40,091 nt of DNA from Microcaldota archaeon (GTDB lineage: Archaea > Micrarchaeota > Micrarchaeia > Micrarchaeales > Micrarchaeaceae): assembly GCA_021789815.1 (NCBI GenBank), contig JAJYIZ010000006.1, positions 1 to 40,091 of the forward strand, read 5' to 3'. Shown piece after piece: positions 1 to 40,091 of the stretch; positions within the stretch are counted from its first letter, which is position 1; the number at the start of each line of letters is the position of its first letter. A program made the translations under genes and the position numbers. The notes below the pieces were generated by a model. That model searched no databases. It worked only from the letters and a program-made list of their open reading frames with translations, and was not told the origin of the DNA.

Positions 1-2
1 GT

Positions 3-494
3 GATGAAATATATTTTAAAGAAATAGATGACATGGCGAGGTCTATAGAGGAATTTGGATATCTGTTTGATAAAGCTAAGGTGATACAGGATGAGAGGCT
101 CAGAAGATTTAATCTCAAATCTCTTTATCTTATGGCCTATGAAGACAACAAAAAAGTCCTAATAGACTCTTACGAAACTGTTAAGCACACTACGGTAGAT
201 GTTCGTGATCCAGATAGCTTTACTCCTGTTAGAGAGTTTATAGATAAAGATTATTCAGTATTAACTAAAACAATGAAAAACCCTATCAGAGTAGGAGTTG
301 CTCACGAGAAATACAGCGAGGTAGATGATTATTCTACGGAAGAAATAGCTCAAATGGCACTAAGGAATTTTATTACTTTTATAATAGGAGTAGTAGTGAA
401 GACGGATAAAATCGCAGCATCTTTTGAAAAGTATGTTGATGTAGTAAAAGAGTTTAAGAATTCGGCAGCATCCAACGACCTAACTTCTAAATAA
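3..494 (+). CDS. Hypothetical protein, 5' end truncated by window
   Basis: No family was recognised. The reading frame is open back to the window edge: the codons before the first ATG (position 33) read DEIYFKEIDD, which looks like genuine coding sequence, so the gene probably starts upstream and the ATG at 33 is internal. The visible product is about 164 residues, hydrophilic and mixed-charge, with a predicted helical C-terminal third containing a hydrophobic stretch (FITFIIGVVV) too short and isolated to be a convincing membrane segment. It has the AT-rich codon use of the element. It ends 8 nt before the convergent small membrane-protein pair on the other strand. Confidence 0.6.
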   Translation, partial: DEIYFKEIDDMARSIEEFGYLFDKAKVIQDERLRRFNLKSLYLMAYEDNKKVLIDSYETVKHTTVDVRDPDSFTPVREFIDKDYSVLTKTMKNPIRVGVAHEKYSEVDDYSTEEIAQMALRNFITFIIGVVVKTDKIAASFEKYVDVVKEFKNSAASNDLTSK

Positions 495-502
495 ACTTCC
501 CT

Positions 503-727
503 TTATCCTCGCTCTCTTTCTGTATTTAAAGCTATGAAAGCTGCGAGTAATATTAATATTGCGGCTATTGCCGCTATAGCAGCAGCATTTCTAGCTGTCT
601 CAGCATCTCTCCTCTCTCTTTCGAGTAGCGATGTTAGTTGGCCAGCTTCAAGCGTGTTTATAGTATAAGCACTAAGCTTCTCTATAAGTTCTTGCTTCTT
701 AGCTAATTCTTCAGGTGTTAAAGACAT
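503..727 (-). CDS. Small membrane protein, helical N-terminus plus C-terminal TM
   Basis: A 74-residue protein with a charged, probably coiled-coil N-terminal half (about residues 5-45, rich in Glu, Leu and Arg) followed by one strongly hydrophobic Ala/Ile/Leu helix (about 48-67) and a short charged tail ending RERG. The topology suggests a tail-anchored or membrane-bound oligomer. It starts one base after the stop of the 105-residue gene and is almost certainly co-transcribed with it. Both end in similar basic tails (RERG and KRKRG). Small one-TM proteins are common in archaeal viruses and plasmids, but no function can be assigned. A holin-like role is possible but unsupported. Confidence 0.55.
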   Translation of the reverse strand: MSLTPEELAKKQELIEKLSAYTINTLEAGQLTSLLERERRDAETARNAAAIAAIAAILILLAAFIALNTERERG

Positions 728-728
728 C

Positions 729-1046
729 TTATCCTCTCTTCCTCTTTCTTTTATATGAGTCTAGTTCAGCGGTCGCTTGCTTATACAATCGGACAAGTTC
801 TGGAGTGCTTAGTCCTATCTGCTTTTCAATAGGTCTAACTGCTTCTCTATACTCTACTTCTCCTAGTGGAGAACTCAACTTTTTTATAAAAGGTTGTAGC
901 CACGGAATGAAAAACATAATAACTAAGATCACTACTGTCGGATTTGTAGTGATATTCGCAACCTTTGGAAGAAAGAATATGAGCCCTATTCCTATTAGTG
1001 CTATAATAGAAATGGATATGCGTAACGACAGCCAATCTATAGACAT
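729..1046 (-). CDS. Small membrane protein, two TM segments and cytoplasmic helical tail
   Basis: A 105-residue protein with two hydrophobic segments (about residues 9-27 and 36-54) and a hydrophilic C-terminal half of about 50 residues that ends in a very basic KRKRKRG tail. No family was recognised. It is the first gene of a leftward pair with the 74-residue membrane protein. Its start lies about 27 nt from the nearer copy of the 21-bp repeat (1073-1093), which is shared as the divergent promoter region with the rightward gene at 1137. On this strand the repeat reads CCTTAAAATTC, a plausible TATA-type element. Confidence 0.55.
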   Translation of the reverse strand: MSIDWLSLRISISIIALIGIGLIFFLPKVANITTNPTVVILVIMFFIPWLQPFIKKLSSPLGEVEYREAVRPIEKQIGLSTPELVRLYKQATAELDSYKRKRKRG

Positions 1047-1072
1047 TCTTCTAACCTATAGTGTATTAGATA

Positions 1073-1093
1073 AGATAGAATTTTAAGGTTTCT
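1073..1093. repeat. 21-bp direct repeat, copy 1 (promoter or operator region)
   Basis: A perfect 21-bp match to 1610-1630, in the same orientation, containing the core ATTTTAAGG. It lies between the divergent genes starting at 1046 (minus) and 1137 (plus). Confidence 0.8.
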
Positions 1094-1136
1094 CGACCTA
1101 TCAGATAAGGTTCTAGTAGTAACCTAGATGATATAA

Positions 1137-1610
1137 ATGAGTAGGAAAGGTGTAGGTATAGTTGGTTTACTTAGTGCCATTGCTTCATTGATAGTCATAT
1201 TGAGTTACTTTGGTCTAACACCTCACAATATTATATCACAAATTACGCCTCCAGCTCCAACTAACATAGTCATAACAAGTGTTCTGCCTCTGAATATAAC
1301 CTACGTAAATGACTCTAACTTTCGTGGGTATCTTAAACTAAATGGAACAATTCTATGCCCTACTACTCCAATTATACCCACTAATTCCTTTATGTGTAAC
1401 TTTAATATTACTGATGGAGACTTGTTAAACTTTAATCGTACAATCTATGACTTTTCAGTTCAACCTAGTAAGAATTTTACTATTGTTAACGTAATCCCAA
1501 GTCAAGAAGTCCATATTCCTAAAGATGGCACTATAGCATTTAGAGTTTACATAACTACGACCAATGTGCCATATGTAGGACCTATACAAATAAACCTACA
1601 CGCTCATTGA
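1137..1610 (+). CDS. Secreted or membrane-anchored sequon-rich protein
   Basis: A 157-residue protein with one N-terminal hydrophobic segment (about residues 6-25) that could be a signal peptide or a signal anchor, followed by a polar, probably beta-rich outer domain of about 125 residues. The outer part has about six N-X-S/T sequons, consistent with N-glycosylation on the cell surface, and two cysteines (near 76 and 88) that could form a disulfide. The codon before the ATG is a stop, so the start is fixed unless a later one is used. The gene is bracketed by the two copies of the 21-bp repeat. A surface or virion protein of the element is possible; no family was recognised. Confidence 0.65.
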   Translation: MSRKGVGIVGLLSAIASLIVILSYFGLTPHNIISQITPPAPTNIVITSVLPLNITYVNDSNFRGYLKLNGTILCPTTPIIPTNSFMCNFNITDGDLLNFNRTIYDFSVQPSKNFTIVNVIPSQEVHIPKDGTIAFRVYITTTNVPYVGPIQINLHAH

Positions 1611-1630
1611 GATAGAATTTTAAGGTTTCT
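1610..1630. repeat. 21-bp direct repeat, copy 2 (probable promoter of next gene)
   Basis: An exact copy of 1073-1093. Its TTTTAA core is centred about 26 nt before the GTG start at 1646, which is the spacing expected between an archaeal TATA box and the start codon of a leaderless transcript. Confidence 0.8.
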
Positions 1631-1645
1631 TAGTGAAACAAAAAC

Positions 1646-2260
1646 GTGGATAAAGCTAAGATTTTCCAAGTAGTCAAGAAGCTACCTTTTGATACGAAGA
1701 AAGTAGTCTATCGTGAAGGTAATCTATCAGTCTTCCTATATAGACCATCAAAACTATCTAAGAGATTTGCAGGATATAACAAGAAGAAAAACTTTCAGAT
1801 ATGGTTTAAGGAACACAATAGAGAGTTCAGACCTAATCATATGCGTGTCTTCATTGACCTAAACCTAAGAGTCAGAAGTAGACCTGCTCTCAAAAAGAAA
1901 CTACTTACTGCATTCGATAACATCTTCTATGGAAACGATCCAGAACTCGAACTAAAGAACCTTAACAAGGAACACTTTGAGCATTCTCTTAATCCGATAT
2001 ACATTACCGGAGTACTATCGCAGTTACTAATCATTGAGCAAGAGTATGCTTACAACAAGACTAGTAGGTTTAGTCCATCTACTCTTTTCTATCAAGGCTG
2101 GGTTAGAGAGTTTATTGACAATCCTAAGGAGATAGACAACCTCTGCATGAGTGTAGCTAATGGACAACCTCCATTAAGTCGGTATGTAGACTTGGAGAAT
2201 AAGAAAAGCAAGAACTTTACTAAGAACCTTAAATCTCTTTGGTATCTTACTGCAAAATAA
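1646..2260 (+). CDS. Hypothetical protein, convergent with DNA methyltransferase
   Basis: A 204-residue basic protein (many Lys/Arg) with a GTG start. No conserved family was recognised. Visible points are an N-terminal mixed alpha/beta part, the stretch MRVFIDLNLRVRSR near residues 67-80, and aromatic-rich segments around 150-190. The 21-bp repeat just upstream probably supplies a TATA-like box for a leaderless transcript. The last 14 bp overlap the 3' end of the methyltransferase gene on the other strand. A restriction enzyme partner is conceivable given the neighbour and the basic character, but I see no nuclease signature such as PD-(D/E)XK, HNH or GIY-YIG, so that remains a guess. Confidence 0.6.
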   Translation: MDKAKIFQVVKKLPFDTKKVVYREGNLSVFLYRPSKLSKRFAGYNKKKNFQIWFKEHNREFRPNHMRVFIDLNLRVRSRPALKKKLLTAFDNIFYGNDPELELKNLNKEHFEHSLNPIYITGVLSQLLIIEQEYAYNKTSRFSPSTLFYQGWVREFIDNPKEIDNLCMSVANGQPPLSRYVDLENKKSKNFTKNLKSLWYLTAK

Positions 2261-3047
2261 CCTTAGCTTCTTTGAACAGCTTCTCGTTTGCTTCCTTAGA
2301 TAACCTTTTCTTTATAAGCTCAGCATATTTCTTATCCTTCTCTATTGCTATGCTGTTCCTTCCTAACCGCATAGCTACTAGGTTTGTAGTACCTGAACCT
2401 GCAAAAGGATCGAGAACCATATCTCCTTTATCTGTACAAGAAATTATTATCCTCTTTAGCAACTCAGTCGGTTTCTGAGTAGGATGTTGACCTGCTTCTT
2501 TCTCATTAGGAGGCGTTAAAGGAATTACCCATACATTTCTTTTCTGCTTTCCTTTTGGGCTTATCTCATCAAAAATCTCTTCCTTTGTAGCGTCATAATT
2601 AAACTTCCACTTCTTATCATTTCCGTTCTTAGAGGCCCATATGAGATGTTCCGTACTCTCTGTAAACATTCTACAAGTTATATTAGGTTGAGCATTAGGT
2701 TTAAACCATACAATGCTGTTGTTTATCTTCATGTCAGCCATGTTCTGTATGATAAAGCCAAGCTGGTAGATATTGTGAAAAGAGCCAGATACCCATAAAC
2801 TGCCTCCATGTTTCAGTATTCTAAAGCACTCAGCTAACCATTTTACGTTAAACTCGAAGAACCCATCTTTACTAAATATATCCCAAGTTTCTTGCATAGT
2901 GATATGCTTGCTAAACTTCCAACCTAATCCTTTCTTCTTAGACATGTTGTAAGGAGGATCAGCAAACACTAAGTCTATCGACTCATCAGGGATTTGTTTT
3001 AGCTTCTCTAAGCAATCTCCTAGTATTATCTGGTGTTGAGTCTCCAT
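2247..3047 (-). CDS. Beta-class DNA methyltransferase (N6-adenine likely)
   Basis: A 266-residue site-specific DNA methyltransferase of the N6_N4_Mtase family. The catalytic motif IV, DPPY, is at residues 30-33 near the N-terminus. The AdoMet-binding motif I, DPFAGSGTT, is at 213-221 near the C-terminus, preceded by HPTQKP (188-193). This order, with the target-recognition region between them (about 90-180), defines the beta class, to which M.HinfI-type N6-adenine enzymes belong; N4-cytosine specificity is less likely with DPPY. It is the last gene of the leftward int - winged-helix - methyltransferase operon, with its start overlapping the upstream gene by 22 bp. No clear restriction endonuclease is beside it, so it may be an orphan that protects the element or marks its DNA. 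Confidence 0.9.
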   Translation of the reverse strand: METQHQIILGDCLEKLKQIPDESIDLVFADPPYNMSKKKGLGWKFSKHITMQETWDIFSKDGFFEFNVKWLAECFRILKHGGSLWVSGSFHNIYQLGFIIQNMADMKINNSIVWFKPNAQPNITCRMFTESTEHLIWASKNGNDKKWKFNYDATKEEIFDEISPKGKQKRNVWVIPLTPPNEKEAGQHPTQKPTELLKRIIISCTDKGDMVLDPFAGSGTTNLVAMRLGRNSIAIEKDKKYAELIKKRLSKEANEKLFKEAKVILQ

Positions 3048-3295
3048 ACTATATCTCCATTCTCATTCAACAGCTTAATAGCAGTTTTAGTTTGCAAACT
3101 ACTTAAACCTATCTTCTTAGCTTCAGTCACTATTCTGCCCATAGTGACCGTTTCCTGCTTTGCTTCGAGTTTCTTAATTACTCTTAGTACTTTGTTTATT
3201 GAACTAATTCTGGGCATATTCTTCTCCACAAGTTCCTCTATACTCAACCTCTTCGCTACCCTCTTCCATTCCTTCAAACTCCTTCCTTTATCCAT
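3026..3295 (-). CDS. Small winged-helix-like DNA-binding protein
   Basis: An 89-residue basic protein. I start it at the ATG 4 nt after the integrase stop (3295) rather than at the upstream in-frame codon at 3319, which lies inside the integrase gene. The C-terminal part (about residues 40-89) has the helix-helix-helix-strand pattern of a winged helix, ending in a sequence like LLNENGDIVWR that resembles the wing strand of MCM-type and MarR-type domains. It lies between integrase and methyltransferase and overlaps the latter by 22 bp, so the three are translated from one message. A plausible role is regulator or excisionase-like accessory factor of the element. The fold call is by eye and moderate. 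Confidence 0.6.
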   Translation of the reverse strand: MDKGRSLKEWKRVAKRLSIEELVEKNMPRISSINKVLRVIKKLEAKQETVTMGRIVTEAKKIGLSSLQTKTAIKLLNENGDIVWRLNTR

Positions 3296-3299
3296 TCTA

Positions 3300-4709
3300 T
3301 CACTTCTTATCGGAAACACCTTTCTTGGCCTTTAGATACTCTTTCTCAAGTTTCTTTAACTCAGGGCCGTTCTCTTCAGTTATTCTCTGTTCCTCTATGC
3401 GATTTCCTCTATTTTTGCGTCTGTAATGTACTCTTGTTAACTCTCCTTCGTGCCCTCTATAGTCTGCAAATTGTTCTTCTTGGTTTACCATCTTTTCATA
3501 TCCCATCTGTTTCAATATTACGTTTTCAAGTTTTCTTATCCTATCTTCTGTTTCTTGTGTTACACCCACTAGTTCTGCTTTGAGAGGCATATGGCATTTG
3601 AGACAATAAGGTGCATCCATCATGTTGACAAATTTGCAATTAGGACAAGTAACATTCTTCAGTTTTGTTTCATCTTTTCTATCCTCTGGAATGGGAGCAC
3701 CAGAAGCTTTGAGGAAAGCAGTATCCAGGTCTCTAGTGTCTAGATGCACATAAACTTGTGCCATCTCACTTCCAGCGGTCCAACCCATATGCATCTTTAA
3801 CTCCTGTTCTGTGTATTTCTTAGCTAAGAATGTAGCTCTAGCATGTCTAAAGGCATGAGGATTAGTACGTTTCTTTATCTTGGCTCTTTCTCCGGCATCT
3901 GTAAGAGTAAACCTAACAGCATCATAACTTACTTCACCATCTTGATGAACTTCCCTCCTTTTCTTTTCATTCTCCTTACCATTCTTTGGGTTAACGTCGA
4001 AACCTACCCATCTTTTGTCTTTTCTCCAAATACTTTCATCTTTCTTTAACTCACCCTTCACAGTGTCCAAATATGCAGTCAGATAAGGAACACAGAAGTA
4101 GATAGGAACACTCCTCTCACCTGTCTTACCAATTAATTTTATTCTAGCTGGTGTTGTATCCAAACTTATATCATTCAGCTTCACGTTTAACAGCTCTCCT
4201 ACACGTGCTCCAGTATCGTATAACGTTGCTATTATTGCCCTGTCTCGAATGCTGTTTGCAACATTCAGCATTTTTATTACATCGTCTTCTGTTAGTATGT
4301 CTTGTGGGTGTAGAACGTTCTTCGGATCTGCAACCTTTATGTGCGATACAACCCGAGGCATGTACTCGTCTTCTCCAACAGCATGTTTGTAGAACTGCTT
4401 CATGTTTGACTTTATCTCTGCCTTCGTTCTCTCGTTGAGATTTGATAGGTCTTGAATCTTCGCTAAGGCCTCGTTAATGTCGTCTCTTGTTGCCTTATCA
4501 TACTGCACTTTGCCTAGTGCTTCGAAAAAGTATTTCAGTGAGTAGAAGTAGAGTACTTTTGTTCTTAACTTAACTCCTTTTCCTCTAATGTAGGTGTAAT
4601 AATCTTTGATAGCTTTTTTGTTCTTGTCTGGAATGTTCTTTGAACTATTTATTTCATTGAGAATTTTCTGTAAGTACTCTTCATTTGCTTCTCTATCTTT
4701 TTCATTCAT
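3300..4709 (-). CDS. Tyrosine recombinase (integrase) with C-terminal zinc ribbon
   Basis: A 469-residue phage-integrase/XerCD-type recombinase that cuts and rejoins DNA at the attachment site. The N-terminal SAM-like core-binding domain (about 25-115) is followed by the catalytic domain with the full set of residues: Arg169 in TGARVGELL, Lys195, His285 and Arg288 in HAFRHARAT, His307 in the HMGW box and the nucleophile Tyr320. After it comes a zinc ribbon with Cys355, Cys358, Cys369 and Cys372, then a coiled coil and a charged tail. Such C-terminal zinc ribbons occur in archaeal integrases. All catalytic residues are present, so the enzyme looks active. Its start codon is 63 nt from the 3' end of tRNA-Gln, the likely integration target. 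It heads the leftward operon with the winged-helix and methyltransferase genes. Confidence 0.93.
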   Translation of the reverse strand: MNEKDREANEEYLQKILNEINSSKNIPDKNKKAIKDYYTYIRGKGVKLRTKVLYFYSLKYFFEALGKVQYDKATRDDINEALAKIQDLSNLNERTKAEIKSNMKQFYKHAVGEDEYMPRVVSHIKVADPKNVLHPQDILTEDDVIKMLNVANSIRDRAIIATLYDTGARVGELLNVKLNDISLDTTPARIKLIGKTGERSVPIYFCVPYLTAYLDTVKGELKKDESIWRKDKRWVGFDVNPKNGKENEKKRREVHQDGEVSYDAVRFTLTDAGERAKIKKRTNPHAFRHARATFLAKKYTEQELKMHMGWTAGSEMAQVYVHLDTRDLDTAFLKASGAPIPEDRKDETKLKNVTCPNCKFVNMMDAPYCLKCHMPLKAELVGVTQETEDRIRKLENVILKQMGYEKMVNQEEQFADYRGHEGELTRVHYRRKNRGNRIEEQRITEENGPELKKLEKEYLKAKKGVSDKK

Positions 4710-4732
4710 GATAATATTATATCGACATAAAG

Positions 4733-4740
4733 TATTTAAT
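4733..4740 (-). promoter_or_regulatory. TATA box of the integrase operon
   Basis: On the minus strand the sequence reads ATTAAATA, centred about 27 nt before the integrase ATG. This predicts a leaderless or nearly leaderless transcript. The box lies between the tRNA 3' end and the gene, so it travels with the element. Confidence 0.5.
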
Positions 4741-4771
4741 GCTTTTGATAATATTGAATACGTACTTAGGA

Positions 4772-4844
4772 TAGCTCCACCCAGATTCGAACTGGGGTTC
4801 CCAGGTCCAGAGCCTGGTGTCCTTGACCACTAGACGATGGAGCT
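4772..4844 (-). tRNA. tRNA-Gln (anticodon CUG)
   Basis: The minus strand folds into a full cloverleaf: acceptor stem AGCTCCA/TGGAGCT (7 bp), D arm with GTC/GAC, anticodon stem CCAGG/CCTGG closing the loop CTCTGGA with anticodon CTG, and T arm CCCAG-TTCGAAT-CTGGG. The discriminator base is A and no CCA is encoded. There is no intron. The 3' end faces the integrase gene, marking this tRNA as the probable attachment site; the gene is intact because the element regenerates it. Confidence 0.95.
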
Positions 4845-4872
4845 GCAATGCACCTAACTATTTGAGTAGCCT

Positions 4873-4883
4873 CTTTTAATATT
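4873..4883 (+). promoter_or_regulatory. TATA box of the M50 protease gene
   Basis: The sequence CTTTTAATATT is centred about 25 nt before the ATG at 4903, the expected spacing for a leaderless archaeal message. Confidence 0.5.
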
Positions 4884-4902
4884 TGCTGCATAAATCCTGT
4901 TG

Positions 4903-5595
4903 ATGATACGCGAGAACATCACGGGCTTCCATGAGGTTCGCGAGATACTCCTTGCAGACGCTGTTCTAATTATAGCCATGTCGCTCTTCCTTTCTGGAGG
5001 GATCTTCCAGGTAGGCAGCGCCAAATTCGAGCAGACTATGCTCTTCTTTTTGCCTATAGCTGCAATAGGTGTCTCACTCAGTTTCATACTCCACGAGCTG
5101 ATGCACAAGTTCGTTGCGCAGAGGTACGGTGCGATAGCTGGCTTCAGGACATCGTATCAGGGTCTAATGATAACCCTTGTGACAGGCGCGTTCGGCTTCC
5201 TTCTTGGGGTGCCCGGAGCGACAATGATATACGCGCACACCTTTACAAGGAAAGAGAACGGTATAGTGTCCCTCGCAGGTCCTTTGACAAACTTCGTTGT
5301 GTTCGGCGTGGCGCTTGCCCTCTTCTTTGCACTAGCTCCTGTTCAGGGATCATACCTTGCGGCTCTGCTCTCTTTCATAATCTTCATAAGCATACTCCTT
5401 GCGTTCTTCAACATGCTTCCGCTTTATCCGCTTGATGGCAGCAAGGTGCTTGCATGGAACAAGCCTATCTATTTTATAACGCTAGGCCTTATTTTCGTGC
5501 TCATGGTCTACTTCACGCAGATACCATTCACTTCGATAGTCTTCATGCTGCTCATCGCAGGCTTCTTCTCAATCTTCTACAGGGTGCGCTTCTGA
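4903..5595 (+). CDS. M50-family (site-2-protease-like) intramembrane metalloprotease
   Basis: A 230-residue polytopic membrane protein of the M50 family, which cleaves peptide bonds within or near the membrane. The zinc-binding HELMH motif is at residues 64-68 and the third ligand region N-x-x-P-x-x-PLDG at about 170-179, both inside hydrophobic segments; about six membrane segments are visible. There is no PDZ domain, as in minimal archaeal members. I start at the ATG at 4903; a TTG directly before it adds one residue and is less likely given the TATA spacing. It lies between the tRNA and the pilus operon, with its own promoter. The natural substrate is unknown. A BofA-like protein, a family known in Bacillus to restrain an M50 protease, is encoded about 16 kb away. 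Confidence 0.88.
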   Translation: MIRENITGFHEVREILLADAVLIIAMSLFLSGGIFQVGSAKFEQTMLFFLPIAAIGVSLSFILHELMHKFVAQRYGAIAGFRTSYQGLMITLVTGAFGFLLGVPGATMIYAHTFTRKENGIVSLAGPLTNFVVFGVALALFFALAPVQGSYLAALLSFIIFISILLAFFNMLPLYPLDGSKVLAWNKPIYFITLGLIFVLMVYFTQIPFTSIVFMLLIAGFFSIFYRVRF

Positions 5596-5647
5596 AACGC
5601 AAAAATATAAATGCTTGTAGAGAAGGTTATAAACAAAGGCGTACTGC

Positions 5648-6925
5648 ATGGCGGCTGGAGCACCTGAAACAAAGACGACAATAGACTCTCTTGTAGAATT
5701 GCTCAAGAAAAGAGGGAAGATGGATCTTAATACAATATCTACAGCGCTTGGTGTAGATACGGCTGTTGTTGAGAACTGGGCAAAGGTTCTGGAGAAGGGC
5801 AACGTTGTTCGAATAACGTATGAAGTAGGCAAGATGTTCGTTTCTCCTTCTACCCTGACACCCGAGCAGGAGGCCACCGAGAAGGCAAGGCTCGAAGCAA
5901 AGACTGTCACGCTGGAGGCCGAGGCAGGCACGCAGCTCATCTCTCTTGATAAATTCACAGAAGCCCTTCTATCAATCAAGACATCGGTTGCCGAAGCGGA
6001 GCGGATGGAGGCGACCCAGATACCAGAGGTGCGAAAGGCTATATCTGAGCTGAACAACATATACGCGCTTATAGAGCAGAGGAACCGAGGCCTCGAACAG
6101 ATGGCGAAGCGAGCTGCCGAGGTATACGACGAGGTCAACAAGAAGGCAACAGAGCTTGGCCAGCGAATCAATTCATTAGAGTCTGGCGATCAACTCAAAA
6201 AGGTAGAGGACGTAAAGCAGACGGCAACGCAGATATCAAAGAACATCTCAAGCATAGATTCCGACATAGCGCTTGTAGGCAAGAACGCCAGCGACGCGCT
6301 CTCGCAGGTAAAGAAGGGCATAGAGTCGCAGACCAAAACCATAGCGCAACAGGTGGATGAGAACAAGAGGAAGATAGACGCAAACCTCAAGGAGTATGCT
6401 GCCAAGGTAGCGCTGATAGAGAGGCAGCTAAAAGAGCGCGCAAGGTCGATGGAGACGTCTCTTGGCGATATGAATGAATTCAGCAAAGACAAGGAGAGAG
6501 AGTCGCGCAAGCTGCGCGACGCACGCGTAGAGTTCAACAACCAATACACAAAAATGAGCGAGGAGATGCTTGCGCAAAGAACTTCAATAGAGGCGCTTTC
6601 AAAGGACCTGCTCGGCAAGATAGACAGGCTCAAGGCAGGGTTCGGGGACGCAGCTGCGCTTGAAGATACGATAGCGACGATAAAGAGCCAGATAGGCTCT
6701 CTAGAATCCGAGATCGCGCAGGCACGCCAGCAGGTGAGCGAGACCCAGACGCAACTGCGCGCCCTCACCTCTATATCTTCGAGCATGACAACGGAGGAAC
6801 GGATGGCAACAGTAAGCAACATAGAGAAAAGATCTAAGAGCTCGGCATCAAAGATATCTGGTATAAAGGAAAAGGCGGAGAAGACCACTACAGCTATGAA
6901 GAAGCTTGTGAAAGGTGAAAAGTAA
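5648..6925 (+). CDS. Winged-helix plus long coiled-coil protein heading the pilus operon
   Basis: A 425-residue protein. Residues about 10-65 resemble a winged helix-turn-helix (SLVELLKKRGKMDLNTISTALGVDTAVVENWAKVLEKGNVVRITYE). The rest, about 100-400, is nearly all Ala/Glu/Lys/Gln-rich helix with heptad-like spacing, indicating a long coiled coil, followed by a basic tail. There are no membrane segments, so it is cytoplasmic. It is the first gene of the rightward operon, 12 nt before the secretion ATPase. It could couple regulation to pilus assembly or serve as a cytoplasmic scaffold; coiled-coil partners of archaeal type IV filament ATPases are known (the archaellum accessory proteins, for example), but homology is not claimed. 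A TATA-like AAAATATAAAT lies about 40 nt upstream. Confidence 0.75.
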   Translation: MAAGAPETKTTIDSLVELLKKRGKMDLNTISTALGVDTAVVENWAKVLEKGNVVRITYEVGKMFVSPSTLTPEQEATEKARLEAKTVTLEAEAGTQLISLDKFTEALLSIKTSVAEAERMEATQIPEVRKAISELNNIYALIEQRNRGLEQMAKRAAEVYDEVNKKATELGQRINSLESGDQLKKVEDVKQTATQISKNISSIDSDIALVGKNASDALSQVKKGIESQTKTIAQQVDENKRKIDANLKEYAAKVALIERQLKERARSMETSLGDMNEFSKDKERESRKLRDARVEFNNQYTKMSEEMLAQRTSIEALSKDLLGKIDRLKAGFGDAAALEDTIATIKSQIGSLESEIAQARQQVSETQTQLRALTSISSSMTTEERMATVSNIEKRSKSSASKISGIKEKAEKTTTAMKKLVKGEK

Positions 6926-6937
6926 CAGCGTGAACTA

Positions 6938-8437
6938 ATGGCCGAAAAAGAAGAGACAAGGGTCCTTACCGAATACAGCCTCAATGCGAACGGGATGCCG
7001 ATAAACATAGAGATTGTGCAGGCCGAGGACTATGTTCCAAACTACAACGTAACGATACCGGGGCTCAGCAACCCGACAAAGCTTCTTCTCTTCTCTCTCA
7101 GGAGCGAGCTCGTAACGATGGTCGCTGTAGACACTACAAGAATAGAGGACAGGAAGTACCTTGAAGAGATCAACAGGAAGTATGCAGAATCAAGCTCGTT
7201 GCTCATTGACAAGTACCTGCCAGGCACACCCGCAGACACAAAGGCCCTGCTCATCGCCTACATAATAAACATGATGCTAGGGCTTGGTGACCTAGAGGCC
7301 CCGCTCGCCGATGACAACCTAGAGGAGATAGCGGTCAACGGCTCCTCTAATTTCATATGGGTCTTCCACAAGGAATACGGATGGTGCAGGACGAACATCA
7401 AGCCGGGGAACGAGGAGATAATATACGATTACGCGGAGCAGATAGGCAGGCGTGTGGGCCGTGAGATAAACAACCTATCACCGCTCATGGATGCGGTTCT
7501 TGCAGATGGCTCCAGGCTAAACGCCACGCTATACCCGATATCGCAGCAGGGCAACACTATAACGATAAGGAAGTTTGCGAAGAATCCATGGACCATGCCT
7601 GCAATGATAAAGAACAAGACCCTAAGCGCAGAGATCGGCGCCCTAATCTGGGTCTGCATCCAGAATGAGATAAGCATGCTGATATCTGGGGGTACAGCAA
7701 GCGGTAAGACAAGCATTCTCAACGCATCGAGCATATTCTTCCCACCAAACAGGAGGATAGTCTCTGTTGAGGAAACAAGGGAGCTCACACTGCCGGGCTT
7801 CCTGCAATGGGTGCCCATGGTAACAAGGCAGCCCAACCCAGAGGGCAAGGGAGAAGTCACGTTGTATGACCTGTCGGTCAACGCGCTTCGCCAGCGTCCA
7901 GACATAGTAATAGTTGGAGAGATCAGGGTCAAGCACGACGCAGAGACGCTATTCGAGGCAATCCATACGGGCCACGCGGTCTACGGGACGGTCCACGCCG
8001 ACAACGCGCTAGACACGATAGTGAGGCTGACCAACCTGCCCATAGATGTGCCTAAGATAATGCTCAACGCGCTCGGTGCAGTGATAGTGGCATTCAGGCA
8101 CAGGAGCCGTGGCATAAGAAGGATACTAGAATACGGCGAAGTGCTCAGGAGCGGAGACGTTGGCATACTCTACAAATGGAACCCAAGGACGGACTCGTTT
8201 CCGCAGATCGGTGACATGACAAGGCTGGCGGACACGCTCATGCTCTATTCCGGCTACCAGCAAAAGGAGATCGCGGAGGACATAGAAGAGAAGGCAACTG
8301 TGCTAAACTGGATGGTGAAGAACGATGTGCTCTCTGTAGATGATGCAGGCCTTGTTGTCGCGAACTACTACAGGAACAGGAGCAAGGTCCTTGACATAGT
8401 CCAAAACGATGTCGAGTTCTCAAAGGATATATTTTAA
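6938..8437 (+). CDS. TadA/FlaI-like type IV pilus assembly ATPase
   Basis: A 499-residue secretion ATPase of the GspE/PilB/TadA/FlaI superfamily, the cytoplasmic motor that drives pilin insertion. Walker A, GGTASGKTS, is at residues 251-259; the Asp box around VSVEETRE at 276-283; the Walker B region DIVIVGEIR at 322-330; and the His box from HTGH to TVHAD at 343-355. The N-terminal domain (about 1-230) carries the region common to this family, including LEEIAVNGSSN. It is followed, with a 1-nt overlap of stop and start (TAATG), by the Pro/Gln-rich protein and then by two membrane platform proteins, so the operon makes a single complete motor and platform. Whether it works in assembly only or also in retraction cannot be told; there is only one ATPase here. 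Confidence 0.93.
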   Translation: MAEKEETRVLTEYSLNANGMPINIEIVQAEDYVPNYNVTIPGLSNPTKLLLFSLRSELVTMVAVDTTRIEDRKYLEEINRKYAESSSLLIDKYLPGTPADTKALLIAYIINMMLGLGDLEAPLADDNLEEIAVNGSSNFIWVFHKEYGWCRTNIKPGNEEIIYDYAEQIGRRVGREINNLSPLMDAVLADGSRLNATLYPISQQGNTITIRKFAKNPWTMPAMIKNKTLSAEIGALIWVCIQNEISMLISGGTASGKTSILNASSIFFPPNRRIVSVEETRELTLPGFLQWVPMVTRQPNPEGKGEVTLYDLSVNALRQRPDIVIVGEIRVKHDAETLFEAIHTGHAVYGTVHADNALDTIVRLTNLPIDVPKIMLNALGAVIVAFRHRSRGIRRILEYGEVLRSGDVGILYKWNPRTDSFPQIGDMTRLADTLMLYSGYQQKEIAEDIEEKATVLNWMVKNDVLSVDDAGLVVANYYRNRSKVLDIVQNDVEFSKDIF

Positions 8438-9204
8438 TGGATTCGTATCCTTATAGCTTTGGTAGAATGGAGGACCAACAAGGCGAGAGCGAGTACTCTA
8501 GGCTGCTTAAGAAAATATCAGAGATAGAGGGCAGCACAAAGCGCCAAGAGGCAGGCATAGCTGACATATCTGGAAGTTTCGGCGCGGGGTCCAAAAAGAG
8601 TTCCATAACGTACCAGGCGTTGCTCAACACTATACTTGAATCTGAGCGGCGCGGCGGTGCGTTCAGGAGGCCTGGCCAGGCGCCAGGAAGGCCACAGCCA
8701 ATGCAGCCGCAAGCAGCGCAACCAGAGCTGATTGTGCAGCCGGAGGTCCGCCCCATAGAGCAAGCCCCTATACAACAGCCCGAGCAGCTTGCAATGATGC
8801 AACAGCCGCAGCTCGAGCAGAAGGAGAGCTCCAAGGTATACGCCGGCAAGGAGCTCAAGGAATTGACAAAGCTTCTTCCAGTGCACGTCCCGGAGTTCGG
8901 AGAGCACAAGCTCAAGAGAACAGTAACAACAGAGCTGGTCCTTCCAAACCTGTCGCTTGCAGACCAGGTCGCAGAGCTTGAAAGGATACTAGAGGGGCTT
9001 ACATCCGGATCGCTCGCCACTACAGACGTTAGTACCATAAGCGAAGAAGTCTACGGCCTATTGAAAAAGGTGAATGCAGAGAAGCAGGAACTACAGAAGA
9101 AAAAGAAGCAGCTCGAAGGCGACGAGTTCCAGCTATGGAAGCTGAGGGACCAGCGCATCAAGGAGGTAATAACGCAGCTGGAGATGGCGAAGAAGAGAAG
9201 GTGA
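8437..9204 (+). CDS. Pro/Gln-rich coiled-coil protein of the pilus operon
   Basis: No known family was recognised. The 255-residue protein has a hydrophilic N-terminus (about 1-80), a low-complexity Pro/Gln segment (about 80-135), a short region with hydrophobic strands (about 140-180) and a C-terminal coiled coil (about 180-255, ending in many Lys/Glu/Gln). No signal peptide or membrane segment is visible, so it is presumably cytoplasmic. The start codon overlaps the ATPase stop by one base and the next gene follows 4 nt downstream, so it belongs to the assembly machine. The next protein begins with a similar Pro/Gln-rich stretch, and the two could interact through these segments. A linker between motor and platform is a reasonable guess. 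Confidence 0.75.
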   Translation: MDSYPYSFGRMEDQQGESEYSRLLKKISEIEGSTKRQEAGIADISGSFGAGSKKSSITYQALLNTILESERRGGAFRRPGQAPGRPQPMQPQAAQPELIVQPEVRPIEQAPIQQPEQLAMMQQPQLEQKESSKVYAGKELKELTKLLPVHVPEFGEHKLKRTVTTELVLPNLSLADQVAELERILEGLTSGSLATTDVSTISEEVYGLLKKVNAEKQELQKKKKQLEGDEFQLWKLRDQRIKEVITQLEMAKKRR

Positions 9205-9208
9205 AATT

Positions 9209-10405
9209 TTGCTCTTCAAGAAAAAGGCACCAAAGATAGTAACGATCGATGGCAAGAAGATAGAGCTTCAGCCAAAGCCTGGCCTGAACCTGTTCAAGCC
9301 GAAAGCAAAACCGGCACAGAAACCAGTGCAAGAGAAACCTGCAGAGATGAAGGCAGCGCAGACGAAGGTTGAGCAGCCTGTTCTCAAGGAGAAACCACAA
9401 CCACAGAAAGCTGCGCAGGAAACACAGCCTACTCCAAAACCGCAACCACAAATCCAACCACAGCCTGCTGTGCAGAAGCAAGAGCAGCCAAAGCAGCAGC
9501 CACAGGTGCCGAAAGAAAAGCCGATCCCGATGCCAAAGCTGCAGCACAAAGGGGGCAGGAGCAACATGCCGGGCTTCCTCGGAACCTATATCCAAAAACA
9601 GACGCTTAAGCACAGAAATCTAGAGATTCCCCTCAAGCAGCACAACATAGCCGCTACTCTCGAGCAATTCATAGAGAGGATGTTCATGGCTGCGCTGCTC
9701 ATGACCTTCATAATAGGGATCATGCTTCTTCTGCTTCTACTAAGAATAGGAATAATACCCGCCGGCGCTGTCGTGCTGGCGTTGGCAGTCTCATATCTGG
9801 TCTACCAGATAGCCTTCAACACGTTCATAAACTTCCCTCTAAGGAAGGAGGAGACACTGTCGAGGAACATAGAGCGCGACATACTCTTCGCTACCCGTGA
9901 TATGATAATATCTTTAAGGTCTGGCATGACGCTCTACAATGCAATAGTGTCGATAAGCACTGGCTACGGCGATGCGAGCAAGGAGTTCGCCAAGATAACC
10001 GAGAGGGCGCAGATCGGCATGTCATTGGAAGAGGCAATAGACAGGACAATAACGGAGAGCAAGAACCAGTCGTTCAGGAGGATAATGCTTCAGGCATCTG
10101 CAAGCATAAAGGCAGGCGCCGACATAGTCGCCGCTTTGCAGACTATAACAGACCAACTGTCGCAGGAACGTATAATCGCACTTAGAAGGTACGGGCAGAG
10201 GCTCAACGCCATAGCGATGTTCTACATGCTCTTCGGTGTGATACTTCCCAGCATGGGCATAGCGATCCTTGCGATTCTCACAACATTCATATCTATATTC
10301 GTCGTCAATTCGTCTGTCCTTGAGGCAGCGCTTGTCGGCATAGTGTTCCTGCAGCTGATCTTCCTGCAGATGATAAGGAGATCGAGGCCTGTATTCGCTA
10401 TGTGA
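9209..10405 (+). CDS. TadB/FlaJ-like pilus platform protein with Pro/Gln N-terminus
   Basis: A 398-residue protein of the GspF/T2SSF family, the inner-membrane platform on which the filament is built. Residues 1-110 form a cytoplasmic Lys/Pro/Gln-rich, disordered extension, unusual for the family. Hydrophobic segments follow at about 158-200, then the cytoplasmic helical T2SSF core (about 215-330, with LRSGMTLYNAIVSIS), then two or three more at about 335-395. The start is a TTG at 9209: it follows the previous stop closely and has an AGGTGA Shine-Dalgarno-like sequence just upstream, and the next in-frame ATG (residue 48) would remove part of the extension. It is translationally coupled with its neighbours and pairs with the second platform protein next to it. 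Confidence 0.88.
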   Translation: MLFKKKAPKIVTIDGKKIELQPKPGLNLFKPKAKPAQKPVQEKPAEMKAAQTKVEQPVLKEKPQPQKAAQETQPTPKPQPQIQPQPAVQKQEQPKQQPQVPKEKPIPMPKLQHKGGRSNMPGFLGTYIQKQTLKHRNLEIPLKQHNIAATLEQFIERMFMAALLMTFIIGIMLLLLLLRIGIIPAGAVVLALAVSYLVYQIAFNTFINFPLRKEETLSRNIERDILFATRDMIISLRSGMTLYNAIVSISTGYGDASKEFAKITERAQIGMSLEEAIDRTITESKNQSFRRIMLQASASIKAGADIVAALQTITDQLSQERIIALRRYGQRLNAIAMFYMLFGVILPSMGIAILAILTTFISIFVVNSSVLEAALVGIVFLQLIFLQMIRRSRPVFAM

Positions 10406-10409
10406 TGCT

Positions 10410-11402
10410 ATGGCAATAAACTTTGAGAGGCTTGTATCGAGGGACCTTGCGAGGCGCATCTCAGTAGAGCTGGACCTCGCAGGCGTCAAGAGCAGCGTCA
10501 ACCGAATGCTCGGCAACGCAATAGTCGGCGCACTCGTCCTTCTCATAGCCGTATCTTTCATGCTCGTCCTCTTTGTGCACCTAGAGTCCTTGATAGCGTT
10601 CGCCATAGGTGTGGGCTTCGCAGGATTCTACCTTGCGTTCATCTACATATTCCTTGAATTTTTGATAGACAGGCGCAGGACTGCGATGGAGACGATGCTG
10701 CCAGATTATCTTCAGATAACGTCTGCAAACCTTAGGAGCGGCATAGCCCTGGACAGGGCGATGCTGCTCGCGGCAAGGCCGGAATTCACCTTCTTTGCTG
10801 AGGACATAAAGGACATGAGCAGGCGCGTTTACGGCGGCGAAACCCTCGCAAACGCGCTCAAGGGATTGCAGCCAAAATACAGGTCGTACCAGCTCAACCA
10901 TACTGTAAGGATGATTACAGAATCATTAAGATATGGAGGCGCGATGGCCGACCTTCTTGAGCAGATATCAAAGGACCTAAGAGACCAGCAGATAATTCAA
11001 AAGGAGGTTGCGAGCCAGCTCTTCATGTACAGCATATTCATAGCATTCGCGGGAGTGATAGCCGCGCCCGTCCTGTACGCTCTGACAGGGCAGATGATAA
11101 GCGTGACCACTAACGTCTGGAAAGGCATAACCTTGTCATCGAATGTCCTGTCGACGTCTACTGTGTCGTTCCTGAGGCCCACCCCGCCGCAGATAGGTGT
11201 CACGACCTACAGGTACTTCTCAATTACTGCGATAATAATAATCACGGGTTTCGCTGCAGCCATAATGTCAGCGATATCAACGGGATCGGCAATCCGCGGG
11301 CTCAGATACCTACCGGTTTTCATACTTGGCGGACTTGGAATATACCTGATTGTTGCAAGGCTGATACTTGGCTTCTTCGCTGGCATAACGCCGGCAGGCT
11401 GA
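10410..11402 (+). CDS. TadC/FlaJ-like pilus platform protein
   Basis: A 330-residue GspF/T2SSF-type membrane protein. Hydrophobic segments at about 38-82 (two helices) precede the cytoplasmic core (about 90-200, with LPDYLQITSANLRSGIALDRAM and a second GGAMADLLEQISKDLRDQQ helix-turn region typical of T2SSF repeats), and three further segments follow at about 205-325. Having two platform proteins with one ATPase matches the TadB/TadC arrangement. The gene starts 4 nt after the previous stop and is the last of the operon; its stop lies 5 bp from the stop of the convergent prepilin operon. No prepilin peptidase is encoded in the operon, so that enzyme must come from elsewhere. Confidence 0.9.
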   Translation: MAINFERLVSRDLARRISVELDLAGVKSSVNRMLGNAIVGALVLLIAVSFMLVLFVHLESLIAFAIGVGFAGFYLAFIYIFLEFLIDRRRTAMETMLPDYLQITSANLRSGIALDRAMLLAARPEFTFFAEDIKDMSRRVYGGETLANALKGLQPKYRSYQLNHTVRMITESLRYGGAMADLLEQISKDLRDQQIIQKEVASQLFMYSIFIAFAGVIAAPVLYALTGQMISVTTNVWKGITLSSNVLSTSTVSFLRPTPPQIGVTTYRYFSITAIIIITGFAAAIMSAISTGSAIRGLRYLPVFILGGLGIYLIVARLILGFFAGITPAG

Positions 11403-11407
11403 CTGCG

Positions 11408-13957
11408 CTATGTCTGCATGAATGACGCTCCGCACGTGTTCGTCACAACGTTGGCATTCGTGCAGATGATTCCGTTATATCTGTAGAGATAGCCAGGGTA
11501 CTTGCCTTCTAGGTCAGGTGTTTGGTTCACAAGGCCGTTGATTGTTGAGGAGAGTGGCCAATACCCTATGGGTGTGTTGCCAACTACGGTATTGTTGAGA
11601 TACAGGGCCTGTACGTGGCCAGCGCTCAGGACGCTGTTGTAGAGCTGTACGTCTGTTATTATGCCCCTGTAGTTTGATGCATTTCCTATGATCAATGTGC
11701 CTATGGAGTTGAACGATGTAACTGTAGATTTTGTGTTTGCAACAAAGTTTCCATTGAGATAGAAATCAACGACAGCGTTGCTAGCCCCGCCAGATGTAAT
11801 CATGGAGCAGTCGGTTGTTATGAAGCTCCAGGTTCCGGTCTGTGTGATCTGGGAAGTTGTCTCGCTCTTGCCATCGCACAATGTCGTCAAGAAGCCTGCT
11901 GCGGTAGCCTCCACAGCGAAGCCGCCGGACAGGCTGCTCACCATCCAACTTCTCGAATTTTCTAGCGTGTCCGGGTAGAACCAGAAGCTTATCGTGTAGG
12001 CATTGTAGTTGTAGCTGCTACCTGTTGTCTGCACCATCGCGTTGGTGCTTCCGAAGAAGTGTATCCCTTGGGGTTGGAAGCCGTTGTAGATGTTGAATGC
12101 TTCTGATTCGTTGTACGATATGCCATTTACCACAGAGAGCGGCCTCGAACCAAGATAGAGATGCCCGAGCGAGGCGTTCGTGCACTGTGTTGGATTTGCG
12201 CAATTGAGAACCCCTATCGCAGGGCTGGTGTTGTAAGCGTTGGGCAGACTCTTGAAGAGAGGGTCTGCAGTGTAATCCGGTATGTTGTAGTATTTTATGT
12301 TGGTCGCCGTTCCGTTGTTGTCTGCGCCAGAGTAGCCCGTTGCATTTCCATTTAGCGGATACCATCCGACAAGGCTCTTGTTAGATATCGGTGTACCATC
12401 TATCCCGTTGAGGTAAATCTGCATGATTTGCGCCGGAGATAGCGCAGAGCTGTACACCTGCAGGTTCGACATGTTACCCACAAATCCTCCGGTCCCGCCT
12501 AGTGTAAGACTGTTCAGCGAGTATACCGCTGCAGGTACGGGCACCGTCACGTTGCCGCTCAGGCCTGTGTATGCGCTTGCTATTCCGTTGTTTATGCTTA
12601 CCGCTACGAAGTTCCAGTTATTGTAAACGATGCCTATACTGTTGCTGCTAAGTGTGCAGCTGCTGCTACCGATGGAGAGCTTTTCTGGATAGTAGAGACC
12701 AGAGCCAGCCGCGAAGCTTAGACCGATGTTGTTGGTGCCAAGCGAATTAAATATCGTTCCGGAAGCGGCTGGTCCGTTCGGTTTCACCCATACCGTAACC
12801 GTGACTGTATTTGAGTTGAGTGTATTCTTAGTTATTATATTGCTTGTAGAGCCGGAGAACCCTGCGCTCTCCCTCCCAAGCTGGCCAAACGAGAATATTC
12901 CGGGACCCGCACCCCTGTCTGCGGTCTGTTGGGAGTCCATCAAATACGATGCCGTGTAGGGGGATGCAGACCAGTACCCATTCTGTATCGCAGTCTGTAT
13001 TGGTGATGGGTCGAGCAGCGCAAGGCCAGGTCCATCGAGCAGCAAGGACGTGCCGTTGCCTATGATATTGGTCGTTATGATGCTGTTAGGAAATATAAGG
13101 TAAGGTTTTAGGTTTACCCCAGGAACTACATTAGCAACAAGACCTGCCATTCTGCACACCCCAGAACCCATGTTTATCGCGTTTGAGGTCACAAGTATGT
13201 AGTTGCTGGTCTGGAATTGCGAGGGTACGGCAGAGCAGCCGCTTGGCGTCCCTCCTATGAATATCGCCGTGCCATACGCGAACATGAATGGGCTGGTGCT
13301 TCCCGAGATTGCATACGTGTTTCCAATAAGTGTGGCTTGCGGGAAGGCCGATGCCTTTACATAAGATGGATTGCCGTTCTGCGCTCCGATAAGACTCTGC
13401 GTTCCGTTTATGCTGATGTTTGCTACCGAATATATCGGATAGCTGGTTGTGCTGTAGGTGCCGTTTAGCACGGCAAGGCCGGAGAGCCTTGCTGTAAGAT
13501 AGAACGGCATTGTCTGGTATACAGTTATGCTCATGTTTGTGAGGTTGAGTATGCCGCCCTGCAGCCCCGCAACCCTCTTTAATGCAGTAGTATAGTTGCC
13601 AAGGGTCGCCCCGCCCATGTACGAGAGCATGTTCGTGCCGTATATAGTCCCGTTGGTCATCAGGCTGTCCAGGGCAAATGCAGTATTGTTGACGAAGTGA
13701 TAGGTTCTAAGGGATGGCGTCGATTCGTAGGTCAGCAGGGCAGAAAGCGCATTGTTCAGGCTTGTCGTCAGGAATCCGGAAGAGCCGCCGTTTATCTGAT
13801 TGAGCAATGAGGCAGATGCGTATGCAGAAGATCCGCTAGTTGCAAGCTGGTTGTAGCCCATGTTGAGCACTATGTACGTGATGAGTTCGCCTAGCAGCAG
13901 TATGAAGAGCACAAGCGTTGCAAGCGTTAGCAGCACTCCCTTTTTGCTCTTCATCAT
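11408..13957 (-). CDS. Giant prepilin-like protein with two LamG domains
   Basis: A 849-residue surface protein, last gene of the prepilin operon. The start is the ATG overlapping the upstream stop (ATGA, 13957); an in-frame GTG 6 nt earlier is possible. The N-terminus MMKSKKG followed by about 25 hydrophobic residues looks like a class III signal, cut after Lys-Lys-Gly, with the hydrophobic helix kept as the pilin core. An outer region (about 40-370) is Ser/Gly/Asn/Tyr-rich with many sequons. Two LamG/concanavalin-like jelly-roll domains follow, at about 375-520 and 640-790, each ending in the pattern S-x-x-(Q/H)-(I/V)-x-x-(I/L)-Y-L-N. After the first comes the linker LVGWYPLNGN. Such domains commonly bind glycans or other surface ligands, so an adhesin at or near a filament tip is likely. 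Confidence 0.8.
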   Translation of the reverse strand: MMKSKKGVLLTLATLVLFILLLGELITYIVLNMGYNQLATSGSSAYASASLLNQINGGSSGFLTTSLNNALSALLTYESTPSLRTYHFVNNTAFALDSLMTNGTIYGTNMLSYMGGATLGNYTTALKRVAGLQGGILNLTNMSITVYQTMPFYLTARLSGLAVLNGTYSTTSYPIYSVANISINGTQSLIGAQNGNPSYVKASAFPQATLIGNTYAISGSTSPFMFAYGTAIFIGGTPSGCSAVPSQFQTSNYILVTSNAINMGSGVCRMAGLVANVVPGVNLKPYLIFPNSIITTNIIGNGTSLLLDGPGLALLDPSPIQTAIQNGYWSASPYTASYLMDSQQTADRGAGPGIFSFGQLGRESAGFSGSTSNIITKNTLNSNTVTVTVWVKPNGPAASGTIFNSLGTNNIGLSFAAGSGLYYPEKLSIGSSSCTLSSNSIGIVYNNWNFVAVSINNGIASAYTGLSGNVTVPVPAAVYSLNSLTLGGTGGFVGNMSNLQVYSSALSPAQIMQIYLNGIDGTPISNKSLVGWYPLNGNATGYSGADNNGTATNIKYYNIPDYTADPLFKSLPNAYNTSPAIGVLNCANPTQCTNASLGHLYLGSRPLSVVNGISYNESEAFNIYNGFQPQGIHFFGSTNAMVQTTGSSYNYNAYTISFWFYPDTLENSRSWMVSSLSGGFAVEATAAGFLTTLCDGKSETTSQITQTGTWSFITTDCSMITSGGASNAVVDFYLNGNFVANTKSTVTSFNSIGTLIIGNASNYRGIITDVQLYNSVLSAGHVQALYLNNTVVGNTPIGYWPLSSTINGLVNQTPDLEGKYPGYLYRYNGIICTNANVVTNTCGASFMQT

Positions 13958-16152
13958 CTCCACACCACCACGCTCACGTTGTATAGAGCGTTAGACTTTG
14001 TACCTAGGCTGAACGGGAAGGAGGTCGAACTCACCTGATAGGCGCTTGCAAGCGACGCTGGGATAAATGATGTCTTGGTATATGTGACATTGTAAGGATA
14101 GCCAACGCTACCAGAGCCGCTGTAATCGTTGGAGTCACCGTCAAGTGGGTACCAGGCATCCAGGCTTGTCGTGCTGTTGCTCGGTACTGGCACTCCGCCT
14201 ATCCCGTTTAGGTATATGCCCTCTACCTGGCTCGCGTTAAGCGTTCCTGTGTACACCTGCACGTTGGTTATCAAGGCGTTGCCGAACGAGATCGGCGCGT
14301 TTGTAGGATTCACACCTATCGCCAGCGCAGGGTTCGCAATCTTCTGGACTGTCGCGCTTGTCGTGCACACGGTGTCCAGGTTTCCATTCATATATATGTT
14401 TACAGAATTATAGTTCGTTACAACGACATTGATGTTATACCACTTGCCAGCCAGTATGCTGTTTGCGGGAGTTGTGCACGATTTTCCATTCATGGTCCAG
14501 TTGAAATACGACAAAGCAGAGGTGGTGCTCAAAGTGGCACTCCCGAAATTGAAGCCCTGGCTTCCACCAACGCCATTGTTGCTTATCGCGTTGTATATGT
14601 CTAGTATGGGTCCGGGCGCGTTTGCGCTGAACCACATCGATACGCTGAAGCTGCTTGTCGGATATTTTATGCTGGGCGCATATACGGCAATGTTCTTGCC
14701 GTTGAACGACGGCACTGTGAGAGACGGCGCATACGTTCCATTGATCAGGATGCCTATATGGCTGGCTTTGTAAGAGCTGTTCAGTAAGGCCGTTGCACAG
14801 CCGCCATAGCCGTTCAGATACATGCTTGCTATCGCCTGCAGGACACTGTCACTGCCTGGTGCTCTGCACGTCCCGAAAGCATAGAGGATGTTATTCCCAG
14901 ACATGTAGGCATTGCCGTAAGCTAGCGCTACGTCCTGATACAAAGATGCGCTGGCGGCAGGTATCGTTATGTTCCACAGCGGCGTGCTGTTGGACGACAA
15001 CAGATAGGATGTAAAGTGTGTGTAGTTTGCGACGACGTACACCTGTCTGGCTGTTGTTGCAGGTGTCTCGTTTTCATTTCCTGGCGTAGGCATTACAGCA
15101 AAGTTCCCGGTCAGTGTCCCTGCCGCAGGATTTGTTGCATATATCTTGTTGTAGAGGAACCAATAGGCCGTGTTGCCACTTATCGATACCCCGCCGATAG
15201 CTTTTGAGGGCAAGCTGGTCCCGGCCGGTTGCTGGAGCCAAAGGAGTTGTCCAGCCATGTTGTATCCATTGAGCCCGTAATAACCAGGCACCAGCAGAAT
15301 ATTACCCGAAATAGCCGGCAGGTTATATTTGTCTCCTACAGTACTGGACCATACCTGCTGCAGGTTTCCACCAGAAAGCGCAAATCCACTCCCTGCACCG
15401 CCACCGCCATACGAAGTACCTCCGCTTATCTCAAACAACCCCGATCCATAGACGGGTGTGGTAGATGCATACGGCACTGCATTGTAGGTGATGCTGCCAT
15501 TAAGAGGGCTCACAAGTACAATGTTGCTGATGGCTCCAAAGGCTACGTAACCATCCTCTAACGAGAGTGGAGATGTAGGTGCAGCAGGCAGGGCTATCGA
15601 ATTCCATGTAACGAGCCCGTTCGATTGAACCTCTGTGATATAGCCTGTTGAATTTCCATATATTATGTAGCCCTTGTAGACTATTGGGTAGAGCACATTG
15701 CCCTGTATGCTCTTGCTCAGTATGAGATTTCCGGTTGTCGCGTTCACTGCATAAAGAATGTTTCCGGCAGCGAACACCGCCATGCCATAGTCTACAGATA
15801 TCGGAGATGTAATAGGTGCATTGGCAGGGAACTGGTACAGCAGCATTGGGAGCTGCGGGCCTATGTTCGAAAATGATAGGTGGGCGCCGCCATTGGCGAA
15901 AGATGGCCATGTGCTCTGTGCTCCAAGGCTTGCATTTGCCGCAGCTGACGCGTATATCGAACTCTGAGCTGCGCCAGAAAGCGTTGTTCCAGACAGGCTC
16001 TGCGCCGCGCTGTAGGCCTCCGATCCAGAGGGCTGGAATCCAAAAGGAGTCGAAAGGTTAGCAAATACAAGTATGCCAACAGCAGCGCTTGCAACAATCA
16101 ATGCGAATGCTGCATCGACCGTGAATATAAATCCTTTAAGGTTTCCTACCAT
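13954..16152 (-). CDS. Giant prepilin-like protein with beta-propeller-like and LamG domains
   Basis: A 732-residue protein. I start at the ATG at 16152, which overlaps the upstream stop by one base (TGATG) and follows GGTGAG; the in-frame ATG at 16182 would add 10 residues and overlap more. The N-terminus MVGNLKG then FIFTVDAAFALIVASAAVGILVF is a typical class III prepilin leader and core helix. Residues about 115-430 show repeated strands such as GNILYAVNATTGNLI and GYIIYGNSTGYITEV, the pattern of PQQ-type beta-propeller repeats. A LamG domain lies at about 480-650, followed by the linker motif AWYPLDGDSNDYSG. It sits between two other prepilin-like genes with 4-nt or smaller overlaps. A filament or tip subunit with a receptor-binding head is the simplest reading. 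Confidence 0.78.
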   Translation of the reverse strand: MVGNLKGFIFTVDAAFALIVASAAVGILVFANLSTPFGFQPSGSEAYSAAQSLSGTTLSGAAQSSIYASAAANASLGAQSTWPSFANGGAHLSFSNIGPQLPMLLYQFPANAPITSPISVDYGMAVFAAGNILYAVNATTGNLILSKSIQGNVLYPIVYKGYIIYGNSTGYITEVQSNGLVTWNSIALPAAPTSPLSLEDGYVAFGAISNIVLVSPLNGSITYNAVPYASTTPVYGSGLFEISGGTSYGGGGAGSGFALSGGNLQQVWSSTVGDKYNLPAISGNILLVPGYYGLNGYNMAGQLLWLQQPAGTSLPSKAIGGVSISGNTAYWFLYNKIYATNPAAGTLTGNFAVMPTPGNENETPATTARQVYVVANYTHFTSYLLSSNSTPLWNITIPAASASLYQDVALAYGNAYMSGNNILYAFGTCRAPGSDSVLQAIASMYLNGYGGCATALLNSSYKASHIGILINGTYAPSLTVPSFNGKNIAVYAPSIKYPTSSFSVSMWFSANAPGPILDIYNAISNNGVGGSQGFNFGSATLSTTSALSYFNWTMNGKSCTTPANSILAGKWYNINVVVTNYNSVNIYMNGNLDTVCTTSATVQKIANPALAIGVNPTNAPISFGNALITNVQVYTGTLNASQVEGIYLNGIGGVPVPSNSTTSLDAWYPLDGDSNDYSGSGSVGYPYNVTYTKTSFIPASLASAYQVSSTSFPFSLGTKSNALYNVSVVVWR

Positions 16153-16709
16153 CAGCTCACCGATGATATGCTTCCACTCCATATAAAGACCTGTATCTGC
16201 ACTCCTACCCCGTTGATGAAGGCGCTCTTCTTGCTGACAAATGTTGTCAGCGAGTTGCCGGTATTTGGATTGCTGCCCATAGTTATGTTGTACGGTCCTC
16301 CGAGTATCGTTATGTAGTAATTGAAGGTGGTGCCTAGGGCTGGCCCGGCATCTGAATAATTATAGTTTACCATAGACTGCAGCGCATAGAGCTTCGCCGG
16401 GGACAGGCTGCTCGATCCTTGTGACGAGGCGAGCCCCGCACCAACTCCGCTCCAAGTTGAGACCGATGCCGGGTTTACCACAAACTGCCAGTTTGCCGGG
16501 CTTCCTGTTGAAAGAAGGTTCTGCGCAACCTGCTGGGCCTGTAGCTGCATTATATAAGAATTTCCGCTCGTTGCTAGGGCAAGCTGGCTGCTCACGTTAA
16601 ACCATGTGATTGTCAGTATAGCCATAGCAGCAAGGAATATGACAACTGCGAAGATCGCATCAAGGCTCCAGAACTGCGCCTTGAAGCCTTTCATTTTCAT
16701 TCTTATCAT
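16152..16709 (-). CDS. Prepilin-like protein (185 aa)
   Basis: The smallest member of the operon and the best candidate for the main filament subunit or a minor pilin. The N-terminus MIRMKMKG, then FKAQFWSLDAIFAVVIFLAAMAILTITWF, is a class III (type IV pilin-like) leader with probable cleavage after Lys-Gly and a single hydrophobic core helix (about 16-34). The rest, about 150 residues, is polar, with strand-forming Tyr/Thr/Ser segments and two or three sequons near the centre; there are no cysteines. It starts 4 nt after the stop of the 903-residue gene and its stop overlaps the start of the next by one base. A pseudopilin role is equally possible. Confidence 0.75.
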   Translation of the reverse strand: MIRMKMKGFKAQFWSLDAIFAVVIFLAAMAILTITWFNVSSQLALATSGNSYIMQLQAQQVAQNLLSTGSPANWQFVVNPASVSTWSGVGAGLASSQGSSSLSPAKLYALQSMVNYNYSDAGPALGTTFNYYITILGGPYNITMGSNPNTGNSLTTFVSKKSAFINGVGVQIQVFIWSGSISSVS

Positions 16710-16713
16710 GCGA

Positions 16714-19425
16714 TCATCCGAAAGAGGTGTTGAGGTTTGTCACGCTTGGTATGCCCTGCAGGTAGAGCTGCTCTATCTGGAACGGGCTGAGCGTTCTGTT
16801 GTAAGCCTGTATGTCGACTATCGAGCCGTTCATGTATGTGGAGCCGGAGTAGCCGAAGATTCCATTCTTGATGTTGATGCAGCCGATGCTGTTGCTCGGC
16901 GGGGTACCAACAGAAAGGCCGTTCAGGTAACCGGCAGGCAACCCATTGCTGAGGGTCGTCGCTACGAAAACCCAGCTGCCTTTAAGGCTGTAACCAGGTA
17001 TGACGTTCCAGGAATTTGGTGTTACGCTGTTCGCCACAGTGAAGCGTATACCGTTATCATTCATTGATATCTTATCAGTGCCGGAGCTGCTGAAATTGAA
17101 GATTCCGCCAAACGCGTTGCCCGGCAGTCCCCTATCATAGGCCCATGCGGATACGGTTATGTAGCAGAGATTCTTGTCCGGCAGTGGCGCGCTGCTGAAT
17201 AGTACGTTCGCTATTCCGTTGAATATCGGCACAAGCGTCGCGTTCTGCGGCGCAGATGGGTTTGTAAAGCCAATAGAGTTGTACGTTATGAGGTTGGAGG
17301 TTGCCGGTAACAGATTATTTATGTTGGCATAGTTGTTCACGCTGCCGGTAAGAGGATACCATGCAATAAGATTTTCGTTAGCTAATGGGGCACTGGTCAG
17401 GCCTTGTGTGTAAATCCGGGTCACCTGGCTTTGTGTAAGCGTGCTCCCATATAGCTGTATATTCGAAAGCATCCCGTTGAATGCGCTTATCCCGTTGCCA
17501 GAACGCCCTACCGTAAGATTGTTTATTGTATACGGACCAGCTATCCCTGTTGTGGAGTACGGGACCTTGCCGTTTGTGTAGAAGTTTATCAATCCGTTGT
17601 TCACGCTGACGGCCACAAAGCTCCAGTTCAGGCCGTTTATCCCATAGCCCGGATATGTTGCTAAGTTACTGCCAAGGCTTAGCTGTTCGTCGCCAAGACC
17701 ACCAGCCGCGTTGGCCGGCAGTCCGTTGTTAAGATAGAATCCCACGCTGCCCGTTCCCAATGAATTGAATATCGTGTAACCATTGGTGCTCGTCATCTTT
17801 ACCTGATTGCTCGCGTCGACCCAGAACGAGAGTGTGAAGGTATTCGTCTTTAAGGCAGAGCCTGTGGTGAAGCTTGCGAGGCCGTTGAAGACCCCGACAA
17901 GCGTCTCTGTCCTGTTTGCGAGATAGCCATAGTTGCTGTTCTTGAAGGTTCCGTTCTTCGAACTTGCACTGTATTCTCCTACATACGGCGAAGCGCCAAG
18001 GTTGAGCGGCCACCAGCCTATAACATTCTTTACAGTAGAGATGTTTCCGTTGAAGGTTTCCACCTGCACTATCGCGTTCCCTGCAAAACCGTTCGAGTTA
18101 AGCAGCGCACTGACAAGTCCGTTGTTGTTCGTGTATGCAGCAAGTGTGTTTGATCCGCCAAGGAGATAGTTTGTTGTTGAGATTCCTACAGGGATTCCGG
18201 ATGCACGAGCTCCTCCTACAGTTGGAACTTGTACAAGAAGGTCAACAGAGTGCTGGAATATAACGTTGCCTGGAACCCCGTTGCTTCCTCTACCGCTGTA
18301 ATCATTTGGATTTCCGTTCAGCGGCCACCACCCCACAAGCGATGGCAGCAATGCTGGAGGCGCATCAAGCGGCCCTCCAGAATATATGCCGCCGATCTGG
18401 TTTGCCGATAGAGAAGCGTTGTAGATCTGCACATCTGCAATGTAACCCTTGGTGTGTGTGCCGTTTGTGTTGGACCCGCCTATGTTCAATATGCTGGATC
18501 CAGATAATGTTATGGAGTTGCTTGCTGTGGCAACTACATTTCCATTAATATAAAGGGTCTCCTTGCCCGCTGTCTTGTTGTATGTTGCAGCAAGATCGTA
18601 CCAGTTGCCTACAGAAAGGCCGAAGCTCGGTTGTAGCTGGAAGGTGCTTCCCCAGTTGAGCAAGAAGACCGGTATGCCGTTATTCGTGACAGAGAGCATG
18701 AAGGGTTGAGAGCCGGAGTCCAGCTCTCCAATTATGGGGTTTTCAACATATGGTTTTGACGGTGACGTGTTTATGAACGTAAGATCCACCCAGGCATCAA
18801 GGGTTATGCTGTTGCCGATCACAAGGTTGGGGGTGTTGCTGACTGTAATTATAGCGTTGCCGCCATTGAAGTAGGCCGGATTAAAGCTTGCGGGCTCTGT
18901 CACAAGAGGCGTGCCAGTCAAGGTCGATGGCGAAGGAGGCGCCTGGTCAACGAATATTATTCCATCAAGGTTAGATATCTTTATGGAACCGGAGTACGCT
19001 GGTATCTTATACAGCTGAACGCTGTTGCTGTTTGCAATAAGCGTCCCGTTTATGAAAAGGCGTCTGGCGCTGCTGAAGGCAGTCCCTGTTATGACCTCAT
19101 TGCCGATGCCTGTCTTGGCCAGAACTTCGCCGTCTGTTGATACGGATATGTTATAGGATGCCTGCCCGATGCCAGCGCCGAGCGGCACCGTCATGGAGTA
19201 GCCGCTTCCTGCCTGGAGCGCCTGGTTTATATAACCTGCAACGTTCTGGGCGAGAAGCTGCATTATCGAGGACTGCTGATCCGAAAGAACCACTGCCCTC
19301 TGCGTCGCGATTGCTGCGAACGCAACCACAAATATTACCAGTATTATAGAGTAGACGACCACGAACTCGAGCGCAACCTGCGCCCTAGAGGTCGCGGGAC
19401 CTGCGTGAAGAGAGCTCCCCAACAT
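16714..19425 (-). CDS. Giant prepilin-like protein with three LamG domains
   Basis: A 903-residue protein, first gene of the leftward operon. I use the ATG at 19425; a TTG directly upstream adds one residue. The N-terminus has SRAQVALEFVVVYSIILVIFVVAF (about residues 13-36), a textbook class III signal: cleavage before Gln, with Glu at the fifth position of the mature core, needed for assembly in type IV pilins. A pilin-like region (about 40-180) is followed by three LamG/concanavalin-like domains at about 180-350, 510-676 and 735-893, separated by linkers with GWWPLNGN, GWWPLNLG and AWYPLTGS. Sequons are frequent. As the first gene, with a clear TATA box about 30 nt upstream, it should be well expressed. 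It probably acts as a multivalent adhesin on the pilus. Confidence 0.82.
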   Translation of the reverse strand: MLGSSLHAGPATSRAQVALEFVVVYSIILVIFVVAFAAIATQRAVVLSDQQSSIMQLLAQNVAGYINQALQAGSGYSMTVPLGAGIGQASYNISVSTDGEVLAKTGIGNEVITGTAFSSARRLFINGTLIANSNSVQLYKIPAYSGSIKISNLDGIIFVDQAPPSPSTLTGTPLVTEPASFNPAYFNGGNAIITVSNTPNLVIGNSITLDAWVDLTFINTSPSKPYVENPIIGELDSGSQPFMLSVTNNGIPVFLLNWGSTFQLQPSFGLSVGNWYDLAATYNKTAGKETLYINGNVVATASNSITLSGSSILNIGGSNTNGTHTKGYIADVQIYNASLSANQIGGIYSGGPLDAPPALLPSLVGWWPLNGNPNDYSGRGSNGVPGNVIFQHSVDLLVQVPTVGGARASGIPVGISTTNYLLGGSNTLAAYTNNNGLVSALLNSNGFAGNAIVQVETFNGNISTVKNVIGWWPLNLGASPYVGEYSASSKNGTFKNSNYGYLANRTETLVGVFNGLASFTTGSALKTNTFTLSFWVDASNQVKMTSTNGYTIFNSLGTGSVGFYLNNGLPANAAGGLGDEQLSLGSNLATYPGYGINGLNWSFVAVSVNNGLINFYTNGKVPYSTTGIAGPYTINNLTVGRSGNGISAFNGMLSNIQLYGSTLTQSQVTRIYTQGLTSAPLANENLIAWYPLTGSVNNYANINNLLPATSNLITYNSIGFTNPSAPQNATLVPIFNGIANVLFSSAPLPDKNLCYITVSAWAYDRGLPGNAFGGIFNFSSSGTDKISMNDNGIRFTVANSVTPNSWNVIPGYSLKGSWVFVATTLSNGLPAGYLNGLSVGTPPSNSIGCINIKNGIFGYSGSTYMNGSIVDIQAYNRTLSPFQIEQLYLQGIPSVTNLNTSFG

Positions 19426-19450
19426 CAAACCGATATTAATATCATAGCAA

Positions 19451-19458
19451 TTAATAAA
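19451..19458 (-). promoter_or_regulatory. TATA box of the prepilin operon
   Basis: The minus strand reads TTTATTAA, centred about 30 nt before the ATG at 19425, giving a leaderless or very short-leader message for the four-gene operon. Confidence 0.5.
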
Positions 19459-19481
19459 AGATATCTCAGCCGACCTTCACG

Positions 19482-19495
19482 AATAAATAGTTTAA
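19482..19495 (+). promoter_or_regulatory. TATA box of the Hel308-like helicase gene
   Basis: The sequence AATAAATAGTTTAA is centred about 25 nt before the ATG at 19511, back to back with the promoter of the prepilin operon. Confidence 0.45.
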
Positions 19496-19510
19496 CGCCG
19501 ATAAGCTAGC

Positions 19511-21634
19511 ATGGAAATTATCTCTCTAAAGGGAAGGATGCCCTTTGAGATAATCGAATCTATGCAGAAAAGGGGGATAGAGAGGCTGACTCCACCGCAG
19601 TCAGACGCCGTTAAGCAGGGACTTCTTGACCTGAACAACCTGGTGATTGCGGCCCCTACAGCAAGCGGAAAGACCCTAATCGCAGAGATCGCCTGCATAA
19701 ATTCTATACTTGGAAGAAGGCAGAAGGCGGTCTACGTAGCCCCAATGAGAGCTCTAGTTACTGAGAAGTTCAACGAGTTCAAGCAGTCATACCCTTACAT
19801 AAAGTGCGCGATGTCGATCGGCGACCTCGACTCGAATGACCAGTGGCTCGCCGATTACGAGATGGTTTTTGTATCTACAGAGAAGTTCGACAGCCTGATG
19901 CGACATGGCATAGAATGGACGGGTTCCATAGGCTGCCTCATATTCGATGAAGTGCATATGCTGGGAGACATGTCAAGGGGACCAACCCTTGAGATACTGA
20001 TCACAAAGTTGATCTCGTCATCAAAGGCGCAGATAATAGCGCTAAGCGCAACAATAGGCAACGCAAGGGAGATCGCGAAGTGGCTCGGTGCCAAGATAAT
20101 AGAGAGTGACTACAGGCCCGTCAAGCTAAGCAAGGGAGTAATCTGCAACAGCAGGGTCTACTACAGCGATGATGCAACCGGAGAGCCCACCGAGAGTGCC
20201 ATGCTGGCAGGCAGCAGCAAGCTCCCAGAGATAAGGATCATAGAGGATACGATTGCGCAGAAGAAGCAGGCACTCATATTCTACTCAACAAGAAGGAACG
20301 CAGAGGCAGGAGCAAAGAGGATAGCAGAGAGCATGTCAGAAATACTCACAAAGGGGAATACCGCAGCACTTGAAGATGTGAGCAAGAAGGTCCTTGGCGC
20401 GCTCGACAGGCCCACAGAGCAGTGCATAAAGCTGTCGAAGTTGATAAAATCCGGCACTGCCTTCCACCACGCAGGGCTTCTAAACGTGCAGAGGAGCGCT
20501 ATAGAGGAGGCGTTCAAGAGCAACATGATAAAGGTGATATGCTCGACAACGACTCTGGGGTTTGGCGTGAACATGCCGGCCCACACTGTCCTTGTGCGCG
20601 ACATACATAGGTACGAGAACTCATCCAGCGGTATGCTCGGCGTAAATGAGGTGACGCAGCTCTTCGGCCGCGCAGGCAGGCCAAAGTATGATACAGAAGG
20701 AAGGGCCCTGCTCATAGCATCAAACATGGAGCGCATGAAGGACCTATACAAGAACTACATAATAGCAGAGCCAGAGGCGATTGATTCTGCGCTAGGGATA
20801 GTTCCCGTGCTCAGATCACACATCCTCTCTCTTATCGCAACCAACTTCATCAACACAAAAGAGTCTATGAACAGCTTCTTCGCAAAAACATTCTACGGCT
20901 TCCAGTACGGCAACATGGGTCACATGAGAAGGGTGATAGATGAAGTCGTCAGCGACCTCAAAAGATGGGAAATGGTGAAAGAAGACGGCTCAGCGTATCT
21001 CGCAACAAAACTGGGGAGCAGGGTCAGCGAACTTTATATAGATCCGCTGTCTGCAAAGTGGATGATAGATTCGCTTCCGAACGTGGCAGAGGACCTTGAT
21101 GTACTATTCATGATATCTAACACGCTCGAGATGCGCCCCTATGTACGGACAAGCATGGATGCAGAAGACAGGTATGCTGCGTATCTGCATACACACAAGA
21201 AGCTCATGCTAAAGGAGTTTGATCCGGTTGACTACGGCAACTACGACCCGGAAGGTGCTTTCAGCACGGCCCTGATGCTCAATGACTGGGCTGAGGAGCT
21301 CAAGGAACCTGAGATAGTGGAGAAGTACTCTTCGACGCCAGGCGCACTCTACACAAAGATAACCAACGCAGACTGGCTGATATACTCTGCAATAGAGCTA
21401 TCGAAGATACTCAAAAGATCCTCAAGGAATCTAATAGAGATGCGCGTCCGCCTGAGATACGGAATAAAGGAGGAACTCCTAGACCTCGTAAGATTGCAGC
21501 AGATAGGAAGGGTGCGTGCCCGCACGCTTTACATGAACGGTATAAAGAGGGTATCTGATATAAGAGACAACAAGGCAAGGGTGACAAGCCTTCTGGGCAA
21601 GGAAGTTGCAGAAAAGGTCTTCTCCCAGTTATAA
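19511..21634 (+). CDS. hel308: Hel308/Hjm-type superfamily 2 DNA helicase
   Basis: A 707-residue Ski2-like SF2 helicase that unwinds lagging-strand and forked DNA at stalled replication forks. Motifs seen: Q-motif region LTPPQ at about 26-30, Walker A APTASGKT at 48-55, motif Ib/Ic region STEKFDSL near 122, Walker B DEVH at 146-149, motif III SATI at 179-182, and motif VI QLFGRAGRP about 393-401. The C-terminus has the ratchet domain and a helix-hairpin-helix-like piece (QQIGRVRARTLYMNGIKRVSDI, about 665-686) as in Hel308. The length matches the family (about 690-720). The 3' end contains the TATA box of the following histone gene. An SF2 helicase of another Ski2 subgroup is the only real alternative. 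Confidence 0.93.
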   Translation: MEIISLKGRMPFEIIESMQKRGIERLTPPQSDAVKQGLLDLNNLVIAAPTASGKTLIAEIACINSILGRRQKAVYVAPMRALVTEKFNEFKQSYPYIKCAMSIGDLDSNDQWLADYEMVFVSTEKFDSLMRHGIEWTGSIGCLIFDEVHMLGDMSRGPTLEILITKLISSSKAQIIALSATIGNAREIAKWLGAKIIESDYRPVKLSKGVICNSRVYYSDDATGEPTESAMLAGSSKLPEIRIIEDTIAQKKQALIFYSTRRNAEAGAKRIAESMSEILTKGNTAALEDVSKKVLGALDRPTEQCIKLSKLIKSGTAFHHAGLLNVQRSAIEEAFKSNMIKVICSTTTLGFGVNMPAHTVLVRDIHRYENSSSGMLGVNEVTQLFGRAGRPKYDTEGRALLIASNMERMKDLYKNYIIAEPEAIDSALGIVPVLRSHILSLIATNFINTKESMNSFFAKTFYGFQYGNMGHMRRVIDEVVSDLKRWEMVKEDGSAYLATKLGSRVSELYIDPLSAKWMIDSLPNVAEDLDVLFMISNTLEMRPYVRTSMDAEDRYAAYLHTHKKLMLKEFDPVDYGNYDPEGAFSTALMLNDWAEELKEPEIVEKYSSTPGALYTKITNADWLIYSAIELSKILKRSSRNLIEMRVRLRYGIKEELLDLVRLQQIGRVRARTLYMNGIKRVSDIRDNKARVTSLLGKEVAEKVFSQL

Positions 21635-21640
21635 ATTTAA
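21630..21640 (+). promoter_or_regulatory. TATA box of the histone gene
   Basis: TATAAATTTAA is centred about 34 nt before the histone ATG and overlaps the stop codon of the helicase gene. Confidence 0.55.
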
Positions 21641-21668
21641 ATGCACCTATCGCAATATCTGTGGTTCA

Positions 21669-21866
21669 ATGTACGTATCGGAAGGCACAGCAAGAAAATT
21701 CCTCAAGGAGGCAGGCGCCAAGAGGGTCAGCAAGGAAGCGGCATCGGAATTCCAGAAAAGGATAAACAGGTACGCTTATTCTGTAGGTCAAAAAGCCGTA
21801 AGACTTTCAAAGCACGCAAAAAGGAAGACAGTCACAGGCTCTGACATAAAGCTCGCTTCCTACTAA
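21669..21866 (+). CDS. Archaeal histone (HMf-like)
   Basis: A 65-residue histone-fold protein that dimerises and wraps DNA. Residues 2-65 form the alpha1-L1-alpha2-L2-alpha3 fold; diagnostic are AGAKRVSKEA at 15-24 (loop 1 region) and SKHAKRKTVTGSDIKLA at 47-63 (loop 2 and alpha3). I start at ATG 21669; the frame is open upstream but the extra residues (about 21, from 21606) do not resemble histones and would overlap the helicase. There is no C-terminal tail, as in the HMf group. It has its own TATA box. Its stop overlaps the stop of the convergent BofA-like gene by 4 bp. Confidence 0.93.
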   Translation: MYVSEGTARKFLKEAGAKRVSKEAASEFQKRINRYAYSVGQKAVRLSKHAKRKTVTGSDIKLASY

Positions 21867-22144
21867 AGCGGTATGCCGAAGAGCCTCAGTATAACCATGG
21901 TGCCCACAGAAGGCAAGCCGAAGAGTATGGTCGGCACTATCGTGGCCCAGCCTATAGGTATGCCTATGTTAAAAATGTAATTGAGCGCGAACATCGCGAT
22001 CAGCCCCAATATTGCATTGGTTATCAGGCCGAAGAGAGCCTTGAGAAGCACCTTGCCGACCTTAAAGATTATGAAAAGAACAAGCGCTATGAGCCCCGCA
22101 ACCACAACCTCGCTGACGATCGCGCTGCCCAATCCCAATGCCAT
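21863..22144 (-). CDS. BofA-like small membrane protein
   Basis: A 93-residue protein from the ATG at 22144 (a TTG codon 12 nt upstream is also in frame but weaker). It contains two to three membrane segments (about 10-30, 37-60 and 62-90). The part from LLKALFGLITNAILGLIAMFALNYIFNIGIPIGWATIVPTILFGLPSVGTMVILRLFGIPL has the pattern of the BofA family, recognisable by GLI-N-x-x-LG-x-I, N, G-I-P-I-G-W and GLP-G-x-x-L/I. In Bacillus, BofA restrains the M50 protease SpoIVFB; archaeal members have no established role. Its promoter has TTTTATTTAT about 31 nt upstream. It ends overlapping the histone stop by 4 bp. Confidence in the family is moderate. Confidence 0.65.
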   Translation of the reverse strand: MALGLGSAIVSEVVVAGLIALVLFIIFKVGKVLLKALFGLITNAILGLIAMFALNYIFNIGIPIGWATIVPTILFGLPSVGTMVILRLFGIPL

Positions 22145-22200
22145 CCGATCACACAAATGAGATGCTGAACATAAATAAAAGACTTTGCAAGAGCTTCGGT

Positions 22201-22983
22201 CTATCTTGTGCCCTGTATTCTCTTAAAGAGGACAAAGGCAGCGCCTATGAATATTGCGGCAAAAGCGAGTGCAACTCCAGCATCCAGCAACACAGGGTAT
22301 GTCGAGAAGTGTATGAGCGAGCCCCTCATTCCATCTATCGCATAGAAGAGCGGGTCTATGTGGGAGAGCGCATCGAGCCATACTGGAAGAGCCCCGCTTA
22401 TGGGGAAGAGTGCGCCAGATAGAAGGAACATCGGCATCACAAGGAAGTTTATGAGCACCTGGAAGCTCTCGATGTTGTTTATCAGTGCGGCTATTATCAG
22501 GCCCATAGCCACGAAAGTCGATGATATCAGAACCATAAAAAGAAGGGCCGCTAGGACTCCAAGAACACTAAGGTCACTAAGCGGAAGAACGCCTATCGCA
22601 ATCACCACTACTAGTATCAGAAGCGCTGTCAGTACAGATATTGTGCTGCTCCCAGCTACCTTGCCAAGCACTATGCTAAGCCTTGACACCGGAGCAACAA
22701 GTATCTCTTTTAGGAAGCCGAACTGCCGGTCCCATATGACATTAACGCCTGCAAATATGGAGCTGAAAAGGAGGGTCATGCCAACTACACCTGGCGCCAT
22801 GTACGTGAGGAACGGTATGCCAGTCCCCACCTTGAGAGCGAACGCCGAGCCAAGACCAACGCCAATTATCGACAGCCATATGAGCGGCTGCCCGCCGCTG
22901 CCTACCATCCTTGATTTTGATTTAAGGAATCGTTTTATCTCCCTGAGCCATATCGCATAGGCTGCTTCAAGCGTGTTCGTCAT
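22201..22983 (-). CDS. ABC-2 type transporter permease (DrrB-like)
   Basis: A 260-residue membrane protein with six hydrophobic segments in the ABC-2 pattern, including FLTYMAPGVVGMTLLFSSIF and INFLVMPMFLLSGALFPISGALPVWL, and the amphipathic motif WDRQFGFLKEILVAPVSR near residue 90 that contacts the ATPase. The ATG at 22983 overlaps the ATPase stop by 4 nt (ATGA); upstream in-frame codons inside the ATPase gene are rejected. With the preceding ATP-binding subunit it should form an export pump. The substrate (lipid, drug or glycan carrier) cannot be told. Confidence 0.9.
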   Translation of the reverse strand: MTNTLEAAYAIWLREIKRFLKSKSRMVGSGGQPLIWLSIIGVGLGSAFALKVGTGIPFLTYMAPGVVGMTLLFSSIFAGVNVIWDRQFGFLKEILVAPVSRLSIVLGKVAGSSTISVLTALLILVVVIAIGVLPLSDLSVLGVLAALLFMVLISSTFVAMGLIIAALINNIESFQVLINFLVMPMFLLSGALFPISGALPVWLDALSHIDPLFYAIDGMRGSLIHFSTYPVLLDAGVALAFAAIFIGAAFVLFKRIQGTR

Positions 22984-23969
22984 CTTCTCGCCCTCATTCC
23001 CATCCTGCGCCACGCGGTTGTGCTGTCAGCGCCCTCTTCGCGTATGTTCCTGCCTGTCAGTCTTATGAAGACATCTTCAAGGCTCGGCCTCTTTATCGTT
23101 GCATAAGTTATCGTTATGCCCTTAGAGTCTGCAATCTTTGTTATGATCGGAATGACCTTGGAACCGTCGCTCGCGGTTATCTCTACACCATCATCAGATT
23201 CCTTGACCTTCTTTATGAATGGTTTGCCTTTCACAGCCCTGATGAGCTCCTTCTTCTTTTCCACGCCTACGCGCACAACGTCCCCGCCAAGCGACCTCTT
23301 CAACTCGTCAGATGTTCCAGTCTTTATTATTTTACCGTGGTCTATTATTGCGATCCGGTCGCAGAGCATGTCAGCTTCGTCAAGGTAGTGGGTCGTCAGC
23401 ATTATCGTTAGCCCTTCCTCTTTATTGAGCCTAGTCACATAATCCCATATCTTCCTCCTGGTCTGTGGATCAAGACCCAGTGTAGGCTCGTCAAGGAAGA
23501 GTATCTTTGGCTTGTGGATGAATCCCCTTGCTATCTCCAATCTTCTTTTCATGCCGCCAGAGTATGTCTTCACCTGGCGCTTTGCGGAATCTTCTAGGCC
23601 TACGAGCTTCAATACATTCTCTATTATCTCTCTCTTGTTCTCTTTTACTCCATAAAGCCTTGCGTGGAAGTCAAGGTTCTCCCACCCAGTCAGCTCGTCA
23701 TCGAGCGATGGATCCTGGAAGACTATTCCAATGAGACGCCTCGCCGCATCCTTTTCGTGAGTAACGTCAGTTCCATATACTTTTATGGTGCCAGAGGTTG
23801 GAGTAAGTATAGTCGTTATCATGGAGATGGTGGTGGTCTTGCCTGCGCCGTTCGGGCCAAGAAATCCGAATATCTCTCCTTCCTTTACATTGAAGGAGAT
23901 TCCATCAACGGCCTTCACATTTCCGAATCTCTTGAAGAGCTTGGATACCTCAATAGCATTGCCTTTCAT
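22980..23969 (-). CDS. ABC transporter ATP-binding protein (DrrA-like)
   Basis: A 329-residue ATPase subunit of an ABC-2 export system. Walker A is at 38-45 (GPNGAGKT), the Q-loop around VFQDPSLDDELT, the signature YSGGMKRRLEIARG at about 136-149, Walker B ILFLDEPTLGLDP at 156-168, and the H-loop in LTTHYLDEAD. The C-terminal part, about 230-300, matches the small DUF4162-like extension of DrrA/NodI-type subunits. It overlaps its permease by 4 nt, giving a two-gene operon. The promoter TTATATATAC lies about 25 nt upstream of the ATG. Confidence 0.93.
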   Translation of the reverse strand: MKGNAIEVSKLFKRFGNVKAVDGISFNVKEGEIFGFLGPNGAGKTTTISMITTILTPTSGTIKVYGTDVTHEKDAARRLIGIVFQDPSLDDELTGWENLDFHARLYGVKENKREIIENVLKLVGLEDSAKRQVKTYSGGMKRRLEIARGFIHKPKILFLDEPTLGLDPQTRRKIWDYVTRLNKEEGLTIMLTTHYLDEADMLCDRIAIIDHGKIIKTGTSDELKRSLGGDVVRVGVEKKKELIRAVKGKPFIKKVKESDDGVEITASDGSKVIPIITKIADSKGITITYATIKRPSLEDVFIRLTGRNIREEGADSTTAWRRMGMRARR

Positions 23970-23988
23970 CCACTTCCCACGCTAAGCG

Positions 23989-23998
23989 TTATATATAC
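23989..23998 (-). promoter_or_regulatory. TATA box of the ABC exporter operon
   Basis: The minus strand reads GTATATATAA, centred about 25 nt before the ATG at 23969. Confidence 0.55.
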
Positions 23999-24012
23999 AG
24001 AACAGGCACAGC

Positions 24013-24022
24013 AAAATATAAG
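24013..24022 (+). promoter_or_regulatory. TATA box of the RNase P RNA gene
   Basis: The sequence AAAATATAAG lies about 30 nt before the predicted 5' end of the RNase P RNA (24048), the standard archaeal spacing. Confidence 0.5.
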
Positions 24023-24047
24023 AATTGTACAAGATAATAAGTTATCA

Positions 24048-24285
24048 ATGGTGGCGGGTGAGCAGCTTACCGAAAGGAGGAAGCTCCTCCCATACAGAGC
24101 GCATACGTCTTAAGGACACATCCGGAACAGAAACGAGACCACTGCAACACACAAAGCGATGACACTACGAGCGTGTTGGTGTGGATGAAACGCGCCGGGG
24201 AAATGCGCAGATGAGTATGCAAGGCGTTATCGCCGCTCAGTCGAATGCTGCATAAAACAGAAGGAGGGCTACGGCCCGCCACTAT
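24048..24285 (+). ncRNA. rnpB: RNase P RNA
   Basis: The catalytic RNA of RNase P, which matures tRNA 5' ends. The termini pair as helix P1 (24048-24058 with 24275-24285; GTGGCGGG/CCCGCCAC is perfect). Helix P4 is formed by 24082-24090 and 24263-24270 (AGC-U-CCUCC with GGAGG-GCU) with the universally conserved bulged U at 24085. Conserved blocks present are GGAGGAAGCUCC (CR I-like), ACAGAAACGAGACC, and the 3' block GAAUG...ACAGAA...GGGCUAC (CR V-like). No protein-coding frame fits here. At about 238 nt it is shorter than most archaeal P RNAs, suggesting reduced peripheral stems. It is convergent with the large surface-protein gene, whose stop is 6 nt downstream. Confidence 0.9.
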
Positions 24286-24290
24286 CCTAT

Positions 24291-26888
24291 TTAGCAGACT
24301 CCCGGAGGCACTCCAGTGCAGCTTATTTTCTGTTCCGCCAGAAGGCTCACATACGCGTATGCTGGTTTTAGCTGCATCTGCTCGAATGTAGTGCCGACCT
24401 TCACAGCAAACCTGTTTCCTGAGACGTTGAAGAATGCTATTCCGCCCTGCTGCACTGTGGTTGAATTTGTCAGGACGCCGTTGTAGTAGACGTTTATCAC
24501 AACAGGCGCTCCAGGCCCGCCAGGTTGCATGAAGTTAACAACCTGTATCCTAAAGTTGCCGAATGTAAGGCTCTGGCCCATGTTTACAGTAGTCTGCGGT
24601 GTAGCTGCATTTCCTATCATTATCTGGCCTCCGTTCACAACATTTGATGGGCTAACCTTGACGCTTGTAGCTGTTGTATTCGGTGAAAGTGCACCGGGAA
24701 CAGTGAAACCGAGTATAGTCCAGTTCGCTCCCAAGAGTGTGAAGTACTGCTTTGGCGCGCTGACGGCTATCGGGTTGTTAAACGTTGCCTGGTAAGCACC
24801 GCCAGCATCCATAAGCGCCAGGCTGCCGAGCTGCTGGTTGAAGACCGGGAAGCCGGTAAGCCATAGGCTCTCTGTCTCTGAATGCGTGCCATAGTTGTAC
24901 AGAAGCGCAGGAAGCTGCTGGTTTGTTATCTGTAGTATGTTATCGTATGTGTTTCCATAAAAGTTGCCGGGCTGTGAAACTCTGATCTGGAAAGACGTGA
25001 AAGATATTCCTCCGCCGTTTGCAGGAGTTACCGGCTGGCCTATTGGGACAACACCTACTGCAGAATATGGTGATGGTGCCGGAACCGTGGTTAGCGAAGA
25101 TGTCTCAAGGTACGCATCGTTCGAGTCTCCTTGTAGCGACTTTGTGTTTGCTGGCAGACCTAGCAGCAACGCCCTATTCATGACCGAGCCTATAGGTGCT
25201 GCGAAGTTATATGTGCCTGTTCCGCCAAGTGGCACAGCGCCTACCTCAAACTGCATCTGGTTCACTACGGTTGCTATTCCCAATGTGTATTGGTAAGGCG
25301 CCGCAGCGAGCACCTGGCTTCCACGTTCTGTTACAAAACCCGGTTTTGCATTGACATATGCACCGGTGCCTGTCTGTTGTGTCGAGAAGTATGTCACGTT
25401 GTATGGTACACCGGTATAGGATTCAAACTGGTATCCCGGCGAGCTTCCAATAGAAGTATTGTACAGTCCGAAAACTAGGAGGTCGACCATCTGTGTATTG
25501 CTTGGCGCAGGCAGTTCCCTTATAGAGTAGCCGAAGTATTGGTTCTGCTGCGTTGTTGTTGCAGTGCTCGCCAAACTTAACTGCATTAGCGGCTGTCCGT
25601 TCTGCTGGTTGTAGCTGACAAATAGGGTTCCTACGCCAGACTGATAAAGTCCATAATAGTTCCTTCCTGGTATGTTGTATAGTATGCCCTGGCTTGTTGG
25701 TGCGAGAAATGCTAGCGTGGCATATGATCCTACAGGCTCGTTACCTACAAGAGACACTGTTATGAACGGTCCTCCGTTTGGCAGGGTCCTGCTCACCTGC
25801 ACAGAAGTCACATTATACAGATTTGTTGGTAACTTTTGTATTACGCCTGCTGCACCTCCACTTGTGAATGTAAGAGTCTCTACGATCTGGCTATTTGCGT
25901 TGTATGATGGGTAACCCCTTATAGTTACTGTAAGCGGGTTGTTTGTGTTTATGAAGTTGCCGTTGTCAACACCGTTGTTATATGTGCTTAACGCTGCTGT
26001 TTCGTAGGCCGAAGCAGGATTCAGGTTTATGGTGTTTGGATTCTGAGTCGTTATGAGCTGGTAGGGAGTTAGAATGTATTGAAGCTGCGAGCTCTGCTGT
26101 GCACCATACGCGAAAGAATTCACTATGCTGCTCGTCACTGTGAGAAGCTGTGCCGGTTCTGTTATATTTGAAGGCCCAGACTGCCCGTTCCCTAAATTAT
26201 TCTGATATGTTATCATAGAACTTGAGCTTAGTCTGAAGTTGAGCGGATCGTAGGCATTTGGTGACGTGGTGCCCACAAACTTCTCACTGAAGACATTCGG
26301 ATTTAGAATGAATGGGAGTACATGGCCTGGTGTGAGCGTTGTCGGTGTTGTGTTGTACGCTATTATGCTCTGAAGCTGTATTGCGTTGCCACCAGAGGGG
26401 CTTGTGTTTGTCCAGAGAAGCTGAGCGTTCCAGCCAGGCGACTGGTTGAAGACAGAGCCGTCCCTCAATGAGCGTATGCCTGTGAAAGCTTGCAATTGCG
26501 CGTATCCTGTGTTCTGGTATCCTGCTAGCGCGGAGCTGCCGACAGTGATTGTCAGCGGCACAACAGAAGAACCGAAGCTGACAGTCTTTTGTGAGTTTGC
26601 AGATATCGCTAATGTAGAATAGAGAACCCCTTTATAATATACATTAAATGTTGAACTCACAGTTGAAGTGTAGAGTCCAGTTGAGACTGCCTGTACGTTT
26701 TCTAATTGAACAGAGTAAGTGCTGCCGCACGGCAGAGACTGGCCTATAAGGAGCTGTGTCGATTGTGTGCTGCATACTATAACTGGTGCAGGCACGGCTG
26801 TGCCAGTTATCGAGGCGATCATAGCCGAAGAAGATCCAAAAAGTGTAGATGCAATGGCCAGCATTGTAATTAGGATTACTCTATTCAT
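24291..26888 (-). CDS. Large secreted surface protein, S-layer candidate
   Basis: An 865-residue secreted protein. An N-terminal signal peptide (about 1-22, hydrophobic to SSSA) precedes a long Ser/Thr/Asn/Gln/Tyr-rich, Lys/Asp/Glu-poor, beta-strand-rich chain. No membrane anchor is visible at the C-terminus. The only cysteines seen lie near the ends (about residues 38 and 53, and near the C-terminus in ISCTGVPPGVC), suggesting terminal disulfides. About ten sequons are present. No Pfam family was recognised. Size, composition and a strong TATA box suggest an abundant cell-envelope component, such as the S-layer lattice protein, but a large adhesin is also possible. It is a single-gene unit. 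Confidence 0.7.
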   Translation of the reverse strand: MNRVILITMLAIASTLFGSSSAMIASITGTAVPAPVIVCSTQSTQLLIGQSLPCGSTYSVQLENVQAVSTGLYTSTVSSTFNVYYKGVLYSTLAISANSQKTVSFGSSVVPLTITVGSSALAGYQNTGYAQLQAFTGIRSLRDGSVFNQSPGWNAQLLWTNTSPSGGNAIQLQSIIAYNTTPTTLTPGHVLPFILNPNVFSEKFVGTTSPNAYDPLNFRLSSSSMITYQNNLGNGQSGPSNITEPAQLLTVTSSIVNSFAYGAQQSSQLQYILTPYQLITTQNPNTINLNPASAYETAALSTYNNGVDNGNFINTNNPLTVTIRGYPSYNANSQIVETLTFTSGGAAGVIQKLPTNLYNVTSVQVSRTLPNGGPFITVSLVGNEPVGSYATLAFLAPTSQGILYNIPGRNYYGLYQSGVGTLFVSYNQQNGQPLMQLSLASTATTTQQNQYFGYSIRELPAPSNTQMVDLLVFGLYNTSIGSSPGYQFESYTGVPYNVTYFSTQQTGTGAYVNAKPGFVTERGSQVLAAAPYQYTLGIATVVNQMQFEVGAVPLGGTGTYNFAAPIGSVMNRALLLGLPANTKSLQGDSNDAYLETSSLTTVPAPSPYSAVGVVPIGQPVTPANGGGISFTSFQIRVSQPGNFYGNTYDNILQITNQQLPALLYNYGTHSETESLWLTGFPVFNQQLGSLALMDAGGAYQATFNNPIAVSAPKQYFTLLGANWTILGFTVPGALSPNTTATSVKVSPSNVVNGGQIMIGNAATPQTTVNMGQSLTFGNFRIQVVNFMQPGGPGAPVVINVYYNGVLTNSTTVQQGGIAFFNVSGNRFAVKVGTTFEQMQLKPAYAYVSLLAEQKISCTGVPPGVC

Positions 26889-26914
26889 AGAACCGGTAGA
26901 CCTCTAATTATCTA

Positions 26915-26926
26915 GATATTTATACC
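26915..26926 (-). promoter_or_regulatory. TATA box of the large surface-protein gene
   Basis: The minus strand reads GGTATAAATATC, centred about 32 nt before the ATG, a close match to a strong archaeal TATA box. Confidence 0.6.
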
Positions 26927-26951
26927 TATTCGTATCCTTTCTGGGAATACA

Positions 26952-27623
26952 TCATTCCTTCCTAAGAATCAGGAAGTCGCGGAGTGAAAGCCCACTGCGC
27001 TGTATGGCTTGGGTAGGTTGATAGGATTTCAATTGCTCCGCCGTTTCAGCTCCGAGCGTGCTAACGCGTTGGAGGTATTCCTCGTTGCTTGTTGGTAGAA
27101 CTACTCGCAGCAGCTTTTCCACATTGGTTGAGAGATGCCCGGTGCGCATTGCAATATAACCAAGCAGGACAAACCTTCCGTCACCATTCCTGTAAAGCAG
27201 CTCCTCGGCTATCTGGTCGCCCATATTCGTTATTACATAACCCCTCTTGGCAAGGTGTGCTATCACATGCGCCGCACCCAGATCTGGTTGGAGGAGCACC
27301 ATGGCTCCGAATTCCTGATCCAGGACAACCGTTCTTACGTCTGCTACAACGCCCCTAAAACCCTCAGCTTGTAAAGCGGCTATCGCCTTGGGGTTGCTGT
27401 CAACGTGCAGAGTTCTATCCTTTCCCAGAATTCTTGCAGGCGTGGTGTGGGTATAACAATACGGATAGAGCACATCGCCAGTAGGGTTAAAAACATCCCT
27501 TACTGTGATCATTGCTGGCGCGCCCCAATCATATACAGACATATGGCCCCTGATATCGTGGACACTTATGCCCATCTTTTGCAGCGTCTCTACGCTAACA
27601 TGCCTATTTTGGGTGGAAGGCAT
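26952..27623 (-). CDS. Hypothetical protein with methyltransferase-like fold pattern
   Basis: A 223-residue cytoplasmic protein. The central part alternates strands and helices like a Rossmann-type methyltransferase: HVDSNPKAIAALQAEGF (acidic end of beta2), VVADVRTVV, FGAMVLLQPDLGAAHVIAHLAKRGYVITNM. The usual glycine-rich motif I is not evident, so it may be a degenerate or divergent member, or only share the fold. It starts at the ATG at 27623, preceded by GAAGGTG as a Shine-Dalgarno-like site and a TATA-like AAATTTAAATA about 33 nt upstream. It follows CysRS in the same direction 56 nt away. The C-terminus is helical and charged. Confidence 0.55.
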   Translation of the reverse strand: MPSTQNRHVSVETLQKMGISVHDIRGHMSVYDWGAPAMITVRDVFNPTGDVLYPYCYTHTTPARILGKDRTLHVDSNPKAIAALQAEGFRGVVADVRTVVLDQEFGAMVLLQPDLGAAHVIAHLAKRGYVITNMGDQIAEELLYRNGDGRFVLLGYIAMRTGHLSTNVEKLLRVVLPTSNEEYLQRVSTLGAETAEQLKSYQPTQAIQRSGLSLRDFLILRKE

Positions 27624-27678
27624 CTGAACACCTTCAAATAATCAGCAATATCAGATATTTAAATTTTTTGCATCCCCT

Positions 27679-29136
27679 TTACGAAGTATAGCCCTCCCTG
27701 TACCATCTTACTCCTTTGTCTGTGTCCTCAAGCAATATGTGATACTTCTCCTTCAGCATGTTCCTTATCTCATCAGATCTTTTGAAGTCCTTGCGTTTTC
27801 TTGCTTCCTCTCTTTCATCTACAAGTTTCTTTATCTCTTTATCAAGCGGTTGTTTTACAGTTACATGCTTATCGAATCCCAGTCCCAATACGGTATCGAT
27901 CTCAAGTAGCGCTTTTAGAACGGTCCTTGACTCTTTGCGGTTCAGTACGCTCCTCGCATTCGTCTCGCTTATTATCGCATGCAGATTTGCCATTGCCGCG
28001 GGCATGTTTAGGTCGTCGTTTAGCTCCTTGAAGAATTTCTTTTTGTAAGCCGTCATTTTCTTCTTGAACTCTTTTGTATCAGAATTTTCATTTTTGTTCT
28101 TTGTATCTGTAACACGCTGCAAGAATGAGTATATGCCCTTTATGGTATTCTCTGCATTTGTCAATGCTTCGAAAGTGAAATTCTGCTGCTGCCTATATTG
28201 TCCGGAAATGAGGAAAAGGCGCAACGCCATTGGAGAATATCCTTTTGCAACGATATCGTTGATCGTGTATATGTTTCGCAACGACTTGGACATCTTCTGG
28301 CCATCCATCAGAAGAAAGTTTTCATGCAACCAATAGTTCACGAACTTCTCTCCTGTTGCGCCCTCTGACTGTGCGATCTCGTTCGGATGATGTATCTGAA
28401 GATGGTCTATTCCGCCACAGTGCATGTCGAAGTGATTTCCGAGATACTTCATGCTCATAGCGCTGCATTCGAGATGCCAGCCGGGAAAGCCCCTACCCCA
28501 CTTGGAATCCCATATCATCTCCTTCTCGTCTCCGTGCGCAAACCTCCATACGACAAAGTCTGTTATGTTCCTCTTTCCCTCAACCTTCTCTACCCGCGCA
28601 CCGCTCTTCAGTTCTGCGTTCAATCTCTTGAATGACGTGCCGGTCAGTTTTCCGTAACCTTTGAACTTCGACGTGTCGAAGTAGATGCCATCCTGCGCTT
28701 TGTAGAGGTAACCTTTTGCATCCAGTTTTTCCAAAAGGTCGAGCATGTCCTTGATATGGTCTGTAGCCTTTGGCATAACGGTTGGAGGGATTACGTTCAG
28801 AAGCCTGCAATCTTCAAGGAATGCCTTTGTGTAGAAATCTGCTGTCTCTCGCATACTCTTGTGCTCCTTCTCTGCCTCAAGCCTGAGCTTGTCTTCACCT
28901 GTGTCAGCATCGCTCACAAGATGACCCACATCTGTTATGTTCTCTACGTGCGTTACTTCGTAACCATCATGAATCAGAAGCCTCTTGAGAACATCCCACT
29001 TCATGTAGGCAATCATGTTGCCAACATGCGGCATGTAATACGCAGTAACCCCGCATGTGTACAACCCAACTTTCTTATCGTTTATGGGTCTGAATGTCTG
29101 CTTCTTTCGCGTAAGGCTGTTGTAGAGCTTGAGCAT
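27679..29136 (-). CDS. cysS: Cysteinyl-tRNA synthetase
   Basis: A 485-residue class I synthetase that charges tRNA-Cys. The signature is HVGN at 37-40 (HIGH motif), Cys28 and Cys224 with His249 as probable zinc ligands that select cysteine, and KMSKS at 281-285. The N-terminal Rossmann domain, the connective part and the C-terminal helical anticodon-binding domain (about 300-400) are present. The start is the ATG at 29136; a longer in-frame reading would run into the adjacent tRNA gene. It shares the direction of the tRNA-Met and methyltransferase-like genes but no shared operon is clear. Length is normal. Confidence 0.95.
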   Translation of the reverse strand: MLKLYNSLTRKKQTFRPINDKKVGLYTCGVTAYYMPHVGNMIAYMKWDVLKRLLIHDGYEVTHVENITDVGHLVSDADTGEDKLRLEAEKEHKSMRETADFYTKAFLEDCRLLNVIPPTVMPKATDHIKDMLDLLEKLDAKGYLYKAQDGIYFDTSKFKGYGKLTGTSFKRLNAELKSGARVEKVEGKRNITDFVVWRFAHGDEKEMIWDSKWGRGFPGWHLECSAMSMKYLGNHFDMHCGGIDHLQIHHPNEIAQSEGATGEKFVNYWLHENFLLMDGQKMSKSLRNIYTINDIVAKGYSPMALRLFLISGQYRQQQNFTFEALTNAENTIKGIYSFLQRVTDTKNKNENSDTKEFKKKMTAYKKKFFKELNDDLNMPAAMANLHAIISETNARSVLNRKESRTVLKALLEIDTVLGLGFDKHVTVKQPLDKEIKKLVDEREEARKRKDFKRSDEIRNMLKEKYHILLEDTDKGVRWYREGYTS

Positions 29137-29174
29137 GATATGTAATCTTGTAGTGCTTATAAAAGCCTTAAGTT

Positions 29175-29290
29175 TGGAGGGGGCGAGATTTGAACTCGCG
29201 GCCTCTAGATTTCTCGTCACAGCTTTCGCTCGTCACTCATCATGCTATGCATATGAGTCTAGCGCTCTAACCAGGCTGAGCCACCCCTCC
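29175..29290 (-). tRNA. tRNA-Met (CAU) with 41-nt intron at 37/38
   Basis: The minus strand folds with acceptor stem GGAGGGG/CCCCTCC, D arm GCTC/GAGC, anticodon stem CTAGA/TCTAG and T arm CGAG...CTCG. The loop CTCATA is interrupted by a 41-nt intron (29211-29251), then ATCTAG follows. The anticodon is CAT. The intron ends fit a relaxed bulge-helix-bulge: inner helix CATAGC/GCTGTG and CUC/GAG near the splice points. The discriminator base is A and no CCA is encoded. Elongator Met is favoured by the D arm and by the known habit of archaeal tRNA-Met to carry an intron here; tRNA-Ile2 (CAU, agmatidine) cannot be excluded. Confidence 0.9.
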
Positions 29291-29328
29291 TGCGATTAAT
29301 TGTCATGCAAGGATTAAAAAGACGTCGA

Positions 29329-31482
29329 TTACCTGTACATGTTTTCTGGCATCTCCTTGAACTTCCTGATTCTTTCTGAAAGCTCCCTTGGTATTGCCGG
29401 TTTCACTTCCTGGAATGCGAATGCGAAGTCTTCCTTCGTGACCATTGTCCTGCTAAGTCTTATTGCGTTCATGCCCGCTTCCCTGCAGACGTTCTCTATC
29501 TCCGCGCCGGTGTAACCTTCAGATATCTTTGCCAAATCGTCGAGCTTTATGTTCTTCTCGAGCGGCATGCGCTTTGTGTGCACTGCGAAGATCGCCTTCC
29601 TTGTCTCATCGTCAGGCATAGGAATCTCAATTATTTTGTCAAACCTTCCTGGTCTCAGCAGCGCCGGATCTATCATATCTGGCCTGTTTGTTGCCGCGAG
29701 CACAACGACGCTCTTCATCTCCTGAAGCCCGTCGAGCTCTGTGAGCAGCGTGTCGACTATCCTCTCTGTAACAAAGGAGTCTCCCCTGCCACCGTCCCTG
29801 ACCCCAGCTATCGAATCTATCTCATCGATAAATATTATGCACGGTGATGCCTGTCTTGCCTTCCTGAAGATCTCTCTCGTTGCCTTTTCGCTCTCACCTA
29901 CGAACTTGCTGAGCAGTTCTGGTCCTTTTATCGATATGAAGTTTGATTCGCGTTCTGTGGCAACTGCCCTGGCAAGCAACGTCTTTCCAGTTCCTGGCGC
30001 GCCTACAAGCAGTATGCCTTTGACAGGTCGTATTCCCATCTTCTCGAATGCTTCCGGATTCTTTATCGGCATTTCCACTGCCTCCTTGAGCTGCGTCTTG
30101 ACGAATGAAAGGCCGCCAACATCATCCCAGTGGACGTTGGGTCTTTCAACAAAGACCTCACGCAGTGCGCTCGGCTGTATGCTGTTGTAAGCGTTGATGA
30201 AGTCTTCCATTGTCACATTGAGGTTCATGAGAAGCTCGTTTGGCACAGACTTCTTGTCTATAATAGTAGGCAGGACCTTCCTGAGCGAGTACATGGCCGA
30301 TTCCCTTGCAAGCGCTGTGAGGTCTGCTCCGGTATATCCGTGAGTCAAGTCTGCAAGCTCGTCAAGATTCACGCCCTTGAGCGGCATGTTCCTTGTGTGA
30401 ATCTGCAGTATCTCTTTCCTTGCATTCCTGTCAGGCACACCTATCTCTATTTCTCTGTCGAACCTTCCAGGCCTTCGAAGCGCTGGGTCTATTGCATTGG
30501 GCCTGTTTGTCGCACCTATTACTATTACTTGGCCCCTGGATCCCATTCCATCAAGGAGTGCGAGCAGCTGCGATACCATACGCCTTTCTACCTCGTTGGT
30601 TGCCTCCTCTCTCTTCGGCGCAATCGCATCTATCTCATCCATGAATATTATAGTAGGGGCTTTCTCCTTCGCCTCGTTGAATATCTCTCTAAGCTTCTCT
30701 TCGCTTTCCCCTACGAACTTGCTCACTAGCTCAGGCCCCGATATGTCTATGAAATGGGCATCGCTCTCGTTTGCAACAGCCTTGGCAAGCAACGTCTTTC
30801 CTGTTCCTGGCGAGCCATAAAGAAGCACTCCTCTCGGCGGTTCTATTCCCAGTCTTTCGAAGAGCTCGGGATACCTTATTGGCAGTTCTACCATCTCACG
30901 TATCTTCTGTATCTCGGCCTTCAGTCCCCCTATGTCCTCGTAGTGAACGTCACCAATCTTGACCATGGATTCCGATATCGGCTCTGTACGCACGACCATG
31001 TCCGTTGCCTTTGTCACGCGGACCACTCCATGCGGTGTGACCTGTGCCACAACGAAGTTGAACACATAGCCGAACATGGGTATGGGGACGACGTCACCCC
31101 TTACAAGCGGCTTGTCCTCAAGCTTGTTCTTAGCATAATCAGCGAAATCCGGCGATATTGGCGTTCTCTGGTTCGGTGGCGGCGCTAGTATGACCTTCTC
31201 TGCATTGTTTATCGCTGCCTTTGTTGCGAAGACCCTGTCGCCTATTCCTATACCTAGGTTCTGCCTTATCCAGCCATCAATTCTTATGAAGTCTAGTCCT
31301 TCGTCCTGCTGGTGCGCTGCCTGGACTATCGCTGCGGTTGACCTGCGTTTGCCCTTTATCTCAAGGACATCCCCGGGTTCTATGTGAAGCAGCTTCCTTG
31401 CCTTAGAGTCTATCCTGGCTATGCCCCTTCCGTCATCTGTAACGAGCGCGGACGCGACCGTCAGTTCTATTCCGTTTACCAT
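29329..31482 (-). CDS. CDC48/p97-type AAA ATPase (VAT)
   Basis: A 717-residue AAA+ unfoldase that extracts or unfolds proteins, often feeding the proteasome. The N-terminal double-psi barrel and beta-barrel (about 1-175) precede two AAA domains. D1 has Walker A GSPGTGKT at 223-230 (Ser in place of the common Pro) and Walker B IIFMDE at 278-283; D2 has GAPGTGKT about 494-501 and IIFIDE about 555. Both domains carry the GRFD-type arginine finger region ([24 protein letters not shown]). The C-terminus ends in MYR. It is a single gene, separated by a leader of at most about 50 nt with a GTATTAAGAATA TATA-like element. Confidence 0.96.
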
Positions 31483-31584
31483 TTTTACACTCTTGAGAAA
31501 TAGAAAGGAGTCTCAGAACAACATCGCAACGATATTCTTAATACCTTTCTACAAACTTCGGTGAACGCAAAATAAAGAGAAGAG

Positions 31585-31746
31585 CTATTCATCGCCCTCG
31601 TCATCGTAATCTTCTTCGTCTTCGTCCTCCCAGTCCTCGTCATCCGAGTCCTCGTCATCGTCCTCGTCGTCCTCTGCCGCAGCCAGCTTAAGTCTGTAGG
31701 GGTCGGGTGCTATCATTATTTCACCAGTCAAAGCGCCATTAGGCAC
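31585..31746 (-). CDS. Tiny, extremely acidic protein (53 aa)
   Basis: An open frame of 53 residues starting with GTG. The first 24 residues are ordinary (MPNGALTGEIMIAPDPYRLK, then LAAA) and residues 25-53 are almost entirely Asp/Glu, with only Ser34, Trp39, Tyr47 and Gly51 interspersed. A TATA-like TTTTTATAAGATATA lies about 28 nt before the GTG, the position expected for a leaderless gene. No known family was recognised. Acidic tails of this kind occur in histone- or polymerase-binding factors, but that is only analogy. Its stop is about 100 nt before the CDC48 start. The frame is short and could be chance, but the promoter and composition argue for reality. Confidence 0.55.
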   Translation of the reverse strand: MPNGALTGEIMIAPDPYRLKLAAAEDDEDDDEDSDDEDWEDEDEEDYDDEGDE

Positions 31747-31784
31747 ATACGGTCTGTTATTGCCTATATCTTATAAAAACCTTT

Positions 31785-32294
31785 CTATAAAATTCGGAGT
31801 ACGGGCAACTCCTGTGCCTGCCCTGTAGCCCTCTCGAGAACAAGCTCTTCAAGACAAGCTGTCAACGAGGCAAGCTCTTCGTGCGCAGGCCATACACGCT
31901 CTTCAGAAATGTGGTTTGCTCGTAGCCTTACACCCAAAGGAAGCCCTGATCCGATTAGTTTGATTTGATGCGGTCTAGCTGTCGGTTCATCGCTCCTCAT
32001 CAAAGAGCTGCTAAAAATAAGATGATGCCTTCCGGTTTCTAATATCCTCTCCGGTTCCAGAAGGCCAATGAGCGCTGCAGTAGCTTCCTCTACGGTTAAC
32101 CCTCTAATTTCTCTACCACTGACCATGACCGAGCGCCTTCCAACCTCTAGGTTGCCCTCGCCATCATCTTTGTAGAATGCCAGGTGCATAAACCCGTCAT
32201 AGAATTTCTCCTTTATGCAATAGGGCTTGACTAAAGAGACAGACCTGACCAATGGTCTCTGGGCATCAATTCTTGCCTCCATCCAATCCCTCAT
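31785..32294 (-). CDS. Hypothetical protein (169 aa)
   Basis: No family was recognised. The protein is soluble, mixed alpha/beta, with strands in the first half (SVSLVKPYCIKEKFYDGFMHLAFYKDD, SVMVSGREIRGLTVEEATAALIGLLEP) and a charged helical C-terminus. No signal peptide or membrane segment is visible. It has a single-gene layout: a TATA-like TATATATC sits about 24 nt upstream of the ATG and the next gene downstream starts after its own TATA box. Confidence 0.6.
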   Translation of the reverse strand: MRDWMEARIDAQRPLVRSVSLVKPYCIKEKFYDGFMHLAFYKDDGEGNLEVGRRSVMVSGREIRGLTVEEATAALIGLLEPERILETGRHHLIFSSSLMRSDEPTARPHQIKLIGSGLPLGVRLRANHISEERVWPAHEELASLTACLEELVLERATGQAQELPVLRIL

Positions 32295-32416
32295 AACTCA
32301 TTTTTCCTGATATATATAGTTTTAGCCGGGATTATCGAGAGCAAGAAGCAAATTAATAAATATCTGACGGATACAATATATTGTGAAAAGGACTAGAGAT
32401 TTAGCCTCTGGTCACG

Positions 32417-32434
32417 AAGCTGATTCTTCAGCTT
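32417..32434 (+). promoter_or_regulatory. Leader hairpin upstream of EF-1A
   Basis: A perfect 7-bp stem AAGCTGA/TCAGCTT with loop TTCT lies 22 nt before the EF-1A start. A TATA-like AATATATTG at about 32374 would put the transcript start near 32400, so the hairpin would be in a leader of about 55 nt. It may influence translation or stability. Confidence 0.4.
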
Positions 32435-32456
32435 ATTACGATAATTTAGTGATAAC

Positions 32457-33725
32457 ATGGCAGAAAAACCACACATGAACCTGATCTTTATAGGTCACGT
32501 AGACCACGGAAAGTCTACGACAGTCGGAAGACTTCTCTACGCAACAGGAGTTATAACAGACAGAGACCTCGCAAGGTACAAGGAGGCAACAGCACAGTTC
32601 AACAGACCCACATTCGAGTTCGCCTTCGTTATGGACACGCTGAAGGAAGAGCGTGAGCGTGGAATTACGATAGACATACAGCACAGGGACTTCCAGACAG
32701 CGAAGTACTACTTTACAATAATAGATGCGCCTGGGCACAGGGACTTCGTAAAGAACATGATTACAGGAGCGAGCCAGGCTGATGCAGCTGTTCTTGTGGT
32801 AAGCGCAAAGGACGGAATACAGGCTCAGACACGTGAGCACGCGCAGCTCATCTTCGTTCTAGGAGTCGGCCAGGTAATAGTGGGAATAAACAAGATGGAC
32901 GAAGTCGGTTACGATCAGAAGAAGTACGAAGAGGTCAAGAAGTCTGTGAGCGATATGCTCAAGACTATGGGCTTCAAGGTAGACCAGATACCATTCATTC
33001 CTTACTCGGCTCAAATGGGAGACGACGTGAAGGAAAAATCCGATAAGATGACATGGTACAACGGACCGACGTTGCTCGGAGCGCTAGACGCACTGAAGGT
33101 ACCGGACAAGCCAATAGACAAGCCACTCAGACTTCCAATACAGGACGTATTCAGCATATCTGGATTCGGAACTGTGCCTGTAGGAAGGGTCGAAAGCGGA
33201 GTGCTGAAGGCCGGAGACCAGATAATAATAATGCCAGGCGGCGTGAAGACAGAAGTAAAGAGCATTGAGATGCACCACCAGCAGCTGCAGAAAGCAGAAC
33301 CTGGCGACAACGTAGGATTCAACGTCAAGGGCCTCGAAAAGAAGGACATAAAGAGGGGCGATGTAGTCGGACCGGTGAACAACCCACCGACAGTTGCATC
33401 AGAGTTCAAAGCTCAAGTAATAATCCTGCACCACCAGAACGTGATTGCAAAGGGCTACACTCCTGTGTTCCACATACACACTGCACAGATAGCCTGCACA
33501 TTCGAGGACATCCTTGAAAGGAAGGACCCGAAGACCGGGCAAACTGTTGAGCAGAATCCGCAGACGATAAAGACCGGGGATCTTGCAATAGTGAAGATAA
33601 AGCCGACAAAGCCTATCGCTGTTGAGAAGTTCAGCGACTTCAAGCCTCTAGGCAGGTTCGCAATCCGTGACATGGGAGAGACAATCGGAGCAGGCGTAAT
33701 TATAGAAGTCACTGCTAAGAAGTGA
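32457..33725 (+). CDS. tef1A: Translation elongation factor 1A (aEF-1A)
   Basis: A 422-residue GTPase that brings aminoacyl-tRNA to the ribosome. Switch elements: G1 GHVDHGKST at 13-21, G2 region RGITI, G3 DAPGH, G4 NKMD and G5 SAQ. Domains 2 and 3 follow (about 225-422), with the typical FGTVPVGRVESGVL and HTAQIACTF segments. The length is normal. The ATG is preceded by a leader with a stable hairpin. It is followed 4 nt after its stop by ribosomal protein uS10, an order common in archaea. Confidence 0.98.
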   Translation: MAEKPHMNLIFIGHVDHGKSTTVGRLLYATGVITDRDLARYKEATAQFNRPTFEFAFVMDTLKEERERGITIDIQHRDFQTAKYYFTIIDAPGHRDFVKNMITGASQADAAVLVVSAKDGIQAQTREHAQLIFVLGVGQVIVGINKMDEVGYDQKKYEEVKKSVSDMLKTMGFKVDQIPFIPYSAQMGDDVKEKSDKMTWYNGPTLLGALDALKVPDKPIDKPLRLPIQDVFSISGFGTVPVGRVESGVLKAGDQIIIMPGGVKTEVKSIEMHHQQLQKAEPGDNVGFNVKGLEKKDIKRGDVVGPVNNPPTVASEFKAQVIILHHQNVIAKGYTPVFHIHTAQIACTFEDILERKDPKTGQTVEQNPQTIKTGDLAIVKIKPTKPIAVEKFSDFKPLGRFAIRDMGETIGAGVIIEVTAKK

Positions 33726-33729
33726 ATCG

Positions 33730-34035
33730 ATGCCTAAGGCGGTCATTAAGCTAATCAGCACGAAGGCCAAGGACGTCGATGCGATTGCAAAGCAGATAAA
33801 GGATATAGTGCAGGCCATAAACGTAAAGTGCAAAGGGCCTGTCCCTCTTCCTACAAAAGTGATATCCCACACGACAAGGAAGGCTCCTTCCCACCAGGGC
33901 TCGCACACATACGAGAGATGGGAGATGCGATTCCACAAAAGGCTTATAACAATAGAGAGCAGCGAGCAGGCACTAAGGCAGATAATGAGAATACCCGTTC
34001 CTGACACAGTTCAGATAGAGATGAGCCTTAGCTGA
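33730..34035 (+). CDS. rps10: Small-subunit ribosomal protein uS10
   Basis: A 101-residue uS10 (S10P). It shows the family signature: N-terminal AVIKLISTKAKDVDAIAKQIKDIV, GPVPLPTKV at about 36-44 and a C-terminal RFHKRLITIESSEQALRQIMRIPVPDTVQIEMSL. It starts 4 nt after the EF-1A stop and is surely translated from the same message. The length is standard. Confidence 0.97.
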   Translation: MPKAVIKLISTKAKDVDAIAKQIKDIVQAINVKCKGPVPLPTKVISHTTRKAPSHQGSHTYERWEMRFHKRLITIESSEQALRQIMRIPVPDTVQIEMSLS

Positions 34036-34085
34036 TCGATACAGATTATAAGTTAAACCTTCTCCTAGAAAACTATCTGATCTAG

Positions 34086-35654
34086 ATGGCGGGCCAGGCA
34101 GAAGAGATGGGTAGCGAGGTAACGGGCCTTGGCGTAGCCACAGCGAAGGGCGGTGTCTCTTATGTATCTGCATCTCTTGTGCGGTCACTCTTTATCTTTC
34201 TCCTTCTGGTTATACTGGTAAGGCTGCTGCAGCCCGCGTACTATGGATTCTATACTATTGCAATATCGTTCTACGCGATAATCGAGATAATCGGCTACTT
34301 CGGGATAGGAACGGCTCTCAGAAAGCGCCTTCCGGAATCGGAGACGGATGTGCAGAAGGCGCACGTTGTCAACGGTGCATACCTGATAACCAGCCTTATG
34401 GGCGTCATCCTCGCTGTCATAGCATTCCTTCTAAGCAACTACATAGCGGTTACCTACTACAACAACACAGCGCTTACGCTGCTTCTTGAGATTGCATCAA
34501 TAACAGTAATATCGGACACGCTCTACAATGTAGGGGTATCAACGCTTCTTGGGCTTGGCAAGAACGGCCACGCAGCGATATCGAACGTTTCATACGCTGC
34601 AGTGAATCTTGTCGTGTCACCGGCTCTTGTCCTTCTGGGATTCGGCGTCGCAGGCGCGCTGATAGGCAACCTTGTAGCATTCACGTTCGCGATGTTCCTG
34701 TCTTTGTTCTACATAATCAGGGCAATAGGTTTCAGGTTCCACATGCCAAGCAAGCCAATGATGAAGTACCTAATGCAGTTCTCCCTACCGGTTTTCGTCT
34801 CTAATGCTGCGAACATAGGCGCAACTAACTTCGGCGTCCTCTTCCTTGGCATATTTGCAAGCGCAGCAATGGTTGGAAACTACGGAGCGGCATTCAAGCT
34901 TGGCTCCTTTGTAACCGTCATATTGAGCGCCACAACGTTCGTGCTTCTGCCAGCGTTCTCGCATGCATTCTCAAAAGAGAACCTATCGAAGCGCATAGGT
35001 GACATCTTTAATGGGAGTCTGTACTACTCTGTGCTCATGCTCCTGCCGATGGTGGCGTATGCAGTCTCTGTGTCAACGCCGCTCACAGCGCTGCTCTTCT
35101 CGTCTGCATACCACAGCAGCGGCCTCTACTTTGCTGCAATAGCGTCCGGTCTTGTCCTTGGTGTCATAGGTCTTTATTCAGGAACATTGATGATAGGGCA
35201 CGGCAGCGTAAAGAGGTTCATGCTCTACCAGCTTCTTGTTGTTGCTATAGAGCTGGTTTCCATGGCAATACTTGTGCCGAGGTTCAATGCAACGGGCCTT
35301 CTTTTCGCGTTCTATCTCATAGGTCCAATCGCCTCTAATATTATATATACGAAGTTCCTCTTCGACAGGTTCTCGTTCAAGATAGAGATATGGCCCATAC
35401 TCAGGGTGCTATGCGCCTCTGTAGTGATTGCCGTGCTCCTCTACATTATGTCTGTGCTCCTGCACCAGAGCAAGGTGCTGATACTCCTCAACGGAATCGT
35501 ACTTGTGCTGCTCTATCCTCCGCTGCTCGCGCTGTTCGGCGGAGCAAAGAGGAAGAATATAGAGTTCGTAAGGAAGGTAGGAGACCGAATGCATCTGATA
35601 AAACCTCTTGTAGACAGGTTCTGCTCCTACAGCGAGTTCTTCATAAAGAGTTGA
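34086..35654 (+). CDS. Oligosaccharide flippase (MOP/Wzx-like)
   Basis: A 522-residue polytopic membrane protein with about 12-14 hydrophobic segments spread through the chain. It has the pattern of the polysaccharide-biosynthesis/MATE-like flippase family, which moves lipid-linked glycans across the membrane: early GVSYVSASLVRSLFIFLLLVILVRLLQPAYYGFYTIAIS and later VSNAANIGATNFGVLFLGIFASAAMVGNYGAAFKLGS. It would fit N-glycosylation of the many sequon-rich surface proteins in this window, but the link is inference. A TATA-like ATTATAAGTTAAA lies about 36 nt upstream of the ATG. It converges with aIF5B (13 bp between stops). Confidence 0.88.
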   Translation: MAGQAEEMGSEVTGLGVATAKGGVSYVSASLVRSLFIFLLLVILVRLLQPAYYGFYTIAISFYAIIEIIGYFGIGTALRKRLPESETDVQKAHVVNGAYLITSLMGVILAVIAFLLSNYIAVTYYNNTALTLLLEIASITVISDTLYNVGVSTLLGLGKNGHAAISNVSYAAVNLVVSPALVLLGFGVAGALIGNLVAFTFAMFLSLFYIIRAIGFRFHMPSKPMMKYLMQFSLPVFVSNAANIGATNFGVLFLGIFASAAMVGNYGAAFKLGSFVTVILSATTFVLLPAFSHAFSKENLSKRIGDIFNGSLYYSVLMLLPMVAYAVSVSTPLTALLFSSAYHSSGLYFAAIASGLVLGVIGLYSGTLMIGHGSVKRFMLYQLLVVAIELVSMAILVPRFNATGLLFAFYLIGPIASNIIYTKFLFDRFSFKIEIWPILRVLCASVVIAVLLYIMSVLLHQSKVLILLNGIVLVLLYPPLLALFGGAKRKNIEFVRKVGDRMHLIKPLVDRFCSYSEFFIKS

Positions 35655-35666
35655 CATTCATTCTGC

Positions 35667-37415
35667 CTATCTTGCGCTCTTTTTTATCATCGATATCTGC
35701 TTGAGCAGATCGGATTCTTCTGTGTCTATCAGGTTAGAGAATTCGCCCTTGAGGAGACGCTCGTCATCATCAGTGACTCTTGTAAAGAGTATGTGACCCT
35801 CTCTGATCTGTCTGCCAAACGTAGGCTCATCCATAGATATCGCAACGCTCTGTCCCTTCTTCGCGGTCTCCAAAGGAGCCTTCTCGTTCTGTATTCCTTT
35901 TATCTTTCCTATTACCTCGCCAAGCTCGTTGATGAGAAGATAGCCTACACGTATCCTTCCAGCAAGAACGTTGACCCCGAAGATTGCAGGATGTGATATC
36001 CTGAAGCAGCTGTTGGGCAAGACCTCGACCTTTCCTGGGAAGACAATCCTGTTCTCGGCTTTACTGATGCTGCTCTTCTGCTGCTCGTCAACAAAGAGCT
36101 TGTAGTCATCAAGCAGTTTGTAAATTATGTCACTGCTGATTATCTTTATTCCGGAATCAAAGGATGCTTCCTTTGCCTCCTCGTCTGTTGCTACGTTGAA
36201 TGACATCACAACAGCGTATGTCGGGTTTACAGATAGCTGCGAGAACGCATCTACAACGTCCCTCTTTGTCACGTTTCCAAGGCCCTTCTTGCTTATCTTG
36301 TAGCCCTGCCCCTCTATTATCTTGGAAATCGCCTCTAGGCTTCCTATGGAATCCGCCTTCAGTATTATCCCATCTTTATCGGTCTTGAAAATTTCCTTCA
36401 GTTCAGAGTTAATCTGCTTTGTGTAGTTTTCATCAACAACCTGCACAACAGGACTTCCTGGCATCGCATCATCAAGCCCGGATCCGCTTATCTTAACTCC
36501 AGAAGCGGCGCTCACCTGATCAACATAATCGAACTTGCTCGTGCTCTCGCGTATTTCTTGTAATGGCTTTGTCTTGAGGAGCGCCTTTATCTTTGCTGTT
36601 GCGATTCCGTTTGGTGTTGCAAACGCAATAGTGTCGTTGGTCCTTAGCGTCCCATCATAGAGTATGACGTCTATAGTTGTGCCGAGTCCCCGTACCTCTT
36701 TCTTCTCGAGTATGCTGCCCCGTCCAGGACCTTTGACCTCTATGTTGAGGCGCATCTCTAGGTATCTCTGCGACAGGCCCGTTACAACCATTAGAAGCTC
36801 TGCTATTCCCTCTCCGGTCTTCGCGCTCAGCGGAACTATCGCAAGTTCCTTCTGGAAGTTCTTTATCCTGTCAAAACGCTCTGCGTTGAAACCCAACTCG
36901 CTTATTCTTCCAATGAGCGTGAATATGCTCTCTTCGAGCGCTGACTGCACCCCGCTGCTCTGCTTGTCCAGCGCTTCAATAAAGCTCTTCGATTTTGTGT
37001 TAATCCAGCCTGTAATGAGATCTATCTTATTCGCAGCTATAATGAATGGCGTTTTGTATTCCTTCAGTATGGTTATCGCCTCTACTGTCTGTGGTTCGAA
37101 TCCTTTTGTTATGTCGACAACAAGTATTGCAAGGTCTGCTACGCTGCCTCCCCTCTTTCTTAGATTTGTGAAGGCTTCATGACCTGGTGTATCTATGAAA
37201 AGCAACCCTGGTATCGATATCTTTGTGCCTGCATTCTTCAGCATAGGTCCGCATATCTTTTCTATTACATCTATGGGCACCTCGCTAGCCCCTATGTGCT
37301 GGGTAATGCCTCCGGCTTCCCTAGCGGCTATCGTGCTGCTCCTTACCCTGTCGAGCAGGCTCGTCTTGCCGTGGTCGACGTGGCCCATCACCACTATTAT
37401 AGGCTGGCGTATCAT
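35667..37415 (-). CDS. infB: Translation initiation factor aIF5B (IF2)
   Basis: A 582-residue GTPase that joins ribosomal subunits during initiation. G1 is GHVDHGKT near residues 11-18, G3 DTPGHE and G4 NKID; then domains II-IV and the C-terminal region follow. The length fits the archaeal form, which lacks the long bacterial N-terminal extension. I prefer the ATG at 37415, three codons after a GTG at 37424 that is also possible; GTGATC upstream resembles a Shine-Dalgarno site. A TATA-like CTTTTATATC lies 40-50 nt upstream. Confidence 0.95.
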   Translation of the reverse strand: MIRQPIIVVMGHVDHGKTSLLDRVRSSTIAAREAGGITQHIGASEVPIDVIEKICGPMLKNAGTKISIPGLLFIDTPGHEAFTNLRKRGGSVADLAILVVDITKGFEPQTVEAITILKEYKTPFIIAANKIDLITGWINTKSKSFIEALDKQSSGVQSALEESIFTLIGRISELGFNAERFDRIKNFQKELAIVPLSAKTGEGIAELLMVVTGLSQRYLEMRLNIEVKGPGRGSILEKKEVRGLGTTIDVILYDGTLRTNDTIAFATPNGIATAKIKALLKTKPLQEIRESTSKFDYVDQVSAASGVKISGSGLDDAMPGSPVVQVVDENYTKQINSELKEIFKTDKDGIILKADSIGSLEAISKIIEGQGYKISKKGLGNVTKRDVVDAFSQLSVNPTYAVVMSFNVATDEEAKEASFDSGIKIISSDIIYKLLDDYKLFVDEQQKSSISKAENRIVFPGKVEVLPNSCFRISHPAIFGVNVLAGRIRVGYLLINELGEVIGKIKGIQNEKAPLETAKKGQSVAISMDEPTFGRQIREGHILFTRVTDDDERLLKGEFSNLIDTEESDLLKQISMIKKSAR

Positions 37416-37491
37416 CTTGATCACAAAAGAAGAGACCTTGTATCTTCCTCGGCTTGAAGATATAAAAGGCTAGGTGTACTGCAATTGTATG

Positions 37492-37842
37492 TTAGTTGTT
37501 ATATGGGAAGGTGTCCTTAACCAACGTGCCGTTCACGTAGTATTCCTCGCCCAGCCACTGGTATACGGTTGTCGTACCGCTCTGGTAGATGTAGTAATAG
37601 TTTATGTCAAGCGTTGTTGAGGTATGCGTGCCGCTCTTATAGTAACAGTACCACGGGTATGCTGTCACTGGCTCGCTGGTCCCGTTGATCGTGTAGTACT
37701 GGACGACAAGCTGCTCCATGTAGCATGTCCACTTTTTGGAGGTGCCGTGCCCTGTGTTGCTGGCGCCTGGTGCCCCAGCAACCAGCGCTAGGGAGATAAT
37801 AAAGACAAACGAAAGCACTGCAATCTGTGCTGGGCTAACCAT
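37492..37842 (-). CDS. Small secreted protein (116 aa)
   Basis: The frame is open further upstream, but the ATG at 37842 begins a clear signal peptide: MVSPAQIAVLSFVFIISLALVAG, probably cut near residue 23-28 (AGA/GAS). The mature part is about 90 residues, Tyr/Thr/Ser-rich with two cysteines (about 41 and 66 of the precursor) that could form a disulfide, and two sequons. No family was recognised; it is probably exported to the cell surface. A TATA-like GTTTATATATTTG lies about 45 nt before the ATG, and the leader has a small hairpin (37854-37873, CCACTG/CAGTGG). Confidence 0.65.
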   Translation of the reverse strand: MVSPAQIAVLSFVFIISLALVAGAPGASNTGHGTSKKWTCYMEQLVVQYYTINGTSEPVTAYPWYCYYKSGTHTSTTLDINYYYIYQSGTTTVYQWLGEEYYVNGTLVKDTFPYNN

Positions 37843-37853
37843 GTGACCTGACC

Positions 37854-37873
37854 CCACTGGAATTTCACAGTGG
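37854..37873 (-). promoter_or_regulatory. Leader hairpin of the small secreted-protein gene
   Basis: A 6-bp stem CCACTG/CAGTGG with an 8-nt loop lies 12-31 nt before the ATG, between the TATA box and the gene, so it would be in the mRNA leader. Confidence 0.3.
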
Positions 37874-37915
37874 AAGCTCACTTTATTCAAATATATAAAC
37901 TTTTCAACTTCCAGA

Positions 37916-38566
37916 CTATTTGAGGATTCCGTTGTCCACGCTGTGCCATAGGTATAAGGATGCGACGGTGCCGTACGGCGTCCACTTCTCAGAAAGTTCA
38001 GAGAATTTGCTGCCCGATGGATAGTCTTTGAGGCCATATACTCTCTTTATCGCCTTCTTTATGCCAAGATCATCTCTTGGTACGACATCCGTTCTCCCTA
38101 GGCTAAACATTAGGAACATCTCGGCAGTCCACCTTCCTATGCCACGCACCTCGTCTAGTTCCTCTATTATGTCCTCGTTCTCCATATGCCTGAACTTGTC
38201 CAGCTCCAGCCTTCCGTCCTCTATCCTTGTGCACAGGTCTTTTAGATAGGAATACTTCTGTGGCGATATCCCAGCGCTTCTCACGCGCCCTTCTGGTGTC
38301 GAAAGAAACCGTCTTGGCGACGGCAGCCTGCCGTTGTACAGAGATTTAAATCTCTTCAATATGGAATTGCCCGCGCTGCCAGATATCTGCTGGAAGATGA
38401 AGGCCCGCACAAGCGACTCGTAGTAATCATTGGTTACGTTGATATCCAGCCTGCCCAGTTTTTTTATCAGGCGGGCAAGCATCACGTCATTCTTGCTCAG
38501 GTGTGAAACTGCTTTCTTCCATACTATATTGTCGTTGACTGACTCAAAATTTGGTCTGGCAGCCAT
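37916..38566 (-). CDS. AlkA-like HhH-GPD DNA glycosylase
   Basis: A 216-residue DNA-3-methyladenine glycosylase II-like protein that removes alkylated bases from DNA. It has the helix-hairpin-helix in VRGIGRWTAEMFLMFSLGR (about 140-158), and the catalytic Asp (about 166) lies in VVPRDDLGIKKA. The last part, KFSELSEKWTPYGTVASLYLWH, matches the W-x-P-x-x-S/T-x-A-x-x-Y-L-W pattern of AlkA. It lacks iron-sulfur cysteines, so it is not an EndoIII/MutY type. The 3' end lies about 70 nt from the start of the small secreted-protein gene downstream. TATA-like sequence lies about 32 nt upstream of the ATG. Confidence 0.9.
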   Translation of the reverse strand: MAARPNFESVNDNIVWKKAVSHLSKNDVMLARLIKKLGRLDINVTNDYYESLVRAFIFQQISGSAGNSILKRFKSLYNGRLPSPRRFLSTPEGRVRSAGISPQKYSYLKDLCTRIEDGRLELDKFRHMENEDIIEELDEVRGIGRWTAEMFLMFSLGRTDVVPRDDLGIKKAIKRVYGLKDYPSGSKFSELSEKWTPYGTVASLYLWHSVDNGILK

Positions 38567-38679
38567 ATATATAACGTTCTGAAAGCAAGGTTTTTATTAC
38601 GGTTTCTTGAAAATGATACCGCGTCTGTAAATCCGAAATACCCGAAAAGCAATTTATAGAAGCGCTCAGATGAATCTGT

Positions 38680-39450
38680 ATGATCGGGAAAAAAACCCTG
38701 CTAAGTATCACAACCGTGTCAGTTCTGCTTGCATTTGTTTCTGGGCAGTCGGTCTCGCCCGGCGTCGGTGTTGTGCCTTACGGCAACCAGACCCAGCTCG
38801 GCTATCACGTCCTGAACATAACCACATACGGAAAGGCGCAGGTGGCAATAAACAACACAATCTTCAACATGACGCAGAATTACATATCCCCTAACCAGTC
38901 AGGAGTTACGGTCAACAAGCATTCATATTACCTCAACATCATGCAACCTATCGAGCTGCTCAACTACACAAACGTATTTGTAGAACTTATCTCAATATCT
39001 TATACACCAATAGAGCACACTGTCGATTTCAACATATACGAGGTGCAGATCCCCGTTACGTCAACAACATCCACGATACCGCAGGCGTACTATTTGAATG
39101 TAACAAATAGCGGGCACTACTTCAATGTCACATTCCCTGCAAGCGGGTACTATTCACAAGGAGAAAGGGTTGAGATAAGCGCAAAGCCGGTGCTCGCCAG
39201 ATCGGTATTCTTCACAAGCTGGACCGGAACGGGCCCCGGAAACTACACGGGCACGAACAACACTGTGCTGATACGCATGGACAGTAACATAAGGGAGGTG
39301 GCCAACTATCGTATTGTAAACATAAGCACAACGACGATCAGAAACACGTCGACAACGCTGAACATGACCACAACACAAACAGGGAATCCAATAAGCAACG
39401 TCATATCGTGGCTGCTCTCGTTCTTTAAAAAGTTTTTCGGCCAGGTGTAA
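38680..39450 (+). CDS. Secreted sequon-rich surface protein with InlB-like repeat
   Basis: A 256-residue exported protein: signal peptide at about 1-22 (MIGKKTLLSITTVSVLLAFVSG), then a chain with about 14 sequons, so heavy N-glycosylation is likely. Around residues 160-215 the segment FPASGYYSQGERVEISAKPVLARSVFFTSWTGTGPGNYTGTNNTVLIRMDSNIREVANY resembles the divergent InlB B-repeat (bacterial surface repeat). A Thr-rich linker and a C-terminal amphipathic/hydrophobic segment (about 240-255, VISWLLSFFKKFFG) follow, possibly a membrane contact. A TATA-like AATTTATAG lies about 25 nt before the ATG. The repeat call is by pattern only. Confidence 0.7.
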   Translation: MIGKKTLLSITTVSVLLAFVSGQSVSPGVGVVPYGNQTQLGYHVLNITTYGKAQVAINNTIFNMTQNYISPNQSGVTVNKHSYYLNIMQPIELLNYTNVFVELISISYTPIEHTVDFNIYEVQIPVTSTTSTIPQAYYLNVTNSGHYFNVTFPASGYYSQGERVEISAKPVLARSVFFTSWTGTGPGNYTGTNNTVLIRMDSNIREVANYRIVNISTTTIRNTSTTLNMTTTQTGNPISNVISWLLSFFKKFFGQV

Positions 39451-39571
39451 GCGTCCAACAAGAGTAGTTTTATACAAAGATATAATAACTTATACATGAG
39501 TAAATATATGTATATCACTATCTATAAATTGGTGTTTGTATCAAATTCTGCTCTAGACAAACGATGTTAAA

Positions 39572-39682
39572 ATGTGGATCGCTGAAGACAAGCAAACAAT
39601 TCTCAATGGAAGGGATGGCATCTCCCTGATTATGGAAGTTGACTTGTTAGACATGCCAAAAACCAAAAGGTATATATATTAG
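39572..39682 (+). CDS. Possible small protein (36 aa)
   Basis: A short frame, MWIAEDKQTILNGRDGISLI then MEVDLLDMPKTKRYIY, with reasonable amino acid composition. TATA-like TCTATAAATTG lies about 45 nt upstream. It could be a real micropeptide, the remnant of a longer gene, or chance. It fills part of the otherwise non-coding stretch 39451-39743, which is AT-rich with several TATA-like tracts and otherwise shows nothing. Confidence 0.3.
   Translation: MWIAEDKQTILNGRDGISLIMEVDLLDMPKTKRYIY
39671..39680 (+). promoter_or_regulatory. TATA box of the right-edge surface-protein gene
   Basis: TATATATATT, followed about 25 nt later by the start of the leader hairpin at 39701. It implies a transcript start near 39700, about 44 nt before the ATG at 39744. 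Confidence 0.5.
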
Positions 39683-39700
39683 AAAGAGTTGATGCTGAGC

Positions 39701-39723
39701 GGGCTGAAAAGGGGGTTTAGCCC
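39701..39723 (+). promoter_or_regulatory. Hairpin with G-rich loop in mRNA leader
   Basis: An 8-bp stem GGGCTGAA/TTTAGCCC (one G-T pair) with loop AAGGGGG, located right at the predicted 5' end of the message and 21 nt before the ATG at 39744. The purine loop could mask or present a ribosome-binding site, or simply stabilise the message. Confidence 0.4.
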
Positions 39724-39743
39724 AATACTGTCCGGGGAAATCG

Positions 39744-40091
39744 ATGTATCGGAATAATGCGCAGCGTTCGCTTCCATTCATGTTCTCTATTATGATACTC
39801 GGGGTTCTCTTCGCAAGCATGATGAATCTACCAGGCATGAACCTGCCGCACATGATAAGCGCAATTACCAATCCAATATCATATCCTATAATGTTCTTCA
39901 GCAAGGTCCCGGACCTGAGCTTCATGCCGATATCGCAAGGAAGCAGCAACACCACAATAAACACAACGTCCACAATACCCCCAATCAATGTAACAAGTAA
40001 CTCAACTACTATTCCTCAAACAAATGTCACTACGAATTCCACTACAACAATACCCCCAATCAATGTAACAAGTAACTCAACTACTATTCCT
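39744..40091 (+). CDS. Secreted or anchored Thr/Pro/Asn stalk protein, 3' truncated by window
   Basis: The frame from ATG 39744 is open to the window edge (116 codons, no stop). The N-terminus MYRNNAQRSLPFMFSIMILGVLFASMM is a signal peptide or anchor, followed by a Met/Pro/Ile-rich segment to about residue 66, then a low-complexity Thr/Asn/Ser/Pro stalk with sequons every 5-10 residues (about eight in the visible part). The stalk is built from a 25-residue repeat with a perfect 45-bp DNA core at 39972-40016 and 40047-40091. This is a heavily N-glycosylated stalk, likely projecting a head domain beyond the window. Together with the 256-residue gene upstream it suggests a surface-protein cluster. 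Confidence 0.75.
   Translation, partial: MYRNNAQRSLPFMFSIMILGVLFASMMNLPGMNLPHMISAITNPISYPIMFFSKVPDLSFMPISQGSSNTTINTTSTIPPINVTSNSTTIPQTNVTTNSTTTIPPINVTSNSTTIP
39972..40016 (+). repeat. Intragenic direct repeat, copy 1 (75-bp period)
   Basis: This 45-bp stretch is identical to 40047-40091. It encodes TIPPINVTSNSTTIP. The copies are 75 bp (25 codons) apart and the array continues past the window. Confidence 0.9.
40047..40091 (+). repeat. Intragenic direct repeat, copy 2 (75-bp period)
   Basis: Identical over all 45 visible bases to 39972-40016; the identity may extend beyond the window end. Confidence 0.9.

Follow-up and report, generated by a model that had tools for sequence, protein, structure and literature searches.

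A convergent two-operon locus for a probable type IV pilus with putative lectin-bearing minor prepilins in a Micrarchaeota archaeon

The means by which ultrasmall DPANN archaea locate their hosts and cling to them are still sought. A pilus-like locus in the 679-kb MAG of a Micrarchaeota archaeon, a tiny and probably host-dependent organism, bears on this: what does the locus build, and which of its products might contact another cell? The window, i.e. the whole stretch of DNA analysed, comprises 40,091 nucleotides. All nine ORFs described in an earlier, sequence-only reading were found at their positions, and they form two convergent operons: a motor/platform operon of five genes (5648-11402, plus strand) and a prepilin operon of four genes (11408-19428, minus strand). 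The gap of 5 bp between the facing stops was also confirmed (P0005 stop at 11400-11402; P0006 stop codon from 11408).

The motor/platform operon starts with P0001 (5648-6925, +), a cytoplasmic protein with an N-terminal helix-turn-helix-like region (weak FeoC HTH match at residues 17-73) and a long coiled coil. Its N-terminal region is conserved as far as Woesearchaeota, with invariant T10, D13, W44, L48, E49 and Y58; its profile matches in the PDB were dismissed as they look like coiled-coil noise. P0002 (6938-8437, +) is an assembly ATPase of the VirB11/GspE2/CpaF type (Pfam T2SSE, E 2e-33) whose best solved relative is the type II secretion system protein 2oap (E 1e-89). It is followed by P0003 (8437-9204, +), a Pro/Gln-rich protein with a C-terminal coiled coil, which keeps its position in most Micrarchaeota loci; no counterpart was detected in the Woesearchaeota loci compared. 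The last two genes encode the platform proteins P0004 (9209-10405, +; TadC-like, with a Pro/Gln-rich N-terminus) and P0005 (10410-11402, +), with Pfam T2SSF matches of E 6e-15 and 4e-17, so that the proposed ATPase and two GspF/FlaJ-like proteins are borne out. Just upstream of P0001, in this locus as in most loci compared, lies a gene for an M50 (site-2-type) membrane metalloprotease with an HELMH motif (4900-5595, +; PF02163, E 2.8e-11). It is a conserved neighbour, and its membership in the machine is uncertain.

P0002 was compared with profiles of specialised relatives, none of which fitted: it scored 261.9 bits against FlaI of the archaellum (cut-off 550), 167.6 bits against TadA of the Tad pilus (cut-off 373) and 130 bits against BasE of the Sulfolobus bindosome (cut-off 1000). 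The elements of an archaeal type IV pilus, by comparison, are all present, namely a VirB11/GspE-family ATPase, T2SSF platform proteins, class III signals, a prepilin peptidase and PilA-type pilins. The two T2SSF proteins of the locus are the only ones in the genome. The genome's second T2SSE protein, encoded on contig C18, was considered as part of a second pilus system and rejected; it is an orphan without T2SSF or pilin neighbours. The locus thus represents the sole type IV pilus assembly machine of this archaeon.

On the opposite strand, four prepilins are encoded, with class III signals judged by motif. P0009 (16714-19428, -) has a canonical RAQVALEF leader, a pilin head and three LamG modules. 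P0008 (16152-16709, -; KAQFWSLD) is a small minor prepilin without a cargo module; a profile search against solved structures gave no match, and its family shows weak matches to DUF7287/DUF7288, families of haloarchaea. P0007 (13954-16182, -; KGFIFTVDA) combines an eight-bladed beta-propeller (about residues 113-437) with one LamG module (about 495-653), and its gene overlaps by 10 bp with that of P0006 (11408-13963, -), which carries a KKG leader and two LamG modules. That three of these proteins are giants holds true, with ORF lengths of 904, 742 and 851 aa; the range of 732-903 residues given before differs because other start codons had been chosen. The assignment of class III leaders to all four proteins stands insofar as the N-termini are pilin-type and conserved across genera, but only P0009 is canonical with E at +5. 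The acidic residue is a D at +6 in P0007 and P0008, and P0006 lacks an early one; cleavage of these three by the peptidase is therefore not certain.

The claim of six LamG-type domains was upheld by Pfam (Laminin_G_3: three stretches in P0009, one in P0007, two in P0006), and these are all the LamG domains of the genome. The PQQ/BamB-type propeller of P0007 had been overlooked. In PilY1/PilC tip adhesins, beta-propeller and vWA modules are located at the pilus tip. PilY1, however, is not itself a pilin, and an assignment of P0007 to this family was rejected: the PilY1 beta-propeller Pfam family was not matched and the scan gave PQQ_2, in line with a propeller resembling the BamB/PQQ type. A LamG region of P0009 weakly matches the NCBIfam family TafC, a name for which a literature search returned nothing. 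AlphaFold models were of modest confidence (mean pLDDT 57) and were used for domain folds only. LamG domains do not always bind sugars, and glycan binding by the modules described here is a prediction. LamG and beta-propeller are both folds that serve to recognise surfaces and are not typical of DNA-binding proteins, which speaks against a DNA-uptake pilus whose tip would bind DNA and feed nucleic acid to an auxotrophic cell. DNA import via pili has been proposed for other DPANN archaea (Undinarchaeota, PMC7414124). A ComEC-type channel was not found in the genome, a weak argument given that archaeal control genomes were unmatched too, and we regard DNA uptake as very improbable.

The single-machine idea was examined by conservation. 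A survey of 245 genomes of the phylum, for which P0008 served as the prepilin, detected it in 199 genomes; the ATPase was present in 226. Both operons are convergent in the eight Micrarchaeota loci compared, and all 63 surveyed genomes with P0008 and the ATPase within 15 kb have the convergent layout. The operons are on different contigs in 29 genomes and far apart on one contig in two, and adjacency is therefore not obligatory. Hence the two operons are co-conserved and, when adjacent, always convergent, as expected for parts of one machine. P0006 and P0007 are absent from the locus in some f2 genomes (L048, L050, L054). Conservation ranged from 61-78% for the motor through 35-75% for the pilin stems to 21-52% for the LamG modules, which are mostly less conserved than the other two.

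Woesearchaeota possess a set of prepilins that match the four encoded here. Some residues of P0008 are invariant across orthologues ranging from Micrarchaeota to Woesearchaeota, the head of P0009 aligns to a 128-aa prepilin (probability 96%, E 1e-9), and the core of P0006 aligns to a 319-aa Woesearchaeota prepilin that is plain (probability 97%, E 5.5e-11). Homology of the P0007 stem is confined to the N-terminal region and a conserved C-terminus; its counterpart in the same gene slot of Woesearchaeota contains a vWA domain bearing the MIDAS signature DxSxS, and the detectable link to that giant is the N-terminal region only (probability 86%). Modules vary in number while stems persist: P0006 has zero to three LamG modules or DUF2341, P0009 three to four LamG modules, and P0007 one or two with or without the propeller. 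P0006, P0007 and P0009 combine the features of modular pilins: a class III signal, a pilin stem and a module grafted onto it. Since the Woesearchaeota set includes a plain P0006 homologue and a vWA-bearing P0007 counterpart, the giants are probably not the filament itself but minor pilins whose binding modules can be exchanged.

Candidates for the filament are found elsewhere in the genome, which encodes four stand-alone PilA-type pilins, all away from the locus and most of them with the canonical E at +5. The suggested search for a prepilin peptidase yielded one protein of the A24 family (D22 and GAGD81) on contig C8, its gene about 10 bp from one of these pilin genes. The filament thus probably consists of PilA-type pilins, with the giants as minor or tip subunits. 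The canonical signal of P0009 and the position of its operon next to the motor would suit another arrangement, in which the giants repeat along a thick filament composed of several subunit types and coated with lectins. That arrangement is improbable in view of the four PilA-type pilins, of a PilA-type gene that adjoins the same machine in Woesearchaeota in addition to the four-prepilin set, of the absence from P0006 of the acidic residue usually required for packing inside a filament, and of the P0007/P0006 overlap, which suggests coupled synthesis. Of the earlier alternative 'adhesive filament or tip complex', the tip complex is accordingly the best reading.

The machine might also resemble a type II secretion pseudopilus and display the giants as adhesins anchored by their leaders in the membrane or S-layer, without a long fibre. 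The Sulfolobus bindosome, a type IV pilus machine that places binding proteins on the surface, is a precedent; the BasE profile does match P0002 (E 1.1e-37), though its score falls well short of the cut-off, and for this organism the filament is a prediction from its genes. Surface display is nevertheless unlikely, considering the PilA-type pilins of the genome and the pili-like structures joining small ARMAN-type cells to larger cells that have been reported (PMC5498576).

The favoured model is an archaeal type IV pilus with a filament of PilA; four minor pilins, of which three carry lectin modules, would initiate this filament and form its tip, by analogy with PilA/B/C of Streptococcus sanguinis. 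Taken as a whole, and including its role as the only such system of the cell, this model is considered likely. The P0002 ATPase and the P0004/P0005 platform would extrude a filament of the stand-alone PilA-type pilins, with cytoplasmic P0001 and P0003 as putative adaptors. The genome's one FlaK/PibD-type peptidase would process the minor prepilins P0009, P0008, P0007 and P0006, which would assemble first, prime the filament and remain at its tip. The LamG modules, plus the beta-propeller in P0007, appear as grafts on small pilin stems, and the resulting multivalent adhesive head probably recognises glycans on other cells, possibly those of a host archaeon. In short, the most likely product of the locus is a thin fibre with putative sugar-binding proteins at its tip, and a hook for holding host cells is plausible.

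The statement that no named system has this exact make-up needs to be qualified by several precedents. Golyshina et al. (2017, PMC5498576) had already noted an association of LamG proteins with the type IV pilus loci of the micrarchaeon Mia14, which is related to ARMAN-2; of its two loci, one with nine genes (MIA14_0252-0260) was termed euryarchaeal-like, and one FlaK-like peptidase was noted. By its published description Mia14 resembles the present case in these features, but the available text does not describe the prepilin nature of the LamG proteins, their order, homology to small pilins or phylum-wide conservation. The census of archaeal type IV pili by Makarova et al. (2016, PMC4858521) includes Clade 1 loci with two large DUF2341 proteins as putative tip adhesins. 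The locus is like those of euryarchaeal Clades 2 and 1 in its VirB11-type ATPase, two TadC-like proteins, several minor prepilins and stand-alone PilA; LamG is absent from the main text of the census, which, as far as available, does not describe giant prepilins with lectin modules that occupy three out of the four minor-pilin positions. In the bacterium S. sanguinis, structures and binding data exist for lectin and vWA modular pilins of a minor-pilin complex modelled at the tip (PMC9934059): PilC has a ConA-like lectin that binds glycans, PilB a vWA module, and PilA is a small minor pilin. The make-up is similar, modular lectin pilins beside a small minor pilin, whereas in the archaeal locus modular proteins make up three of the four prepilins and together bear six LamG modules and a beta-propeller. 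The KilLMN tips of the Myxococcus Kil pilus are alternative minor-pilin complexes that have extra domains and are deployed on target cells (PMC12075869); unlike the Micrarchaeota locus, they belong to a bacterial Tad system for predation.

These findings suggest that lectin-bearing modular pilins, familiar from streptococci, also evolved in archaea, where the lectin-pilin slots hold a plain or vWA-bearing prepilin in related lineages. The locus is a defined, phylum-wide candidate for host attachment, comprising the cell's only pilus machine, every LamG domain found in the genome, four proteins identified as candidate tip subunits, and modules short enough to be tractable. We tentatively propose, as a possibility we hold to be rather less probable than its opposite, that a single conserved type IV pilus with exchangeable tip modules (LamG, beta-propeller, DUF2341, vWA) serves Micrarchaeota, and DPANN archaea at large, in recognising and holding their hosts. 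Exchange of modules and fast divergence of the lectins would then set which host is bound. If true, host choice by module swapping would be comparable to that by phage tail-fibre modules.

The nine open reading frames of the sequence-only reading were confirmed at their places: a motor and platform operon (P0001-P0005; 5648-11402, forward strand) and a convergent prepilin operon (P0006-P0009; 11408-19428, reverse strand), with 5 bp between the stops of P0005 and P0006, as claimed. Pfam searches bore out the proposed ATPase (T2SSE in P0002), both platform proteins (T2SSF in P0004 and P0005) and the total of six LamG domains, present as Laminin_G_3 stretches in the giant prepilins P0009 (three), P0007 (one) and P0006 (two). 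They also revealed a PQQ-type beta-propeller in P0007 that had been overlooked. AlphaFold gave a P0007 model with a mean pLDDT of 57 (mostly about 60-84 across the propeller), which resembled BamB and a designed propeller of eight blades (0.80, TM-score normalised by target). The P0006 model resembled domains of the laminin LG, neurexin and pentraxin types. The P0007 and P0006 genes share 10 bp, and their counterparts in a Woesearchaeota locus (L015) overlap in the same way, which is compatible with coupled synthesis of both proteins.

Contig C6, which contains the window, belongs to a genome of 678,604 bases (29 contigs, 90% complete), and the nearest named relatives of the window's ATPase belong mostly to Candidatus Micrarchaeota MAGs (79-65% identity). 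The same arrangement was found in eight Micrarchaeota loci. Profiles of the small prepilin P0008 and of the ATPase matched in 199 and 226 of the 245 genomes of the phylum, respectively. Their distance was compared in the 94 genomes for which both were among the matches listed: they lay within 15 kb on one contig in 63, far apart on one contig in two and on separate contigs in 29; this count applies to the window's order, since the genomes compared represent the two families of that order. All 63 nearby pairs were convergent with the prepilin downstream, which supports the idea of a single machine.

Within the order the giants mostly retain slot (gene position in the prepilin operon) and order, yet their modules differ: the P0006 slot carries zero to three LamG domains or a DUF2341 region, the P0007 slot one or two LamG and, in some cases, the propeller, and the P0009 slot three or four LamG. 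Among the matches listed from outside the order, many P0006 relatives are plain (open frames of about 216-336 aa) and some are larger. LamG modules were mostly more divergent between close relatives (21-52% identity) than pilin stems (35-75%) or ATPase and platform domains (61-78%). In related genomes, numerous further large open frames were matched by the second part of the P0006 core (residues about 190-330); this sequence similarity suggests a mobile surface-protein domain in its own right. In some sister-family genomes (L048, L050, L054) P0006 and P0007 are absent at the locus and P0008 lies directly beside P0005; a giant with three or four LamG adjoins P0008 in L050 and L054, and L048 stops at a contig edge. 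Two genomes of this kind (G173, G185) have a P0006 relative on another contig. P0007 and P0006 are apparently fused in L046 (6814-10476, one frame of 1220 aa); L055, of the same genus, has two overlapping genes. A single frame of 1453 aa in L049 (genome G167; 1854-6215), also seen in G159, joins P0008 to upstream sequence, possibly by fusion of two prepilins or loss of a stop; P0008-containing frames of 1459 and 1474 aa occur in two genomes.

A matching prepilin set precedes the same motor in Woesearchaeota: two small prepilins (E at +5), a P0008 orthologue, a giant with a P0007-like leader (e.g. KKGFFFTLDA) and a prepilin of 319-342 aa, followed by an HTH/coiled-coil protein, the ATPase and two T2SSF proteins; a gene for a PilA-type pilin lies close by. 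Twelve P0008 columns are invariant across both groups. The first 190 residues of P0006 align with the 319 aa protein (probability 97%, E 5.5e-11), and the head of P0009 with a 128 aa pilin (probability 96%, E 1e-9). P0007 and the Woesearchaeota giant have their leader region in common (probability 86%) and resemble each other at the C-terminus, in a VW end; its last residues overlap the start of the next gene, which partly explains why they are conserved. That giant carries a vWA domain, with sub-threshold Pfam scores in the two proteins scanned but a clear DxSxS MIDAS motif in four of four.

Genome-wide searches of this assembly, from which further genes may be absent as it is 90% complete, found two T2SSF proteins, both at this locus, and six LamG domains, all within the three giants. 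The second of two T2SSE proteins is an orphan (contig C18, 87485-88261; L024, L037) without platform genes beside it; its neighbours, assigned by eye from sequence, resemble SRP-receptor, topoisomerase-like and protease genes, and it may serve in retraction or be an unrelated ATPase. The prepilin peptidase sought elsewhere was found as one A24 peptidase on contig C8 (D22/GAGD81 pattern). Four stand-alone PilA-type prepilins (E or D at +5) lie outside the locus, one adjoining this peptidase.

Upstream of the coiled-coil gene P0001, at 52 bp, lies an M50 membrane metalloprotease gene (4900-5595; HELMH motif), retained there in most compared Micrarchaeota loci, separate in L010 and inverted in L049. 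A helicase gene (19511-21634; Pfam DEAD and archaeal helicase domain 4) diverges from P0009, as a neighbour also seen in L013, L040, L041, L053 and L056. A secreted-looking protein of 865 aa (24291-26888), without a match in the Pfam search, may belong to the S-layer or be another kind of surface protein.

The closest tested analogue comes from Streptococcus sanguinis, whose minor pilins bear grafted modules: a lectin in PilC, which binds glycans, and a vWA module in PilB (PMC9934059). Golyshina et al. 2017 (PMC5498576) describe an expansion of LamG-like proteins in Mia14, link some of these to its type IV pilus loci and propose host-interaction roles for them. In Makarova et al. 2016 (PMC4858521), Clade 1 loci are described as encoding large DUF2341 proteins, putative tip adhesins, and other loci as encoding coiled-coil accessory proteins. 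Added here are the interpretation of the giants as modular minor pilins, the common ancestry of their stems with small prepilins, slot-by-slot module swapping, confinement of LamG to this locus in the genome, and co-conservation across the phylum; our literature search, which covered few subscription papers, found none stating these points.

The locus is a real, conserved and well-supported type IV pilus variant, with a complete motor, a peptidase, PilA-type pilins and a conserved set of four prepilins, three of which carry binding folds. From what is known of type IV pilus biology, the minor prepilins would assemble first and finish at the tip, where P0006, devoid of the acidic residue, would be outermost. 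PilA would build the shaft, and the LamG and propeller modules may bind glycans or surface proteins. Putative host attachment would be compatible with the DPANN lifestyle and with the pili-like contacts of ARMAN cells reported in PMC5498576.
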